A stretch of DNA of 64,000 nucleotides from Gammaproteobacteria bacterium (lineage in GTDB: Bacteria > Pseudomonadota > Gammaproteobacteria > Arenicellales > UBA868). Shown piece by piece: positions 1 to 64,000 of the stretch. Where the stretch lies: assembly GCA_022450155.1 (NCBI GenBank), contig JAKUQR010000003.1, positions 62,001 to 126,000 on the forward strand. The letters are read 5' to 3'. Numbering within the stretch: the stretch's first letter is position 1; each line of letters starts with the position of its first letter. Made by a program: the position numbers and the translations under genes. The notes under the pieces are model-generated. The model had not been told where the DNA came from, did not search any database, and saw only the letters and a list, made by a program, of their open reading frames with translations.

Positions 1-1338
1 GACTGGGCTGAAACCCCACCGGGTCGTCGGGCGCAAGTGCTCTACGCTTACCGGGAATTGCTCCACCGACACATGGACGAATTAGCCCTAATTGTGTCCG
101 AGGAACATGGCAAGACGCTGGATGATGCGAAGGGTTCGATTACCCGCGGGCTGGAGGTGGTTGAGTTTGCCTGTGGTATACCGCAACTACTCAAAGGAGA
201 GTATTCCGAGGGTGTTGCCGCTGGTGTCGACAGCTGGAGCATGCGTCAGCCGGTAGGGGTGTGTGCAGGCATTACGCCGTTCAATTTTCCTGCGATGGTG
301 CCTATGTGGATGTTTCCCGTTGCGATTGCCTGTGGCAACACATTTGTGCTCAAGCCCTCTGAGCGTGACCCGTCCTGTTCTTTGCGCATGGCCGAATTGC
401 TGAGTGAAGCCGGTCTGCCAGATGGTGTTCTGAACGTGGTTAACGGCGACAAAATCGCGGTAGATGCGTTGTTGACCAGTCCGACCGTGCAAGCGGTGAG
501 TTTCGTCGGTTCGACAGCAGTGGGGGAGTACATTTACCAGACCGGATGCGAAAATGGTAAACGGGTTCAGGCATTGTGTGGTGCAAAAAACCACATGGTG
601 GTGATGCCCGACGCCGACATGGGCCAGGCGGTCGATGCTGTGATGGGTGCCGCCTACGGTTCCGCTGGCGAGCGTTGTATGGCGGTATCTGTGGTAGTAA
701 CTGTAGGTGATGACACGGCAGATCGGCTGATGAAGCAGCTCAAGCCACGAATTGAGGCCCTGAAAGTCGGTGCCTATGATCAGTCCGACGTAGAGATGGG
801 CCCGGTGATCACACCCGATGCCCGCGACCGCATAAAAGGTTACATCGACCAGGGTGTCGACGAAGGTGCCGATCTGGTCGTCGACGGCCGGGATATTTCA
901 GTTGGAGGATACGAGAACGGCTGTTTTGTCGGTGCCACGGTTTTCGACAAGGTCACGCCGGCGATGAAAATATATACGGATGAAATATTTGGTCCGGTAC
1001 TGTCTGTTGTCAGGGCGGGGAGTTATGAAGAGGCCCTGGACCTGGTCAACAAGCATGAATACGGAAATGGCACCGCGATATTTACCCGTGACGGAGACGC
1101 TGCCCGTGATTTCACGCATCGCGCGCGAATCGGCATGGTGGGCGTGAATGTGCCCATACCGGTACCCTTGGCCTTCCACAGTTTCGGTGGCTGGAAAAGG
1201 TCTCTGTTTGGAGATCACTATATTCACGGGCCCGAGGGCGTTCGCTTCTACACCCGGATGAAAACGGTGACGTCGCGGTGGCCCTCTGGTATACGCGAAG
1301 GCGCCGTCTACAACTTCAAGGCCGGCGGTGAGCACTGA
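1..1338 (+). CDS. mmsA: Methylmalonate-semialdehyde dehydrogenase (CoA-acylating), 5' partial
   Basis: The reading frame is open from base 1 and runs into the window edge, so the true start lies upstream; about 445 residues of a roughly 500-residue family are visible. MmsA enzymes oxidise methylmalonate (or malonate) semialdehyde to propionyl-CoA (or acetyl-CoA) in valine and inositol catabolism. The translation shows the family's CGAKNHMVV segment, where most aldehyde dehydrogenases carry a general-base Glu, followed by the catalytic Cys in GERCMA. The C-terminal half has the usual EIFGPVL segment. The gene converges on the flavoprotein gene that follows. Its cofactor and CoA use are inferred from family membership, of which I am quite sure. 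Confidence 0.9.
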
Positions 1339-1363
1339 TTACCGCTGCCATTAGAAGCAGGTG

Positions 1364-2848
1364 TCAGACGGAAGCTGCGTTATTACCGGCAATCCTGCCG
1401 AACACGGCGCCGTTGAGTAGGCCCGTACCCCCGGGGTAGTTGTGGTAGAAAATCCCGCCTACCAGTTCACCGGCGGCGAATAAACCGGGGATAGGGATCA
1501 GGTCTTCGTCGACAACCTGCGCCTGCGGCGTGATCCTCAGTCCACCGAATGTGAAAGTTATGCCACAGGTCACGCCAAAGGCCTCATAAGGCGGTGTATC
1601 CAGCGTGGTCGCCCAGTTCATCTTGTTTATCAACAGTCCGTCGGTTCGTCGCCCGTCTTTAACCGTCGGATCAAAAGGGATGTCGACTTTAACGGCTGTA
1701 TTGAATTCGGCGATGGTCCGAAGGAATGTTTCTCGATTCATACCCTGCTCTTCGCTGAGTCTGTCCGCCAGTTCCTCAAGACTGTCAGCCGCCACACGTG
1801 TAATCCGTCGGATACGATACTCATCGCGCATCAAGTGGGTGACTTTGGCATCGAAAACCTGCCACGCTGTTTGCCCGGGCTGTTCCAGGATACGGCCACC
1901 ATATTTGGCATAGGTATAGTTCCTGAAATCCGCACCCTCATCCAGAAAACGTTCGCCTTCATTGTTTACAACCAGCGAGAAGGGATAAGAGTGTTTCTGG
2001 AACATGTCGCCTACCGCCAGGTCGCCGAATTCAGGAGCATTGAGGTCCCAGGCGACCGCGTGACAACCGGACCAGTTGCCCCGGGGCGCAGCGCCGATGT
2101 CTAAGGCCATGCGTATGCCCGCCCCAGTGTTGAAGCGACTACCGCGCACTTTGGCCAGGTCCCATCGGGGCCCAAGATAGCGTGTGCGCATCTCGGGGTT
2201 GGCTTGGAAGCCGCCGGTTGCGAGGACGACGGCACGACAGTTGACCGTGCCGTTGATGCCGTTCTGCCTGACGACCAGACCATTGACGGTGCCATTGTCC
2301 TGGCGAAGAGATAGAACACGTGCGCCATACCGGATCTCCACGCCTGCGGCTTTAGCAATAGCAGTTTCCATATCCACCAGTCCCGGCCCACCCCCACGGG
2401 CTTCGACGGTCAGGCCGCCCCAGAATCTGAATTTGCCGTCGACCTTGAAAGCCTGACGGCCATACATCGGTATGAACCTGACGCCTTTGTGGCGTAGCCA
2501 GCGTACGGTGTCCAGGCTGTTCTTTACCAGAACTTCCACCAGATCGGGGTCGCAGCGGAACTCGGTAACACGAAACATGTCGTCGAAAAACTGCGATTCA
2601 CTATAACTGCCGAATTCAGAATTGTTGATTTCTTCTTCGCTAAGGTCGCAGATATCTAATAGATCTTCGCTACCGTTGTAAGCAAAGCGAATACCGCCCG
2701 CTGTGAAGCGACTGTTGCCACCATTTTCGGGCTCAGGCGCCCGTTCAAGCACCAGTACCCGTGCACCGTTTTCGGCTGCGGCAATGGCCGCACACAGGGC
2801 CGCATTTCCGGCGCCCGCAACGCAGACATCGTATTTTTGTTGGGTCAT
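1364..2848 (-). CDS. FAD-dependent dehydrogenase, TcuA (tricarballylate dehydrogenase)-like
   Basis: A 494-residue flavoprotein of the fumarate reductase/succinate dehydrogenase flavoprotein family. The N-terminus has the dinucleotide-binding GAGNAALCAA motif (about residues 11-20) and the GGNSRFTAGG segment typical of TcuA, which oxidises tricarballylate to cis-aconitate. Near the C-terminus TFGGLRI and PGGTGLLNG complete the FAD site. No TcuB (electron-transfer membrane protein) or TcuC (transporter) gene is visible nearby, so the substrate may differ. The ATG overlaps the last sense bases and stop of the decayed aldehyde dehydrogenase upstream, suggesting the two were once translationally coupled. 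Family is fairly certain; the exact substrate is inference. Confidence 0.78.
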   Translation of the reverse strand: MTQQKYDVCVAGAGNAALCAAIAAAENGARVLVLERAPEPENGGNSRFTAGGIRFAYNGSEDLLDICDLSEEEINNSEFGSYSESQFFDDMFRVTEFRCDPDLVEVLVKNSLDTVRWLRHKGVRFIPMYGRQAFKVDGKFRFWGGLTVEARGGGPGLVDMETAIAKAAGVEIRYGARVLSLRQDNGTVNGLVVRQNGINGTVNCRAVVLATGGFQANPEMRTRYLGPRWDLAKVRGSRFNTGAGIRMALDIGAAPRGNWSGCHAVAWDLNAPEFGDLAVGDMFQKHSYPFSLVVNNEGERFLDEGADFRNYTYAKYGGRILEQPGQTAWQVFDAKVTHLMRDEYRIRRITRVAADSLEELADRLSEEQGMNRETFLRTIAEFNTAVKVDIPFDPTVKDGRRTDGLLINKMNWATTLDTPPYEAFGVTCGITFTFGGLRITPQAQVVDEDLIPIPGLFAAGELVGGIFYHNYPGGTGLLNGAVFGRIAGNNAASV

Positions 2849-3276
2849 GCTTGCCTACTCAAATGGGCGGTTACCGGTACTCGACGAGTCTGGGCCATTC
2901 CCGCGTAGTAATCAAAGTAGCCGTGCAGCACGGCCAACATCCCGTTCTGCCTGCGACAAAGGTTTACCGACATCAATGGTTTCTATCTGGGTAGAGAGCG
3001 CAGCTCGCTTTCGAATACGCCTGGCGATCTCGTGCAAAATGTGGGCTCGGGCGGTGGGGTCGAGCTTTCTCCACGCTCCGTTCATCGTATGTCCGGCGCA
3101 CTGCACTGCATGATTTTCGTCAGATGCACTGGCGCGCGGGGCAGTGAACCGTTGACCTGACTGGTTGCCGGATCCCGAACATCGATTTGGGCGCCGGACC
3201 GTGCCGCGACTGGGACGCCGTCGATGAGCATGGTGTTGAGGGTGGTGAGTTGCGGTGGATATTGAAATTTATGCAT
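2845..3276 (-). pseudogene. Aldehyde dehydrogenase remnant, N-terminal part, two frameshifts
   Basis: Three successive frames on the minus strand give one recognisable aldehyde dehydrogenase N-terminus. The first, from 3276, reads LIDGVPVAARSGAQIDVRDP. The second, to 2912, contains NGAWRKLDPTARAHIL and IETIDVGKPLSQA. The third reads FDYYAGMAQTRRVPV and ends in a TGA overlapping the ATG of the flavoprotein gene. Frame changes fall near 3120 and near 2915. Only about 140 of the usual 480-500 residues remain, and the catalytic Cys region is absent, so the gene is certainly inactive as an enzyme. Loss of the C-terminal two thirds appears to be a deletion that joined the fragment to the downstream gene. 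Confidence 0.8.
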
Positions 3277-3347
3277 AGGGTGTGCCGGTGTAGTTCTGAG
3301 AAAAGGGCGATAATCTAGAACTGAGTGCTGTTTGCAGGAACAAAGCG

Positions 3348-3716
3348 ATGATTGAGAAACTACCCGAACTTGTTAATAACAATGAGGCACTGATCCGAAG
3401 GGGTCGCTGGCTGAATGATGTGTTTCTGGTTGAGGTGGGAGAAATTCAGTACCTGGTCCACGTGGCGGCTGGTCGGATTGAGTGCGTAGAGACCGGTCCA
3501 TTTGTGATGCCCTCGTGGACCTTTGCAATTCGCGGCTCGGAGGCCATGTGGCGCAGGTTCTGGAAATCGGTACCAGCTCCCGGAGATAACGATTTGTTCG
3601 CATTGAGAAAAACCGGTGAGATGACGATCGAAGGTAACCTGAAGCCCTTCATGGCTAACCTCATCTACGTCAAAGAGGTGCTGGCGATGCCACGTTTACT
3701 GGACGACAAAACATGA
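3348..3716 (+). CDS. Small SCP2-like hypothetical protein
   Basis: A 122-residue soluble protein with no signal peptide or membrane segment. The C-terminal half (FWKSVPAPGDNDLFALRKTG followed by an EGNLKPFMANL stretch) resembles the end of sterol-carrier-protein-2-like domains, which bind hydrophobic ligands. This similarity is by eye and moderate. Its stop overlaps the start of the alpha/beta hydrolase gene by four bases (ATGA), so the two are very probably translated together and act on the same substrate. A GATAAT hexamer at 3309-3314 could be the -10 element of the operon, but I see no good -35. It is the first gene of the 12-kb plus-strand run. Confidence 0.6.
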   Translation: MIEKLPELVNNNEALIRRGRWLNDVFLVEVGEIQYLVHVAAGRIECVETGPFVMPSWTFAIRGSEAMWRRFWKSVPAPGDNDLFALRKTGEMTIEGNLKPFMANLIYVKEVLAMPRLLDDKT

Positions 3717-4576
3717 AACCGTGGATAGAAGCTGTTTCAGGTCGTTACCTTCACCTCGAAATCGGTAGCCGACATCATCGACTGTATTACGAAGAATCAG
3801 GGGAAGGGATTCCCCTCGTCTGCCTGCATACCGCTGGGTCAGATGGCCGTCAGTATCGTGGTCTGCTTAACGACGACGAGGTGACGCGCCATTACCGGGT
3901 GGTTGTATTTGATATGCCCTGGCACGGAAAATCATCGCCTCCTGAAGGGTGGCAGAATGAAGAATACAAGCTCACGACGCCAGCCTACACCGATATGATC
4001 ATGACGCTATGCGGCGCACTCGAACTGGATCAACCCGTGATCATGGGCTGCTCGATCGGCGGTCGAGTCGTATTGAACCTGGCGCTTGAGCATGCCGATG
4101 AACTGCGCGCCGTAATTGGTCTGCAGTCTTCAGGTCACGTTGACCCTTACTACGACATAAAATGGCTGCATCACGCGGATGTTCACGGTGGTGAAGTGTG
4201 TGCGGGCTACGTATATGGACTGGTGGCCCCACAAAGTCCGGCGTCAGAGCGCTGGGAAACCCTATGGCATTACATGCAGAGTGGACCTGGTGTATTTAAA
4301 GGCGATCTCCATTTCTACATGATCGACGGTGATATTCGTGACAAGATCAGCAAAATCGATACTGACAAGTGTCCGGTTTACCTGCTCACGGGCGAATATG
4401 ATTACTCCTGCTCGCCCGAGCGCACTCGGTCGACCGCCGCTCGAATCAATGGGGCAGACATGACGATCATGGAGAAGCTTGGACACTTCCCGATGAGTGA
4501 GAATCCAGCACAGTTCCGCCGTTATCTTTTGCCGTTGCTTGATCGAATTCGCGGCTGCAATAAAACAGCCAGCTGA
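3713..4576 (+). CDS. Alpha/beta hydrolase
   Basis: A 287-residue alpha/beta-hydrolase-fold protein. The oxyanion HTAGSDGRQY segment (about 39-48) is followed by the nucleophile elbow GCSIGG with Ser114. The likely acid is Asp230 in LTGEYDYS and the base His258 in KLGHFPMSE. The family includes enol-lactone hydrolases, carbon-carbon hydrolases and esterases; the sequence does not say which. The start overlaps the stop of the small SCP2-like gene, indicating translational coupling. Downstream dehydrogenase, lyase and importer genes on the same strand suggest it opens or trims an imported carboxylic compound, which is inference. Confidence 0.82.
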   Translation: MKPWIEAVSGRYLHLEIGSRHHRLYYEESGEGIPLVCLHTAGSDGRQYRGLLNDDEVTRHYRVVVFDMPWHGKSSPPEGWQNEEYKLTTPAYTDMIMTLCGALELDQPVIMGCSIGGRVVLNLALEHADELRAVIGLQSSGHVDPYYDIKWLHHADVHGGEVCAGYVYGLVAPQSPASERWETLWHYMQSGPGVFKGDLHFYMIDGDIRDKISKIDTDKCPVYLLTGEYDYSCSPERTRSTAARINGADMTIMEKLGHFPMSENPAQFRRYLLPLLDRIRGCNKTAS

Positions 4577-4631
4577 CTGCAGTACGGTCCGTGTTTGAGC
4601 GTTATGCGCACGTATTTAATGGGATCTATTA

Positions 4632-5504
4632 ATGAATAAGCAGCAGAATATTGGTTTTATCGGTCTGGGTGTAATGGGTGAGCCCATGTGTCGGAACCTT
4701 TCAACCAAGTCAGGGGTTAAAATCGTAGCGTTCGACAGGCGTGAAGAACCTTTAACACGGCTGAGTATGGTCGGGGTCAGTCGTGCAGCCTCACTTGCAG
4801 AGATGGCTGATTCGGACGTCGTATTTCTGTCCCTGCCAGACGGTGAGGCGGTTCAGGAGGTCTGTTTGGGAAATACGGGCCTGATTACGGTGCTGAATTC
4901 GGGTGCCATAGTGGTTGATCTGGGCACATCGCCGGTGACATTGACGCGTGAACTCGATAGTCGCTTCAAAGGGCATGACGTCCTATTTTCCGATGCACCC
5001 GTTGCAAGAACCCGCGCGGCCGCCGAGGCTGGAACATTGAGTATTATGGTGGGTGCCGAATCAAGGGTATTCAATGCGCTTGAACCGCTGCTGAGAATGA
5101 TGGGTGAAGAGATTACTCACTGTGGCACTGTTGGCTCGGGACAGCTGGTCAAGATTATGAACAACATGGTGCTGTTCCAGACTGTTTCTGCCCTAGCTGA
5201 GGCCCTGGCTATCGGGCGCGGTGCAGGAATCGATCCTGCGGTAATGTTTTCTGCGTTGTCAAAGGGTTCAGCGGATAGCTTTGCGTTGCGCAATCATGGT
5301 ATGAAAGCAATGTTACTGGATAAGTTCCCACACGATGCGTTCAGTACAGCCTACGCGATGAAAGACCTGGACTATGCGCTCGAACTGGCCCGCGATGTCG
5401 GCTTTGAGGCACCAGGTGCACAGGTTGTGCGAGATCGCTTCAGACAGGCGATAGACGCTGGCTTTCATGACAGCTACTTCCCGGTCGTCAGTCGTGTCAT
5501 CTGA
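4632..5504 (+). CDS. NAD(P)-dependent oxidoreductase, 3-hydroxyisobutyrate dehydrogenase family
   Basis: A 290-residue beta-hydroxyacid dehydrogenase. The N-terminal Rossmann motif GFIGLGVMGEPM (about 8-19) binds the dinucleotide. DAPVARTRAAAEAGTL corresponds to the substrate-binding region. The catalytic Lys lies in GQLVKIMNNM. The family oxidises 3-hydroxyisobutyrate or reduces tartronate semialdehyde and related short beta-hydroxy acids. The usual DAPVSGG is replaced by DAPVART, so substrate preference may differ from characterised members. It sits 55 bases after the hydrolase gene on the same strand. A second family member is at 34403-35356. Confidence 0.85.
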   Translation: MNKQQNIGFIGLGVMGEPMCRNLSTKSGVKIVAFDRREEPLTRLSMVGVSRAASLAEMADSDVVFLSLPDGEAVQEVCLGNTGLITVLNSGAIVVDLGTSPVTLTRELDSRFKGHDVLFSDAPVARTRAAAEAGTLSIMVGAESRVFNALEPLLRMMGEEITHCGTVGSGQLVKIMNNMVLFQTVSALAEALAIGRGAGIDPAVMFSALSKGSADSFALRNHGMKAMLLDKFPHDAFSTAYAMKDLDYALELARDVGFEAPGAQVVRDRFRQAIDAGFHDSYFPVVSRVI

Positions 5505-5581
5505 TTCGCAGTTGGTACATTGATCGTAACCAGAACATATCTGGCAGGGTTTGTAGACTGTCTTTTCTTGTGGTCAACAGC

Positions 5582-6565
5582 GTGAAGGCAGTACAGCTTC
5601 AGCACTATGGTGGATCCGACGCGCTGTCGCTGGTCGATGTAGATATTCCGACCCTGGGTGATGGCGAGGTATTGGTCAGAATCGAATCAGCAGGCGTCAA
5701 TTTCATCGATATTTACATGCGGGAAGGACACTATCAGCAGTCTTCCACCTATGGTTCAGCTCTGCCATTTACGCTGGGTATGGAGGCGGTGGGCACGGTG
5801 GCCGACGCAAATGGAGATACCAGGCTGCAGGCGGGTGACCGTGTTGCTTACTGTCTGAGCCGTGGTAGCTATGCCGAGTACGCCGTGGTCCCTGCCTGGC
5901 AGCTGGTGGTTGTACCGCCTGATATTGATTCAAACACCGGCGTGGCACTGATGCTGCAGGGTTGTACGGCACATTACCTGACGCATTCTTTATTTTCGTT
6001 GTCGACAGGTGACTGGTGCCTGGTCCATGCTGGGGCAGGTGGCGTGGGTCAGCTGTTGGTTCAACTGGCCGGAAAACGCGGTGCACAGGTCATTACAACG
6101 GTGGGCACGCCAGAGAAAGCTGAAATTGTGAAGCGCCTCGGGGCAGATCACGCTGTGTTGTACCGGGAAGTAGACTTTTTCGAAGCCGTGCAGTCTGTGA
6201 CAAAAGGTCAAGGTGTGGATGTGGTCTACGATGCGGTCGGCAAGCAGACGATAGCGTCGAGTATCCGTTGTCTCAAGCGGCGTGGCACGTGTGTCAACTA
6301 CGGTGGGAGTTCCGGTCTGGTTGAAACAGTCAGTCCACTGGCATTGGCCGACGCGGGCAGTGTGTTTTTTACCCGCCCCCATCTGGCACACTATATGGCC
6401 GATCAAGTCGAGATCCAAGGTCGATGTACGGATCTGTTTGGAGCCGTTGGCAATGGGACACTGTCCGTCACAATCGACCAAGTATTTGAGCTTTCCGCGT
6501 TTGCAGAGGCTCATGCGCGGCTCGAGTCGCGCGGGACGCTGGGAAAGTTGTTGCTAAGGGTATAA
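5582..6565 (+). CDS. Quinone oxidoreductase (zeta-crystallin-like), MDR superfamily
   Basis: About 327 residues, medium-chain dehydrogenase/reductase without the zinc ligands, NADPH-dependent. I chose the GTG at 5582 because VKAVQLQHYGG matches the family N-terminus; an in-frame GTG at 5570 would add four residues, and neither has a clear ribosome site. The cofactor motif HAGAGGVGQLL and the DVVYDAVGK strand are intact, and the C-terminus GTLGKLLLRV is complete. These enzymes reduce quinones or alpha,beta-unsaturated carbonyls. In this operon a role on an unsaturated pathway intermediate is plausible but unproven. Confidence 0.85.
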   Translation: MKAVQLQHYGGSDALSLVDVDIPTLGDGEVLVRIESAGVNFIDIYMREGHYQQSSTYGSALPFTLGMEAVGTVADANGDTRLQAGDRVAYCLSRGSYAEYAVVPAWQLVVVPPDIDSNTGVALMLQGCTAHYLTHSLFSLSTGDWCLVHAGAGGVGQLLVQLAGKRGAQVITTVGTPEKAEIVKRLGADHAVLYREVDFFEAVQSVTKGQGVDVVYDAVGKQTIASSIRCLKRRGTCVNYGGSSGLVETVSPLALADAGSVFFTRPHLAHYMADQVEIQGRCTDLFGAVGNGTLSVTIDQVFELSAFAEAHARLESRGTLGKLLLRV

Positions 6566-6664
6566 CGTATCGGATTTTGGGGGCTCGTCTCAAGTCACGT
6601 GGGATTGAGCCCACCTGGATACGAAACTTGGCTAGGGTGCCAGACATTTATAAAGGGTTGACCA

Positions 6665-7540
6665 ATGATGGATATTAAGAAAAGAGATCTCCGAAGACGT
6701 TTAGAGCAGGGTGAGTTCATCTGCGCACCCGGTGTATTTGATCTTATTTCCGCCCGAATCGCAGACCGTTTTGAATTCCCGGCGTTGTATATGACAGGTT
6801 ATGGTGTTGTTGCATCTTCTCTGGGTTTGCCCGATGCAGGACTCGCCGGTTATAGCGATATGGTCGAGCGTGTAGATCGGATTGCTTCGGCAACTTCTAC
6901 CCCAGTGATTGCAGACGGTGACACCGGGTATGGAGGTCTGCTGAATGTCGACCATACCGTGCGCGGTTATGAACGTGCGGGCGCCTGCGCTATACAACTC
7001 GAGGATCAGGTCTCACCTAAAAAGTGTGGGCACACGCCGAATCGTAAAGTCATCCCTGTGGAAGACATGGTGAGTAAGATCAAAGTGGCGCTCAACGCCA
7101 GAGGATCAGAAGATTTTCTCGTCATCGCGCGGACTGACTCCCGCACCGGGCTGGGAATCGAGGAAGCAATACGCAGGGGCCAGGCCTTTGCCGATGCTGG
7201 CGCCGATATTATTTTCATTGAGTCACCGGAGTCGGTCGACGAGATGGCCGAGATCGGGCGCAGAATCGACAAACCGTTGTTGGCAAATATTGTTGTCGGT
7301 GGCAGTACACCGCTACTTTCAGAAAAAGAGCTTGCCGACCTGGGTTATCAACTGGCGATTTTTCCCGGCAGTGCGTTTCTGGCCATGGGTGCAGCAGTGG
7401 AATCGGTCTATGCGCACATCAAAACCACCGGTTCCACAGAAAGCCTGGATACGCCGCTTTATGAATTTCAGGCCTTTAATCAACTTATGGGATTTGACAA
7501 GGTCTGGGCATTTGAGAAGGCCTGGCTCAGTCAAGACTGA
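6665..7540 (+). CDS. Isocitrate lyase/PEP mutase superfamily lyase
   Basis: A 291-residue protein of the isocitrate lyase/phosphoenolpyruvate mutase superfamily. ADGDTGYGG (about 83-91) carries the metal-binding and substrate residues, and KKCGH (119-123) has the catalytic Cys121 of the lyase branch (2-methylisocitrate lyase, dimethylmalate lyase) rather than the mutase branch. It therefore probably cleaves or decarboxylates a 2-hydroxy- or 2-oxo-dicarboxylate, giving pyruvate or glyoxylate plus an acid. Two ATG codons in tandem start the gene, preceded by AAAGGG. The 99 bases upstream hold a weak inverted repeat but no gene. The exact substrate cannot be read from sequence. Confidence 0.82.
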   Translation: MMDIKKRDLRRRLEQGEFICAPGVFDLISARIADRFEFPALYMTGYGVVASSLGLPDAGLAGYSDMVERVDRIASATSTPVIADGDTGYGGLLNVDHTVRGYERAGACAIQLEDQVSPKKCGHTPNRKVIPVEDMVSKIKVALNARGSEDFLVIARTDSRTGLGIEEAIRRGQAFADAGADIIFIESPESVDEMAEIGRRIDKPLLANIVVGGSTPLLSEKELADLGYQLAIFPGSAFLAMGAAVESVYAHIKTTGSTESLDTPLYEFQAFNQLMGFDKVWAFEKAWLSQD

Positions 7541-7712
7541 AATCGACTTAGACTGATTATCGAAATACAACGTTAAGATTACGCGGCGTATCCGAATTTC
7601 ACTGTGCGGATTCAGCAGTGTTATGATTGAGCCAGGTACGGCAAATTTCCAATTGGATTTCCCATCTAGACATTCCCTTAAGATATGTAAGATACACAGG
7701 AGGAGAGTAAGG

Positions 7713-7744
7713 TCCCGCGGAAGCGCTGGTGCTGAGCGCGGGAG
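7713..7744 (+). promoter_or_regulatory. Leader hairpin that would cover the ribosome site of the importer operon
   Basis: TCCCGCG at 7713-7719 pairs perfectly with CGCGGGA at 7737-7743. The likely Shine-Dalgarno GGGAG at 7740-7744, eleven bases before the ATG at 7756, lies inside the right arm. An alternative pairing of GCGCT (7723-7727) with AGCGC (7735-7739) would compete. A stronger GGAGG near 7699-7703 has no start codon at usable distance. The arrangement could give translational control of the importer, which is inference from base pairing only. Confidence 0.4.
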
Positions 7745-7755
7745 CTTGACCTACC

Positions 7756-8751
7756 ATGGCGAAGCTACTTGAAGTTAAAAACCTGACGACGCAATTCTTT
7801 ACCAGTGCGGGTACCGTTCAGGCGGTAGACGATGTTTCCTTTGATATTGACGAGGGAGAGACTGTGGCTGTGGTGGGAGAGTCGGGTTGCGGTAAATCGG
7901 TCAGTGCGCTGTCGATCCTGCGTTTGATTCCCTGGCCACCCGGTAAGATTATCGGTGGCAGCATTCATTTTTCCGGGCATGACCTGCTTGCGCTCAGTGA
8001 CGATGAGATTCGCAAGATTCGCGGTCGCGAGATCAGTATGGTGTTTCAGGAACCGATGACCTCGCTCAATCCGGTACTTTCTATTGGATTGCAGCTGACC
8101 GAGACGATGGAGCATCACTTGGGCATCTCGAACGACAAGGCCCACCAGAGAGCCACAGAGCTGTTGGCGAAGGTTGGACTCTCTGATCCTGAGCGGCGTC
8201 TCAGTCAGTATCCGCATCACTTGAGTGGCGGCATGCGCCAGCGGGTCATGATCGCTATGGCACTGAGCTGTGAGCCGAAGCTGATTATTGCTGATGAGCC
8301 AACCACCGCGCTTGACGTCACGATTCAGGCTCAGATACTGGAGCTTATGAAAGACCTGACTAAGGAGTTGGGTGTCGCGTTGATGGTGATTACGCACAAC
8401 CTCGGTGTCGTTGCTCGTTATGCTGATCGTGTGAACGTCATGTATGCCGGTAAATTGGTTGAAATGGGTAATGCCCGTCAGATATATCATGATCCGCATC
8501 ATCCTTACACACTCGGCCTATTGGCGTCTGTACCAAGGATGGATCAGCCTCGCGGCAGTCGACTGGTTCCGATCGAAGGCCAACCCCCCGATCTGACCCG
8601 TCTAGATTCAGGGTGTGCCTTCAGGCCTCGATGCCGTTTTGCGGTGGAGCGCTGTGCGTCTGAAATTCCAATACTTCAGTCTGTCGACAGCGAACACGTT
8701 GCTGCGTGCTGGCGGGTCTCCGAGATTTCTGAACTCAAGGCAGCGTCATGA
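7756..8751 (+). CDS. ABC importer ATPase, OppD/DppD type
   Basis: A 331-residue ATPase of the peptide/nickel/opine importer class. It has Walker A GESGCGKS (about residues 40-47), the signature LSGGMRQR, Walker [12 protein letters not shown] and the switch His in VITHNL. The C-terminal oligopeptide-transport domain includes the Cys-containing CAFRPRCRF segment that can bind an Fe-S cluster in some relatives. It starts a five-gene transport set: ATPase, ATPase, binding protein, two permeases. Its stop overlaps the next ATPase start by four bases. Peptides are the textbook substrate, but catabolic neighbours make an acid or opine-like compound equally possible. Confidence 0.92.
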
Positions 8752-9776
8752 CAACAGTTCAACAGTCGCCCTCGTCCTTACCTTCAGCCAATGGTGTGTC
8801 TGAAGAAACTTTCCTGCAGGTGCGGGACCTCAAGATGTATTTTCCAGTCACCGAAGGTGCCATCGTTCAGAAGATAGTCGCCCATGTAAAAGCGGTTGAC
8901 GGTGTCTCATTTGATATCAGACGAGGGGAGACACTGGGTCTGGTGGGAGAGTCTGGCTGCGGCAAGACCACGGTCGGGCGATGTATCCTGCAACTGGAAC
9001 ATGCCACCGAAGGTGAGATCATGTTTGAGGGGCAAAATCTCACGAAGCTTAGCCAGAAAGAACTGGTACCCGTGCGGGCAAAAATCCAAGTCATCTTTCA
9101 GGACCCTTACAGCTCGTTAAACCCGCGTATGAAGATCGGCACTATGTTGGAAGAACCCATGCGTGTCCACCGTATTATTACAGACGCCAGCAAGCGAAAA
9201 GAGCGAGTCAGAGAGCTTTTGTCCGTCTGTGGACTGGATCCTAAGTTTGCCGATCGTTACCCGCACGAGATGAGTGGAGGCCAGCGTCAACGTGTCGGTA
9301 TTGCTCGAGCACTGGCTCTGGATCCAACCTTTATCATCTGTGATGAGGCGGTGTCGGCTCTGGATGTCTCCATCCAAGCGCAGGTCATCAATCTGCTGGA
9401 GGACCTTCGAAAAGAATTTGATCTGACTTATCTCTTTATCGCCCATGATCTCAGTGTTGTGCGACACATCTCAAATCGGGTGGCGGTGATGTATCTGGGA
9501 AACCTGGTTGAACTTGCTGATGGTGATGAATTGTTCAATAACCCGACACATCCGTATACCCGCGCTCTACTGGATGCGGTACCTATCCCAGACCCAGTGG
9601 TTGAGGGGGACCGTGAGCACAGGGTTATCAAAGGTGAGGTCCCGAGTCCGATGAATCCCCCAAGCGGATGTGTTTTTCATCCCCGCTGCCCACTGGCAGT
9701 GGACAGTTGCCAGGTCTCGGTGCCAGAATTTCGTGAGGTGGTGCCTGGCCATCGGGTCGCCTGTAGCCAGGTTTGA
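8748..9776 (+). CDS. ABC importer ATPase, OppF/DppF type
   Basis: A 342-residue partner of the preceding ATPase. Walker A is GESGCGKTT, the signature MSGGQRQR, Walker [12 protein letters not shown] and the switch His falls in FIAHDLSVV. The Ala at the TSALD-like D-loop is as in OppF proteins. It ends with the family Cys-rich [11 protein letters not shown] segment. ATGA overlap with the upstream gene shows co-translation. The two ATPases should form a heterodimer under the permeases encoded 2 kb downstream. Confidence 0.92.
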
Positions 9777-9914
9777 GGTATAAGGTCTGGTGTTATACAG
9801 TGCTAGCCAGCCAGAGTTGGGATTTTCTTGGTAGATTCATAAGAAGATTGACCAAATTTAGGCCTGAATCAAGTATTATCAAGCTGACGTAAACACAAAG
9901 GAGGATGTTAAATC

Positions 9915-11525
9915 ATGAAACAATCCATTTTTAAGGCTCTCGTAATGACGGCAGTCGGGGTGGTGTTCGCGCTTGCGGGCACGCTGTCCGCCTCGGCGGC
10001 TACTCCAAAGAAAGGGGGTATTCTGAATTTCGTGGTGGGCAGCAAGATCCCGTCCTACGACGGGCATATTGAGTCTACTTTCGGGATGATTCACCCGATC
10101 CGGCCATTCTACAGTTTGCTGTTCCGGGTCAATCCGGACAACCCGGCCGATCCAACCGACTTTCTGTGCGATGTTTGCGAAGGCAGCATACCGACCGGTG
10201 CAAAAGGAGGGACCGAGTACACTTTCAAAATTCGAAAGGGCCTCCAATTCCACAATGGCACACCACTGAATGCGCACGATGTCAAGGCGACCTTCGACAA
10301 GATCATCTTTCCGCCTGAAGGTGTCCCCAGCAATCGCAAGGCGATGTTCAGAATGGTCAAATCGATTGAGGTGCCCGATGACCACACCATCGTGTTCACG
10401 CTGGATTTCCCGTCGGGCGCGTTCATTCCCAGCATGGGGATGCCGTTTAATTTCATCTACAGCAAGAAAGACCTTGATACCCACGGTTACGAATGGCACA
10501 AGAAAAACATCAATGGCTCGGGCGCTTTCATTTTTGTCGAGCACATCGCGGGGTCTCACGTCTCAGGCAAGCGCAACCCAAATTACCATCATGAGGGCAA
10601 GCCTTACCTTGACGGTTTCAAGGCAATTTCCGCGCCGAAGATGTCCATACGCCTGCAGGCCATTCGTGGTGACCGGGCCGCGATCGAGTTCCGCGGTTTT
10701 CCGCCCAAGGCTCGGGATGATCTGGTCAAAGCACTAGGTGACAAGATCACGGTACAGGAAAGCGACTGGAACTGTGCACTGATGTTTACCGCCAATGTTG
10801 AGCGAAAACCGTTTGATGATAAGCGCGTGCGTCACGCTCTGACCTTGGCGGTGGATCGCTACGAGGCATCCAAGTATCTTTCTAATATTGCAATCGTGAA
10901 GACGGTCGGCGGTATTGTTTTTCCATCACATCCGCTGGCGGCGACGGCAGAAGAGCTTGAAGGATTGATTGGTTTCTCGAGGGACATCGAGGCCAGTCGT
11001 GCGAAAGCGCGGGCGCTGCTGAAGGAAGCCGGTGCCGAAGGCATCAGTTTCGACTTCAACAATCGCGGTGTCGATCAACCCTACAAGGTGGTTGGTACCT
11101 GGTTGGTTGACCAGTGGCGCCAGATCGGCTTGACGGCCATTCAGCGGGTGCAGCCTTCACCGCAGTTCTATGCCACGCTGCGTAAAAAGAAGGACTTCGA
11201 TGTGACAGTCGACTTCAACTGCCAGTCAATAGTGAATCCGATTGCTGACGTTACTAAGTTCCTGTGCAGTGCCGGCAACCATTACTCGGGCTGCGACAAT
11301 CCGAAACTGGACGCAATCTACGACCGACTGCTCAAGGCTGAAACGCCAGCACAGCAGCGTGCGACCATGCGAGAGTTCGAGAAGGAAGCGTTTGATACGG
11401 CAGGCACTAACCTGACGCTGTGGTGGTACAAGATCAATCCACACCGTTCGTACGTGAAAGGTTGGAAAATCGCGCCCAGTCACTACCTGAACCAGTCGCT
11501 GGATCAGATTTGGCTGGATAAGTAA
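9915..11525 (+). CDS. Periplasmic substrate-binding protein of Opp/Dpp-type importer (SBP_bac_5)
   Basis: A 536-residue solute-binding protein. Residues 1-28 are a Sec signal peptide (positively charged start, hydrophobic core, cleavage after SASA) with no lipobox. The mature part has family landmarks such as YTFKIRKGLQFHNG, with NAHDVKATF following. A strong AAAGGAGG at 9898-9905 precedes the ATG at 9915. A GC-rich terminator directly after the gene probably allows a higher level of this protein than of the permeases. It sets the import specificity, but the ligand cannot be told from the sequence. The placement between ATPases and permeases is slightly unusual. Confidence 0.9.
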   Translation: MKQSIFKALVMTAVGVVFALAGTLSASAATPKKGGILNFVVGSKIPSYDGHIESTFGMIHPIRPFYSLLFRVNPDNPADPTDFLCDVCEGSIPTGAKGGTEYTFKIRKGLQFHNGTPLNAHDVKATFDKIIFPPEGVPSNRKAMFRMVKSIEVPDDHTIVFTLDFPSGAFIPSMGMPFNFIYSKKDLDTHGYEWHKKNINGSGAFIFVEHIAGSHVSGKRNPNYHHEGKPYLDGFKAISAPKMSIRLQAIRGDRAAIEFRGFPPKARDDLVKALGDKITVQESDWNCALMFTANVERKPFDDKRVRHALTLAVDRYEASKYLSNIAIVKTVGGIVFPSHPLAATAEELEGLIGFSRDIEASRAKARALLKEAGAEGISFDFNNRGVDQPYKVVGTWLVDQWRQIGLTAIQRVQPSPQFYATLRKKKDFDVTVDFNCQSIVNPIADVTKFLCSAGNHYSGCDNPKLDAIYDRLLKAETPAQQRATMREFEKEAFDTAGTNLTLWWYKINPHRSYVKGWKIAPSHYLNQSLDQIWLDK

Positions 11526-11577
11526 AACCAAGAGTTGGTTGATCCCACGCAAGTTGTTGTGCGTGAAATGTAACTAA

Positions 11578-11606
11578 CGCCCGTCGCCGTCCGGCGACGG
11601 GCGTTT
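11578..11606 (+). terminator. Hairpin terminator/attenuator between binding protein and permease genes
   Basis: An 11-bp perfect stem, CGCCCGTCGCC at 11578-11588 with GGCGACGGGCG at 11593-11603, has a four-base loop and is followed by TTT. The T-run is short (TTTACCTTT), so termination may be partial. That would suit read-through into the permease genes and explains a binding-protein excess. Confidence 0.75.
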
Positions 11607-11628
11607 ACCTTTAACTGTATCAATAACC

Positions 11629-12600
11629 TTGCACAAATACATCGTCAAACGGTTGTTGCTGATGCTTCCGACCTTGCTCGGCGCGGCGATACTGGTTTTC
11701 TTTTTGTTACGGGCGATTCCAGGTGACGTCTGCGAGGTGCGTCTTGCTGGCTCTGGACTTTACGTAGACGAAGCTGAGATTGAGCTGTGCCGTGAAAAGC
11801 TCGGTCTGACAAAGCCCTTGTTTGTCCAGTTCGTCGACTTTGTCACGGGTTATTTTAGGTGGGACCTTGGTGACTCGATGTGGACCGGCAAGCCCGTCAC
11901 TGAGGAGATCGCAGTCAGGTTCCCCCTTTCGTTGCAGGTCGCGATCATGGCGACGGTGGTCGCAGTTCTGTTCGCCATTCCCCTCGGCGCAATCTCAGCC
12001 ATCAAGCAGGACACCTGGATCGACTACGTGGTTCGGTCGTTCAGTATCGCCGGTATTGCGATGCCGTCGTTTTGGCTTGGTATTCTGATAATTCTGGGTC
12101 TGTTGATCGGGACCCAGCATTTCTTTGGTACGCCCTGGATGCCACCAATCACTTATGTACCGCTATACGAAGATCCACTGAGAAACCTGTCACAACTGAT
12201 CTGGCCGGCAGTCGCCACAGGCTACCGCTACTCAGCTGTCGCCACGCGTATGACGCGGTCAGCCCTGCTGGAGGTGCTGCGGGAGGATTACATTCGCACG
12301 GCCCGCGCAAAAGGCATGATTGAAAAAATCATCATCAACCGGCATGCGCTGAAAAACGCGATGTTGCCTGTGCTGACGATCATCGGCATCGAGTTCGCCT
12401 TCCTGATGGGTGGGCTCGTGGTCACCGAGCAGGTATTCAACCTGAACGGCATCGGTAAGCTTTTTGTCGAATCGGTGCAGGCCCAGGATTTTGCCATGAC
12501 CCAGCAGCTGGTGATGCTGGTTGTCCTTATTGCCGTGCTCACCAACTTTGTTGTTGACCTCTTTTACGCGTGGCTCGACCCGAGGATCCGCTACGGCTGA
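11629..12600 (+). CDS. ABC importer permease, DppB/OppB type
   Basis: A 323-residue inner-membrane permease with about six hydrophobic segments. It has the family N-terminus KRLLLMLPTLLG, then a periplasmic loop with GDVCEVRLAGSG, and the cytoplasmic EAA loop TARAKGMIEK near residue 225 that contacts the ATPases. The start is a TTG with only a weak ribosome site, which fits low expression after the terminator. It should pair with the following permease. Confidence 0.9.
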   Translation: MHKYIVKRLLLMLPTLLGAAILVFFLLRAIPGDVCEVRLAGSGLYVDEAEIELCREKLGLTKPLFVQFVDFVTGYFRWDLGDSMWTGKPVTEEIAVRFPLSLQVAIMATVVAVLFAIPLGAISAIKQDTWIDYVVRSFSIAGIAMPSFWLGILIILGLLIGTQHFFGTPWMPPITYVPLYEDPLRNLSQLIWPAVATGYRYSAVATRMTRSALLEVLREDYIRTARAKGMIEKIIINRHALKNAMLPVLTIIGIEFAFLMGGLVVTEQVFNLNGIGKLFVESVQAQDFAMTQQLVMLVVLIAVLTNFVVDLFYAWLDPRIRYG

Positions 12601-12611
12601 AATCGACAGCA

Positions 12612-13499
12612 ATGGCAGCAATCGATCAGACAATCGAAATCGGCGACTTGCGCAAGCCGTGGTACCAGCGATTCTTTGAGACCGCCCGGCACCAGCCGCT
12701 CGGTACTGCGGGTGGCCTGGTGGTTGTGATTATGATTCTTGCGGCGGTATTTGCTAACTTCGTGTCTCCTTATGATCCTGAGGTAGCTTCCTGGAAGCAC
12801 CAACTCTTGCCGCCGGATGCGAAATTCTGGTTCGGTACTGATGCCTTTGGCCGCGACATCCTGACCCGGATCATTTATGGTTCCCGGACAGCGCTGTTTG
12901 TCGGCTTCACCGCCGCTTTCGTCGGCGCGACCAGCGGTCTCATCCTGGGCGTTGCCAGTGCCTACTTCGGCGGCCGTTTCGACATCATCATCCAGCGCCT
13001 GGTCGACATCGTGATGGCCTTTCCGCTCATCGTTCTGGCACTGGCGGTGGTCGCGACCCTGGGCGCCGGAACCGTCAATGTCATCATCGCGATCACCATT
13101 CCGTTTATCCCGCAGTGCGCCCGGGTGGTCCGCTCCAGTGCGCTGGCGATCCGCGAGATACCGTACATCGATGCGGCACGGGCGCTCGGGTATGGTCACT
13201 TGCGTATCATCATGCGTCACATGGTGCCCAATGTGATGGCACCGTATCTCATCATGCTGACCACCTTTGTCGGCCACGCGATTCTGCTCGAGGCATCCCT
13301 CTCCTATCTCGGTATGGGTGTGCAGGAACCCACACCGGCCTGGGGCCTGATGCTACAGGGGGGTGCCGAAGAGTTTGCCGAGAGTGCCCCGTGGGTGCCG
13401 ATCTTCCCGGGGCTTGCCATCACGCTGGCTGTATTCGGGTTCAACCTGTTTGGTGATGCTCTGCGAGACGTGCTCGACCCAAGGCTGCGTTCGCGCTAG
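12612..13499 (+). CDS. ABC importer permease, DppC/OppC type
   Basis: About 295 residues from the ATG at 12612, which lies 12 bases after the upstream permease stop. A GTG at 12570 in the same frame would overlap that gene by 31 bases and add residues without family character, so I rejected it. The FGTDAFGRDILTRIIYGSR segment after the first membrane helix and the EAA loop AARALGYGHLRI are diagnostic of DppC. It completes the importer. Confidence 0.9.
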   Translation: MAAIDQTIEIGDLRKPWYQRFFETARHQPLGTAGGLVVVIMILAAVFANFVSPYDPEVASWKHQLLPPDAKFWFGTDAFGRDILTRIIYGSRTALFVGFTAAFVGATSGLILGVASAYFGGRFDIIIQRLVDIVMAFPLIVLALAVVATLGAGTVNVIIAITIPFIPQCARVVRSSALAIREIPYIDAARALGYGHLRIIMRHMVPNVMAPYLIMLTTFVGHAILLEASLSYLGMGVQEPTPAWGLMLQGGAEEFAESAPWVPIFPGLAITLAVFGFNLFGDALRDVLDPRLRSR

Positions 13500-13610
13500 A
13501 TCAAATTCCCCCGGAATTACTTGTCTGGACCAACGAGTCGTTAACCAGGTCAAAGAGTACTCCTGGCGCGACTTTAGACAATCGAATTCAATTCCGATGG
13601 AGATCACTGA

Positions 13611-14558
13611 GTGAAGCTGGCCATACTGGATGACTACCAGGGAGTTGCACTGGATTCTGCTGACTGGTCACAGGTAGATCAGTCAGCAGATATTTCGATA
13701 TTTGACACTCACCTGGGTGATGCCGATGCGGTCGTACGAGCACTCGACGGGTTTGACATCATCGTCGCCATGCGAGAAAGAACTCCATTTCCACAATGTG
13801 TTTTGGAACGGTTACCGAAGCTGCGTCTGCTGGTGACCACAGGGATGCGAAATCTGGCGATAGATCTGGCTGCTGCCCGCAAACAGGGTATCGATGTATG
13901 TGGTGCGCCGATGCTGGGGTATCCGGCGGCAGAACATGCGTGGGCATTGATTCTTGCACTGGTTAAGCAGATTCCGGCAGAAAACCTGTCGATGCATCGC
14001 GGCGGTTGGCAAGCCAGTCTATCCACGGGACTGCAGAACAACACACTCGGAATTCTGGGTCTGGGCAAGTTGGGTGCTCAGGTCGCACGAGTTGGGCTAG
14101 CGTTTGGAATGAACGTCCAGGCGTGGAGCGCTAATCTCACCCCGGATCGTTGTACGGAATGTGGTGTCGTTTGCGCCAGTAGAGAAGAATTATTTGCCAC
14201 ATCCGACATTGTCACTGTCCATCTGGTGCTGTCAGACCGAACTCGGGGGCTTATAGGCACGACTGAATTTCAGATGATGAAGCCCACAGCCTACCTCGTG
14301 AATACCTCCAGGGGTCCAATTATCCAGGAATCCGCTTTAGTTTCCGCACTTCAGAGTGGTTCAATCGCCGGCGCCGGGCTCGATGTTTACGATACCGAGC
14401 CCTTGCCTCAGAACCATCCGTTAAGAGATCTGGACAACGCTGTGTTGACTGGGCATACGGGGTACGTCATGCGGGAGAATTACGTCACCGGTTATCGCGG
14501 TGTGGTTGAGGATGTCAGTGCGTGGCTGAATGGTGAGCCGGTCAGATTGTTGAACTGA
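13611..14558 (+). CDS. D-2-hydroxyacid dehydrogenase, NAD-binding
   Basis: A 315-residue D-isomer-specific 2-hydroxyacid dehydrogenase. The NAD site GILGLGKLGAQVA lies near residue 150. The substrate Arg is in VNTSRGPII, the acid is in the GLDVYDTEPLP stretch, and the catalytic His is in GHTGYV. The GTG start at 13611 follows GGAG at a suitable distance. The gene sits just after the importer genes on the same strand and six bases before the dehalogenase-like frame, consistent with one operon that oxidises or reduces a 2-hydroxy acid. The precise substrate is unknown. Confidence 0.86.
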   Translation: MKLAILDDYQGVALDSADWSQVDQSADISIFDTHLGDADAVVRALDGFDIIVAMRERTPFPQCVLERLPKLRLLVTTGMRNLAIDLAAARKQGIDVCGAPMLGYPAAEHAWALILALVKQIPAENLSMHRGGWQASLSTGLQNNTLGILGLGKLGAQVARVGLAFGMNVQAWSANLTPDRCTECGVVCASREELFATSDIVTVHLVLSDRTRGLIGTTEFQMMKPTAYLVNTSRGPIIQESALVSALQSGSIAGAGLDVYDTEPLPQNHPLRDLDNAVLTGHTGYVMRENYVTGYRGVVEDVSAWLNGEPVRLLN

Positions 14559-14590
14559 CCCAGGTGGTTGTCGACTTCGATGGAGGGAGA

Positions 14591-15307
14591 ATGGAATACC
14601 CCGATCGAGTGAAAGCGGTGACGTTCGATGTGTTTGGGACAGTCGTGGACTGGCGAAGCAGTATTGCCCGCGAACTGAATCTGCTGGCAGATGAAAAAGA
14701 GATTTCGATCGATGGTGCCGAGTTTGCCAGTGCTTGGCGAAGTCTCTACCAGCCGTCGATGTCGAAGGTGCGCTCCGGCGAGCTTCCTTATGAACGGCTC
14801 GATGTGCTACACCGTAGAAATTTGGATAGGGTTCTGGAACAGTATGGGATTGATCAATTGTCTGAACCGGAGAAAGTGCACTTAAATCAGGCCTGGCACC
14901 GTCTTGATCCGTGGCCTGATGTTGTACAGGGTCTTGTACGGCTTAAGGAAAGGTACATCATTGGCACACTGTCGAACGGCAACGTTTCGCTGATCGTCAA
15001 CATGGCCAAGCATTCCGGGTTGCCCTGGGATGTGGTCCTGGGCGCAGAAATCGCAGGTCAGTACAAACCATGTGCCGAGGTTTATCTCCGATCGGCCGAA
15101 ATCCTTGATCTAGAGCCCGGTCAGTGCATGCTGGTGGCGGCGCACAATGCTGATTTACTGGCAGCCAGCGAATGCGGATTCAGAACCGCTTTTGTAGCTC
15201 GACCGGCCGAATATGGCCTAGACCAGACGACTGACTTGTCAGCGGATCACGAGTTCGATGTGATCGCGACAGATTTTGTGGACCTCGCACGGCAGTTACA
15301 GGCATAA
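14591..15307 (+). CDS. Haloacid dehalogenase-like hydrolase (type II HAD)
   Basis: About 238 residues from the ATG at 14591, preceded by GGAGG at 14582-14586; a GTG at 14564 is possible but less likely. It matches L-2-haloacid dehalogenase-type proteins. The nucleophile is Asp13 in TFDVFGTVVDW, the Ser/Asn motif is LSNGN, the Lys lies in GQYKP, and VAAHNADL is the final acid region. Its last 54 bases (15254-15307) recur in altered form at 18055-18108, bounding an inserted block, so the present 3' end may derive from an integrated element. Dehalogenation of 2-halo acids is the family reaction but is not proven here. Confidence 0.82.
   Translation: MEYPDRVKAVTFDVFGTVVDWRSSIARELNLLADEKEISIDGAEFASAWRSLYQPSMSKVRSGELPYERLDVLHRRNLDRVLEQYGIDQLSEPEKVHLNQAWHRLDPWPDVVQGLVRLKERYIIGTLSNGNVSLIVNMAKHSGLPWDVVLGAEIAGQYKPCAEVYLRSAEILDLEPGQCMLVAAHNADLLAASECGFRTAFVARPAEYGLDQTTDLSADHEFDVIATDFVDLARQLQA
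15254..15307 (+). repeat. Left attachment-like direct repeat (end of HAD gene)
   Basis: This 54-bp segment ends at the TAA of the HAD gene. It matches 18055-18108 at 46 of 54 positions, with a 12-base identical run (15259-15270) near the left edge. Five of the eight differences are at synonymous third codon positions, one changes the stop (TAA to TAG), and two change an amino acid. Confidence 0.8.
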
Positions 15308-15482
15308 ACGAAGCACCGACCTACTTTGTTCCCTTGTTTTTGTCTCCTGTCAGGAGCCTATACAGTCGTTCGAAGTTGCCGAAACCAGCTTCTCAGCATC
15401 AAGCTCGGACTATCCTTCAATGTACCTTGCTCTCAATTCGAATCTCGTAGTCATTATTGTTTTGCCAGCTCTATCTCGAAAC

Positions 15483-15914
15483 TTAGGGTACTTCGGCATA
15501 CCGTACTAGGTCATCGCCAAGTTTTACCCATTCCACGTGACTATCGAAAAACACATGTGCTGACGGCGAACGGTCGATCGGGTGTGCAAAATTAGCTAGG
15601 GTGACGTGTATTTCGTCGCCCCAACGACTGGAGCGGAAGAACAATGTGGTGCCGCAACGATTGCAATAGCCCCGCGATGCTTGTTCCGAGGACGCATACC
15701 AACTGAGGCGCTTCTCTCCCGATATCAATTCGAACTTATCTTTTGGCACCCCTACCCAAGTTACAAAGGCCGCGCCGTGTGCGATCTGGCACATCGAGCA
15801 ATGACAGTGGGCACACCAGCGGGTCGGGAAATTGACGCGGAACTCAACCTTGCCACAAAGGCAGTGACCGCTCGCAGACTTTGATTCAAGAGTCGAATCT
15901 CTCATTGTCGGCAT
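15483..15914 (-). CDS. GFA family zinc-binding protein
   Basis: A 143-residue GFA-type protein (family named after glutathione-dependent formaldehyde-activating enzyme, though most members are not shown to have that activity). Zinc-ligand motifs are visible: CLCGKV near residue 18, CAHCHCSMC near 34-42 and CNRCG near 76. No signal peptide. It is the leftmost cargo gene of the inserted block. The 175 bases between it and the HAD stop hold no gene I can support. Function is not predictable beyond a possible thiol-adduct or formaldehyde role. Confidence 0.82.
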   Translation of the reverse strand: MPTMRDSTLESKSASGHCLCGKVEFRVNFPTRWCAHCHCSMCQIAHGAAFVTWVGVPKDKFELISGEKRLSWYASSEQASRGYCNRCGTTLFFRSSRWGDEIHVTLANFAHPIDRSPSAHVFFDSHVEWVKLGDDLVRYAEVP

Positions 15915-15942
15915 CGAACTTTGAACATTGTACGTATCGCCT

Positions 15943-16380
15943 TTAGAGTGATTTCTTCATACAGATCGCCAAATCAGGACACAGGTTCGTGAATTCTTCT
16001 GTAATTTGAATTGGCGCTGGCGCCTCATGGCGATCGATCTCGGTGAAGCCGAGCCTTTGGAAGAAGTTCATCGCACTCATGGTCAGCAGGTATACCGCAT
16101 TAACCCCTGATTCCCTCGCCCGAGCCATCAGATGATGACACAGACCAGTCGCAATCCCAGTGCTTCGGAAATCCCGGTGTGTCGCCACTGATCGTAGCAG
16201 AGCACATTGTGAATACATCTCTAAGCCGGCCACACCTGTGGCTAATCCTTCTTTGTCCATTATTACAAAATGCTCAAGCTGTGCCTCGACTCCGAGCACC
16301 GGCAGTTGATCGTCCCGCAGTAGTGCACAGATATCTGGGTAATCTTTCTTCTTAGTAGGACGAATCGTAAGTTCACTCAC
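15943..16380 (-). CDS. GNAT acetyltransferase, ArsN2-like
   Basis: About 145 residues from a GTG at 16380 (MSELTIRP); a TTG at 16395 in frame is an alternative, and neither has a clear ribosome site. The acetyl-CoA loop is RDFRSTGIATGL and the C-terminal part YLLTMSAMNFFQRLGF matches the ArsN2 group, often found in arsenic resistance clusters. No ars genes are nearby, so the substrate is unknown. It lies 28 bases upstream of the GFA gene on the same strand and may share its transcript. Confidence 0.8.
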   Translation of the reverse strand: MSELTIRPTKKKDYPDICALLRDDQLPVLGVEAQLEHFVIMDKEGLATGVAGLEMYSQCALLRSVATHRDFRSTGIATGLCHHLMARARESGVNAVYLLTMSAMNFFQRLGFTEIDRHEAPAPIQITEEFTNLCPDLAICMKKSL

Positions 16381-16480
16381 GATTTGTTCACACAAAGCCT
16401 GTCGACTGTAGGCAGATTTTCAGCCCACTGTAATGTGGGTTTGTGAAATATCCTCGGCGTACAGCCTCATCCGGAAACAA

Positions 16481-16783
16481 CTAGAGTCCCCGAGTAACTC
16501 GCGTAGGTGCTTCAATCACTTCAAAATCCTTGGATTCAATATTAGCCAAGGCTGGGTTGGCTCCCACTCCGGCAAATAGTTCTGAATTCAAATACGCTTG
16601 ATAGGCATCCTTTGATTCCCAGATGTAAACGCCCCCATACGTGTTGTTTTCCTCATTGGCAAGCCAGTGTTTGGAAATAAGCCCCGGCAGTTCGGCAAAA
16701 GCGCCAGCAAGTTCGTCACACACGGCTTCATACTCGGTACGATTAATGCCCTCTAGATTGAAGTTAATGACTTGGACATGCAT
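16481..16783 (-). CDS. YdhR-like putative monooxygenase (ABM-type fold)
   Basis: A 100-residue protein with the pattern of YdhR-family dimeric alpha/beta-barrel proteins: a first strand VQVINFNL, a helix with ELAGAFAELPGL, a second strand KHWLANEEN, and GGVYIWESKDAYQAY. AGGAAG precedes the ATG at good distance. The family is annotated as monooxygenase, but activity is rarely shown. The 200 bases upstream (16784-16983) hold two small hairpins, including ACACTTA/TAAGTGT at 16874-16892, and no gene. Confidence 0.75.
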   Translation of the reverse strand: MHVQVINFNLEGINRTEYEAVCDELAGAFAELPGLISKHWLANEENNTYGGVYIWESKDAYQAYLNSELFAGVGANPALANIESKDFEVIEAPTRVTRGL

Positions 16784-16983
16784 ATTCTTTCTTCCTGAGA
16801 GTTGATTGTTGTGCCCATGTAAGTCTAACCCAATGTCCGTATAAGAGTGTACGGCGTGGGTTATTTTGACCGGACACTTATCTGCTAAGTGTGGAGACGG
16901 GGAAGTACATCCGTGGCAGACGCACTCACACGCTTTCTGACTTGAACTTTTCAGAGTAGATTGAAACTGGTTTAGTCTTTGGC

Positions 16984-17769
16984 TTACCCAAGTCGCCCGT
17001 AAAATGTCAATCTGGCTGACTCTGAAAGCGAGATGCCCGGTTCGGTGTTGTATGCCAGCACCACCAGCATGCGGGTTTGGCTTCCTTTTACCGGCGTAAC
17101 ACGGTGCATTGAATTACGCCCCCGAAACAATACCAGTGATCCCGCATCCATAGACAACTTTTCAGGAGGCATCTCTCCGTTAAGAATCTTTTGAGACAGC
17201 GGATAGTTCATATCACCCGCGTCGGTATCGCGCACATCCTTCAAATATTCAAAATCCCCTCCATCTTCAGGGGGTTGAATCATTAAAGTAATTGCAAAGG
17301 ACGAGTTATCGAAATGCCAACCCAGTTCTTGCCCGTTACTGGCGTAGTGCAGGTTGATGGAAGACAGCGGATCAGCATATTCATGCAATTCTTCGATATC
17401 GAGTACGGTGCACAGGAAATCTCGAAATTCCACAGCATCATAAAGCGTTCGCAATGCCGAACCTTCTGGAATCTGATCAGTAGTAATGCACCCCTTCGAC
17501 GAAATCACTTCACGATTACGAGGATGGTCGAATGAAAACTCTGGATCAGAGGGGGACAGATAGATGTTGTGGTTTTTCTCGGTAAAGTAAGCCAGGTGCT
17601 GATTGTTCATACCTTCACCCTTGATTGAGTCAACGGCCGAAGATGTCAGAAAATCATCAAGCACCAATACACCATCTTCATCCAGTTTCTCCTTGCACTG
17701 GGTTCTAAACTCATTACCCGACAGTGGGTATTGCACCAGATTAATGACACCGGATAGCAATTCAGTCAT
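16984..17769 (-). CDS. Fe(II)/2-oxoglutarate oxygenase, BesD/HalD-like, predicted hydroxylase
   Basis: A 261-residue protein resembling the BesD/HalD family of amino-acid halogenases and hydroxylases, and close to their length. Iron ligands are visible as His152 and Asp154 in GWHFDNSSF and His222 in SMHRVTPV, with Arg233 as the probable 2-oxoglutarate contact. Halogenases of this family have Gly where this protein has Asp154, so hydroxylation is the safer prediction. A GGAGG ribosome site precedes the ATG. The gene belongs to the inserted block and looks AT-richer than its surroundings (25 G+C in the 60 bases from 17281). Substrate unknown; a free amino acid is the family precedent. Confidence 0.72.
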   Translation of the reverse strand: MTELLSGVINLVQYPLSGNEFRTQCKEKLDEDGVLVLDDFLTSSAVDSIKGEGMNNQHLAYFTEKNHNIYLSPSDPEFSFDHPRNREVISSKGCITTDQIPEGSALRTLYDAVEFRDFLCTVLDIEELHEYADPLSSINLHYASNGQELGWHFDNSSFAITLMIQPPEDGGDFEYLKDVRDTDAGDMNYPLSQKILNGEMPPEKLSMDAGSLVLFRGRNSMHRVTPVKGSQTRMLVVLAYNTEPGISLSESARLTFYGRLG

Positions 17770-17825
17770 CTTTGTCCTCCGTGACCAAATTCTATGACTT
17801 TGCTGTTAAATCCGGCAACTTTTGT

Positions 17826-18057
17826 TTACACCCTCAACCCAATCGTGCCACCAGAGTTTCTGGCTTGATATGGGCGAACCTCTTCAGCATCTTCAAATCG
17901 CCTATCCCGAGGCTGATCAATATTCTTCTACCTGATTCTTGATACAGGGTTCAGTTTCAGCGGAATATTCCATTCGATAATGGCTGTTTTGATGGCTGAG
18001 GATAAGATTGACAATTGGTGTTGTACCGTCTGAGGCTTTACAGTTTTCAGCCTCTTC
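17826..18057 (-). pseudogene. Tyrosine recombinase (phage-type integrase) remnant
   Basis: Reading leftward from 18057, one frame gives KRLKTVKPQTVQHQLSILSS, then AIIEWNIPLKLNPVSRIR, an in-frame TAG at 17928-17930, then KNIDQPRDRRFEDAEEV and a weak ARNSGG. This follows the end of the core-binding domain and the linker of phage-type integrases. The first catalytic Arg and everything after it are missing, as is the N-terminus. The fragment abuts the right 54-bp repeat, as integrase genes abut attachment sites. The similarity is by eye but covers about 60 residues in register across the stop. A further 50 bases to the oxygenase start hold nothing. Confidence 0.68.
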
Positions 18058-18108
18058 GTTGTGATCGCGACTGATTTTGTAGGCCTCGCTCGGCAATTAC
18101 AGGCGTAG
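18055..18108 (+). repeat. Right attachment-like direct repeat (orphan HAD gene end)
   Basis: An orphan copy of the last 17 codons of the HAD gene, ending in TAG. Translation in the matching frame reads VIATDFVGLARQLQA, one Asp-to-Gly change from the gene's own end apart from its first codon. No start or remaining HAD sequence precedes it; the integrase remnant does. Confidence 0.8.
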
Positions 18109-18140
18109 GAAGACATCGCGTTACGAATTCCAAGCAGCCA

Positions 18141-18539
18141 TCATCCATCGAGTGTCTGTTCTTTGGCGGCCTGAGCACTTGTTTTCTCGTCGGCCGGCCA
18201 GCGGGCAATAAATTCTTCGATTGCACCGGAAGCCGGTTGGGCGAGATCTCCCAGTTCCCGGGCTTGCAGAAAGATAATCGCCAAAGTTGTGCCACTGAGC
18301 GCAGCCTGGTCGTTGCGCTTTCTTGCATCGCGGTGGGCTTCTTTCAGCCAGCGGGGTATTTTTTCCCGCTTGGTCTGGGCACCTGATCTATTCAGAGCCT
18401 GGCGGATCGAATCGCCGGCGACTTCCGATATCTTATACAGGTGCTTGTCGGCGTACGTCAACTCGTCCGCTCGAATGATTGACTGACTGTCCTTGATCAG
18501 TTGTCGGGCTTTCGAGTTTTGACCGAAAAGTTCAAACAT
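18141..18539 (-). CDS. Hypothetical protein, helical
   Basis: I do not recognise this 132-residue protein. It is Ala/Arg/Lys/Gln-rich, predicted mostly helical, with no signal peptide, membrane span or Cys. A central basic stretch is TKREKIPRWLKEAHRDARKR, and the C-terminus EEFIARWPADEKTSAQAAKE is acidic to neutral. Codon use looks like its chromosomal neighbours, so the frame is probably real. It lies just right of the inserted block and upstream frames give no hint of function. Confidence 0.55.
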   Translation of the reverse strand: MFELFGQNSKARQLIKDSQSIIRADELTYADKHLYKISEVAGDSIRQALNRSGAQTKREKIPRWLKEAHRDARKRNDQAALSGTTLAIIFLQARELGDLAQPASGAIEEFIARWPADEKTSAQAAKEQTLDG

Positions 18540-18618
18540 AAGATGGGCTCAACAAGTGTTATACCGCAGTGTCGTGAACCGAGGTTTTGATCGTAAGTCT
18601 AGACCGTGCCGATCATTG

Positions 18619-19239
18619 TCAGGTCAGCCCGATCATGACGTTGTCCTTGAAGGCGGGTCGATCGGCCAGCTGCTGATACCAGCGATAAAGCGAAGGCAGT
18701 TCAGTGCGCTCGATATCAAGAGTAAACCAACGATAGACCATGATACCCAGCGGAATGTCGGCCATCGACAAGCTCTCACCTCCAACGAAAGCAGAGTCCG
18801 ACAGGTGATGGTCCAGTATGGTCATCACTTGCTCCAGCCGATCTCGGCCATCTCTGATGGCATCCAGATCCCGGTCTTTCGGTGCGGTTCTGATCAGACC
18901 CCAGAAGACCGGAAATACGGCAGGAGAGACTACAGTCTGCTGCCAGTCCATCCATTGTTCTGCCCGTGCAAGATCGGTCAACGAGTCCGGCAACAGCGAG
19001 TTTGGCGTAAATTTACGGACCAGGTAGCGGACGATAACATTGGATTCCCACAGTATCGTATCCCCATCGATCAGTGTGGGTACCAGCCCGTTTGGATTCA
19101 TAGACAGATAGGCCGTTTCCCGGTTACCACCAAATGGACCGCCGATGTCGTCTCGCGTGTATTCCAAGCCGAGTTCGCCCAGGGCCCATAGGGTTTTCTG
19201 GACATTGGATGAATTGTTGCGTCCCAGGATCTTCAGCAT
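18619..19239 (-). CDS. Glutathione S-transferase family protein
   Basis: About 206 residues from the ATG at 19239, chosen because AAGGAAA lies eight bases upstream and MLKILGRNNSSNVQK is the thioredoxin-fold N-terminus; an upstream in-frame start would add 16 odd residues. The N-terminal domain contains NGLVPTLIDGDTILWESNVI, which is the cis-Pro and glutathione-gamma-Glu site. The C-terminal helical domain has SMADIPLG, the conserved N-capping region. Related proteins conjugate glutathione to electrophiles or act as lyases. No partner is evident beside the MFS transporter gene upstream. Confidence 0.87.
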   Translation of the reverse strand: MLKILGRNNSSNVQKTLWALGELGLEYTRDDIGGPFGGNRETAYLSMNPNGLVPTLIDGDTILWESNVIVRYLVRKFTPNSLLPDSLTDLARAEQWMDWQQTVVSPAVFPVFWGLIRTAPKDRDLDAIRDGRDRLEQVMTILDHHLSDSAFVGGESLSMADIPLGIMVYRWFTLDIERTELPSLYRWYQQLADRPAFKDNVMIGLT

Positions 19240-19355
19240 GGTGGAGTTTCCTTTATCAGAGTTCGACCGGATCCTTAGATAGCTCAAGTCTACGGACCAT
19301 TACAGCAGATCGGATAGTAATTATAGCGGTGACGGCATCAATAGCCGCTCAACAC

Positions 19356-20570
19356 TCATCGACGCTGGTTCGATGGCAGCCAGTAGACGATCAGGTTTGC
19401 CAGTAGAATTGTTCCAGCCAAACAATAGAAAACCATGTGCAGGCCGTAGTGATCTGCAATTAGGCCACCCACAGGCATCATGATCATCGTCAGCAGAGCC
19501 TGCGTACCAAACAGGATACTGGTCGCGCTGCCTGCAATTTCACGTGGCACGAGATCCATCATCCAGCTGTGTATTACGGGCCGAACCGCAAACAGCGCAA
19601 ATCCCAGCAGAGAAACAGCCACCACAAGCACGATTTCATTCTGGGCGAGCGTAATCCCAGCGATGACGACCGTAGTCGTGGTGAGGCCGGCAAGTACGAC
19701 CGGCCGCCGACCGATCCGATCCGACCATGTTCCGGCAACTGGTGCTGCTACGAGACCGCCCAACTGTAATGCGCTCATGGTGATTCCCATCCAGAGCGGA
19801 CCTGATCCCAGTTCGTTGACGAGATAAAGCGGCAGGAAGACATACAGGCCATTCTGGGCGATGTTTCGCATACCCGACATGAGGCAGAGTCCAAGAACTG
19901 TTCGGTCGCGGGCGATCCCACCGATCTGTGTCAGGTAATGGCGCAAACCAGCCCGATCATGCTGAGTTGTCCGGCCAGATTTGTCGGTTTTAAGTAGACA
20001 CAAGGCGAACACCAGGGTGATCAGAAATACCGGTGCCGCACCAATTACCGCTGTGCCCTGCCAGGTCAGGACGAGCAACAGTACGCCGGCGGCAAGGGGT
20101 GCGAGTGTGTCTCCAAGGTTTGCACACAAGGCATGGACCGACAATGCATAGCCGCGATTGTCGGGATAATGGTCCGACAGAAATGCGATTGCCGGGGGAT
20201 GCCATAAATTGTTTGATGCACCCAGCAAAATGACCAGCACTGTCAGGACCAGAAACTCGCGGACCAGGCCAAAGGCCAACAGTGCGACACCACCCAAAAT
20301 CAGGGATACGACCTGGAACACGATCCGTCGGCCGGTGATGTCCACCATCAGCCCACTGCCAAAATTTGCGACCAGTGAACTTAAATGAAAAATCGAAACC
20401 AGGAGACCGGCGTCGGTATACGACAGGCCAATATCCTTGGCAATAAACGGCAGCAGAAGATAGAAAAAGGCAGCGATCCAATGGGTAGTACCGTGTCCCA
20501 GTCCAACCAGGAACGCCGGACCCTGTTTTGTCCAGGGAACACCCGTGAGCCGTCCTACAGATTCCAGCAC
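19356..20570 (-). CDS. MFS transporter (Fsr-like)
   Basis: A 404-residue major facilitator with about 12 membrane helices. VGLGHGTTHWI in the first helix and NLWHPPAIAFLSDHYPDNRGYA resemble the fosmidomycin-resistance (Fsr) branch. The loop signature DRIGRRPVVL sits between helices 8 and 9. The GTG start is preceded by AGGAG. The gene is divergent from the CoA-transferase gene across a 179-base region with a dyad. Substrate unknown; drug or small-acid export is the family norm. Confidence 0.85.
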   Translation of the reverse strand: MLESVGRLTGVPWTKQGPAFLVGLGHGTTHWIAAFFYLLLPFIAKDIGLSYTDAGLLVSIFHLSSLVANFGSGLMVDITGRRIVFQVVSLILGGVALLAFGLVREFLVLTVLVILLGASNNLWHPPAIAFLSDHYPDNRGYALSVHALCANLGDTLAPLAAGVLLLVLTWQGTAVIGAAPVFLITLVFALCLLKTDKSGRTTQHDRAGLRHYLTQIGGIARDRTVLGLCLMSGMRNIAQNGLYVFLPLYLVNELGSGPLWMGITMSALQLGGLVAAPVAGTWSDRIGRRPVVLAGLTTTTVVIAGITLAQNEIVLVVAVSLLGFALFAVRPVIHSWMMDLVPREIAGSATSILFGTQALLTMIMMPVGGLIADHYGLHMVFYCLAGTILLANLIVYWLPSNQRR

Positions 20571-20685
20571 TAGTTTGTTTCTCCTAAATCGATCAAGATA
20601 CCTTAACCTCTGATCTACCAGCTTGTACAGGATTGTGCTGCGACCAAAATGAGTTCAAAGTGACACGGCTTTTAGGGCACAATAT

Positions 20686-20701
20686 TTGATCGGCTGATCA
20701 A
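20686..20701. promoter_or_regulatory. Palindrome in divergent promoter region, possible operator
   Basis: TTGATC, four bases, then GATCAA form a perfect 6+6 dyad between the MFS and CoA-transferase genes, about 50 bases before the CoA-transferase ATG. Size and spacing suit a dimeric repressor, but no regulator gene is adjacent and no consensus is claimed. Confidence 0.35.
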
Positions 20702-20749
20702 CTGTAGCCCGGGCACTCTGTGAAAAACAGATCGGCCTGGGGGGGTAAT

Positions 20750-21943
20750 ATGACTAACAGACACCAACAGCTGCCACTTTCTCGGTTTACTGTGCTGGAT
20801 TTGACTCGGGTCAGGTCCGGACCCACCGCAGTACGGCAGCTTGCCGACTGGGGTGCAAACGTCATTAAGATCGAATCTCCGGCTCATATGAATGCTGAAG
20901 GGGGTATGGGTGGCGCGCGCCATGGACCGGATTTTCAGAATATTCATCGAAACAAGCGTAGTCTGACATTAAATCTGAAGCATGCCGAGGGCACGAATGT
21001 GCTGATGCGCATGGTTGATCAAGCCGATGTCGTGGTCGAGAATTTCCGGCCCGATGTTAAGCATCGACTGGGAATCGATTATGAATCGTTGGCCAAGCGC
21101 AATCCACGCATTATTCTGGCCAGTGTATCTGGGTTTGGACAATCCGGCCCTTATTCAAACAGACCTGGTTTTGATCAGGTGGCCCAGGGCATGGGTGGGC
21201 TGATGTCAATCACTGGGCTTCCCGGTCAGGGGCCCGTACGCGTGGGTGTGCCCATTGCTGATCTGACAGCGGGAATGTACGCCGCTATTGGTATACTTAT
21301 CGCGCTCCTTCAGCGCGAGGAAACTGGCAAGGGTCAGTGGGTCCACACTTCCCTGTTGGAGGCGCAAATCGCGATGCTGGATTTTCAGGCTGCACGTTGG
21401 CTGATCGGCGGCGAGGTGCCGCCTCAGGCGGGCAATAATCACCCCACCAGTACGCCCACGGGTGTTTTTGCAACAGCCGATGGTTATATCAATATTGCCA
21501 GTGCTGGTGAAACTATGTGGGAGCGTTTGTGTGGTGTATTGCAAGCTGATGACCTGTTTGATAATCCGAATTACGTAACCGAGCAGTCCAGGCATAAGCA
21601 CAGAGATGCACTGAATGAGGATCTTGCCGTCTATCTGCAGTATCGAACCAGCCAGGAATGGATTGACGCCTTGAACGATGCGGGCGTACCCAGTGGTCCA
21701 ATCTACGACATCGATGAAATGTTTGCAGACCCGCAGGTCGAACATGTTGGAGTGGCCAAGCCAGTCCAGCATCCACAACTGGGGGAGATCCGGGTTTTGA
21801 AGAATGCGATCAATCTCAGCAGCACACCGGATGTCGATTACCGACCAACCCCTGAACGCGGGGAACATACCGACACAGTATTAGCGGAATTCGGTTACAG
21901 CGCAGAGGAGATAGAACGGTTCAGGACTGCAGGTGTTGTTTGA
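20750..21943 (+). CDS. CaiB/BaiF family (class III) CoA-transferase
   Basis: About 397 residues from the ATG at 20750, which has a G-rich ribosome site just upstream; an in-frame ATG at 20720 is less likely. Family landmarks are LDLTRVRSGPTAVRQLADWG, VVVENFRPDVKHRLGIDY, the ASVSGFGQSGPY segment, and GFDQVAQGMGGLMSITG. The Asp that forms the acyl-anhydride intermediate is expected in the GFDQ region of this family. It moves CoA between acyl groups; the acid is unknown. It ends ten bases before the MaoC remnant on the opposite strand. A paralogue is at 32084-33316. Confidence 0.88.
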   Translation: MTNRHQQLPLSRFTVLDLTRVRSGPTAVRQLADWGANVIKIESPAHMNAEGGMGGARHGPDFQNIHRNKRSLTLNLKHAEGTNVLMRMVDQADVVVENFRPDVKHRLGIDYESLAKRNPRIILASVSGFGQSGPYSNRPGFDQVAQGMGGLMSITGLPGQGPVRVGVPIADLTAGMYAAIGILIALLQREETGKGQWVHTSLLEAQIAMLDFQAARWLIGGEVPPQAGNNHPTSTPTGVFATADGYINIASAGETMWERLCGVLQADDLFDNPNYVTEQSRHKHRDALNEDLAVYLQYRTSQEWIDALNDAGVPSGPIYDIDEMFADPQVEHVGVAKPVQHPQLGEIRVLKNAINLSSTPDVDYRPTPERGEHTDTVLAEFGYSAEEIERFRTAGVV

Positions 21944-21952
21944 TTTTGGAGA

Positions 21953-22168
21953 CTAGCCAACACGCTTTCTGATCAGGTAACGTTGGCTCCCTTCAAAGAT
22001 CAGAACATCGCTCTGGTTATGGATCGTAGCGCGCAGCGTGATGATGCCGGTTGTATTTTGTTCTTTGAGTTCAACGATCTCTAGCATGGGGTAGAGGGTG
22101 TTGCCTCGATAGACCGGATGCAGAAACCTGCCGCTCGCCTCGGTCATCCCTAACAGGGAATCAGCCAC
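21953..22168 (-). pseudogene. MaoC-like dehydratase remnant, C-terminal half
   Basis: A 71-residue frame matching the C-terminal strands of MaoC hot-dog dehydratases: FLHPVYRGNTLYPMLEI, then TTGIITLRATIHNQ and SQRYLIRK. The N-terminal half with the catalytic Asp/His motif is missing. Immediately upstream in frame there is a short continuation and then a TGA near 22210. Whole MaoC proteins have about 150 residues, so this is a truncated gene. It may once have hydrated the acyl-CoA made by the adjacent CoA-transferase. Confidence 0.6.
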
Positions 22169-22250
22169 CTGGCTGGGAAACGTACCGGCACCTCGGGTTC
22201 AATTTCCGGTTTTTGATTTGTGGAATAGTTGTTTATGGGGCTCCTGCTGG

Positions 22251-23117
22251 TCAGTTGGAACGGGCAATGATGACAATGGCCGGTACGATCAGCACGATGG
22301 CGATCACAATTCTCGAGGTGAAGCGCTCTTTGCGAAAAATAAAATAGCCAAGTAGAAAGCTGATGACAGGTGATACAGACACAACCGGTACCACAGTGAT
22401 GACTTGACCTATCTGGAGTGCCGTGTTCAGAGACCACAGCGAAATACCATTGATTATTCCTCCAATCAGGAACCAGGCCATGCCGGGTGACCACCGGACA
22501 GAGGGGATGATGCGTGCATGTTGGACTGATGCGACGATCAGGCCCACCAGAAGCGAGACACTGTAGCCGACAAGCCCGGCGAACAGCGGTTCCGGTACAA
22601 CATCTAAACCCAGTTTGGTCACTGCATGTGCAAGCGCGCGCAGGATGGCCGCCCCCAGTGGCAGCGACAGAGCCCACAGTGGCCACATCGACGTCGTGTT
22701 TCCACGATAGGTCAGGATTACAACGCCGGTTACGATGGCGAAGGTTCCACCCATCAGGGATGCCGTCATTGATTCTTCGAGCAGGGCAATCGCAAACAAT
22801 GCACTAAACAGTGGCGCTATAGAGGCGAGGGTGGTTGACAGAGTCGGGCCCAGAAACCGAATCCCGGCCATCGCAAAATTTGCAGAGAGAAAAGGACGAA
22901 ACAGTCCGATCGTGGCGAACAGCGCAGCCCCGGTTGTGAACCAGTACCACGTCTCAAGGAACCACGGCGACAGCATCCAATAGAGGGCGGCCGATGAACA
23001 AATAGAGATTAATGTGCCTCGTCGGCTGTCAATGTGTCTGAGACCCAGATTATGGAGTTGTACCGCAACGGCGAACAGAAAGGCCGAACACAGAGCGAGG
23101 GCGACTGGGGATGTCAC
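22251..23117 (-). CDS. EamA/DMT-family transporter
   Basis: A 288-residue integral membrane protein with about ten hydrophobic helices and two EamA repeats, the second beginning near LPLGAAILRALAHAVTK. It starts at a GTG. It ends the leftward operon with the FAD/Fe-S dehydrogenase and the TauD-like gene. Members export or import small metabolites such as amino acids. One of three DMT proteins in this window. Confidence 0.82.
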   Translation of the reverse strand: MTSPVALALCSAFLFAVAVQLHNLGLRHIDSRRGTLISICSSAALYWMLSPWFLETWYWFTTGAALFATIGLFRPFLSANFAMAGIRFLGPTLSTTLASIAPLFSALFAIALLEESMTASLMGGTFAIVTGVVILTYRGNTTSMWPLWALSLPLGAAILRALAHAVTKLGLDVVPEPLFAGLVGYSVSLLVGLIVASVQHARIIPSVRWSPGMAWFLIGGIINGISLWSLNTALQIGQVITVVPVVSVSPVISFLLGYFIFRKERFTSRIVIAIVLIVPAIVIIARSN

Positions 23118-23149
23118 ATTTTTTTGTAGGTGATTGACAGTTGTGGCGG

Positions 23150-24109
23150 TTAGCCGTCGTAACTTCGTTTGCCTGTGTCTCGATGCCAGGTTCTGTAAAA
23201 GTGTCGTTTTTGATCAGAATCAGTGTGATCCATAAAGTCGCTGCGGTAGTGTGCAATGTCAATGTTGTTCAGATAATGGAGGTCACCGGGATTCATTTGC
23301 GTCTCCACCCATACCGCTGGGTCGGCAAGAAGATCTTCCACAACAGCCAGCGCTTTTTCTAATGTCGAACTGATTTGTTCACCTGCAACGGCGTAGCCTT
23401 TTCTGATCAGTGAAATATTTGCACGACACAGAAGCCTTTTGCCATCCCACTGAAAGAATGGAGCCAGAGTGGTCTTTGCGGCCTGCGGATGATGTTCAGC
23501 CTGCCGATCATAAATTATCGGGCGGTAGAGTACGCCCAATACTTCCGGGTAGTCGCTGAGCAGGCGGTTGTGGAGGGCATACAGGCTACAGAACCGACTG
23601 ACACCACCGTGGAGTGCTGTTTGCCAGCACAACTGACCGACATAGTGGGGCACTGCTGTACCGAAAGCATTGTCGATATGGAAATTCAGTTCGGCCCGGG
23701 TGTGTGATCCGCGTACGCCATAATCGAATTCCGCGCCGGTGTCTGTCACGTCATAAATCATCGTGCCGTCGAACTTCTGAGCAACGGGCCGGCCAATGAA
23801 CTGGCCGAGTATCCAAAAAACACCGATCATGTCGGTTACTTCATAATCCTTGACGGCAAGTCCTTTGAGCACAGTAAATCCACAACCTTGATCGAGAATA
23901 AATCTTGCCTGTTGAATGATGTTTTGGAGGATCGGTAGGTGGTGATCCTTCGGGGCTTGGAGCAGTATGGGCAAAGGATTCCGCTGTAGTGCTTCAACGA
24001 GATCGTTGAGTTCTTTATTCACGTCATCGGACACAGTCAGGCACCAATCCTCGGCTTGTATGTCTTCCCCGATCCAGGTGCGGTGATCTGAAATGATGGT
24101 ATCCAGCAT
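23150..24109 (-). CDS. TauD/TfdA-like Fe(II)/2-oxoglutarate dioxygenase
   Basis: A 319-residue oxygenase. Iron ligands are His144 and Asp146 in LNFHIDNAF and His287 in NIDIAHYRSDF; Arg306 or Arg310 in FYRTWHRDT would bind 2-oxoglutarate. The family includes taurine, sulfonate, carnitine-precursor and clavaminate-type oxygenases; the LNFHIDNAF region does not match classical TauD closely, so I leave the substrate open. It starts 20 bases after the dehydrogenase gene, so they are co-transcribed. Neighbouring sulfur genes make a sulfonate or thio-acid plausible, as inference. Confidence 0.8.
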   Translation of the reverse strand: MLDTIISDHRTWIGEDIQAEDWCLTVSDDVNKELNDLVEALQRNPLPILLQAPKDHHLPILQNIIQQARFILDQGCGFTVLKGLAVKDYEVTDMIGVFWILGQFIGRPVAQKFDGTMIYDVTDTGAEFDYGVRGSHTRAELNFHIDNAFGTAVPHYVGQLCWQTALHGGVSRFCSLYALHNRLLSDYPEVLGVLYRPIIYDRQAEHHPQAAKTTLAPFFQWDGKRLLCRANISLIRKGYAVAGEQISSTLEKALAVVEDLLADPAVWVETQMNPGDLHYLNNIDIAHYRSDFMDHTDSDQKRHFYRTWHRDTGKRSYDG

Positions 24110-24129
24110 AGGTTGGTCAGTGCCCTGGT

Positions 24130-27093
24130 CTAGCTGTGGCCGGTTTCGCCGGTCCGGGTCGCTGCACTGTGAGCCATTGACTGGTACAGAAGTTGAACGA
24201 AGTGAACCGCATCACGGCCAGTACCGTCGTGAATTTGTTGCCGGCAGCTGGTACCACCGCCGACAACTACAGTGTTGGGGTCCAGTACCCGTACTGCAGG
24301 CAGCAGCGAAAGTTCTCCCATGGCCATGGACACGTCATAGTTTTTTGCCCATTGCCCAAAGTCACCTGCCATGCCACAGCAACTGCTGGCAATGGGGTTG
24401 ACCGTCAGTTCAGGTATCCAGTTCAGGACGGTTTCAACGTCATGGTCGGTGGCAAATGCTTTCTGGTGGCAATGGCAGTGTAATGCTGCCTGTTTGTATT
24501 GTGTGGGCTCAAGACGTATAGAAAGAACGTCCGATTGTTTAACCAGATACTCTTCGAGCAGAAAGGTCATGTCTGCGAGTCCCTTCGTTTCCGATGCCGG
24601 TAAAAGTACGTCGTATTCGTCTCTCAGGGTCAGAATGCAGGCCGGTTCCAGCCCGACCAGCGGTATCTTTTGTTCAATGAAGGGTTTCAGCGCCAGCAGG
24701 AGCCGTCGGGCTTCGTGTCTGGCTTCATCTATCAGGCCGGCTGCCAGAAACGTTCGTCCACAGCACAACGGTCTTTTGTCATCGGCCCCCGCGACGTGAA
24801 CGCGACAGCCGGCGGCAGCCAGAACATCGATCAACGCTTCACCATTTTCAGGTTCGAACCAGCGGCTGAAGGTATCCAGCAGGACAACGACTGCCTGACC
24901 ATCGGCGGGCCCAGCTTGAGTAATGCTGTTAAGGCGTTTCGACTTGCGCCAGCGGGGCAGGCGGCGATGGCGCGTGAAGCCTGTCAGCGACTCGATACAT
25001 AGGGCAGCACCGGGCAACTTCTGAACAGCGTTGAACAAAGGTCCAATGCCCCCAATCATCGGCGCGTATCGTGGTAGGTAGGCGACGAGACGTTGGCCCA
25101 TGTTGAGTCCGTGGGCGGCAGTTTGGCTCGCCTGTAATTCAAGTTTCATGCGCGCCATGTCGACACCTGTAGGACATTCTCGCTTGCAGGCCTTGCAGCC
25201 GACGCACAGCGACATCGATTCAGCCATTTCACTCGAGGTAAAAGCATTAGGCCCCAGCTGCCCTGTCAGCGCCAGGCGAAGCGTATTCGCGCGGCCTCGC
25301 GTCGAATGGGTTTCGTCGCCTGTTGCGCGAAATGAAGGACACATCACCGCGGCGTCCTGTTTACGGCAGGCGCCATTGTTGTTGCACATTTCAACTGCAC
25401 CGGAAAACCCTCCCCAGGTTGACCAGTCCAATTGTGTTGATCTTTTGCCGTCTAGATATTCCGGTCCGTAGCGAAACAAAGAACGATCATCCATGCGCGG
25501 TGGATCAACGATTTTGCCTGGATTAAAAAGACCATCTGGGTCAATTATTTGTTTTACTTGTTCGAAAATATTCAGCATTCGATCGCCAAACATGATTGGG
25601 TGGAATTCTGAACGAACGATGCCATCGCCGTGTTCACCGGAGTGCGAACCTTCATATTCCCTCACGATGGAAAAGGCCTGCTCAGCAATAGAACGCATCT
25701 TCCGAACATCTTCAGGACTTTTCATATTCAGTACGGGACGCACATGAAGACAGCCTTCTGAAGCGTGCGCATACCAGGTGCCACGTGTTCCATGATCTTC
25801 AAAAATTCGGGTCAGCCGATCGGTGAACTCTGCCAGGTGTTCAAGCGGCACCGCACAATCCTCAATAAACGACACCGGTTTGCGGTCACCTTTCATCGAC
25901 ATCATGATGTTGAGGCCCGATTTTCGAACCTCCCAAACCGACTGCTGGTCTGCCGGGTTGACGATGTCCACGACAGACCCTGGATGGCCCAGGTCAGCCA
26001 TAAGCGTCGATAGGTCGCCCAGCTGTTGCTGCAGTTTGGTGGGTTCCTCTCCTGCGAACTCAACCAGCAGCAGCGCGTCAGGATCGCCATTTACAAAGCG
26101 GGTCAGCGTTTTACTGAACATGGGGATATCCAGCGCCAGTTCTATCAGGGTCCTGTCGATCAGTTCGACCGCGTCTGGACCCAGACCCACGATGTGTTGC
26201 GTTGATTCCATCGCCTGGTAAAACGAAGGGAAATGACAGATTCCTAGAACTTTGTAGGCAGGTATGGGTTGTAAGCGCAGTGTCAGTTGGCGTGTAAATG
26301 CAAGTGTGCCTTCTGAACCAACCAGCAATTGGGCCATATTTTGCTCACGCTGTTGTAACGCTGGTGGCAGCATGGCATCAATGTTGTAACCACCGACCCG
26401 GCGATGCACTTTGGGAAACCGTGTTGTGATCTCAGTGGACTCACGATCGGCAAGCTCGATCAGTGATTGCGTCAGTCGACGATAAATCTCGGGTTCATGT
26501 AGATCAGTATTCGCGGGTCCAATTGGGCCAAACTGTGCCTGTTCGCCACTGGCGAGTACTGCATCGATGGTCAGTACGTTATCCCGCATCAGCCCATAGC
26601 GTATTGATCGGGCGCCACAGCTGTTGTTTCCCGCCATGCCTCCCAGTGTGGCCTGACTGGCTGTTGATACGTCGACCGGGAAAAACAAGCCATGGGGTTT
26701 CAACTGCGCATTGAGTTGATCTAGAACTATGCCTGGTTCGACGGTAACAGTCCGTTCGGCTGTGTCCAGTTCGACAATTTGGTTTAAGTGTTTTGATACG
26801 TCAATCACTAATGCCAACCCTACGGTTTGGCCGCTTTGTGATGTGCCGGCACCACGAGGAAGCACCGGTATACCTTCCTCCGAAGCGATGTCGATGATGG
26901 TCGTTAGATCGTCCTGTGCCTGTGGGATGACAACGCCAATCGGTTCGATCTGGTAGATTGATGCATCTGTGCTGTACCGTCCGCGGCTGAAGTGATCGAA
27001 CAATACCTCACCCTTGATAGACCTCGACAGTTTCTGCGCGAGCCTGCTATCGCCGATTCGCGCCTTAAGTGGAGAATTGTCGTAGTGACTCAT
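24130..27093 (-). CDS. FAD-binding and Fe-S D-2-hydroxyacid dehydrogenase (YdiJ/Dld-type fusion)
   Basis: About 987 residues, starting at the ATG at 27093 (a GTG at 27102 is the alternative). The FAD_binding_4 domain holds PRGAGTSQSGQTVG (about 78-91) and GNNSCGARSIRYG. Next come the FAD-oxidase C domain, a GACRKQDAAVMCP segment, and an Fe-S site near residue 635, CVGCKACKRECP. The C-terminal region has CCG-type motifs (CCGRTF and SSCCGMAGDFG). This order matches E. coli YdiJ, reported to oxidise D-2-hydroxyglutarate, and related D-lactate dehydrogenases. It leads the leftward operon. Whether the substrate is a simple hydroxyacid or a sulfonated one is unknown. Confidence 0.88.
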   Translation of the reverse strand: MSHYDNSPLKARIGDSRLAQKLSRSIKGEVLFDHFSRGRYSTDASIYQIEPIGVVIPQAQDDLTTIIDIASEEGIPVLPRGAGTSQSGQTVGLALVIDVSKHLNQIVELDTAERTVTVEPGIVLDQLNAQLKPHGLFFPVDVSTASQATLGGMAGNNSCGARSIRYGLMRDNVLTIDAVLASGEQAQFGPIGPANTDLHEPEIYRRLTQSLIELADRESTEITTRFPKVHRRVGGYNIDAMLPPALQQREQNMAQLLVGSEGTLAFTRQLTLRLQPIPAYKVLGICHFPSFYQAMESTQHIVGLGPDAVELIDRTLIELALDIPMFSKTLTRFVNGDPDALLLVEFAGEEPTKLQQQLGDLSTLMADLGHPGSVVDIVNPADQQSVWEVRKSGLNIMMSMKGDRKPVSFIEDCAVPLEHLAEFTDRLTRIFEDHGTRGTWYAHASEGCLHVRPVLNMKSPEDVRKMRSIAEQAFSIVREYEGSHSGEHGDGIVRSEFHPIMFGDRMLNIFEQVKQIIDPDGLFNPGKIVDPPRMDDRSLFRYGPEYLDGKRSTQLDWSTWGGFSGAVEMCNNNGACRKQDAAVMCPSFRATGDETHSTRGRANTLRLALTGQLGPNAFTSSEMAESMSLCVGCKACKRECPTGVDMARMKLELQASQTAAHGLNMGQRLVAYLPRYAPMIGGIGPLFNAVQKLPGAALCIESLTGFTRHRRLPRWRKSKRLNSITQAGPADGQAVVVLLDTFSRWFEPENGEALIDVLAAAGCRVHVAGADDKRPLCCGRTFLAAGLIDEARHEARRLLLALKPFIEQKIPLVGLEPACILTLRDEYDVLLPASETKGLADMTFLLEEYLVKQSDVLSIRLEPTQYKQAALHCHCHQKAFATDHDVETVLNWIPELTVNPIASSCCGMAGDFGQWAKNYDVSMAMGELSLLPAVRVLDPNTVVVGGGTSCRQQIHDGTGRDAVHFVQLLYQSMAHSAATRTGETGHS

Positions 27094-27197
27094 ACTGTGC
27101 ACAATAGTCGTTCGTTGGATGGTCGATTAACATGGTGTCGGTACGGATGTCCGATCGACACGGCATCTGCTGGCAGTGTAGTGTAGAACGAGAGATT

Positions 27198-28376
27198 ATG
27201 ACTGGAAACCGAAGCGGACGACATTTTCTACAGATTCCTGGACCGACCAATGTCCCGGAACGCGTACTGCGGGTTATTCAGCAGCCCACGATCGATCACC
27301 GTGGCCCACGTTTCCAGCAGCTGGTGCGTGATATTCTTGATCGCCTGCAGCTGATATTCAGAACAGACAGTCCGATTATTATTTTTCCATCGTCGGGTAC
27401 CGGTGCCTGGGAAGCCGCGCTGGTGAATACACTGTCGGCCGGGGATAAAGTACTGATGTATGAGACCGGACATTTCGCTTCGTTGTGGTACACGCTGGCT
27501 GAGCGATTGGGACTCGATCCTCAACTGATCGCAGGGAATTGGCGTACCGGTATAGACGCAGACGCCATCCAACGCATACTTGAGGAGGACAGCGGGCACA
27601 ACATCAAAGCTGTCTGTGTTGTGCACAATGAAACATCGACTGGTGTCACCTCCGATATTCAGGCGGTGCGGCACGCGATAGATTCGGCCGGGCACGCGGC
27701 GCTGCTGATGGTGGATACCATCTCCTCCCTGGCTTCGATCGATTACCGACACGATGAGTGGGGCGTCGATGTCACCGTTGCCGGTTCCCAGAAAGGTCTA
27801 ATGTTGCCGCCAGGGCTTGGTTTTAATGCCGTTAGCGAGAAGGCATTGTCTGTGACAGAAAAGGCAACTCTGCCACGATCATACTGGAGTTGGATGGAGG
27901 TCTTGGCGGCTAATCAGACTGGTTTTTTCCCGTATACCCCAGCGACCAACCTGCTCATGGGGCTACAGGAAGCAGTCGATATGTTGTTGGGAGAAGGGCT
28001 CGAGAACGTATTTTCTCGGCATATGAGATTCGGTGAGGCCACACGGCGTGCCGTACAGGCTTGGGGGCTGGAGCTGCTGTGTCTGAACCCGCTGGAATAC
28101 AGCAATTCTTTGACTGCAGTAATGATGCCTGAAACAATCAATGCGGATGATTTCCGGCGGGTAGTGCTGGAACGATTTGATATGTCGCTGGGCAACGGGC
28201 TGGGACAGCTTGCCGGTAACGTATTTCGAATTGGCCATCTCGGTGATTTTAATGATCTGATGCTGATGGCTACTTTGGCTGGCATCGAGATCACTTTGGA
28301 TGTAGCTGCCGTGCCTCACAAAAAGGGCGGTGTGCAGGCAGCAGTAGACTATATTGCAGCTCAGGTTCAGGGATAA
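27198..28376 (+). CDS. Class V aminotransferase (serine/alanine-glyoxylate type)
   Basis: 392 residues from the ATG at 27198, preceded by GAACGAGAG; an in-frame start at 27132 would add 22 non-family residues. The N-terminus FLQIPGPTNVPERVL is typical of serine-glyoxylate and alanine-glyoxylate aminotransferases. The PLP Lys is in AGSQKGLMLPPG. DTISSLASIDYRHDEWGVD precedes it. It leads the rightward operon, divergent from the YdiJ-like gene over about 100 bases. The amino donor could be serine, cysteate or a cysteine-derived compound; the sequence does not decide. Confidence 0.87.
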   Translation: MTGNRSGRHFLQIPGPTNVPERVLRVIQQPTIDHRGPRFQQLVRDILDRLQLIFRTDSPIIIFPSSGTGAWEAALVNTLSAGDKVLMYETGHFASLWYTLAERLGLDPQLIAGNWRTGIDADAIQRILEEDSGHNIKAVCVVHNETSTGVTSDIQAVRHAIDSAGHAALLMVDTISSLASIDYRHDEWGVDVTVAGSQKGLMLPPGLGFNAVSEKALSVTEKATLPRSYWSWMEVLAANQTGFFPYTPATNLLMGLQEAVDMLLGEGLENVFSRHMRFGEATRRAVQAWGLELLCLNPLEYSNSLTAVMMPETINADDFRRVVLERFDMSLGNGLGQLAGNVFRIGHLGDFNDLMLMATLAGIEITLDVAAVPHKKGGVQAAVDYIAAQVQG

Positions 28377-28423
28377 ATGTTAGCTGTTTGACGGTTGCTT
28401 AATTGAGAACGGGGGATGAAAGC

Positions 28424-29017
28424 ATGACCATCATCGAACAACGAGACCAGGCTGTAACCGAGACAGTGGGTCGGGTGCGTTTAATAGAACAGCAGCACGG
28501 GGTTAATTACGATGCGCTGGGCAAGATTCGGGATGAGCTTATCGATCTTACTCGGAATAAAGAAATGTTTCCCCGAAGTAGTTTTCCTATAACTGAGGAT
28601 GGTGGATCTGCGGTCTACCGAATTTCTGAAGATTCAGATCATCGTTATGCACTCTATGCATCTGTCGGTGCCGTGGGCAAATCAGTGCCGCCCCACAACC
28701 ACACGACCTGGGCCGTCATCGTGGGCGTCTATGGAGATGAACTGAACCGGTTCTATCAGCGAACTGATGATGCATCTACAGAGGGTTATGCGGAACTGGA
28801 AGAAACAGGGAGTTCTGTGGTTCACCACGGCAATGGCGTTGTTTTTCTACCGGACGATATTCATGCAATCTCTACTGATGATTCAGAACCCACAGTGCAT
28901 CTGCATATGTATGGACTCGCCTTGGATTACCTTCATGAAAGACTAGTATTTGATCAAGCAGGGAAAACGGTAAAAACCATGTCTATCCGAACCGATATCC
29001 AGACGCCGGTCGCTTGA
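28424..29017 (+). CDS. Cysteine dioxygenase-family cupin
   Basis: About 197 residues from the ATG at 28424, preceded by GGGGGAT; an upstream in-frame ATG adds seven residues. The three-His iron site of thiol dioxygenases is visible as His91 and His93 in PPHNHTTW and His148 in DDIHAIS. Such enzymes turn cysteine into cysteine sulfinate, or 3-mercaptopropionate into its sulfinate. Which one cannot be told here. Its position between an aminotransferase and a rhodanese gene supports a cysteine-sulfinate-like route ending in sulfite or sulfane sulfur. Confidence 0.8.
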   Translation: MTIIEQRDQAVTETVGRVRLIEQQHGVNYDALGKIRDELIDLTRNKEMFPRSSFPITEDGGSAVYRISEDSDHRYALYASVGAVGKSVPPHNHTTWAVIVGVYGDELNRFYQRTDDASTEGYAELEETGSSVVHHGNGVVFLPDDIHAISTDDSEPTVHLHMYGLALDYLHERLVFDQAGKTVKTMSIRTDIQTPVA

Positions 29018-29122
29018 CTGATTTGATCGTCGATATTCGTGTGTTCAACTCAACGCACGACTGGATCTGATTGGTCTGGGCCGGATCAATGACACGACTA
29101 TTGCATTATAGGAGTTGTTGAG

Positions 29123-30721
29123 ATGAGTTTTGTATCACCGAGTCAACTGAAAGAGCAGATTATCGAAGGTAAAGAGCTCGCCGTAGTGGATGTCAGAAGT
29201 GGGGGCGCTTTTGCCGGCGCCCACCTGCTTTACGCGATCTCGATTCCTTTGGCAAACCTTGAACTGGAGTTCCGGCATCTGATTCCTCGATTAGAAACAC
29301 CAATTGTGCTTTGTGACGATGCCAGTGGGCTGGTAGATATTGCCGTGGTACGTCTTACCGAATTCGGCTATACACAGGTGAATATTCTGGATGGTGGGAT
29401 AGAGGCATGGGAGAAAGGCGGTTACGAGATCTTCTCAGGTGTAAACGTACCCAGTAAGGCTTTTGGAGAATTTGTTGAACATAAATACGGCACGCCTCGC
29501 CTACCAGCCGAGGAGATAAAAGCCAAACTCGATGCCGGTGAAAATATTGTCATTCTGGATAGTCGGCCAATGAAAGAATTCACCAGCATGAGTATTCCGG
29601 GTGGGATTTGTTGTCCTGGTGCAGAGCTTGCTTACCGGATCAGCGATGCAGTCGATGATCCACAGACGCTTGTTGTGGTCAATTGTGCGGGTAGAACGCG
29701 CAGTATTATTGGGGCACAGTCACTGATTAATGCCGGTATACCGAATCCAGTTGTGGCACTGGAAAACGGTACCATGGGATGGCATCTGGCAGGTTATGGG
29801 TTAGACCATGGTCAGGTTCGACGCGCGCCAAACGTAACAAAAAATGGGCTCGAGCGTTCACGGAAGATGGCCGATACGGTGGCCAAGCGGTTTGGCGTTG
29901 AAAAGGTATCGAGTGCTGACCTGGAAAGATTTCGTACGCAAACAAGTGAGATTACCCTGTTTGTTCTGGATGTGCGTTCGCCAGAAGAATATATAGCTGG
30001 CCATCTTCCGGGTTCTCGATCAGCCCCCGGGGGGCAGCTGGTTCAGGCTACAGATGAGTATGTTGGTGTTCGACATGCCCGTCTGATACTGGTAGACGAT
30101 ACTGGTGTTCGTGCGACCATGACCGCATCCTGGCTGATTCAGATGGGGTGGGACAACGTCTATGTGCTGGACGGTGGGCTGACGCAATCTGGTCTTGAAG
30201 TAGGACCAGAACAAAGAGAAGTTTTGGGTCTAGGGAACCTGGATGTTCAGCTTGTTGAGGCTTCTGTGCTCAACGAATTAATCACGCAAGAAAACGCTGT
30301 CGTGATTGATTTGGCAGACAGCCTCGAATTCAGAGCAGGACATATACCCGGTGCTGTGCGGGCTTCACGCTCTGGGCTGGAAAATGTGTTAGGAAAACTG
30401 GCTGGCGATGACGTGACGGCTATACTGACATCAGCTGACGGTGTCCTGGCCAAGTTTGCTGCCGCTGAGGAGTCTCACAGAGACGACCTCACAGTGTATG
30501 TTTTGGACGGCGGTATTGATGCGTGGACAGCTGCGGGTTATGCCCTGGAATCGGGAGACGATCCGGCTGCGGGTGAACTGTCGGAGGACGTCTGGTATAG
30601 ACCTTATGAGCAGACCGATGCCATCGAAGAAGCGATGCATGCCTACCTGACCTGGGAAGTGGCTCTGGTTGAACAGATTGAGCGTGACGGTACAACACGT
30701 TTTCGTCGTTTTGACCCCTGA
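29123..30721 (+). CDS. Four-domain rhodanese-like sulfurtransferase
   Basis: A 532-residue cytoplasmic protein built of four rhodanese repeats, roughly residues 1-105, 120-230, 262-365 and 378-478, followed by a 50-residue tail. Only the second has a canonical active loop, CAGRTRS at 188-194. The first has Cys64 without the basic residues. The third has Asp325 where Cys is expected, and the fourth has Thr/Ser, so these are probably structural or regulatory. Rhodaneses move sulfane sulfur to cyanide, sulfite or thiols. Paired with the thiol dioxygenase it may handle sulfite or thiosulfate. It abuts the amidase gene with a TGATG overlap. Confidence 0.87.
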   Translation: MSFVSPSQLKEQIIEGKELAVVDVRSGGAFAGAHLLYAISIPLANLELEFRHLIPRLETPIVLCDDASGLVDIAVVRLTEFGYTQVNILDGGIEAWEKGGYEIFSGVNVPSKAFGEFVEHKYGTPRLPAEEIKAKLDAGENIVILDSRPMKEFTSMSIPGGICCPGAELAYRISDAVDDPQTLVVVNCAGRTRSIIGAQSLINAGIPNPVVALENGTMGWHLAGYGLDHGQVRRAPNVTKNGLERSRKMADTVAKRFGVEKVSSADLERFRTQTSEITLFVLDVRSPEEYIAGHLPGSRSAPGGQLVQATDEYVGVRHARLILVDDTGVRATMTASWLIQMGWDNVYVLDGGLTQSGLEVGPEQREVLGLGNLDVQLVEASVLNELITQENAVVIDLADSLEFRAGHIPGAVRASRSGLENVLGKLAGDDVTAILTSADGVLAKFAAAEESHRDDLTVYVLDGGIDAWTAAGYALESGDDPAAGELSEDVWYRPYEQTDAIEEAMHAYLTWEVALVEQIERDGTTRFRRFDP

Positions 30722-32067
30722 TGGATCTTCACAAACTCGGTACAGTTGAAATTCTCAGTGGGCTGCGGATCCGCAGCTTTTCGGTTGTTGAACTCGTACA
30801 GACTCTGTTGGAGCGCATCAGTGCACTCGATTATCTGCAGGCGTGGGTCTGTGTTGATCCTGAAGGCGTGGTAGAGCAGGCTCGTCAGAAACAGGCCGAA
30901 CTTGATGCAGGATCCAGTGCGCCGCTGATCGGTGTCCCGACCGGGGTTAAGGATATTTTCTACACCGCCGGTGTACCGACCACCGCTTGTTCCAAGGTTT
31001 ATGCGGATTTTGTTCCCAAGCACGATGCGACGACAGTGGCGCGTCTTCAGCAAGCAGGCGGGATTATGCTCGGCAAGACAGTCACCACCGAGTTTGCCTA
31101 TCGGGATCCGTCCCCAACCCGCAATCCCTGGAACACCGACCATACGCCTGGCGGTTCGAGCAGTGGCTCGGCCGCCGCAGTTGCGGCGATGATGTGCCCG
31201 ACCGCATTTGGCAGTCAGACCCGCGGTTCCGTGCTTAGGCCCGCTTCCTATAACGGTATCGTGGGCCTGAAACCGACTTTCGGGCGGGTGAGTCGATTCG
31301 GCGTCGTTCCCTTGAGTTGGTCTTTTGATCACGTCGGCTGGATGGCCAGGTCAGTTGAAGATGTGGCCCTGATGCTTCAGGTCATGGCCGGTCCGGACAA
31401 AAACGATCCAACCACTGTGCAGGACGAAGTACCGGATTACTGCGTGGGGTTGAAGAATCCGGATCCACCCCACGTGGGGGTACTGGAAGACTACTTTCTC
31501 GAAAATGCGGATGACGATGTACGTGCTCACACCCAGGAAGTCGTCGAACGTCTGGCGCGCGATGGCGCCAGAATCGAACATCTCGCACTGCCAGAAAGTT
31601 TTGAACGCGCGATGGCGGATCAACTGACCATCCTGACAGTGGAAGCTGCCAACTTTCATGAACCGCTGCTCAAAGAAAAGGCTGATCTTTATGGGCCCAA
31701 CATCCGGGAACTGGTAGAAACGGGTCTGGGTATCGATGCAGTGACCTATTCCCGGGCGTTGGAAAGCCGCCTTCAGTTAATTGCCGATGCCGAGGCATTG
31801 GCGAAGAAGGCACAGGTGCTGTTGACGCCGACCACACCAACGCCGGCACCAGGTGACCTTAGCGTGACTGGCAGTGCGATGTTTCAGGGCCCATGGACTT
31901 CTACTGGACTGCCTACCGTGACCGTTCCTTCGGGGCTTTCTCAATCCGGCCTACCGCTGGGAATACAGCTTATAGCGGCCAGACTGGAAGAGCCCAGATT
32001 GCTGAGTGCTGCCAGATGGTGTGAGCAGGTGCTTGGCAGGATGCCAGCGCCACCTCTGCAGATTTAG
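30721..32067 (+). CDS. Amidase-signature family hydrolase
   Basis: A 448-residue amidase of the Ser-cisSer-Lys class. The catalytic Lys is in GVPTGVKDIF near residue 80, and the signature GGSSSGSAAAVAAMM, with both Ser residues, is near 145-160. The start overlaps the rhodanese stop by one base, so the two are coupled. Related enzymes hydrolyse allophanate, aryl amides or N-acyl amines. In this operon it could release an amine or thiol-bearing amino acid from an amide, feeding the dioxygenase and aminotransferase. That role is inference. Confidence 0.85.
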   Translation: MDLHKLGTVEILSGLRIRSFSVVELVQTLLERISALDYLQAWVCVDPEGVVEQARQKQAELDAGSSAPLIGVPTGVKDIFYTAGVPTTACSKVYADFVPKHDATTVARLQQAGGIMLGKTVTTEFAYRDPSPTRNPWNTDHTPGGSSSGSAAAVAAMMCPTAFGSQTRGSVLRPASYNGIVGLKPTFGRVSRFGVVPLSWSFDHVGWMARSVEDVALMLQVMAGPDKNDPTTVQDEVPDYCVGLKNPDPPHVGVLEDYFLENADDDVRAHTQEVVERLARDGARIEHLALPESFERAMADQLTILTVEAANFHEPLLKEKADLYGPNIRELVETGLGIDAVTYSRALESRLQLIADAEALAKKAQVLLTPTTPTPAPGDLSVTGSAMFQGPWTSTGLPTVTVPSGLSQSGLPLGIQLIAARLEEPRLLSAARWCEQVLGRMPAPPLQI

Positions 32068-32083
32068 ATTCGCTCAGGCTTCG

Positions 32084-33316
32084 TCAGGGCTTTTCAGGCG
32101 GCTGTTCATTGGCGACGGTGACCCCGCTTTGGATCAATGTGCTGATTTCCTCATCAGTGTAGCCGACGTCGTGCAATATAGACCGAGTGTGTTCAGCGTA
32201 ACGCGAGGCCGGTTGTTTGGGCCCGCCGGGTGTCTGTGAGAATTTAACCGGCAAACCCAGCGTTCTGACCGGACCGGCGTCAGGATGGGACTGTGTGAGC
32301 ACCATCTCACGAGCCAGCGCTTGTGGGTCATCATGCATTTGTAAAATTGTGTTGATCGGACCTGCGGGTACACCCGCTTGCTCCAACAGATCCAGCCAGG
32401 CCTCGGTGGTTTTTGCGGACAACTTGTCGTTGAGATGCCGCTCCAGCAGCGTAAGATTTTCCATGCGTGCTTCGTTTGTACAGAAACGCGGGTCCTCAAG
32501 CATGTCGGGGTCGATAAGTTCCGCAAACCGTTTCCAGGTGGGCCCGTTGGCAGCCCCGACCGTTATCCATCCGTCTTCAGTCTGCAGTGCCTGATAGGGA
32601 GCGTTCAGCGGGTGTCCAGACCCCAGTGGTTCAGGCGCTCGGCCTGTTGCGAATGCAATCGCCGAATGCCAGTAAGTCTGGACAATACCTGCTTCGAACA
32701 GCGAAGTGTCCACCATTTGTCCTTCACCCGTGACTTCGCGGTGTCGAAGGGCGGCACAGATACCCATTGCGAGAAGAATGCCGGCGGTGATATCGGTCAG
32801 GGGTACGCCTGGCTTGACGGGACTTCTCCCTGGCCCCTCACCCGTGACACTCATGATGCCAGACATTCCCTGGGCGATGAGATCGAAACCGGCACGTTCC
32901 TTGTATGGGCCAGTTCGTCCAAATCCACTGATGGCGCCGTAGATGATTTGAGGGTTGAACTGACAAATTGTTTTGTAACCCAGGCCCAGTCGTTCGAGCA
33001 CACCGGGGCGAAAATTTTCCAGGATCACATCGGCATCCAGCAGCACTTTTTTTGCGACTTCAATGCCTTGTGGCGACTTCAGATTGAGGGGTAATGTTCG
33101 TTTGTTGCGATTCAAGATCATATAGGTGGCTGATACGCCGTTGATGGAATAGGGGTCGCTGGCGTTGCGTGCCTCGTCCGCTTCGAACGGCGCCCGTTCA
33201 ATCTTGATCACCTCAGCACCCATGTCAGCGAGCATCAACGCGCAGGTCGGGCCGGCCATCGCGTGGGTAAAATCAACGACACGAATGCCATTAAGAGGTC
33301 CATACCCTGTTTTCAT
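32084..33316 (-). CDS. CaiB/BaiF family (class III) CoA-transferase
   Basis: About 410 residues from the ATG at 33316, preceded by GGAGAGAAC; an upstream in-frame start at 33364 adds 16 residues of low likelihood. Landmarks are VDFTHAMAGPTCALMLADMG, VILENFRPGVLERLGLGY, AISGFGRTGPY and GFDLIAQGMSGIMSVTG. It lies downstream of a DMT transporter gene on the same strand, 44 bases away, as does its paralogue's neighbour region at 20-23 kb in a different arrangement. The acid substrate is unknown. It converges on the amidase gene. Confidence 0.88.
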   Translation of the reverse strand: MKTGYGPLNGIRVVDFTHAMAGPTCALMLADMGAEVIKIERAPFEADEARNASDPYSINGVSATYMILNRNKRTLPLNLKSPQGIEVAKKVLLDADVILENFRPGVLERLGLGYKTICQFNPQIIYGAISGFGRTGPYKERAGFDLIAQGMSGIMSVTGEGPGRSPVKPGVPLTDITAGILLAMGICAALRHREVTGEGQMVDTSLFEAGIVQTYWHSAIAFATGRAPEPLGSGHPLNAPYQALQTEDGWITVGAANGPTWKRFAELIDPDMLEDPRFCTNEARMENLTLLERHLNDKLSAKTTEAWLDLLEQAGVPAGPINTILQMHDDPQALAREMVLTQSHPDAGPVRTLGLPVKFSQTPGGPKQPASRYAEHTRSILHDVGYTDEEISTLIQSGVTVANEQPPEKP

Positions 33317-33360
33317 CAGTTCTCTCCGTGGATAACAACAAATCAATCGAATTGTCGGAC

Positions 33361-34281
33361 TCAATAGGTCTTTTCAAGGACCAGCACAACGATGCCGACG
33401 ATAAGCAACACGACGCCTACAATTTCCTTGCGACTGACTTTTTCTCGAAAAATAAGAACAGACGCAAGAAATGTAAACAGCAGTTCTATCTGGCCGAGTG
33501 CACGCACAAAAGCCGCGTTGGTTAGCGTAAAGGCGATGAACCAACAGATTGAGGCAATCCATCCAGCAAAACCAACAGTAGCGCAATGGCGCCAGTTGAT
33601 AAACGTGCGTGTAATCTGGCCGGGTTCCCGGTAGTACAACCAGGCGGACATCACGATACTCTGAAACACAGTTGCAATTGCGAGGGTATAGGCTGATTTT
33701 GCCAGTATCGAATCACCCTCCAGCGACAACAACGCACCCCGAAACAGTACGGCTGACAATCCGAGGAAGAATCCGCAGGCAAGCCCTATCATGGTAGATT
33801 TCTGGCGCAGTCCGGAAACCAGGCTCGCGACCGAGAGTTTAGATTTGCCGGCAGTCATGATCAGTACCCCGGCGGTTGCGACTACAACGGCGGAGGTGGC
33901 CAAACCAGATATCATTTCATGCAGAACAATAGCTTCGAGAACGACGACCTGTACGACTTCTGTTTTGGACAGTGCCGTGCCCACGGTAAAGTTGGAAAAT
34001 GAGAAAAGCCACATCAGCAAAAACGTGAAAGTAATCTGTGCAATGGATCCAGCGATAATCCAGGTCACGAACGTCGAACTCGGTGTCGGCAGGTCTAATC
34101 CAAATCCGAGCGTTAAAAGCGCAAGCCAGACCAGAGCAAAAGGGCAGGCGTAAAGGAAACGCACATAAGCCGCGCCCATGTCCGAGAGTTTCGATTTAAG
34201 GTGGCGTTGGACGGCCGAACGGACATTCTGGAAAAATGCGGCCGCGATCGTGACTGGAATCCAGAGTATTGTCACAGTCAT
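33361..34281 (-). CDS. EamA/DMT-family transporter
   Basis: A 306-residue inner-membrane protein with about ten helices in two EamA repeats (first near MGAAYVRFLYACPFA, second near AGWIASICWFIAF). It is cotranscribed with the following CoA-transferase gene. The second half ends with an EKVSRKEIVGVVLL segment typical of the family. Substrate unknown. The 121 bases upstream, before the reductase gene, hold nothing I can name. Confidence 0.82.
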   Translation of the reverse strand: MTVTILWIPVTIAAAFFQNVRSAVQRHLKSKLSDMGAAYVRFLYACPFALVWLALLTLGFGLDLPTPSSTFVTWIIAGSIAQITFTFLLMWLFSFSNFTVGTALSKTEVVQVVVLEAIVLHEMISGLATSAVVVATAGVLIMTAGKSKLSVASLVSGLRQKSTMIGLACGFFLGLSAVLFRGALLSLEGDSILAKSAYTLAIATVFQSIVMSAWLYYREPGQITRTFINWRHCATVGFAGWIASICWFIAFTLTNAAFVRALGQIELLFTFLASVLIFREKVSRKEIVGVVLLIVGIVVLVLEKTY

Positions 34282-34402
34282 AGTCCCAGTGTCAGCTGCC
34301 TGGTCACAACGGATCGAAGCATATGGATCATGGTCATCGGCTGAATTGAAAGATGAACCATGTTTGCGCTTCAGAGCAGGTAAGCAAAAAGCGGATCACG
34401 GA

Positions 34403-35356
34403 TCAGTGCGTCCGGCTGACTTCGAATCCCGCGGACTCGGGTTCGTCATCAATAATCTCTTCGGGAAAGCCCGGGGCAAGCAGTTTTTCACTACAGGCCT
34501 CTTCGAGTCGACGGACAATATTTGGTGACCATTCACGCGGACCATAGCGGTTCTGACCATCTTTGAAAATATCGAGCAGTAGAGGAGCAAGTTCTAGCGG
34601 TACGTTGGTTCGATCCGCAACGGCTTGAAACAGACTCATGTCCTTAACAACCAGGTCGAGTGTGAAATTTATATTTCGACTGCCATTGAGTATCACCTGG
34701 CTTTCGGTTTCGTGTACAAAGGAATTACCCGATGAGATTCGGATTGCGTCGTAGCTCGTACTCAGGTCGAGACCCGAACACTTTGCGGTCATCAAGGCTT
34801 CTCCCAGCGCAACAAGGTTTACGGATGCCAGGTAGTTTGTGATTACTTTGAGTAGGGATGCAGATCCCAGAGGGCCGGTGTGCAGGATCTGCCGTCCCAT
34901 CGCGCTGATGACAGGTAGGGCGCGGTCAAAAGTATCTCGATCGGTGCCGACGAAGATCGAGATATTTCCGGTCGCGGCGCGATGACATCCTCCAGAGACC
35001 GGGCAATCGATCGCTTCACCGCCGGCAGCCAGAACCTGCTTACCCAGGCGTTTCACTTCATGCTCGTCGGTGGTGCTCATTTCAGCCCAGATCTTGCCGT
35101 CCGCCATTTCGGACAGAATACCGTCTTGGTCTTCCATGACTGCAGCGCTTGCACTGGGGTTCGGCAGACAGGTGATTACCATGTCAGTTTGTCTGGTCAT
35201 CTCTGCAGGAGACTCAGCCCACTGCGCTCCTCGATCAATAAAGGGCGTCGCCACCTGTTGGTCAAGGTCTCTGACCATCAGATCGAAACCGTTGCGCTGC
35301 AAACTGCCGGCAAGTTTTCCACCGACGTTGCCAAGGCCAATAAATCCGATTCGCAT
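34403..35356 (-). CDS. NAD(P)-dependent oxidoreductase, 3-hydroxyisobutyrate dehydrogenase family
   Basis: About 317 residues from the ATG at 35356, with GGAGAAC upstream; a longer in-frame extension to 35503 has no family character. The Rossmann motif GFIGLGNVGGKLA is N-terminal, the substrate loop CPVSGGCHRAATGNI is canonical, and the catalytic Lys is in ASLLKVITNY. Family members include sulfolactaldehyde reductase and 3-hydroxyisobutyrate dehydrogenase. It is divergent from the sauS-like gene across 253 bases. A role with a sulfonated aldehyde is attractive but inferred from neighbourhood only. Confidence 0.85.
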   Translation of the reverse strand: MRIGFIGLGNVGGKLAGSLQRNGFDLMVRDLDQQVATPFIDRGAQWAESPAEMTRQTDMVITCLPNPSASAAVMEDQDGILSEMADGKIWAEMSTTDEHEVKRLGKQVLAAGGEAIDCPVSGGCHRAATGNISIFVGTDRDTFDRALPVISAMGRQILHTGPLGSASLLKVITNYLASVNLVALGEALMTAKCSGLDLSTSYDAIRISSGNSFVHETESQVILNGSRNINFTLDLVVKDMSLFQAVADRTNVPLELAPLLLDIFKDGQNRYGPREWSPNIVRRLEEACSEKLLAPGFPEEIIDDEPESAGFEVSRTH

Positions 35357-35455
35357 CTTGTTCTCCAGTGCTGGTGGACTCTTGTGTGGTGACATCAGGT
35401 GGAGCATATGATGGGTTCGAAGGGCGACAATGGCAAGCTGAACACCAGACCCTGC

Positions 35456-35481
35456 CATACTCCTGAACAAAGGGGAGTATG
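35456..35481. promoter_or_regulatory. Inverted repeat between reductase and sauS-like genes, possible operator
   Basis: CATACTCC at 35456-35463 and GGAGTATG at 35474-35481 form a perfect 8+8 dyad with a ten-base centre. It sits in the divergent intergenic region about 100 bases before the reductase start and 130 before the sauS-like start. No T-run follows, so an operator is likelier than a terminator. Confidence 0.4.
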
Positions 35482-35609
35482 AGCGAAACGGCTGGATCTT
35501 CATCGGCGATGGTTGGCGTTAGAATGAGCACAGGCCAGCGCGTGGGTATCGACTGGTTCCAATCCCGACACCCACCGGTTCAGCAAGAAGCGTCAAGAAG
35601 AATCAGGTT

Positions 35610-37004
35610 ATGAGTGTCGCTAAAACAGTATCGGAAGTGGTTGCCCGGGCCCGGGTTGCCCAGGCTGAATTCGAAACCTTTGATCAGACCGCAATAGACA
35701 ACGCAGTTTGTGCCCTGGCCTGGGTAATTATGGAGCCAGGTCGCAACCGACTGCTCGCTGAACAGGCGGTCGCTGATACCGGCTTGGGTTCTGTCGAAGA
35801 TAAAGTACTCAAGAATCATCGCAAGACACTTGGCCTTCTTCGCGATCTCAAGGATATACGCACGGTCGGCGTGATTTCCGAGAATCCGGCGCTTGGATTG
35901 ACCGAAATCGCCCGAGCTGTCGGTGTAGTCGGTGCGATAACGCCATCGACAAACCCGGTTGCCACACCCACAAACAAAGTCATCAATGCTGTTAAGGGCG
36001 GTAACGCGATAATTCTCGCGCCATCTCCCAAGGGAGAGGCGACGGGTAACAGACTGGTAGAGTACTTTCGTGCTGCCCTCAAACAGGTTGGTGCGCCTGA
36101 GGATCTTGTACAGAAACTGCCAAGCCCTGCTAATCGGGAAGCAACACGGGAATTGATGTCACAAGTCGATCTGGTTGTTGCGACGGGATCGCAGAACAAC
36201 ATTCGGGCCGCCTACTCCAGTGGCACACCGGCAGTGGGTGTTGGACAGGGCAATGTCGCAGTCATTGTCGATGAGACCGCTGACTGCAGTCTGGCAGCAG
36301 AAAAAATTATCACTTCAAAGTGTTTTGATCACGCAACGAGTTGTTCATCGGAAAATAGTGTGATTGTCGTTGATGGAGTTTATGACCGGTTTTGTGAGGC
36401 GCTTGTCTATCAGGGTGCTGTTATTCTGAATTCGGCTGAAAAACAACTACTGCAAGACACCATGTGGGTCAACGGGAGCCTCAATCCAGTGGTTCTGGCC
36501 CGCTCGGCTGTGGAAATTGCTGATCTTGCGGGTTTAGAGGGGGTTGGCTCGAGTACGAGTATCTTGGTTGTGCTGGAAAGTGGGACAGGACCTGCATATC
36601 CATTTTCCGGGGAAAAACTCTCACCGGTCTTGGCGCTGTACCGTACGTCGGATTTCGGTGCAGCCTGTGAACAAGTGCGGGCGATATACGGTTATCAGGG
36701 AGCAGGTCACTCAGTCGGATTGCACAGCAACAATGCGGAGCGAGCGGTAAAGATCGGTCTCACCTTGCCGGCCTGTCGTGTGATCGTCAATCAGGCACAC
36801 TGTTTTGCGACCGGTGGGAGCTTCGACAATGGCCTTCCGTTTTCACTCTCCATGGGTTGTGGAACCTGGGGTGGTAACAGTGTGAGTGACAACGTCAATT
36901 ATCGCCACTACCTGAATATAGTCCGCATCGTACGCCCAATTCCTGTCAATGAGCCGTCCGAGGAAGCACTTTTAACCGACTACTGGAACCGGTATGGTAA
37001 GTAG
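35610..37004 (+). CDS. sauS: Sulfoacetaldehyde dehydrogenase (acylating), SauS-like
   Basis: A 464-residue CoA-acylating aldehyde dehydrogenase. The region FDHATSCSSENSV with the catalytic Cys near 245, and VGAITPSTNPVATPTNK near 107-123, match acylating dehydrogenases of the EutE/AdhE/SauS type. SauS in Cupriavidus converts sulfoacetyl-CoA to sulfoacetaldehyde and is encoded beside SauT, a CoA ligase. The same pairing occurs here, and the 11-base overlap with the ligase gene supports a joint function. A generic acetaldehyde or other acyl-aldehyde dehydrogenase cannot be excluded. SauU-type transporter and SauR regulator genes are not adjacent. Confidence 0.72.
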   Translation: MSVAKTVSEVVARARVAQAEFETFDQTAIDNAVCALAWVIMEPGRNRLLAEQAVADTGLGSVEDKVLKNHRKTLGLLRDLKDIRTVGVISENPALGLTEIARAVGVVGAITPSTNPVATPTNKVINAVKGGNAIILAPSPKGEATGNRLVEYFRAALKQVGAPEDLVQKLPSPANREATRELMSQVDLVVATGSQNNIRAAYSSGTPAVGVGQGNVAVIVDETADCSLAAEKIITSKCFDHATSCSSENSVIVVDGVYDRFCEALVYQGAVILNSAEKQLLQDTMWVNGSLNPVVLARSAVEIADLAGLEGVGSSTSILVVLESGTGPAYPFSGEKLSPVLALYRTSDFGAACEQVRAIYGYQGAGHSVGLHSNNAERAVKIGLTLPACRVIVNQAHCFATGGSFDNGLPFSLSMGCGTWGGNSVSDNVNYRHYLNIVRIVRPIPVNEPSEEALLTDYWNRYGK

Positions 37005-38559
37005 ACCTGCGGCCGGTTTCGCACCGTTACCGGACGTAAAAGGTCAGACTGTCAGGTCTGTGCTTGATTACGGGGCAGAACAGCATCCCGATCGGGTGTT
37101 TGCCGTTTTTCCAGAGACTCACACCCGGGTCACTTGGGGAGAGCAGCGGCAGACTGCAGCCCGGCTTTGGTCCCGCCTGACAGATTCAGGCGTTTCTGAC
37201 GGTGAGGCTGTTGGGACGCTGATGGCCAATGGGCGAACAGCACTCGAGCTTTTTCTGGGCTGCATGTACAGCAGATGTGTGTCGCTAATGCTCAACCCCG
37301 TAGCCGGCATTGATACCCTGGGTTACGTGATCAAGCATTCTGGTATCCGGCAACTGTTTGTCGACGATGACCATGCTGATCTGGCGAGTGCTGCAGTCAC
37401 TGCATCTCGCCAGCAGGTGAAAGTGCATCGGGTCGCAGCTGACAGCGGTCTGCAACTCCCAGAAACTCAAAACCACCAAGACACAGGCGCACCTCGATCT
37501 GCTGATGATGCGTTACTGATCTACACGTCCGGTACCACAGGACGGCCTAAGGGCGTGATCCATACCCACGCCAGCCTGTTAGCCGGAGGCGCAAACATCT
37601 GTTCTGCTCATCATCTCAACAGCAGTGATCGTGCATTGTGTGTATTGCCTCTGTGCCATATCAACGGTCAGGTCGTGACAGTCATGGCGCCGCTGGTGAG
37701 TGGTTCATCTGTGGTCATGCCGAGGAAGTTCAGTACGCAAAGATTCTGGTGCTGGGCCGTTAAAGAAAACTGTACCTGGTTCAGTGTCGTGCCGACGATG
37801 ATTTCCTATCTGCTGGGTACGGATGAAGGAACAGAGCACATCACAGAATCTCAACTGGCTGATATCCGTTTTGGCCGTTCCGCCTCTGCGCCGCTGGCAC
37901 CCGCTGTACACAAGGCATTTGTCGAGCGATTTGGAATCCCATTGGTTGAAACCATGGGCATCACGGAAACGGCGGCCCAGATACTGTCCAATCCGCTGGA
38001 CCCCGTGCAGCAGAAAATCGGATCAACAGGCCTGCCTTGCGGTAATTCGGTCCGGCTCAGAGATGCGGAAGGTGAGGATTGCAAAAACGGGGTCGAGGGT
38101 GAAATCGAAGTGCGGGGGCCGAATCTGATGCGCACCTACCTGAATGATGAGCAGGCGACTCGTGAGGCGTTTTCAGCAGACGGTTGGTACCGTACAGGCG
38201 ACATGGGTTATAGGGATGGATCGGGCTACGTCTATGTCACCGGCAGAATTAAGGAAATCATTATCAAAGGTGGAGAGAACATCTCACCGCGAGAGATAGA
38301 TGATGTGCTCTATCGTTTTCCTGGAATCCTTGAGGCCGCGGCGATTGCTGTACCCGATCCTGAGTATGGCGAGGACATTGCTGCTTGTGTGGTCCCTCAT
38401 CCTGGCCAGCAGTTCGATGAAAATGCACTGCGTGACTTCTGCATCAAGGCGCTGGGACAGTTTAAATCACCTAGAAATATATATGTTCTGGAGGAGTTGC
38501 CTAAAGGACCCTCCGGAAAGATTCAGCGACTTAAACTCTCGGGGGATTACTCCAGTTGA
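36994..38559 (+). CDS. sauT: Acyl-CoA ligase, SauT (sulfoacetate-CoA ligase)-like
   Basis: A 521-residue adenylate-forming enzyme. The ATP loop YTSGTTGRPKGVI lies near 178-190, the adenylate-binding ETMGITETAAQ near 320, the hinge YRTGDMGY near 400, and the C-terminal Lys in PKGPSGKIQR. Its gene overlaps the sauS-like stop by 11 bases. The pair is known from sulfoacetate catabolism, where the ligase makes sulfoacetyl-CoA. The ligase on its own would be annotated only as an acid-CoA ligase; the sulfoacetate call depends on the neighbour. Confidence 0.7.
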   Translation: MVSRPAAGFAPLPDVKGQTVRSVLDYGAEQHPDRVFAVFPETHTRVTWGEQRQTAARLWSRLTDSGVSDGEAVGTLMANGRTALELFLGCMYSRCVSLMLNPVAGIDTLGYVIKHSGIRQLFVDDDHADLASAAVTASRQQVKVHRVAADSGLQLPETQNHQDTGAPRSADDALLIYTSGTTGRPKGVIHTHASLLAGGANICSAHHLNSSDRALCVLPLCHINGQVVTVMAPLVSGSSVVMPRKFSTQRFWCWAVKENCTWFSVVPTMISYLLGTDEGTEHITESQLADIRFGRSASAPLAPAVHKAFVERFGIPLVETMGITETAAQILSNPLDPVQQKIGSTGLPCGNSVRLRDAEGEDCKNGVEGEIEVRGPNLMRTYLNDEQATREAFSADGWYRTGDMGYRDGSGYVYVTGRIKEIIIKGGENISPREIDDVLYRFPGILEAAAIAVPDPEYGEDIAACVVPHPGQQFDENALRDFCIKALGQFKSPRNIYVLEELPKGPSGKIQRLKLSGDYSS

Positions 38560-38604
38560 GCCTGAGCCAACAGCTGTACCGTGTGACATGCTTTGGCTGG
38601 AACT

Positions 38605-39129
38605 TCAGACAACTGCCCTGAGATTGTCTCGAAAATGCGCTGCGTTCTTGCTGTAGTGTGCCGCTGTCCACTCGAGCAGACCCACTTCCTCATCGGTCAG
38701 TTCTCGCACGACTTTGGCCGGAGACCCGAGAATCAAAGATCGCGAGGGATAAGTCTTTCGTTCTGTAATTAAGGAATTGGCGCCCACAATGGAATGTGTA
38801 CCAACGACGGCATAATCCAAAATGGTCGTACCAATACCAACCAGACAGCCATCTTCCAGGGTGCAGCCGTGGATCATCGTGCTGTGGCCTACCGTGACAT
38901 TATTGCCAATGAGTGTGGGGACGCCTTCATCCACATGAATGACTGTCCCATCCTGAATATTGCTGCCTGTGCCGATACGGATTAAGTCGTTATCCGCTCG
39001 TAACACGGTGTTAAACCAGACACTCGAACCAGCACCGATTTCTACATTGCCAATCACGTCTGCGCTGTCCGCGACATAGACGTCTTCTGCTATTGTCGGC
39101 GACAGGGCGCCGAGAGAATAGATCATCAA
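38605..39129 (-). CDS. Gamma-carbonic anhydrase family protein
   Basis: A 174-residue left-handed beta-helix protein of hexapeptide repeats (IGNVEIGAGSSVWF, IGNNVTVGHSTMI). Three metal-binding His residues are visible: His65 in VIHVD, His82 in VGHS and His87 in MIHG. The family (YrdA/PaaY) includes true carbonic anhydrases and thioesterase-like proteins. It is 11 bases downstream of the sohB stop on the same strand and probably cotranscribed. Confidence 0.88.
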   Translation of the reverse strand: MMIYSLGALSPTIAEDVYVADSADVIGNVEIGAGSSVWFNTVLRADNDLIRIGTGSNIQDGTVIHVDEGVPTLIGNNVTVGHSTMIHGCTLEDGCLVGIGTTILDYAVVGTHSIVGANSLITERKTYPSRSLILGSPAKVVRELTDEEVGLLEWTAAHYSKNAAHFRDNLRAVV

Positions 39130-39140
39130 CTTGCTCCGCT

Positions 39141-40178
39141 TCAGGTCAGGTTGGGCGGTTGAGTGGGCTCGCTGTAATTGACGAGGGTATTCCGCTGCAA
39201 TCTGCTGAACAGAGAAAATACCTTATCGCTGAATTTCTGCCTGATTTTGTAATGCACTTCGTACAAATCGGTTTCATCGCGCAGCAACATCAGGTAGTCA
39301 TCGCTGGTACGCAGTTCATCGACAAGATTTAATGCATGCGCACGCGTTCCCAGCCAGTATTCACCTGTCGCTACTTTTTCGAGATCTATCACAGGGCGCT
39401 GCTCCTTAACAAAATCCTTGAACAGCATGTGAGTGTCTTCGACTTCCTCCTTGAGTTTCTGCCGCGCCTTATCGGTGGTTTCGCCAAACATGGTGACTGT
39501 CCGTTTGAATTCACCGGCCGTCACTTGTTCATAGTCGATATCGTGCTTTTTCAGGAGTCGATTGAAGTTTGGTATCTGTGTGATCACACCAATAGAGCCG
39601 ATGACCGCGAAGGGCGCGGCAAGTATGTGATCACCCACACAGGCCATGAGGTAACCGCCACTGGCTGCGACTTTGTCGACCGCGATGGTGAGCTTGATAT
39701 TCTTTTCGCGAATTCTGGACAGTTGAGAAGCAGCCAGGCCGTATGCATGGACCATCCCACCTGTGCTTTCGAGTCGCAGCAACACCTCATCTTGTTCTCG
39801 AGCAACCAACAACACGGCTGTGACTTCTTGCCGAAGTGTCGCGACTTCAGAGCCGCGGAGGTCGCCCTGAAAATCGAGAATAAACAGGCGTTTTCTGTTC
39901 TCACTGTTCTCGGTTTTTGTCTTTTTGGCCTCAGCTTTTCTTACTTTTTTGTCGGCTTTTCTTTTTTTCTTTGCCTCATTCTTGCGCAGCATGGAATGTT
40001 GCAGGACGTCGCTGATGTCGCGGTAATGGTCGTTAATCGGTTTGACTTCTATATACTCCGGGGTAGCACTTCGTCGGCGCATCGCCAGGGTTGCAATAAA
40101 CCCGACGACAGCCAGCAATGCGGCCAGCAAGGTTACTGTTTTAGCCAGGAACAAGCCGTAGTTTGAGAGAAATTCCAT
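39141..40178 (-). CDS. sohB: Inner-membrane serine protease SohB (S49)
   Basis: A 345-residue peptidase of the signal-peptide-peptidase A/SohB family. One N-terminal membrane helix (about 10-32) is followed by a very basic Lys/Ala coiled stretch (about 65-90) and then the S49 domain. Ser173 in AASGGYLMAC and Lys225 in AGEFKRTV are the expected dyad. SohB is characteristic of gammaproteobacteria, supporting the taxonomic guess. Confidence 0.92.
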   Translation of the reverse strand: MEFLSNYGLFLAKTVTLLAALLAVVGFIATLAMRRRSATPEYIEVKPINDHYRDISDVLQHSMLRKNEAKKKRKADKKVRKAEAKKTKTENSENRKRLFILDFQGDLRGSEVATLRQEVTAVLLVAREQDEVLLRLESTGGMVHAYGLAASQLSRIREKNIKLTIAVDKVAASGGYLMACVGDHILAAPFAVIGSIGVITQIPNFNRLLKKHDIDYEQVTAGEFKRTVTMFGETTDKARQKLKEEVEDTHMLFKDFVKEQRPVIDLEKVATGEYWLGTRAHALNLVDELRTSDDYLMLLRDETDLYEVHYKIRQKFSDKVFSLFSRLQRNTLVNYSEPTQPPNLT

Positions 40179-40245
40179 GAATATATGATCACTGTTTGCG
40201 GTGAAAAGAGTTTATCACTGCAAGGTGGAGGAAACAGCTGCTGGT

Positions 40246-41697
40246 TCAACTGTTGAGCTTGGCGTATCTGAAGTCAGAAGGTTTGTCGTCGATCGGTCTG
40301 CCGGGTGGGGTGATCCAGGGCGCGAACTCTCCAGGTACGAGAACCGGGATCATAAGTGAATTGAGGTAGGCCTGATCATCCACGGTAGGCAGGAAACGGT
40401 GTTTTCGTTCATCCCATTCATCGTCTGTCAGGATATGCCCCTGAGGGTCGGCATGAGTACCGCCAAACTCGCCCACGGCGCGGGAGAATGCGACATGCGG
40501 CAGAGACAGGGTGAAAGGGATATCAGTTTTGCCGATAATTGTATTCCACCGATCTACTCCTCGCGCACACTCGCGTGCATAGTCATCACGCAGGCGGGCA
40601 TTCAGTGCTGGCATCGCGGCTGCATCTACCGACTTTATGTGCCCCTGCTCAAGTTTAAGAACCGGATAGGTTGCAGTAATGAGCTGATGGTCATCCTTAA
40701 TTCCGGCCTCGCGGTAACGACCCTTTATACCTGAATCAAAAAATCCAGCGGCATTGGTCGATATTTCCGATCCGAACAGATCGAGCGATACCGAAAAATG
40801 AAAATTCAGCTTGCGTTGTACAGTAGGCAGATCGATAACACCCAGTGCCCGGATCCGCTCGACGTCATAAGGGTCATGAAGACCATTTTCCAACATGGCC
40901 GAACATGTTCTCTCGACGATTCGCGCGATGCCGCTCTGACCAACAAACATATGGTGGGCCTCTTCGGTGAGCATAAACCGTGCTGTCCTCGCCAGCGGGT
41001 CAAATCCGGACTGGGCCAGGCTCTCTAGTTGCATCTTGCCATCACGATCTGTGAAGAAAGTGAACATGAAGAACGACAGCCATTCGGGCGTTGTCTCATT
41101 AAACGCTCCTAATAATCGCGGTGAATTGCTGTCGCCGGAACGCCGCCGCAGCAGCTCCTGTGCCTCGTCCCGGCCGTCACGCCCAAAATATTTGTGCAGT
41201 AGATAAACCATCGCCCAGAGGTGTCGCGCTTCTTCTACATTCACCTGGCACAGATTTCGCAGGTCGTAAAGTGAAGGCGCTGTTTTTCCGAGGTGACGCT
41301 GCTGTTCAACGGATGCTGGTTCTGTATCCCCCTGAATGACAATCAGTCGTCTCAGCGTTGCGCGCTGCTCTCCAGGCACTTCCTGCCAGACTGGTTCACC
41401 CAGATAGTGGCCGAATCCGATAGTACGATCCTCTATTTTTGGGGCGAGTAGAATGCCCCATCGGTAGTCTGGCATCTTGACGTAGCCAAACTGAGCCCAA
41501 CCATCACGTTCGACACTCACAGCCGTACGCAGATAGACCGGTACATTCTGAAAACCATCCGGTCCCATGTCGCGCCACCAGTTAAGAAATCCCGGATGCC
41601 ATTGTTCAAGTCCTTTAAGGACCCTGTGGTCAGACGCCAGGCCTACATTGTTTGGAATGACGGTGTCGTAGCTGACTCGGCTGTTTTCGGCTGTCAC
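40246..41697 (-). CDS. boxB: Benzoyl-CoA 2,3-epoxidase oxygenase component BoxB
   Basis: A 483-residue di-iron epoxidase. Two ExxH iron motifs are visible: EEARH at 155-159 and EEAHH at 245-249, with other carboxylates between. The N-terminus VSYDTVIPNNVGLASD and HPGFLNWWRDMGPDGFQ are strongly BoxB. It opens the aromatic ring route by epoxidising benzoyl-CoA, using a reductase (BoxA) that is not in the window. It lies 32 bases downstream of boxC on the same strand. Confidence 0.93.
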   Translation of the reverse strand: MTAENSRVSYDTVIPNNVGLASDHRVLKGLEQWHPGFLNWWRDMGPDGFQNVPVYLRTAVSVERDGWAQFGYVKMPDYRWGILLAPKIEDRTIGFGHYLGEPVWQEVPGEQRATLRRLIVIQGDTEPASVEQQRHLGKTAPSLYDLRNLCQVNVEEARHLWAMVYLLHKYFGRDGRDEAQELLRRRSGDSNSPRLLGAFNETTPEWLSFFMFTFFTDRDGKMQLESLAQSGFDPLARTARFMLTEEAHHMFVGQSGIARIVERTCSAMLENGLHDPYDVERIRALGVIDLPTVQRKLNFHFSVSLDLFGSEISTNAAGFFDSGIKGRYREAGIKDDHQLITATYPVLKLEQGHIKSVDAAAMPALNARLRDDYARECARGVDRWNTIIGKTDIPFTLSLPHVAFSRAVGEFGGTHADPQGHILTDDEWDERKHRFLPTVDDQAYLNSLMIPVLVPGEFAPWITPPGRPIDDKPSDFRYAKLNS

Positions 41698-41729
41698 GAT
41701 TGACCCTGTGGACTCTAAAGATTTAGTGT

Positions 41730-43388
41730 TTACGAACGTTCGAAACTAAAAATCCCTTTTTGGCCGGAACCATATCGACGCAACGCGCCTTGTTCACCCA
41801 CAGCGTTAGGGCGTTGAAAGATCCAGTTCTGCCATGCACTGAGGCGCCCGAAAATCTTGGTTTCCATGGTCTCTGGTCCCGGAAAGCGTAGATTCGCCTC
41901 CAGACCAGTCAGGGCGTCAGGCGAAAATGCGGTACGCTCTTCCAGGAATATCCGAATTTCGTCTGCCCAGTCCAATTCGTCAAATGCAAATGTAACCAGA
42001 CCCAGGTCCAGGCAGGTCTGAGTAGACAGCAAGTCACCGATAAAATTGCGGAGTTTCGTCACGGTGCTGGGTTGTCCGATGAATCGCGTTTCCATGCGGG
42101 TAAGGTCGTTGGCCATCGGGTAGGGTCCGAAGTTAGAAGCCGTCAATATAACCACCGGTGGTGGACGGGTGTCCCCATCGAGTTGGCCGATCAGCATGTA
42201 CGTGCGGTCGCACGCGAACATGATCTCCGAAAGTAATCCAACAAAACAGCTGCCCGGATCAATTAAGGCAACGAGAGACCTCGAAGTCAAGTCAATACGT
42301 TTCAATACGCGTTTCCAGTACAGCATGATCTCACGAACAAGCCAATGCTCAGCGTGTTGGTTTAAGAAAGAATCATGCTGCATTGCAGTTACAGAATCAC
42401 CTTCAGTTCGAAAAATCAACACACCCAGGTTGGGTTCATTGAAGCGCAGATGAAGCAGCGCATCATCTAATTCGCGGGCACAGCGCAGTGCCCAGACCGC
42501 CGCACCGCTCGCCGACAGTGCATCACTATTTTCGGGGGCTGTGCATTGCGGACCGGAGATGGTGAGTGTTGCAGTATGGGCAGTAGGGTTTTTGTCCACA
42601 CGAACAGTAGAGTAGCTCAGCGTATTGTCAGAAAAATTGCGTTCCAGGGGTTTTAAGACTATGCCCTTGCGGTTGACCGCTGTATCAGGTTGTTCTTCCA
42701 GTTGACAGACGAAGTGTTCAATTGCCCCTGCAAGTTCCGAAGGTGGTACGGTCTGGTCGATCAGCCCCCAAGCCAGTGCTTTAGGACCGCGGACACCTTC
42801 TTCCAGTGTTGAAAATACGTCGGCGATGTCTCGACGGACTTTTCGTTTGTCTGTGATTCGTGTCAGACCACCCGTGCCCGGCAGTACCGCAAGAAGCGGT
42901 ACTTCCGGCAGAGCGATAGTCGAAGAGCCATCATCAGCCATCAGAATATGGTCGGTGGCGAGAGCCAGTTCATAACCACCACCAGCACAGGTACCCTGTA
43001 TGACGCTTATGAAGGTCTTCTCTGACCATGCAGAGGCATCCTCAATGGCATTGCGGGTTTCGTTAGTGAACTTACAGAAATTGACCTTGTGTGCGTGACT
43101 GGCACCGGCGAGCATTTTGATATTGGCACCCGCGCTGAAAACCGTGGGCTTAGCAGATTCAAGTAGGACAATACGGACGCTGGGGTGTTCGAATCGCAGG
43201 CGCTGAATAGCGTCATTGAGTTCAATATCGACACCAAGATCGTAGGAATTGAGTTTGAGCTGGTAACCGTCGAACAGGCCACCGTCTTCGTCGACATCCA
43301 GGACCAGGTGCGCAACTCGACCGTCTAGGCGAAGGTGCCAGTGCTTATACCGCTGGGGCTCGGTCTGGAAATCGATCTCCATCGTCAA
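41730..43388 (-). CDS. boxC: Benzoyl-CoA-dihydrodiol lyase BoxC
   Basis: A 552-residue enzyme with two enoyl-CoA-hydratase-like halves, the length expected of BoxC. The oxyanion-hole segment SAGANIKMLAG (about 90) and GTCAGGGYELALATDHI (about 135-151) are in the N-terminal half. It cleaves the ring of 2,3-epoxybenzoyl-CoA hydrolytically, releasing formate. ATGA overlap with the upstream DadA-like gene shows translation coupling with it. The usual next enzyme, BoxD aldehyde dehydrogenase, is absent from the window. Confidence 0.93.
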   Translation of the reverse strand: MTMEIDFQTEPQRYKHWHLRLDGRVAHLVLDVDEDGGLFDGYQLKLNSYDLGVDIELNDAIQRLRFEHPSVRIVLLESAKPTVFSAGANIKMLAGASHAHKVNFCKFTNETRNAIEDASAWSEKTFISVIQGTCAGGGYELALATDHILMADDGSSTIALPEVPLLAVLPGTGGLTRITDKRKVRRDIADVFSTLEEGVRGPKALAWGLIDQTVPPSELAGAIEHFVCQLEEQPDTAVNRKGIVLKPLERNFSDNTLSYSTVRVDKNPTAHTATLTISGPQCTAPENSDALSASGAAVWALRCARELDDALLHLRFNEPNLGVLIFRTEGDSVTAMQHDSFLNQHAEHWLVREIMLYWKRVLKRIDLTSRSLVALIDPGSCFVGLLSEIMFACDRTYMLIGQLDGDTRPPPVVILTASNFGPYPMANDLTRMETRFIGQPSTVTKLRNFIGDLLSTQTCLDLGLVTFAFDELDWADEIRIFLEERTAFSPDALTGLEANLRFPGPETMETKIFGRLSAWQNWIFQRPNAVGEQGALRRYGSGQKGIFSFERS

Positions 43389-44650
43389 CTGAAACGGTCC
43401 GGTCTAAATGGCGTGACATCGAGTGAGGGTGTTGCACCTACTGCTATTTCACCCACCAGCTTGCCGGTAATACCCCCCAGGGTCAGCCCCAGGTGATGGT
43501 GTCCAAAGGCAAAAATCAGATTTGGATTTTGTCTGGATCGGCCGATTACCGGCAGGCTGTCAGGCAGTGTTGGCCGAAAGCCGAGCCAGGTATCCGACAC
43601 GGGTCCAACATCCGGCAGTGCCCCCCGCACACGACGCTCAATATAAGACAGGCGCTCAGGATTGGGAGCAGCATTTAATCCCCCAAGTTCGACGGTTCCA
43701 GCGGCCCTGAGCCCCTGACACATCGGGGTCATGTAAAACCCAGCATCTGCAAATCCAACCGGTCGGTTGAGGAGTTCACCTGATTCCGGAAATAGTACAT
43801 GATAGCCGCGCTCAGTATCGAGTGGCAGCTCTTCACAACCGCCTTTTGCAATCTGCATTGACCAGGCGCCACCGGCAAGAACTGCCTGCTCGTAGTGATG
43901 GCGGCTGCCGTTAACCTTGAATGCAACACCATCTGCGGACTGAGCCTCCATAGCAGAGACCTCACCCTTGATAAAGTGGCCACCGGTCTGGCAGAGGTGG
44001 TCTACCATACGGCTGGTCATCTGTTTGGGGTCAAGTATCGTAAAGCCGTTTGGATACAACAGGGCATGCGGAAAAATTGGTGCTAAGTTGGGTTCGAGGT
44101 CTTGAAGTTCGGTTACAGTGAGTTCCTGGATTTGAGCGCCTTGGTTACGTCGTCGTTGTCGATTTATTGCGTCGGCGTCGAAAGATTCTGAGGTTGGGTA
44201 GATGGTGATCGTTCCATCGTGTGAAATCAGATCAGCACCACCGCTTAGACGAAACAGCATCATAGAAGCATGTTCAGCATCGCGGAGTAGGCTACCGAGT
44301 CCGTTAATGGTGCGATCTACATGCTTTCGCCTACAGTGCTTAAGGAACTGTATCAACCAGGGGGTCATATTTGGCATATAGCGCCAGGCAATCGATAAAG
44401 GGCGTTCGTGGCCAAACATCAGTGATGGAAAACGCCATATCAAGTCTGGCCTGTTTACTGGTATTGAGCCGTATGAGGCAAAAGTGCATGCGTTGCCATA
44501 AGTCGCGCCTGAACCAGGCTCGTCACGGTCGAACAGCGTTACTTTGAACCCGGCTTGTTGGAGGTGGAGAGCACAGGAGACACCAACGATGCCTGCGCCA
44601 ATGACGGCGATGTTTCGCTGCCCTTGAGATTGTTCAGCCAGATCTGTCAC
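43385..44650 (-). CDS. FAD-dependent D-amino-acid dehydrogenase-like oxidase (DadA family)
   Basis: A 421-residue DAO-fold flavoprotein. The FAD motif is VIGAGIVGVSCALHLQQAG (about 15-33) and the C-terminal FGHHHLGLTLGGITG matches DadA-type dehydrogenases. It leads the minus-strand box operon and overlaps boxC by four bases. A D-amino-acid or glycine-type oxidase is not part of the described box pathway. It might oxidise an aromatic amine or amino acid, such as a phenylglycine-like compound, that yields benzoate. That is speculative. Confidence 0.82.
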   Translation of the reverse strand: MTDLAEQSQGQRNIAVIGAGIVGVSCALHLQQAGFKVTLFDRDEPGSGATYGNACTFASYGSIPVNRPDLIWRFPSLMFGHERPLSIAWRYMPNMTPWLIQFLKHCRRKHVDRTINGLGSLLRDAEHASMMLFRLSGGADLISHDGTITIYPTSESFDADAINRQRRRNQGAQIQELTVTELQDLEPNLAPIFPHALLYPNGFTILDPKQMTSRMVDHLCQTGGHFIKGEVSAMEAQSADGVAFKVNGSRHHYEQAVLAGGAWSMQIAKGGCEELPLDTERGYHVLFPESGELLNRPVGFADAGFYMTPMCQGLRAAGTVELGGLNAAPNPERLSYIERRVRGALPDVGPVSDTWLGFRPTLPDSLPVIGRSRQNPNLIFAFGHHHLGLTLGGITGKLVGEIAVGATPSLDVTPFRPDRFS

Positions 44651-44708
44651 GGGGTAGCCTGGGCCACATTGAGGGTCGAACTGCCCGTAGTATACGATCT
44701 CAGTCGAT

Positions 44709-44741
44709 CTTCACCAGAGGGTTGCTTAATACCCGGTGAAG
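44709..44741. promoter_or_regulatory. Dyad in the divergent box promoter region, possible operator
   Basis: CTTCACC at 44709-44715 pairs with GGTGAAG at 44735-44741, and the inner GGGT and ACCC extend the symmetry after a three-base bulge. It lies between the DadA-like/box operon and the benzoate-CoA ligase gene, about 40 bases upstream of a candidate -10. Confidence 0.4.
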
Positions 44742-44754
44742 TCGGACTGACCAG

Positions 44755-44783
44755 TCGAACCTGTATTCGGGTGGCGCTATACT
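44755..44783 (+). promoter_or_regulatory. Candidate sigma-70 promoter for the benzoate-CoA ligase operon
   Basis: TCGAAC at 44755-44760 and TATACT at 44778-44783 are 17 bases apart. A start about 7 bases later leaves a leader of some 35 bases before the GTG at 44825. The -35 is weak. Confidence 0.4.
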
Positions 44784-44824
44784 ATTTCCCGCGTTTATCA
44801 GAACAGCAGCAGTAGGGCGAAGTT

Positions 44825-46393
44825 GTGGCGGCCACAATTGACATACCCCAGATGTACAACGCGACCAACCACTTTATAGACCGGCATGCCGGCAAGACGT
44901 CCGGTGCCCGGGTTGCATACACGGACCATACAGGTGACTGGACATACCAGAAACTCGCCGCCATGGTCAATCAAGCCGGCCACGTGTTATCGAATCTGGG
45001 ACTGAAAGCGGAGCAGCGCATGCTGATGTGCATGACTGACTCTGTGTGGTTTCCCGCAGTGTTCTGGGGCGCCATTAAGATCGGTGCGGTGCCAGTTCCC
45101 GTCAATACGATGCTGACGGATGCTGACTACGCCTACATGCTGAATGATTCGTGCGCCCGAGTGCTGGTGGTATCCGAAAGCTTGTATCCAAAATTTGTAC
45201 CCCATATAGACGCTCAATCTTCTCTGGGAGAGGTGGTCATCGATGGTTCCGGAACCGATGGCCGGCCCAGTCTGTCAGTGCTGATGGAGTCGTTTGAAGC
45301 AGAGCTGCCCACCGCACCGACAAAGCGGGGGGATGCTGCGTTCTGGCTTTACACCTCCGGATCAACAGGGCAGCCTAAAGGTGTAGTTCACCGTCATTCA
45401 GATCTAGTCCAGACGGCCCGGTTATATGGTGACGGGATTTTGAAACTGGATAAGTCCGATGTCGCTTTTTCAGCAGCAAAGCTGTTTTTTGCGTATGGAT
45501 TAGGTAACGGCATGTCCTTCCCATTGCACGTGGGGTGCCGTACGGTTTTACTGGCTGATCGTCCGACTCCGGAAAGCGTGCTTTCTGTGATGAAGGATCA
45601 AGATGTCTCTATATTTTTTGGTGTACCGACACTTTACGGTGCGATACTCAGTGACAATGCCAACGATCGCAGCAAGGTGTCAGAACAACTTCGGCTTTGC
45701 GTGTCAGCCGGTGAAGCTCTGCCTGAGGAGATCGGCAAAGAATGGGAGAGGAGATTTGGCGTGCCAATTCTCGATGGTCTTGGCAGTACCGAACTACTGC
45801 ATATCTTTCTAAGCAATAGACCCGACGACGTTCGTTACGGCACTACCGGCCGGCCAGTTTCCGGGTATAAGTTGAGGATCGTTGATGAAGACGATATGGA
45901 TGTTTCAGCAGGCGAGATGGGTGAGCTGCTGGTGTCGGGCCCTTCCAGTGCTGTGTGTTACTGGGGGCAGCCGGAAAAATCTGCCCAGACCTTTCAGGGT
46001 GAGTGGACGCGTTCGGGGGATAAATATTACAAGGATCAACAGGACTACTATGTTTATTGCGGCAGAACCGACGACATGCTCAAGGTCGGCGGGATCTGGG
46101 TCTCTCCATTCGAAGTTGAGAGTGCGCTGATTGCGGATGAACGGGTTCTGGAGGTTGCGGTTATCGGTTACAAGGATGACCACGGTCTGGTCAAACCCAA
46201 GGCCTATGTTGTGCTCAAAGCGGGTGTTGAAAAAACAAGCGAGTTGGTGGAGGAACTCCAGGGCTTTGTGAAGGACCGTTTGGCACCGTTTAAATATCCC
46301 CGCAGAATCGATTTCATTGATGCATTACCCAAGACAGCTACCGGCAAGATACAGCGGTACAAGCTTCGACACCGGCATACAGATCAACCCTGA
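44825..46393 (+). CDS. Benzoate-CoA ligase family protein
   Basis: A 522-residue adenylate-forming ligase. The ATP loop YTSGSTGQPKGVVH (about 178-191), GLGSTELLHIF near 318 and the final Lys in PKTATGKIQR are intact. The N-terminus with YNATNHFIDRH and the VPVPVNTMLTDADY segment are typical of benzoate-CoA ligases. Placed head to head with the boxBC operon, it supplies the benzoyl-CoA those enzymes use. The start is a GTG with AGTAGGGCGAAG upstream. Related benzoates or heteroaryl acids could be alternative substrates. Confidence 0.88.
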   Translation: MAATIDIPQMYNATNHFIDRHAGKTSGARVAYTDHTGDWTYQKLAAMVNQAGHVLSNLGLKAEQRMLMCMTDSVWFPAVFWGAIKIGAVPVPVNTMLTDADYAYMLNDSCARVLVVSESLYPKFVPHIDAQSSLGEVVIDGSGTDGRPSLSVLMESFEAELPTAPTKRGDAAFWLYTSGSTGQPKGVVHRHSDLVQTARLYGDGILKLDKSDVAFSAAKLFFAYGLGNGMSFPLHVGCRTVLLADRPTPESVLSVMKDQDVSIFFGVPTLYGAILSDNANDRSKVSEQLRLCVSAGEALPEEIGKEWERRFGVPILDGLGSTELLHIFLSNRPDDVRYGTTGRPVSGYKLRIVDEDDMDVSAGEMGELLVSGPSSAVCYWGQPEKSAQTFQGEWTRSGDKYYKDQQDYYVYCGRTDDMLKVGGIWVSPFEVESALIADERVLEVAVIGYKDDHGLVKPKAYVVLKAGVEKTSELVEELQGFVKDRLAPFKYPRRIDFIDALPKTATGKIQRYKLRHRHTDQP

Positions 46394-46445
46394 ACAGTTG
46401 CTGCTCTATCTTGGTGGTTCTGATGGCGGCCTGGAGGCAAATTAG

Positions 46446-47234
46446 TTGAATTCAACAGGTCAGCTGGAGCACGTTCAAATCGATGGTTGTCGGCTTGAAT
46501 ATCTCTGGAGCTGCGGAGCCGTTGAACCATATCAGACGACGTTGGTCCTCCTGCATGAGGGGCTGGGCTGCGTCCGGAGTTGGCGTGATTTTCCGCAGGT
46601 GCTGGCGGCGTCGACAGGCCTCGCTGTGCTGGCCTATTCACGGGCCGGTTACGGGGGTTCCGGACCCGCTTCGCTGCCGAGACAGCCTAACTATATGCAT
46701 CACGAAGCGCTGGTTGTTCTGCCCGCCCTGCTTGAGAAACTCAATGTTGAGTCGCCCCTATTGATTGGCCACAGTGACGGCGCATCAATCGCGATCATCT
46801 ATGCCGGCAGTAATGAAAAAGAGATTCTACAAGGACTGGTACTCATGGCGCCGCACGTTTTCCATGAACAGGTTAGTCTGGCTGGAGTTAACCGGGCACG
46901 TTTGTTGTATCAGCATGCAGACCTACGGGACAAATTGATGCGCTATCACGGCAACCAGGTCGATGATGCTTTCTGGGGTTGGAACGATGTCTGGCGACTT
47001 CCCGACTTTCAGGATTGGAACATTGAGAACTCCCTGGACAATATCGACGTGCCCGTACTGGTGATTCAGGGAACGGATGACGAATACGGCTCAGTGGCAC
47101 AACTCGATGCGATCGAATCTCGGGTGCTCTCGGACATCGAACGTCACTTCCTGGAGAATGTCGGGCACTCGCCTCAACGCGAGCAGTCGGCGTTTGTACT
47201 GGATATGATCAACCGGTTGATCGGGCGTTTATGA
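46446..47234 (+). CDS. Alpha/beta hydrolase of the box cluster
   Basis: A 262-residue hydrolase-fold protein. I accept a TTG start because no ATG or GTG gives a full fold. The oxyanion segment is LLHEGLGCVRSW. The nucleophile is Ser110 in GHSDGAS. The probable Asp and His are in QGTDDEYG and VGHSPQRE. It follows the ligase gene by 52 bases. Such hydrolases are common in box gene clusters, where a role in hydrolysing stalled CoA thioesters has been suggested. The specificity is not known. Confidence 0.8.
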   Translation: MNSTGQLEHVQIDGCRLEYLWSCGAVEPYQTTLVLLHEGLGCVRSWRDFPQVLAASTGLAVLAYSRAGYGGSGPASLPRQPNYMHHEALVVLPALLEKLNVESPLLIGHSDGASIAIIYAGSNEKEILQGLVLMAPHVFHEQVSLAGVNRARLLYQHADLRDKLMRYHGNQVDDAFWGWNDVWRLPDFQDWNIENSLDNIDVPVLVIQGTDDEYGSVAQLDAIESRVLSDIERHFLENVGHSPQREQSAFVLDMINRLIGRL

Positions 47235-47299
47235 GTCACCGGGTAAGACAGTTATACGACCGTCGAGCGCTGCGCATCACCGACTGATTCAACAAGTCA

Positions 47300-47623
47300 A
47301 TGTGCGATAATAAGTTTCACCGGTGGCATGGGTCTGACCTTGAGTTGGCAATCAGGGTAGTAACCCGGGCAAAACGGTCAGAATTTGGTCAGATTCGCAA
47401 TGGTCGGCTCATTGTCAGAGTGTGTGCGTCACCGGTGTCAGGGAAAGCCAATACTGAACTGCTGAAGTTTCTGGCCGCTTCGTTCGGATGTTCACAACGC
47501 GATGTGAATTTACGCAGCGGAGTGCGAAGTCGTGAAAAGCGGGTACAGATCAAAGCGCCATCCCAGATACCCGAAATTCTCGATGGTTCGCTGAAGCGTT
47601 CTCAGGCAAAGGGTAATCGGTAA
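47300..47623 (+). CDS. DUF167/YggU family protein
   Basis: A 107-residue protein of the widespread DUF167 family. The diagnostic stretch VRVCASPVSGKANTELLKFL is followed by SGVRSREKRVQI. The family has no established function in bacteria. The usual partner genes (yggT, proC) are not adjacent. Confidence 0.82.
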   Translation: MCDNKFHRWHGSDLELAIRVVTRAKRSEFGQIRNGRLIVRVCASPVSGKANTELLKFLAASFGCSQRDVNLRSGVRSREKRVQIKAPSQIPEILDGSLKRSQAKGNR

Positions 47624-47710
47624 CGTGATCAGTGGTGAGACAGGCCATAACAAGTTTCTTAACAGCAGTTTAAGGTTCCACTGGTACGCGCCAATCCGCA
47701 CGTTGATGAA

Positions 47711-48808
47711 ATGAAAAAATCAATAATTCTAGCGTTGCTGATTGTTGTGGTCGTCGTTGGCTGGTTGCTGTCCGGTGTTTGGTGGAGTTCCGATCAATAT
47801 TCTGTAAATCAAGGTACAGGCTCGGGTGTTTCTACGTCGGCAGAACTGACTGAACCGGCATTACCTCGGGTACGTGTGCGCAGTGTTGAGGCAAAACGTG
47901 TACCACTGGAGATTATTCTGCTGGGAACGACTGAGGCGAAGCGTAAGGTCAGACTTCGGGCACAGACCGCAGGTGTCGTCAAAGAGGTTCTTGCTGACAA
48001 AGGCCAGGTCGTACGCCAGGGAGATGTGCTCATAAAATTGGCAGCGGACGACCGGCTGGCACGGTTACGTCAGGCAAAGGCTCTGTTGGAACTGCGTCAG
48101 ACCGAGTTCGACGCCGCCGCTTCATTGTCAAAGAAAAACCTTCGATCACAGATCGCGTTGTCTGAGGCCAGGGCATTGTTGACCGCCGCCATGGCCAGTC
48201 TAGAAGGAATTAAAGTGGATATCGATAGAACCCGGATCCGGGCACCGTTTGATGGTGTCGTCGATCAAAGGTTTGTTGAACTCGGTGACTACATGAAAGT
48301 GGGAGAGCCTGTTGCGACGATCCTCGATCTTTCAACCATAGTCGTCGCCGGAGATGTTTCTGAGCACAATGTGTCGAAGATTAAACCGGGTCTTTCAGGA
48401 CATGCGGTGCTTGTGGATAAGCGCGAACTTGATGGAAAGATCACCTATGTCGCGCGCTCCAGCAGTGCATCTACCCGGACATTCCGAGTGGAACTGGAGG
48501 TGCCTAATCCTGACTACAGCGTGGCTGAAGGTATTACTGCAAAGATCACGCTGCTGGTCGGTGAGACTGTCGCGCACCGGCTATCTCTTGCCGTGCTGAC
48601 GCTGAGTGACGAGGGGGTGATGGGGATCAAGGTGGTTAACGCGGACAATGTCGTCGAGTTTCTTCCCGTGACTCTGGTTGCTGATACGCCCGAGGGCACC
48701 TGGCTTGGCGGTCTGCCAAAAAAGCTAGAACTGATCAGCGTTGGGCATGAGTTCGTAAAAAAGGGCCAGAAGGTCATTGCTGTTCCCGAGCAGAAGGCGC
48801 AAGACTGA
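47711..48808 (+). CDS. RND efflux periplasmic adaptor (HlyD/MFP family)
   Basis: A 365-residue adaptor with one N-terminal membrane anchor (about 4-24). The lipoyl-like half KVRLRAQTAGVVKEVLADKG near 77, a short helical hairpin (about 114-170), and the second half TRIRAPFDGVVDQRFVELGD follow. It links an inner-membrane RND pump to an outer-membrane channel. It is four bases before the pump gene. No outer-membrane factor is encoded nearby, so TolC from elsewhere is expected. Confidence 0.9.
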   Translation: MKKSIILALLIVVVVVGWLLSGVWWSSDQYSVNQGTGSGVSTSAELTEPALPRVRVRSVEAKRVPLEIILLGTTEAKRKVRLRAQTAGVVKEVLADKGQVVRQGDVLIKLAADDRLARLRQAKALLELRQTEFDAAASLSKKNLRSQIALSEARALLTAAMASLEGIKVDIDRTRIRAPFDGVVDQRFVELGDYMKVGEPVATILDLSTIVVAGDVSEHNVSKIKPGLSGHAVLVDKRELDGKITYVARSSSASTRTFRVELEVPNPDYSVAEGITAKITLLVGETVAHRLSLAVLTLSDEGVMGIKVVNADNVVEFLPVTLVADTPEGTWLGGLPKKLELISVGHEFVKKGQKVIAVPEQKAQD

Positions 48809-48812
48809 ATAG

Positions 48813-51800
48813 ATGACTGCCTTGATTGATCATGCTGTTGGTCGTTCCCGTACAGTGCTGGCGACTCTGGTCTTTATCCTGATTGCGGGATCGTTCGCCT
48901 ACCGCGATATTCCTAAAGAGTCTCAGCCTGATATCAGCATACCCATAATTTATGTGACTGTCAGCCACGATGGCATTTCCCCAGAAGATGCTGAACGCCT
49001 CATTATCCGCCCACTTGAACAGGAGTTGCGCGGAATAGAAGGTATTAAGGAGATGCGCTCGACCGGTTATGAAGGCGGTGCTAACGTTTTACTTGAATTT
49101 GAAGCAGGATTTGAAGCCGATACTGCTCTGCAGGATGTGCGCGAAAAGGTTGACGTTGCCAAGAGCAGTCTTCCAGCTGCGTCCGAAGATCCTGAGGTCC
49201 ACGAGGTTAATTTCAGCTTGTTCCCAGTCCTTGTTGTCATACTGTCGGGAGACGTACCAGATCGGACACTTTATCGCCTGGTACGCAAACTAAAGGATGA
49301 TCTGGAGGGCCTCTCTGCAGTTCTGGAGGCAAAAATTGCGGGCGAAAGAAAGGAGATGGTCGAGGTGCTTATCGACCCAGTTGCGCTGGAAAGTTACGGA
49401 CTGGATCCAGCAACAGCCGCCAACACCGTCCGTGGTTCAAACCTGCTGGTGGCAGCAGGTCTTCAGGACACGGGGCAGGGTCGTTTTTCGATCAAAGTGC
49501 CTGGCTTATTTGAGAGCGTTAAAGACATCATCGAACTGCCGGTAAAGGTTGATGGTGATTCGGTCGTTCGAGTCGGCAATATTGCAGAGGTTCGACGAAC
49601 TTTCAAAGATCCAGTGAGTTATGCACGGGTAAACGGCCGCCCATCAGTAGCTCTCGAAGTGTCTAAACGCTCTGGCGAAAATGTTATTGACACCATCGAA
49701 CGGATACGCGAAGTGGTTGAGGCGGAGCGGGCACGCTGGCCACAGGGTCTCCGCACAGCAGTGCATGTGACCTACTCACAGGATCGGTCCGATCATATAC
49801 GCACATTGCTGAATGACCTGCAGAATAGTATTGTCAGTGCGGTCATTCTGGTGATGGTTGTGGTGATAGCTGCGCTGGGTATTCGTACAGCGGGATTGGT
49901 GGGGATTGCCATACCCGGCTCATTCCTCACTGCTTTGCTGATTTTGTTTATCCTGGGCATTTCCTTGAACATGGTGGTGTTGTTCAGCCTGATCCTTGCG
50001 GTGGGTATGCTGGTTGATGGTGCTATTGTTGTAACCGAGTATGCAGACCGACAGATGATTGACGGTGCAACGCCCAGGGTGGCCTACACCGCTGCCTCTA
50101 AGAGAATGGCCTGGCCGATCATTGCGTCGACGGCAACGACACTGGCAGCATTCTTGCCCTTAACCTTCTGGCCGGGTGTGGTGGGTGAATTTATGAAATA
50201 CCTGCCAATGACCGTGCTGATTACGCTGTCGGCATCGTTGCTGATGGCGCTGGTGTTTGTGCCTACTTTGGGTAGTCTTTTTGGTCGGGCCGGAAATACC
50301 AGTATTACCAGTCAGCGCATTGTGCAGGCTGGTGAGCGCGGTGACCTGCAGACCATACCTGGATTTACGGGTGTTTACGCTCGGGTGCTTCGAAGCGCAT
50401 TATCCCACCCAACCAAGGTGCTGGTCGGATCGATCGTTGTGTTGATTTGCGCACAACTGGGTTACGCAACCTTCGGTTCTGGTGTCGAGTTTTTTCCGGA
50501 CGTCGAGCCGGATAATGCCAAGATTCAGGTCCGGGCCCGGGGCAATCTCTCACTGATTGAACAAAATGAGCTTATGCGCGAAGTTGAGGCGCGGGTCTTT
50601 GACATCGGCGGCGTAAAAACGTTTTATACACGCGTTGGTCGTGACGCCGACTCTGAACAAGCTGAGGACATAATCGGCAGCATATCGATGGAGTTTGCCG
50701 ACTGGAGAACCCGGGAGAAAGTCGCTCAGATCTTCGACAAGATCCGAAATCAAGTAGACGATCTCGCCGGTATTGTGATTGACCTTAGAAAAGAAGAAGG
50801 TGGCCCTCCGGTTGGCAAGCCTATCCAGATTCAGCTCGCCTCGCGTAACCCCGAACTGTTGATACCTGCGGCCGCGCGCGTTCGCAACAAATTAAACAGC
50901 ATGATAGGACTCAACAGTATAGAAGATTCACGACCATTGCCTGGTATCGATTGGGAGATCGTGGTCGATCGGGCACAAGCAGCGAAATACGGAGCAGACG
51001 TTGGTTCCGTGGGCAATATGATTCAGATGACGACGGTTGGTTACAAAATCGGTACTTATCGGCCGGACGACAGCAATGATGAGATCGATATTCGGACCCG
51101 TTTTCCCCAGGCGCACAGGACGATCAAAGAACTCAATCATGTACGACTGAATACACCAATGGGTGCTGTGCCCATATCCAACTTTGTAGTTCGACAAGCG
51201 AGAGAGAAAATCGGCACCATAAAACGGGTCGACGGACAGCGCGTAATTACGGTCCAGGCCGATGTCGACGATGGTGTTTTGGTTGATGACAAGCTGCGTG
51301 AACTCGAAGAGTGGCTTAAGGCGGCAGACTTTGATCAACGTATAGACGTCGCCTTCAAAGGTGAAGATGAAGAACAGGCCAAAGCGCGATCGTTCCTGGG
51401 GAAAGCCTTTGTGGTTGCATTGTTTGTGATGGCGGCCATTCTGATTACACAGTTCAACAGTTTCTACAGTGCTTTTCTGATTCTTTTTGCGGTCGCTATG
51501 TCAACCATAGGTGTATTTTTAGGATTACTGATCACCGGGTCACCCTTTGGAATTGTTATGAATGGAATTGGTGTGATCGCTCTCGCGGGCATAGTCGTGA
51601 ACAACAATATCGTTCTGATCGATACTTATGACAGATTAAAGGCCATTATTGCCGACCCCTTTGAAGCAGTTATGCGTACTGGGGTACAGCGACTCCGCCC
51701 GGTTCTATTGACCAGTGTCACGACGATACTCGGACTTTTGCCCATGGTGTTGGGCATCAATATAGATTTTCTTGCACGGGAAGTGACCTACGGTGCACCA

Positions 51801-51968
51801 TCGACTCAGTGGTGGCGACAGCTTTCCACCTCAATTGTGTTTGGCCTGGGTTTTGCGACTGTTCTTACTCTCATTGTGACCCCATGTGCTCTGATGCTTA
51901 AAGCGAATATTCACAAGTGGCGTCAGCATCGGAGCCGTCTTGGCGCGGATAAAACCGTCACTGCCTAG
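48813..51968 (+). CDS. RND family efflux permease (AcrB/MexF-like)
   Basis: A 1051-residue RND permease of normal length with two large periplasmic loops and 12 membrane helices. PDISIPIIYVTVSHDGISPED near 33 and the fourth-helix ILAVGMLVDGAIVVTEY near 400, with its proton-relay Asp, are typical. The C-terminal half repeats the pattern (GIVVNNNIVLIDTYDRL). Together with the adaptor it forms an exporter. Substrates cannot be inferred, but aromatic acids from the neighbouring box cluster are one possibility. Confidence 0.92.
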   Translation: MTALIDHAVGRSRTVLATLVFILIAGSFAYRDIPKESQPDISIPIIYVTVSHDGISPEDAERLIIRPLEQELRGIEGIKEMRSTGYEGGANVLLEFEAGFEADTALQDVREKVDVAKSSLPAASEDPEVHEVNFSLFPVLVVILSGDVPDRTLYRLVRKLKDDLEGLSAVLEAKIAGERKEMVEVLIDPVALESYGLDPATAANTVRGSNLLVAAGLQDTGQGRFSIKVPGLFESVKDIIELPVKVDGDSVVRVGNIAEVRRTFKDPVSYARVNGRPSVALEVSKRSGENVIDTIERIREVVEAERARWPQGLRTAVHVTYSQDRSDHIRTLLNDLQNSIVSAVILVMVVVIAALGIRTAGLVGIAIPGSFLTALLILFILGISLNMVVLFSLILAVGMLVDGAIVVTEYADRQMIDGATPRVAYTAASKRMAWPIIASTATTLAAFLPLTFWPGVVGEFMKYLPMTVLITLSASLLMALVFVPTLGSLFGRAGNTSITSQRIVQAGERGDLQTIPGFTGVYARVLRSALSHPTKVLVGSIVVLICAQLGYATFGSGVEFFPDVEPDNAKIQVRARGNLSLIEQNELMREVEARVFDIGGVKTFYTRVGRDADSEQAEDIIGSISMEFADWRTREKVAQIFDKIRNQVDDLAGIVIDLRKEEGGPPVGKPIQIQLASRNPELLIPAAARVRNKLNSMIGLNSIEDSRPLPGIDWEIVVDRAQAAKYGADVGSVGNMIQMTTVGYKIGTYRPDDSNDEIDIRTRFPQAHRTIKELNHVRLNTPMGAVPISNFVVRQAREKIGTIKRVDGQRVITVQADVDDGVLVDDKLRELEEWLKAADFDQRIDVAFKGEDEEQAKARSFLGKAFVVALFVMAAILITQFNSFYSAFLILFAVAMSTIGVFLGLLITGSPFGIVMNGIGVIALAGIVVNNNIVLIDTYDRLKAIIADPFEAVMRTGVQRLRPVLLTSVTTILGLLPMVLGINIDFLAREVTYGAPSTQWWRQLSTSIVFGLGFATVLTLIVTPCALMLKANIHKWRQHRSRLGADKTVTA

Positions 51969-51998
51969 TTGTCAGGTGTCGTTTTCCACAGGGTTAGA

Positions 51999-52442
51999 TT
52001 AAGTCTGGAGCTTAACCGGCACATCCGGAACCCACAGGTATCCATCGGAATCCAGCAGGTAGGCTTCCCTCAAACCATGCGGTTTGTCGGAGGCGCTTTG
52101 CAGCACGGTAAAATCTTGGGCAATCGCATGGGCCTGAGCCTTATCGGGGTCACAACCATGTAGCCTCAATTCAACAGCCCCCCCCCGGTGAGCCAGCTTC
52201 GCAAGTGTGGCATTCAACGGGTGGCTGTCGTAGGTATGATCTGCATGGATCATCCACTCGGCACCATATCCACGTACGACTGCGAAATCAGTATCGTGAT
52301 AGACGATGTCTGCACCCAGAACGTCGTGCTGAAAAATCAGGGCGCGTTCGAGGTTTGCTGAAATCAGATTGATGGTCAGTCCTTGTAGTGACTGACCATA
52401 CACATCTGCCGCCAGCCAAGGTTCCCCCTTACGTTTTTTCAT
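51999..52442 (-). CDS. VOC/glyoxalase-bleomycin resistance superfamily protein
   Basis: A 147-residue protein with a paired beta-alpha-beta-beta-beta fold pattern. Segments [20 protein letters not shown] and [16 protein letters not shown] match the vicinal-oxygen-chelate family. The start lies 14 bases inside the 3' end of glnS in another frame, so it is translated after glnS. Function unknown; resistance or a dioxygenase-like role are the family options. Confidence 0.75.
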
Positions 52443-54123
52443 TGACGATAGTTTTGCCCCAGGAATCTCGGAGTTCGACGGTGCGGTTGAACACTAGATG
52501 AGAGGGTGTTGAATCTGAATCTACGCAAAAGTATCCGACCCTTTCGAACTGGAATGACTGTCCAGCTGTGGCGTCAATGAGCCCGGGCTCGACTTTGCTG
52601 TTGGTGATCACTGCCTTTGAGTCTGGGTTGAGTAGTTTGAGAAAGTCTTTGCTGTGATCCGCCAGCGGATTAGCATCCTGGAAAAGTCGATCATACTGGC
52701 GCACTTCGGCCTCTAAAGCATGTTGGGCCGATACCCAGTGCAGCGTGCCCTTGACCTTTCTGCCATCGGGAGCGCGACCACCTCGGCTTTCGGGGTCGTA
52801 ACTACAGCGCAGTTCTGAGATTTGACCCTCTGAGTTATGTATCACCGCCGTACAGGTTATGAAGTAGGCGTAACGCAGGCGTACTTCTCTGCCCGGTGCG
52901 AGACGAAAGAATTTTTTCGGCGCCTCTTCCATGAAGTCCTGTCGATCAATGTAGAGTTCGCGGCTGAAAGGGATCTGTCGACTGCCCATATCTGGATTAT
53001 TTGGGTGATTTTGAGCTTCGAACTGCTCGACTTGGCCTTGCGGATAGTTTTCGATCACTATTTTGAGCGGGTCCATAACAGCGAAGACACGCGGCGCATT
53101 TTTGTCAAGGTCTTCGCGGACGCAATTTTCCAGAACGCTGGCTTCGATTTGCTGTTCGTTTTTGGTCACACCGATGCGGGTACAGAAGTTTCGAATAGCG
53201 CGGGGTGTATAGCCCCGACGCCGCAGGCCTGAAAGAGTGGGCATTCTCGGGTCGTCCCAGCCGCTGACGCGATTCTCATCGACCAGTATCGTCAGCAGGC
53301 GCTTGCTCATAATCGTGTAGTCCAGCGACATCCTGGAGAACTCGATCTGACGAGGTCGTTTAGAAATCGTTACGTTATCGAGCACCCAGTCATAAAACGG
53401 CCTCTGATCTTCGAATTCAAGAGTACACAATGAGTGGGTAACGCCTTCGATCGTATCTGAAAGCGGGTGAGTGAAGCCATACATCGGATAGATACACCAG
53501 CGGTCTCCCGTATTGTGGTGGCCGCTGTGCCGGATACGGTATATCGTAGGATCTCGCATATGGATGTTGGGCGCAGCCATATCGATTTTTGCTCGGAGAA
53601 CATGCGAGCCGTCCGGGAAATCACCTGCGCGCATTCTTTCGAAAAGTTCCAGGTTCTCAGCCACGGACCGGTTACGATAAGGGCTGTCTGATCCTGGCTC
53701 AGTCAGAGTGCCCCGGGATGTGCGGATCTCTTCTGCGCTCAGACTACAGATGAAGGCTTTGCCATTCTCAGTGAGTTCGACTGCCCAGTCATAGAGTTGT
53801 GGGAAGTAATCCGACGCATGGGTCAGACGATCTTCCCAGTTGAATCCTAACCAGCGCACATCAGTTTTGATCGATTCGACATACTCCGGGCTTTCCTTAT
53901 CGGGGTTGGTATCGTCAAAACGCAAAAAGCAGCGACCCGCAAAGTCTTCGGCCAGACCGAAATTGAGACACATGGACTTTGCATGGCCGATGTGCAGATA
54001 ACCATTGGGTTCAGGTGGGAACCGGGTGACGATCCCGTCTGTATGATGCCCGTCGGTAATATCTGACTCAATGATCTGGCGGATGAAATTGGTTGGCGTT
54101 ACCGGTTTAGAAGTATCGTTCAT
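52429..54123 (-). CDS. glnS: Glutaminyl-tRNA synthetase
   Basis: A 564-residue class I synthetase. The HIGH motif is at 44-47 in YLHIGHAKS and the KMSKS-equivalent in [20 protein letters not shown] and [10 protein letters not shown] are GlnRS landmarks. It charges tRNA-Gln with glutamine. Its presence rather than GatCAB-dependent charging fits gamma- or betaproteobacteria. A candidate promoter lies upstream. Confidence 0.95.
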
Positions 54124-54470
54124 GTTGATTTGTTTCGATCAATTCAGCGATGTGTGGCCGCTGCCTATCCCGTGAGCACAATATTTTACTCGTCATAGCG
54201 GACAACTTGTGATCTACCGTCGACGGGGCGTCGCAGGTTGGCAGCCCCGAATTCCAGCCCAAGCCGGATCAAGTAGCTGGGCAAAGGTCTCCGCTGGCGG
54301 ACCGTAAAATACAAAGTGCTGTTGATTCATCTCGTATTTCGTGCTACTGAATGTTCCCAGGTACTGGAAAAGCCACCGCATGGCCGGGCTGGAACCGGCC
54401 AAATGGGTCGTCGGAACGGGCTTTTGCCAGTGCAACAAGAAACCAAAAGAGGCAGGAAGGAGAACGTTAA
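54124..54470. other. 347-base divergent intergenic region between glnS and the EF-G paralogue
   Basis: I see no gene here. Short frames on either strand lack family character. It holds a candidate glnS promoter (54178-54205) and, at the right end, the ribosome site GGAG near 54459 for the EF-G-like gene. A CATGGCCGGGCTGGAACCGG stretch near 54380 is GC-rich with partial symmetry but no T-run. Confidence 0.6.
54178..54205 (-). promoter_or_regulatory. Candidate sigma-70 promoter for glnS
   Basis: On the minus strand, TTGTCC (54200-54205) and TATTGT (54178-54183) are separated by 16 bases, about 55 bases before the glnS ATG. Both hexamers are moderate matches. Confidence 0.4.
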
Positions 54471-56510
54471 ATGGCCTACACAACAGAAGGCATCCGGAAC
54501 CTTGCGCTCGTCGGTCACGCCGGGAGTGGGAAAACTACATTAGCAGAAAGTCTGCTCCTAGATGCTGGCGTCATCAATGAAGCCGGTGTGGTTGAAAAAG
54601 GTTCGACGGTAACTGACTTCGATGAACTTGAACAAAAACACCACCACTCGCTGACAGCTGCAGTGGCATCCTATGATCATGACGGCACGCATATTAACCT
54701 GATCGACACACCCGGATACCCGGATTTTATCGGGCCAACACTAAGTGTTCTTGGTGCCGTGGAGACCATTGCGATAGTTGTGAATGCCCAGAACGGTGTG
54801 GAGAGTTCAACGCGACGCATGATGGAGGCAGTCAAGCAACGCAACTTATGCGCGATGATTGTTGTGAATAGAATTGACGCCGAAGACATCGATCTGGAAG
54901 CGGTTTATGCCCAGATCCAGGAGTCGTTCGGCAGTGAATGTCTGGCGGTTAATTTACCGACTTCGAACGGTAGTGATGTGGTCGATTGTTATTTTGGGAC
55001 TGAGGGGGAGTCAGACATGTTCTCGGTCGAAGATGCACATACTGCAATCGTAGATCAGACCGTAGAGTTGGATGATGATTTGATGACAGCGTACCTCGAC
55101 CAGGGAGAAGTTGCCCCGGAGCAGTTGCATGATCCGTTTGAACAGGCCATGCGCGAACGGCATGTGGTGCCGGTCTGTTTTGTTTCCAGCAGAACAGGCG
55201 CCGGGGTCCGGGCGCTCAACGAGTTTATCTGCAAAATGCTGCCAAACCCCTTGGAAGGCAATGTACCACGATTCGTGAAGGGTAACGGAGATGAAGGAGA
55301 GACTTGTGACGTGGTGCCAGATGGTTCGAAACCGGTGCTCGGCCATGTCTTCAAGATTTCCTTCGACCCGTTTGTAGGACGACAAGCGGTATTCCGTCTC
55401 TATCAAGGCACAATAAAAAAAGATGCGCAGGTGTTTCTGGGGGACAGTCGAAAAGGTCTGAAAATCGGTAACCTGTCCAGCTGTCTGGGCAAGAAACTTT
55501 CCGACTCCGCTGCAGCGATACCGGGCGACATCATGCTGATTTCAAAAGCCGAAGGGTTTGCTTACGATGCTGTGATGCGAGATGCTCATGATGACGAGCA
55601 CATCCAGTTAGAGGCTGCCGCATTGCCAACGCCTATGGTGGGTATTTCGATTGCGCCCAAGAGCCGCGGCGACGAACAGAAAATTGCTGAAGTACTGACA
55701 AAGCTTACCGAATCAGACCCTTGTTTTCGGGTCGAACGTGATCCTGCTGCGAACGAGACCGTGCTCCGTGGTATGGGAGACCTGCACCTGCGGATGGCAG
55801 TGGAACGAATGAGCGACCAATATGCCGTAGAGGTTGTAACCGGGGTGCCTACAATTCCTTACCGGGAGACTATCGGTAAGTCTGCTGAAGGACACTCTCG
55901 GCACAAAAAGCAGACCGGCGGTGCCGGTCAGTTCGGGGAGGTTTATCTTCGGATCGAACCTCTGGCGCGTGGTGAGGGTTTTGACTTTGTGAATAAAATC
56001 GTCGGCGGTGTTATCCCCGCCCAGTTCATTCCAGCGATCGAGAAAGGTGTGCAGAGTGTCCTGCAGGGGGGTGCTGTAGCCGGTTTTCCGATGCAGGATA
56101 TCCGGGTGTCAGTTTACGACGGCAAGCATCACGCGGTGGATTCGAAAGAGGTGGCGTTTGTGGCTGCCGGGCGTAAAGCATTTCTCGAAGCGGTGTCGAA
56201 GGCCGGTCCGGTTGTTCTTGAACCGATCGTGGATCTGGAGGTTACGGTGCCTGCTGATAATATGGGAGATATCACGGGTGATCTGTCTTCGAGACGAGGC
56301 CGGGTCAGCAGTACAGATTCGATGCCTGGCGGCATGATCAGCATCATCGGTCGAGTGCCGCTTGCAGAGATGGATCACTACCAGTCGAGGCTTAAATCAA
56401 TGACCGGCGGTGAGGGCAGCTACACAATGGAGTTTTCGGCCTATGACCCCGCACCAGGAGATGTACAGAAAAAGCTCTCAGGAGCCTTCGAGCACCCGGA
56501 AGAGGATTGA
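54471..56510 (+). CDS. Elongation factor G-like GTPase (EF-G paralogue)
   Basis: A 679-residue translational GTPase with the five-domain EF-G layout. P-loop GHAGSGKTT at 15-23, DTPGYPDF near 78, and VVNRID (NKxD variant) near 126 are visible. The switch I region reads EQKHHHSLTAAV instead of the RERGITI of canonical EF-G. It also stands alone, not in the str operon with rpsL, rpsG and tuf. It is therefore a paralogue of the EF-G-like group, whose role is not settled. GGAG is well placed before the ATG. Confidence 0.88.
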   Translation: MAYTTEGIRNLALVGHAGSGKTTLAESLLLDAGVINEAGVVEKGSTVTDFDELEQKHHHSLTAAVASYDHDGTHINLIDTPGYPDFIGPTLSVLGAVETIAIVVNAQNGVESSTRRMMEAVKQRNLCAMIVVNRIDAEDIDLEAVYAQIQESFGSECLAVNLPTSNGSDVVDCYFGTEGESDMFSVEDAHTAIVDQTVELDDDLMTAYLDQGEVAPEQLHDPFEQAMRERHVVPVCFVSSRTGAGVRALNEFICKMLPNPLEGNVPRFVKGNGDEGETCDVVPDGSKPVLGHVFKISFDPFVGRQAVFRLYQGTIKKDAQVFLGDSRKGLKIGNLSSCLGKKLSDSAAAIPGDIMLISKAEGFAYDAVMRDAHDDEHIQLEAAALPTPMVGISIAPKSRGDEQKIAEVLTKLTESDPCFRVERDPAANETVLRGMGDLHLRMAVERMSDQYAVEVVTGVPTIPYRETIGKSAEGHSRHKKQTGGAGQFGEVYLRIEPLARGEGFDFVNKIVGGVIPAQFIPAIEKGVQSVLQGGAVAGFPMQDIRVSVYDGKHHAVDSKEVAFVAAGRKAFLEAVSKAGPVVLEPIVDLEVTVPADNMGDITGDLSSRRGRVSSTDSMPGGMISIIGRVPLAEMDHYQSRLKSMTGGEGSYTMEFSAYDPAPGDVQKKLSGAFEHPEED

Positions 56511-56625
56511 CCGGGTAACAGCCCGGCAGGATGTTCAATCTGAATAAGTTGCTGGGCTGGTAGTTAAAGCAATATACAGTCCCAGACTGACTCGTCAGAG
56601 GCGACCGCCGATGTTCTCGGGGCAG

Positions 56626-56634
56626 TGCTATACT
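56626..56634 (+). promoter_or_regulatory. Extended -10 promoter element before DAHP synthase gene
   Basis: TG, one base, then TATACT at 56629-56634 is an extended -10 match without a clear -35. Transcription from about 56641 makes the in-frame start at 56625 impossible and favours the ATGs at 56667 or 56691. Confidence 0.45.
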
Positions 56635-56690
56635 TGCGCGCGCCAAAATGCCAGAAATCGCCATCCATGATTAATGGCTCTACTGATGTC

Positions 56691-57791
56691 ATGACGCAAA
56701 CAGAACAATACAAACCGTCCATCAGTGATGATCTCGGTGTTACAGACAATCTACGGATCTCCGGTATACAGGATGTAGCCGATCCGAAAACTGTCATTGA
56801 AGAGCATCCAGTACCCCCTTCAGTTGCGCAACTCGTAACGCGCACGCGTGCTGAGGTTCACGCGATTCTCCATGGCCAGGACGACCGTGTGGTCGTAATT
56901 GTCGGACCCTGCTCGATTCATGATCCTGTTGCGGCACTGGACTACGGGGCCCGCCTAGCAGTGTTACGGCAGAATTATTCCAATGACCTGTTGATTATTA
57001 TGCGGGTTTATTTTGAAAAGCCCCGGACCACTGTCGGCTGGAAAGGGTTGATTAATGATCCAGATCTCGATGGCTCATTTAATATCAATAAAGGTCTGAG
57101 GCTCGCCCGTAAATTGTTGCTGGATCTTAACCTGGCCGGTGTGCCTGCTGGAACGGAATACCTGGATCTGCTGACACCGCAATATATTGCCGATCTGATC
57201 AGTTGGGGTGCTATTGGTGCCCGAACGACGGAAAGTCAGCTACACCGGGAGCTGGCATCCGGATTGTCTTGTCCTGTTGGATTCAAGAACGGCACTGATG
57301 GAAATCTCAAGATCGCAATCGATGCCGTAGGCGCTGCAGCACACCCCCATCATTTCCTGACCGTAACCAAGGCTGGCTATTTGGGAATCTTTGAGACCAG
57401 TGGTAATGAGGATGGCCATGTGATTCTCCGGGGTGGTCAATCACCGAACTACGATAGCGAGAGCATCAACGCGGCTGCTCAAATGCTGGAATCGGCCGGT
57501 CGTTCGCCAATATTGATGGTTGATTTCAGTCATGCGAACAGCGGAAAACAGCATCGTGGACAGATTGCTGTTGGCGCTAACGTTTCGAGTCAGTTGGCCG
57601 GGGGTGAAAATAGGGTAGTCGGTGTTATGATCGAAAGTCATATCGTCGAGGGCCGGCAAGATGTTGTGACGGGTGGTAATCTCGTGTATGGCCAAAGCAT
57701 TACCGATGCCTGCCTCGGCTGGGATGATACGGTTCAGGTGATTGAACAGTTGGCCGCAGCAGTTGATACTCGCCGGAGTTTGTCGCGCTAA
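56691..57791 (+). CDS. 3-deoxy-7-phosphoheptulonate synthase, class I (DAHP synthase)
   Basis: About 366 residues from the ATG at 56691; the ATG at 56667 would give 374. Neither has a clear ribosome site. Class I landmarks include VVIVGPCSIHDP, YFEKPRTTVGWKGLINDP and GIFETSGNEDGHVILRGG. It makes the first intermediate of aromatic amino-acid synthesis from erythrose 4-phosphate and phosphoenolpyruvate. Which feedback type (Phe, Tyr, Trp) it belongs to cannot be said from sequence alone. Confidence 0.92.
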   Translation: MTQTEQYKPSISDDLGVTDNLRISGIQDVADPKTVIEEHPVPPSVAQLVTRTRAEVHAILHGQDDRVVVIVGPCSIHDPVAALDYGARLAVLRQNYSNDLLIIMRVYFEKPRTTVGWKGLINDPDLDGSFNINKGLRLARKLLLDLNLAGVPAGTEYLDLLTPQYIADLISWGAIGARTTESQLHRELASGLSCPVGFKNGTDGNLKIAIDAVGAAAHPHHFLTVTKAGYLGIFETSGNEDGHVILRGGQSPNYDSESINAAAQMLESAGRSPILMVDFSHANSGKQHRGQIAVGANVSSQLAGGENRVVGVMIESHIVEGRQDVVTGGNLVYGQSITDACLGWDDTVQVIEQLAAAVDTRRSLSR

Positions 57792-57992
57792 GATTATCAA
57801 CTGACTGGTCCACAACCTGTGAGACTGGTGGGCACGAATCTACTATCCGCCCGCTTTATGATCTGATCAGTAAATTTTGCTTTTAGTGTGGGCTTTCGGT
57901 GTTACGCTTGTCTTAAGGCCCCAATCGCATCTGTTACCCGAATGACTCTGAGAAATCCGGCTGTGCTTTTGCTACTGTTGTTGAATTGAGCC

Positions 57993-59186
57993 ATGATTAA
58001 GCCCCATGGTGCCACCGAACTCAAACCACTTTATGTCGCCTGCGCCGAGCAGCGTCGCTCACTTGAAAGTGAAGCTCAGCGTCTGCCATCACTGAAGATC
58101 AGTTCGGCGTCAGCAGCAAATGCTGTCATGCTGGGTGCAGGATATTTCACGCCTCTGTCTGGATTTATGGACCAGCGCGATATGGCCAGTGTCGCTGCGA
58201 CGATGCACACGGCTGATGGGCTATTCTGGCCCGTCCCAGTAGTCAACTTGGTTCAGCAGTGCAGCTATCGGACCGGCGACCGCATCGCATTGAGGGATCC
58301 TAACATTGAGGGCAATCCGGTTCTGGCTGTGCAGGACGTCGCTTCTGTTGAGGAACTTTCAGACAAAGATCTTGAGTCGGCCATTCAATCAATCTATGGC
58401 ACTCTCGACAGGAATCATCCTGGCGTGAATGTGTTTTCCACCCAGGGCAGGGTGCTGGTCTCTGGACCGATCACCGTCCTGAATTACAGTTATTTTGCTC
58501 AGGTCTATCCAGCGACTTTTCGTACTGCAGAGCAGATCCGGGCCGATATCAGTGACCGCGGATGGAGTCAGGTGGTCGCGTTCCAGACTCGTAACCCGAT
58601 GCACCGCGCCCACGAGGAGTTATGCAAGATGGCGCAGGCCGCGGTCGGTGCCGATGGAATTCTGATTCACATGCTCCTGGGGCAACTCAAGCCTGGCGAC
58701 ATACCGGCAGATGTGCGGGACGCCGCAATCCGGACGATGGTTGAACTGTATTTCCCAACCAACAGCGTGATAGTCGCTGGCTATGGGTTTGACATGCTGT
58801 ATGCAGGGCCGCGGGAAGCGGTACTACACGCTGTTTTTCGCCAAAATACAGGATGTACACATCTCATAGTCGGTCGTGATCACGCGGGTGTTGCTGATTA
58901 CTATGGCGCGTTCGATGCGCAGACAATTTTCCACGATCAGGTTCCTGACGGCGCCCTGGACATTCAGATATTCGAGGCGGACCATACCGCGTATTCGAGG
59001 AAGCTCGACCGGGTGGTCATGATGCGAGACGTACCTGATCATGAGCCGGAAGATTTCGTGCTGCTGTCCGGGACCCGGGTTCGAGAAATGCTGTCGGCAG
59101 GTGAAGCACTGCCACCCGAATTTGCCCGGCCTGAAGTCGCCCAGATTCTGATGCAGCACTACCAGGAACAGCAGGCAGGCCGTTAA
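57993..59186 (+). CDS. sat: Sulfate adenylyltransferase (ATP sulfurylase), Sat type
   Basis: A 397-residue single-chain ATP sulfurylase, not the CysD/CysN type usual in gammaproteobacteria. The QTRNPMHRAHE motif (about 197-207) binds sulfate and ATP, and GRDHAGVADYYG (about 293) follows. It may make APS in assimilation, or run in reverse in sulfur oxidisers, releasing sulfate and ATP from APS. No apr or dsr genes are in the window. Given the sulfonate-type genes at 23-38 kb, disposal of sulfite is conceivable. The 201 bases upstream hold no gene. Confidence 0.92.
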   Translation: MIKPHGATELKPLYVACAEQRRSLESEAQRLPSLKISSASAANAVMLGAGYFTPLSGFMDQRDMASVAATMHTADGLFWPVPVVNLVQQCSYRTGDRIALRDPNIEGNPVLAVQDVASVEELSDKDLESAIQSIYGTLDRNHPGVNVFSTQGRVLVSGPITVLNYSYFAQVYPATFRTAEQIRADISDRGWSQVVAFQTRNPMHRAHEELCKMAQAAVGADGILIHMLLGQLKPGDIPADVRDAAIRTMVELYFPTNSVIVAGYGFDMLYAGPREAVLHAVFRQNTGCTHLIVGRDHAGVADYYGAFDAQTIFHDQVPDGALDIQIFEADHTAYSRKLDRVVMMRDVPDHEPEDFVLLSGTRVREMLSAGEALPPEFARPEVAQILMQHYQEQQAGR

Positions 59187-59224
59187 ACGGATCGATTCAG
59201 GTTTCTAGCGCTAATGGGAAACTG

Positions 59225-59491
59225 TTAAAGCCCCTCGATCTGGTCAACCGCAATACTCTCCTCTTCAAGCATCACTGGAATTCCGTCATCAATTCGGTAG
59301 ATCCGTAGTTTGTTTTTGGTGATCAGGCCCTCACTGAGGGGTGTTTCAACAACGGTGTCGTTGGCCTGCGTGACGTGTCCCGCGGCAATTGCAGCATTGA
59401 CCGCAGCGAGTTTCTCCTCACTGAGCGGGAACACCGGTTGTTTACTGACCGGGCAGCACAGAATCTCCAGAAGTTTGGGATCGATCGGCAT
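59225..59491 (-). CDS. Trm112/YcaR-like small protein (UPF0434)
   Basis: An 88-residue protein. LLEILCCPVSKQPVF at the N-terminus and YRIDDGIPVMLEEES at the C-terminus match the Trm112/YcaR family. The family second half normally has 60 or so residues in total; here about 25 extra residues separate the halves. In eukaryotes Trm112 is a methyltransferase partner; the bacterial role is uncertain. Confidence 0.82.
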   Translation of the reverse strand: MPIDPKLLEILCCPVSKQPVFPLSEEKLAAVNAAIAAGHVTQANDTVVETPLSEGLITKNKLRIYRIDDGIPVMLEEESIAVDQIEGL

Positions 59492-59619
59492 GGATGGTAA
59501 TGTTGGTCGTTTCGATTGTGACAGGTACGCAGAGTTCTCTGAGTATACTGTTGCACCTGTGTAAGCGCATCTCTAGGCACGGCAAATGTTGGTGAACACT
59601 ACTCGGTAGGTGGTGCTCT

Positions 59620-60744
59620 ATGAGTACAAATTCCAAGAATGTAGTGCTGATCGCGATCTGTGGTAATGCAGTGCTGACTATCCTGAAGTTCACGGTCGCC
59701 GTTCCGACGCATTCGGCAGCGATGATGAATGAGGCGATCCATAGTCTGATGGACACGCTTAACCAGTTATTTCTGCTGATGGGACTGAAAAGCGGTAGCA
59801 GGCCGGCCGACCGTCGGTACGCTTTCGGTCATGGCCAGAAGAAATATCTGTGGAACTTGTGGAGCGCGATTGGTCTTTTCTCAATCGGCTGTGGGCTGGG
59901 GCTTTCACATGCCTGGCATGCCTGGCAGGAGAGCCATAACATCGCCGAACAGGTTGCTGTTGAACCGACTCTATTCGGATCGATCGATCCTCTGGCATTG
60001 GCGATGAGTGTCTTGCTGATTGCGCTCTTGGTTGAGTCCTGGGTATTACGTGTGGCCTGGCGTGAATTCGCGCAGCGCGCTCGGATGAACGGTCATCAGA
60101 ATGCGCTGTCCTACCTCAGCCAATCAGATGATCCAACATTGGTCGCCGTTCTGCTTGAGGATGCGGTTGCGGTCATTGGTGTATTACTTGCTGCAATTGG
60201 CATTGCGCTAACGCACGCAACCGGTATTGCGCTCTGGGATATCGGGTTCTCGGTGGTGATTGCGGTGATGCTGGGTATCACTGCAGCATTTCTAGGCATG
60301 ATCAATATGCGGTTTCTTACCGATGTTCGGGATCAGGAAGCCGAGGAAACCTTTAGGTTGATTGCCGACGCCCACAAAGATATTGAGCGTTATCATGACC
60401 TGCGCAGTATTGTCATTGATGACCGCAATACAGTTCTCGTGGCCGAAATTGAACTGAAAGAGGAGAGTATCGTATCTACTCTGCGGGAGAGGATGACACA
60501 GCATCGTGCTGACAGTAGCGTTGGGGTAACCGATCTGGACAATGGTGAGCCTGGGCGGGTAGAGTTTCTGTCTGACCGAGTGCTGGTTCAGGCCACACTT
60601 GAACGTACCGAACAAATCATAGACGAGCTAGAATTGCGTCTGCGTGAACGATGCCCCGTGTATCGCATGTTACGATTGAAGTTGAAGGTATTGTTGCAAA
60701 CCACCCAGTGGACGAGTCAGATGGGCAATACCGTGGTGGTGTAG
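59620..60744 (+). CDS. Cation diffusion facilitator family transporter
   Basis: A 374-residue inner-membrane protein with about six helices. The metal site of the second helix is in MMNEAIHSLMDTLNQLFLL (His and Asp four apart), after a helix starting at VVLIAICGNAVLTILKF. The cytoplasmic C-terminal domain follows a DVRDQEAEETFR stretch. It probably exports zinc, manganese or iron. The metal cannot be determined here. Confidence 0.87.
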   Translation: MSTNSKNVVLIAICGNAVLTILKFTVAVPTHSAAMMNEAIHSLMDTLNQLFLLMGLKSGSRPADRRYAFGHGQKKYLWNLWSAIGLFSIGCGLGLSHAWHAWQESHNIAEQVAVEPTLFGSIDPLALAMSVLLIALLVESWVLRVAWREFAQRARMNGHQNALSYLSQSDDPTLVAVLLEDAVAVIGVLLAAIGIALTHATGIALWDIGFSVVIAVMLGITAAFLGMINMRFLTDVRDQEAEETFRLIADAHKDIERYHDLRSIVIDDRNTVLVAEIELKEESIVSTLRERMTQHRADSSVGVTDLDNGEPGRVEFLSDRVLVQATLERTEQIIDELELRLRERCPVYRMLRLKLKVLLQTTQWTSQMGNTVVV

Positions 60745-60783
60745 ACACGCTTGAAAAATGATGAAACGTTTACGGATGCTGGT

Positions 60784-61476
60784 ATGAATAAATTGGTTAC
60801 AGGTTGTGTAATAGCTGTCGGGCTGATGATTCCGACATCGTCGATAGTTGCGCAGGCTATGCTCGACTCTGATGAGCAGAAATACAGTTATGCGCTGGGC
60901 TATCAGATCGGCTCTCAAATACAAAGGCAACTGGATTCAGAGGGCGTTAAACTGGATGCTGATGCCTTTGCCCGTGGAATTGCGGACGTGCTCTCGGGAC
61001 GAGCACTTGCGCTCAGTCAAGAAGAGATCATGCTTGCGATCGAAACCAAAGGGCAGCTGGAGGCGCAAAAGATGAAAGAAGTTGGGGACTCGAACAAATC
61101 AAGCGGTGAGGCATTTCGAGCAGAATACGGCAAACAGGCGGCTGTCTTGCGCACCGACAGCGGTATTTTATACCGGGTTCTGACAGCCGGTTCTGGCGCA
61201 AAACCTGGTCCAGATGACACCGTGGTTGTGCACTATAGGGGCACCCTACCGGATGGTCAGGAATTTGATAGTTCCTACAAGCGCGGCCAGCCGGCGACCT
61301 TCAGTCTAGGCGGCATCATAGCAGGATGGAAAGAGGTACTTCAGTTAATGCCAGAAGGGGCGAAATGGGAGGTTGTGATTCCGCCGGAACTGGGCTACGG
61401 CAACGTCGGTGCCAGTGGCCTGATCGGCGCAAATCAGACCCTGGTCTTCGAAATAGAACTGATTGAAGTTAAGTAG
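60784..61476 (+). CDS. FKBP-type peptidyl-prolyl isomerase, periplasmic (Mip/FkpA-like)
   Basis: About 230 residues from the ATG at 60784; the upstream ATG at 60751 would place charged residues before a signal peptide. Residues 1-24 form a Sec signal ending at VAQA. The N-terminal dimerisation part (KYSYALGYQIGSQI) is followed by the FKBP domain with VVVHYRGTLPDGQEFDSSY, and the C-terminal strand TLVFEIELIEV. It assists folding of exported proteins. Confidence 0.9.
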   Translation: MNKLVTGCVIAVGLMIPTSSIVAQAMLDSDEQKYSYALGYQIGSQIQRQLDSEGVKLDADAFARGIADVLSGRALALSQEEIMLAIETKGQLEAQKMKEVGDSNKSSGEAFRAEYGKQAAVLRTDSGILYRVLTAGSGAKPGPDDTVVVHYRGTLPDGQEFDSSYKRGQPATFSLGGIIAGWKEVLQLMPEGAKWEVVIPPELGYGNVGASGLIGANQTLVFEIELIEVK

Positions 61477-61548
61477 CCCTTCCGGCTGTGTGATCAAGGC
61501 ACTGCTGTCGTTTGGCTGTGGCGATCTATTTGTTCTCCACAATGCGCT

Positions 61549-62655
61549 TCAGTCGACTGCCGGGAGGATATTGATCACTTCCCGGGCCACAGCGCGGGTG
61601 CCCTGATTGCCACCGAGTTCTAGTGGACGCAGACGACCGGATGAGAAGCCTGTGTAAACAGCAGTTTCAATCATCTCGGCTGCGCAATCTAGTTGATCTT
61701 GTCCCGATTTCTCGGCCAGGTATCCCAGCAACAGTGAACCGCTGAGAATGCAGGCCAAAGGGTTTGCGGCATCTCGCCCCATGATGTCTGGTGCGCTGCC
61801 GTGGGCGGGTTGAAACAATCCGTGGTGATCTCCAATCTCAGCACAGGCTGCCATGCCCATGCCCCCGACAAGACCACCAGCGAGATCAGACAGTATGTCG
61901 CCATACATATTTTCCATCACCATGACATCGAATGACCAGGGTTTGCGGATAAGGTCCAGAGCCTGGGTATCGATGTAATTGTGATCGGCAAAAATGTCGG
62001 GGTATTCCTCGGCTCGTTCGTCGAAGATTTTTCGGAAAAATGCCATGGACCTAAACACATTGGCCTTATCGACACAGGTCACCCGGCCGGGCCTGCCGCG
62101 ATTTTTTCGCTGCCTTGCCAGTCGAAATGCGAAATCGTGAAGTTTTTCGGTGGTGTTTCTCGTGATGCGCAGTGTCTCACGTACCTCATTTTCATTGGCG
62201 ATTTGTGTTCGCCCATGTACGGCAGCCGAATAGAAAAGACCTTCGGTCGATTCCCGTACGATCACCAGATCGATAGTCGAGGCGCGGGGATCTGCCAGGG
62301 GCAGGGGTGAATTCGGATAGGCTCGGGCCGGTCTCACACCAGCGTAGAGTTGTAGCTGTTCCCGCAGGCGCAGATGGGGAGCTATCTCTGTGCCATCGCG
62401 ATATCGGATCTCTGGCAATCCAATGGCACCCAATAAAATAGCGTCGGCCTGTTCAGCGGCTTGTTCAGATCCGTGTTCAATGTCTCTGCCAGACTCTCTG
62501 AAGTAAGCCGCACCGGCATGGTAGCTGTTAAAGTCTAAGCAAAAGCCGCCAATGCGTTTTTGCACGGCCTCAAGGACAGCGATCGTCGCATCCGTTACAT
62601 CGGGGCCTATTCCATCTCCCCTGAACACGGCCACCTGATAGGTTGACTGACTCAT
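61549..62655 (-). CDS. Isocitrate/isopropylmalate dehydrogenase family enzyme
   Basis: A 368-residue decarboxylating dehydrogenase. GDGIGPDVTDATI is N-terminal. The substrate Arg and Tyr region reads VIVRESTEGLFYSAAVHG, and DVMVMENMYGDILSDLAGGLVGGMG holds the metal Asp residues. GSAPDIMG follows. The SxxR-type and RESTEGLF loops resemble the tartrate/3-isopropylmalate-like branch rather than classical leuB. No leuA, leuC or leuD genes are near, so leucine synthesis is not implied. Substrate uncertain. Confidence 0.82.
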   Translation of the reverse strand: MSQSTYQVAVFRGDGIGPDVTDATIAVLEAVQKRIGGFCLDFNSYHAGAAYFRESGRDIEHGSEQAAEQADAILLGAIGLPEIRYRDGTEIAPHLRLREQLQLYAGVRPARAYPNSPLPLADPRASTIDLVIVRESTEGLFYSAAVHGRTQIANENEVRETLRITRNTTEKLHDFAFRLARQRKNRGRPGRVTCVDKANVFRSMAFFRKIFDERAEEYPDIFADHNYIDTQALDLIRKPWSFDVMVMENMYGDILSDLAGGLVGGMGMAACAEIGDHHGLFQPAHGSAPDIMGRDAANPLACILSGSLLLGYLAEKSGQDQLDCAAEMIETAVYTGFSSGRLRPLELGGNQGTRAVAREVINILPAVD

Positions 62656-62719
62656 GTCGTGGCCGAAGGGAGAGTATCGTGGATACGCTTGCGCCGCTGG
62701 GTGAAGGCCGACCGGATCA

Positions 62720-63565
62720 TTACGGTGCTAAATTCATAATTGTAATGCCGACCACAACCGTTACGGCCGCGCACACCCTGTGCAACATATGCCGTTCCTT
62801 GAGCATGAGTCCCCCAATCAGTACAGCAATGATTACGCTTGTTTCCCGTAGGGCAGAGATCATGGCCATGGTGTTGGTACTCATTGCGTAGATAACCAGA
62901 CCATAGGCCAGGGCTGCAACCATACCGCTTGTCCATAGCCCGCGCCAGTGCGTAAGGTAATAATCCTTGAATGTATGCCGACGAATCAGTGAGACGAAGG
63001 TGCCGAATGTGGCAGCCTCAAGAACAAACAGCCAGATGATGTAGCCCAGCTTTGACTGGGCCTCCCTTACACCTAGCCCATCGGCTAGCGTATATCCGCT
63101 AATCCAGATTGCAGTGCCTAGCGCGAACAGCACGGGCTTCAGATTGCCACGCCAGGGCAGACCGTTCTCGAAACTGAGGCTGATAATTCCGACGCAGGCA
63201 AGCGCAATGCCAGCCAGAACCGCCAGCGATAAAGTTTCTCCGGCAAGAAGCACCCCAAATCCGGCGATCAACAGTGGGGCGCTACCCCGCGCAAGTGGAT
63301 AAACCAGGCCGAGGTCTCCAACACGATAACCGCTGATCAAAAAGCCGTAGTAACCCCAGTGCAGAACCAGCGAAAGCCCAAGATACGGCCACGCTGCTGG
63401 GCTGGGAATCGGGACAAATGGCAGCAGGCACAGGCAGATAATCCCGGAACATCCATGCATCAGAGCGAGGCTGAGTAACTTGTCATCACCAGCCTTAATA
63501 AAGGCGTTCCAGGCGGCATGTAGAAATGCAGCCGCCAGCACGAGAATGATTGTTGAGAGCGTCAA
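62720..63565 (-). CDS. EamA/DMT-family transporter
   Basis: A 281-residue membrane protein with about ten helices. The start AAAFLHAAWNAFIKAG and the loop YPLARGSAPLLIAGFGVLL, which is a family landmark, are intact. It is 64 bases upstream of the dehydrogenase gene on the same strand and may share its transcript. Substrate unknown. The 223 bases to its right, before the phosphoglycerate dehydrogenase start, show no gene. Confidence 0.82.
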   Translation of the reverse strand: MTLSTIILVLAAAFLHAAWNAFIKAGDDKLLSLALMHGCSGIICLCLLPFVPIPSPAAWPYLGLSLVLHWGYYGFLISGYRVGDLGLVYPLARGSAPLLIAGFGVLLAGETLSLAVLAGIALACVGIISLSFENGLPWRGNLKPVLFALGTAIWISGYTLADGLGVREAQSKLGYIIWLFVLEAATFGTFVSLIRRHTFKDYYLTHWRGLWTSGMVAALAYGLVIYAMSTNTMAMISALRETSVIIAVLIGGLMLKERHMLHRVCAAVTVVVGITIMNLAP

Positions 63566-63788
63566 GATGTCGGACCGGAGATCTGTTGCGCCCGCCGACC
63601 GTACGAATAGTCGTAGATTAGCGGGGACCCATGATTTATCCTAAAGCGACTCTCGGCAGTCCGGTAACGCAACTCCCCGGTGCCTAGACTTTCCTTTGCC
63701 CCGGTGCTCATTGAAAATCCCCGACAACGCTGTGATCCGCACCGCATAGATTGCGGCCTCACGTATCCTGATCACGAGACTATGACTG

Positions 63789-64000
63789 ATGAGAATACTT
63801 TTTGCTGACAAGTTCCCAGAGACAGCTGTAGCTGAACTCAAACACAAAGGGCACAACTGTGTGCTGCAACCAGATCTTAATATTGATGAGCTTGACTCTG
63901 TGCTTGCGGAATATGATGTGCTGGTGGTGCGAAGCACTCAGGTAACGAAAAAGGCAATAGAGGCCGGAAAATCGCTGAAGATGATCATTCGAGCTGGAAC
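63789..64000 (+). CDS. serA: D-3-phosphoglycerate dehydrogenase, 3' partial
   Basis: The gene begins at the ATG at 63789 and runs off the window after 70 codons. The translation MRILFADKFPETAVAEL, then DVLVVRSTQVTKKAIEAG and MIIRAG, matches the N-terminal substrate-binding domain of phosphoglycerate dehydrogenases. Other D-2-hydroxyacid dehydrogenases begin similarly, so the call depends on the missing part. The start has no strong ribosome site. Confidence 0.7.
   Translation, partial: MRILFADKFPETAVAELKHKGHNCVLQPDLNIDELDSVLAEYDVLVVRSTQVTKKAIEAGKSLKMIIRAG

Follow-up and report, generated by a model that had tools for sequence, protein, structure and literature searches.

Gene content and layout of the locus

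Does the divergent gene cluster at 22251–32067 of the window (the whole 64-kb stretch of DNA that was analysed) encode a single pathway, and if so, for what kind of substrate? An earlier note had described two divergent operons around a gap of about 100 bases and had proposed a candidate organosulfur pathway; its gene families and layout were borne out, every open reading frame that it named being found in place. On the reverse strand lie an EamA-type transporter (22251–23117; Pfam PF00892), a TauD/TfdA-family Fe(II)/2-oxoglutarate dioxygenase (23150–24109), and a YdiJ-like D-2-hydroxyacid dehydrogenase with fused FAD and 4Fe-4S parts (24130–27102; PF01565, PF02913, Fer4_8). The forward strand carries a class V aminotransferase (27132–28376), a cupin-type thiol dioxygenase (28403–29017), a four-domain rhodanese (29123–30721) and an amidase-signature hydrolase (30721–32067). 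Homologue N-termini indicate ATG 27198 and ATG 27093 as the likely starts of the aminotransferase and the flavoprotein, respectively, and thus delimit the 104 bp between them (27094–27197) as the shared divergent promoter region; scanning for promoters gave no sigma-70-like site within this interval, and fewer sites overall than in shuffles. Pfam and NCBIfam models confirm the families of all locus genes except the cupin. As the gene run is kept at 64–93% protein identity in other genomes, the locus is not an artefact of open reading frame calling, and the conserved block reaches past 22251–32067 to about 18.6–38.6 kb. Literature searches for the gene combination returned no description of it. 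The EamA gene, adjacent also in genomes G002, G003, G007, G004, G008 and G014, falls in the range of the earlier note and is absent from its gene list.

The TauD-like protein matches PF02668 at 81.7 bits (gathering score 27) and displays the HxD...H facial triad as an HID motif with a distal His. FrbJ and 7n7v are its closest solved structures. In NCBIfam, TmpA and gamma-butyrobetaine dioxygenase are weakly matched and the TauD equivalog model is not, so that a taurine dioxygenase in the strict sense was rejected. The gene adjoins the ydiJ-like gene in G002, G003 and G004, and is absent at that place in G007. The amidase (PF01425) is GatA/malonamidase-like, with a score of about 190 bits against malonamidase 1ock/1obj, and is 71–89% identical in G002, G003 and G007. 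Both the amidase and the TauD families are broad.

Placement of the cupin among thiol dioxygenases

None of the Pfam and NCBIfam models matches the cupin at 1e-3, and neither it nor five relatives gave a CDO-type Pfam match up to E 1. Among solved structures, a PDB profile search places mercaptosuccinate dioxygenase (MSDO; 8vni) nearest to it, at E 7e-48, versus 9e-9 for the best 3-mercaptopropionate dioxygenase (MDO); the entries named cysteine dioxygenase (CDO) score E 9e-9 or weaker, the best of them being in fact an MDO. In agreement with this placement, fold comparison of the cupin model returns MSDO as the best match (TM 0.86, 38% identity), whereas CDO and MDO folds share 14–20% identity with it; membership of the cysteine or 3-mercaptopropionate dioxygenases is disfavoured by these identities and the absent Pfam CDO match. 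Cysteine and mercaptopropionate, two of the substrates that the earlier note had put forward, are weakened as candidates because the cupin is placed with MSDO. The three His iron ligands and the His-Tyr pair of MSDO are present in the window cupin, and His98, His100, His154 and the His168/Tyr170 pair are invariant in an alignment of 83 sequences.

The predicted substrate-binding arginine of MSDO is Arg66 (PMC8503633). In the window cupin this column holds Val71, while Ser69 stands for MSDO Gln64 and Arg73 for MSDO Leu68, so that the arginine of the cupin clade sits two residues beyond the R66 position. R71 and R73 are mutually exclusive in the alignment (10 versus 70 of the 83 sequences). The tree separates the 8vni clade (support 100/100) from a 72-row clade that contains the window cupin (support 100/98). 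True MSDO identity was rejected on the R66 replacement and on this position outside the 8vni clade, and by sequence the cupin is best classified as a member of an uncharacterised sister clade of MSDO.

These results bear directly on whether the locus degrades mercaptosuccinate itself, as in Variovorax paradoxus B4, where the thiol is converted to sulfinosuccinate and then to succinate and sulfite. In V. paradoxus B4 and Advenella mimigardefordensis, msdo is clustered with a rhodanese gene, and the MSDO product loses sulfite there (PMC5373536). The window locus has this rhodanese neighbour in common with V. paradoxus B4 and A. mimigardefordensis DPN7, and MSDO is the closest solved relative of its cupin. 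The replacement of Arg66 and Gln64, the gain of Arg73 and the well-supported separate clade nevertheless make mercaptosuccinate degradation in the strict sense highly improbable. The neighbourhoods differ as well, since the window cupin adjoins an aminotransferase and an amidase in place of the cystathionine lyase and LysR genes.

Flavoprotein and aminotransferase

The flavoprotein has the architecture of the E. coli D-2-hydroxyglutarate dehydrogenase YdiJ (fused FAD-oxidase and iron-sulfur parts, about 990 residues), but with 552.5 bits against the YdiJ model NF049975 (cut-off 1350) and an adjoining aminotransferase it is to be regarded as YdiJ-like only. Its score against the GlcD model TIGR00387 is 226 bits (cut-off 567.9). 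Glycolate metabolism was rejected as the main reading of the flavoprotein because a closer GlcD, at 536.6 bits just under the cut-off and accompanied by a GlcE-like match, is encoded on another contig of the genome. The aminotransferase is SGAT/BhcA-like: it matches SGAT 6pk1 at E 3e-107, with the FRIGHLG region in common, and its best named family is BhcA, the aspartate-glyoxylate aminotransferase of the beta-hydroxyaspartate cycle. Its 464.8 bits against the BhcA model NF045640 fall below the cut-off of 650, on which basis the cycle was rejected (judged on BhcA alone), and the genome holds no second BhcA-like gene at E 1e-70.

An aminotransferase closest to the aspartate-glyoxylate and serine-glyoxylate types could also serve the catabolism of cysteine or cysteine sulfinate, in which the cupin would form cysteine sulfinate, an aspartate analogue, the aminotransferase with glyoxylate would yield 3-sulfinopyruvate and hence pyruvate and sulfite, and the rhodanese would handle the sulfite. 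The gene order aminotransferase-cupin-rhodanese and the conserved arginine that the dioxygenase clade has of its own, R73, fit such a route. We consider it unlikely, given that the cupin is far from CDO and has no Arg at the MSDO Arg66 position, that the aminotransferase usually occurs without a thiol dioxygenase beside it, and that it leaves the CoA-transferases and LeuCD/LeuB unaccounted for.

Two separately conserved gene pairs

The flavoprotein and aminotransferase genes form a pair across Pseudomonadota, usually without sulfur genes. They are divergent and adjacent in all 20 loci read in this bacterial order, and of 29 loci from across the phylum 18 have them ≤1.5 kb apart; the order-wide pair sits with an enoyl-CoA hydratase (ECH) and a CoA-transferase, often also with TRAP transporter genes. 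As most genomes with this pair have no cupin or rhodanese gene beside it, its role there is independent of sulfur.

The cupin and rhodanese genes form a second widespread pair, conserved independently of the first: of 80 loci, 72 have the rhodanese gene following that of the cupin. Sneathiella, a cultured relative, also carries this pair (loci L097 and L128). The rhodanese has four PF00581 domains; in the family alignment Cys188 of domain 2 (NCAGRTRS) is the sole invariant active-site cysteine, and domains 3 and 4 lack it. Several plasmids carry the same rhodanese beside MDO-type dioxygenases and sulfonate genes; in three of those read the cupin next to the rhodanese is MDO-like by alignment, and these plasmids are thus uninformative on the substrate of the window cupin.

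The locus is therefore not one ancient operon: two pairs, each conserved separately, have come together in two genera that belong to the same family. A reading as a single six-gene operon is not supported, and TauD is missing from one of these genera. The earlier note's test of gene order beyond close relatives has a divided outcome: each pair extends that far, whereas the complete set is confined to this genus, with one sister genus holding the set without TauD.

Such independence raises the alternative that a general detoxification or sulfur-supply pair has landed by an unrelated hydroxyacid module, with no common pathway. The very variable contexts of the sulfur pair across the 80 loci, the plasmids mentioned above and an aminotransferase near the cupin in just four of the 80 loci, from two lineages, agree with chance neighbourhood. 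We nonetheless hold it to be rather unlikely, as the order of amidase, coat2, eamA2, sauS and acs is retained in both genera at 64–74% identity, and as independent mosaic clusters have LeuB, LeuC, ECH, MFS and CoA-transferase genes in common.

The wider block and its mosaic relatives

Upstream, the block begins with a GST-like protein (18619–19287, reverse strand; Pfam GST_N/GST_C), kept in G007, G004 and the Rhodospirillales loci L066/L067, followed by an MFS transporter (19356–20570, reverse), 50% identical to that of L067 and 63% to that of G004, and a SUGCT-like family III CoA-transferase (coat1; 20720–21943, forward; 313 bits against NF052585, cut-off 750), 76% identical in G004. Downstream, coat2 (32084–33364, reverse) is a family III CoA-transferase of the succinate-HMG/glutarate type (9br7, E 2e-81) and shares 57% identity with the CoA-transferase in the aminotransferase cluster that occurs across the order. 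By family matches, it is followed by a second EamA transporter (eamA2; 33361–34281, reverse) and a 3-hydroxyisobutyrate dehydrogenase family protein (34403–35503, reverse), both conserved in G002, G003 and G007, and, beyond sauS, by an AMP-forming acyl-CoA synthetase (acs; 36994–38559, forward), which is behind sauS in G002 and G007. GST was rejected as a phylum-wide cluster marker, the family being common elsewhere without the other genes.

Between the aminotransferase and the order-type CoA-transferase (coat2), genomes G002, G003 and G007 carry the genes for cupin, rhodanese and amidase. Parts of the locus recur elsewhere in mosaic clusters: aminotransferase-ydiJ-tauD-eamA-LeuC-LeuD-MFS-LeuB-ECH-CoAT-MFS-GST in G004, LeuC-LeuD-cupin-rhodanese-LeuB in L064, and CoAT-cupin-rhodanese-LeuB-aminotransferase-RraA-ECH-MFS-CoAT-GST in L066/L067. 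Identities among them are 54–60% for LeuB, 54% for LeuC and 46–63% for MFS; the L066/L067 aminotransferase, at 45%, may belong to another subgroup. Such clusters, present in Rhodospirillales as well as in other genera, link the locus genes into one probable pathway.

Proposed pathway

Most family assignments (MSDO-, YdiJ-, BhcA-, SUGCT-, LeuCD/LeuB- and malonamidase-like) point to C4–C5 dicarboxylates, without fixing one substrate. The locus probably lets a marine bacterium degrade a sulfur-containing dicarboxylic acid, the candidate substrate class, with release of sulfite. It may well be a catabolic island composed of two modules side by side, with a sulfur-substituted C4–C5 dicarboxylate or its amide as substrate. 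From the gene content, families, ligands, pair conservation, mosaic linkage and dioxygenase clade observed here, we infer the following chemistry and step order, as well as the substrate class. The flavoprotein and aminotransferase, with the CoA-transferases, would interconvert D-2-hydroxy acid, 2-oxo acid and amino acid, the output entering a CoA-ester route. The second module would remove sulfur: the non-haem iron dioxygenase would oxidize the thiol to a sulfinate, from which sulfite would be lost, as with sulfinosuccinate, and the rhodanese, through its one conserved catalytic cysteine, may bind or transfer sulfane sulfur or sulfite. Hydrolysis by the amidase would release the substrate from an amide or N-acyl form, and the TauD-like enzyme may open a modified form of it. 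The order proposed in the earlier note, in which the amidase frees an aminothiol that is oxidized by the cupin and then transaminated, is not supported.

A more specific version, which is possible but which we view with some doubt, is that the dioxygenase clade with its substrate-anchoring arginine shifted by two residues, the locus and its mosaic relatives represent an undescribed marine desulfurization of thio-dicarboxylates via LeuCD/LeuB-, CoA- and aminotransferase-type steps. If right, this would provide a testable sister clade of MSDO in which a candidate switch of specificity has been mapped (R66/L68 versus hydrophobic/R73), and would show that the four-domain rhodanese generally partners thiol dioxygenases of several types. 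It would also point to a pathway for thio-dicarboxylates among uncultured bacteria of the sea, where little is known about the origin of dissolved organic sulfur and what becomes of it.

Organosulfur setting

Gene linkage in distant genomes and the context (MSDO-type dioxygenase, rhodanese, SauS, Xsc) favour the organosulfur pathway suggested by the earlier note. SauS, the acylating sulfoacetaldehyde dehydrogenase, is encoded 3.5 kb downstream of the locus (35610–37004, forward; 717.6 bits against NF047625, cut-off 600). Xsc (sulfoacetaldehyde acetyltransferase), over its model cut-off, lies 8.2 kb upstream of the window on the same contig, and both fit an organosulfur setting. Beside Xsc, about 8 kb upstream of the window, are an alanine dehydrogenase and an omega-aminotransferase. 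The enzyme set of taurine/sulfoacetate dissimilation (Xsc, Ald, aminotransferase; SauS) shares the contig with the six-gene locus and is separate from it.

Two conserved gene pairs meet in the divergent locus

ORF calling confirmed the gene positions that an earlier note gave for 22251–32067, and Pfam/NCBIfam profile searches bore out its family assignments, with the cupin matching no model in either collection. An EamA transporter (22251–23117, − strand) belongs to the left operon, and with starts chosen to match homologous proteins the shared intergenic region measures 104 bp. The sequence comes from an uncultured gammaproteobacterium (draft genome 3.2 Mb, 77 contigs). Rather than one operon, the locus resolves into two separate pairs, YdiJ-like/aminotransferase and cupin/rhodanese, within a conserved block about twice as long as the interval first described.

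A search of 100 relatives found the aminotransferase in 16 of 30 genera, and each of the 20 loci inspected has the YdiJ-like gene adjacent and divergent. Other families of the order carry TRAP transporter genes, an enoyl-CoA hydratase and a CoA-transferase behind the pair, the last with 53–57% identity to the family III CoA-transferase at 32084–33364 (−) in the window (coat2). Phylum-wide, the aminotransferase is present in 50 of 213 genera sampled, and the YdiJ-like gene lies within 1.5 kb of it in 18 of 29 loci. The rhodanese lies directly behind the cupin in 72 of 80 loci from named genomes, with the cupin close to a contig end in two of the eight exceptions (L105, L123); a further genus of this family carries the two pairs on separate contigs.

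Members of this genus (G002, G003) and G007, from a second genus of the family, have the full arrangement, except that G007 lacks TauD. The stretch running from gst through the acyl-CoA synthetase is retained in all three genomes, although in G002 and G003 it is split over contigs that break inside ydiJ, where we infer continuity. Cupin, rhodanese and amidase here sit between aminotransferase and coat2, the interval filled in other families by the TRAP genes and hydratase. A truncated MaoC-like gene at 21956–22192 (−; 79 residues, 87% identical) has a 159-residue gene in its place in G002, G003 and G007.

The cupin belongs to a distinct thiol dioxygenase clade

A profile from 12 cupin relatives matched mercaptosuccinate dioxygenase (MSDO, 8vni) at 7e-48, and the 3-mercaptopropionate and cysteine dioxygenases far more weakly; 8vni is also the best fold match of the predicted model (pLDDT 91). 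Three iron-binding histidines and a His-Tyr pair are invariant in 83 sequences; given the weak cysteine dioxygenase match, cysteine catabolism is an unlikely role for the locus. Arg66 of MSDO is the predicted substrate arginine (PMC8503633), whereas the window cupin carries Val71 in that column and its relatives conserve Arg73 instead. The first arginine occurs in 10 of the 83 sequences, Arg73 in 70, neither in three and both in none, proportions biased by sampling on similarity to the window cupin. Strand geometry suggests that residues 71 and 73 would point to the same side of the strand. The cupin falls in a 72-row clade (support 100/98) separate from the MSDO clade of 8vni (100/100); despite the profile match, true mercaptosuccinate degradation thus appears improbable.

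The rhodanese has four PF00581 domains, in which Cys188 (NCAGRTRS loop, domain 2) is the sole invariant active-site-loop cysteine in the alignment while domains 3 and 4 lack one at the active-site position. Related four-domain rhodaneses lie beside MDO-like dioxygenases on plasmids, and in V. paradoxus B4 and A. mimigardefordensis the msdo gene clusters include a rhodanese gene (PMC5373536). The rhodanese appears to partner thiol dioxygenases in general. At one locus (L075, 9243–10549) tandem cupins, one aligning with Arg73 and the other with Ala there, precede the rhodanese. More distant cupin relatives (33–35%; L045, 3762–4361; L046, 10160–10795) lack a rhodanese; directly behind them comes a 769-residue gene without a family assignment, and branched-chain-type ABC transporter genes lie alongside.

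Mosaic clusters and candidate substrate

Homologous genes recur in other combinations. G004 has a row of aminotransferase, ydiJ, tauD, eamA, LeuC, LeuD, an MFS gene, LeuB, ECH, coat1 (CoA-transferase family III; 20720–21943, +, in the window), mfs and gst, and G008 and G014 group amidase, tauD, eamA and LeuB. Two Rhodospirillales MAGs (L066, L067) combine CoA-transferase, cupin, rhodanese, LeuB, aminotransferase (45% identity), RraA-type aldolase, ECH, mfs, a further CoA-transferase and gst, L067 adding an acyl-CoA dehydrogenase-like gene; L064 reads LeuC-LeuD-cupin-rhodanese-LeuB. LeuC, LeuB, ECH, MFS and GST share 45–67% identity between clusters. This transitive linkage is our main ground for placing the genes in a single pathway, which it suggests rather than proves. 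Aminotransferase and cupin are in direct contact in two lineages among the 80 loci, and that the pairs are chance neighbours is a minority reading, if the strongest of the alternatives.

In the YdiJ-like protein the FAD and iron-sulfur parts are fused as in YdiJ, but its score falls far under the YdiJ cut-off; the E. coli enzyme is strictly specific for D-2-hydroxyglutarate, whereas D-malate is also a substrate of some other D-2-hydroxyglutarate dehydrogenases (PMC9504171). The nearest matches are BhcA and SGAT (6pk1) for the aminotransferase, succinate-hydroxymethylglutarate CoA-transferase for coat2, and FrbJ and 7n7v for the TauD-like enzyme; the amidase is GatA/malonamidase-like. Because most of these families act on C4–C5 dicarboxylates, the substrate class that explains them most economically is a sulfur-substituted dicarboxylate or the amide of one, and we tentatively favour it, somewhat short of even confidence, with substrate and step order inferred. 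On the MSDO precedent, the thiol would be oxidised to a sulfinate, from which sulfite would then be lost. The families are known; the dioxygenase clade appears uncharacterised and the gene combination undescribed, a search of openly available papers having turned up none that reports it.

Organosulfur setting and neighbouring genes

SauS (717.6 bits, cut-off 600) and the overlapping AMP-forming acyl-CoA synthetase (CoA ligase) behind it occupy 35610–38559, and the two may together activate and reduce sulfoacetate. Sulfoacetaldehyde acetyltransferase (Xsc; 930.9 bits, cut-off 676.4) is encoded on the same contig 8.2 kb upstream of the window, side by side with alanine dehydrogenase and an AptA-like omega-aminotransferase (L187, contig C3:42001–62000, 10005–14356), a set known from taurine dissimilation. 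Both sets support the view that the organism uses organosulfur compounds; they do not tie the six genes to that use.

A BesD/HalD Fe(II)/2-oxoglutarate family protein (16984–17769, −) has HFD in place of the halogenase HxG motif and is therefore more likely a hydroxylase. BoxB, BoxC and benzoate-CoA ligase (40246–46393) represent the aerobic benzoyl-CoA pathway; the run also contains a D-amino acid dehydrogenase-like gene. At 7756–15307, an oligopeptide-type ABC transporter operon precedes genes for a 2-hydroxyacid dehydrogenase and a type II haloacid dehalogenase, and the run is kept beside the cluster in G002.
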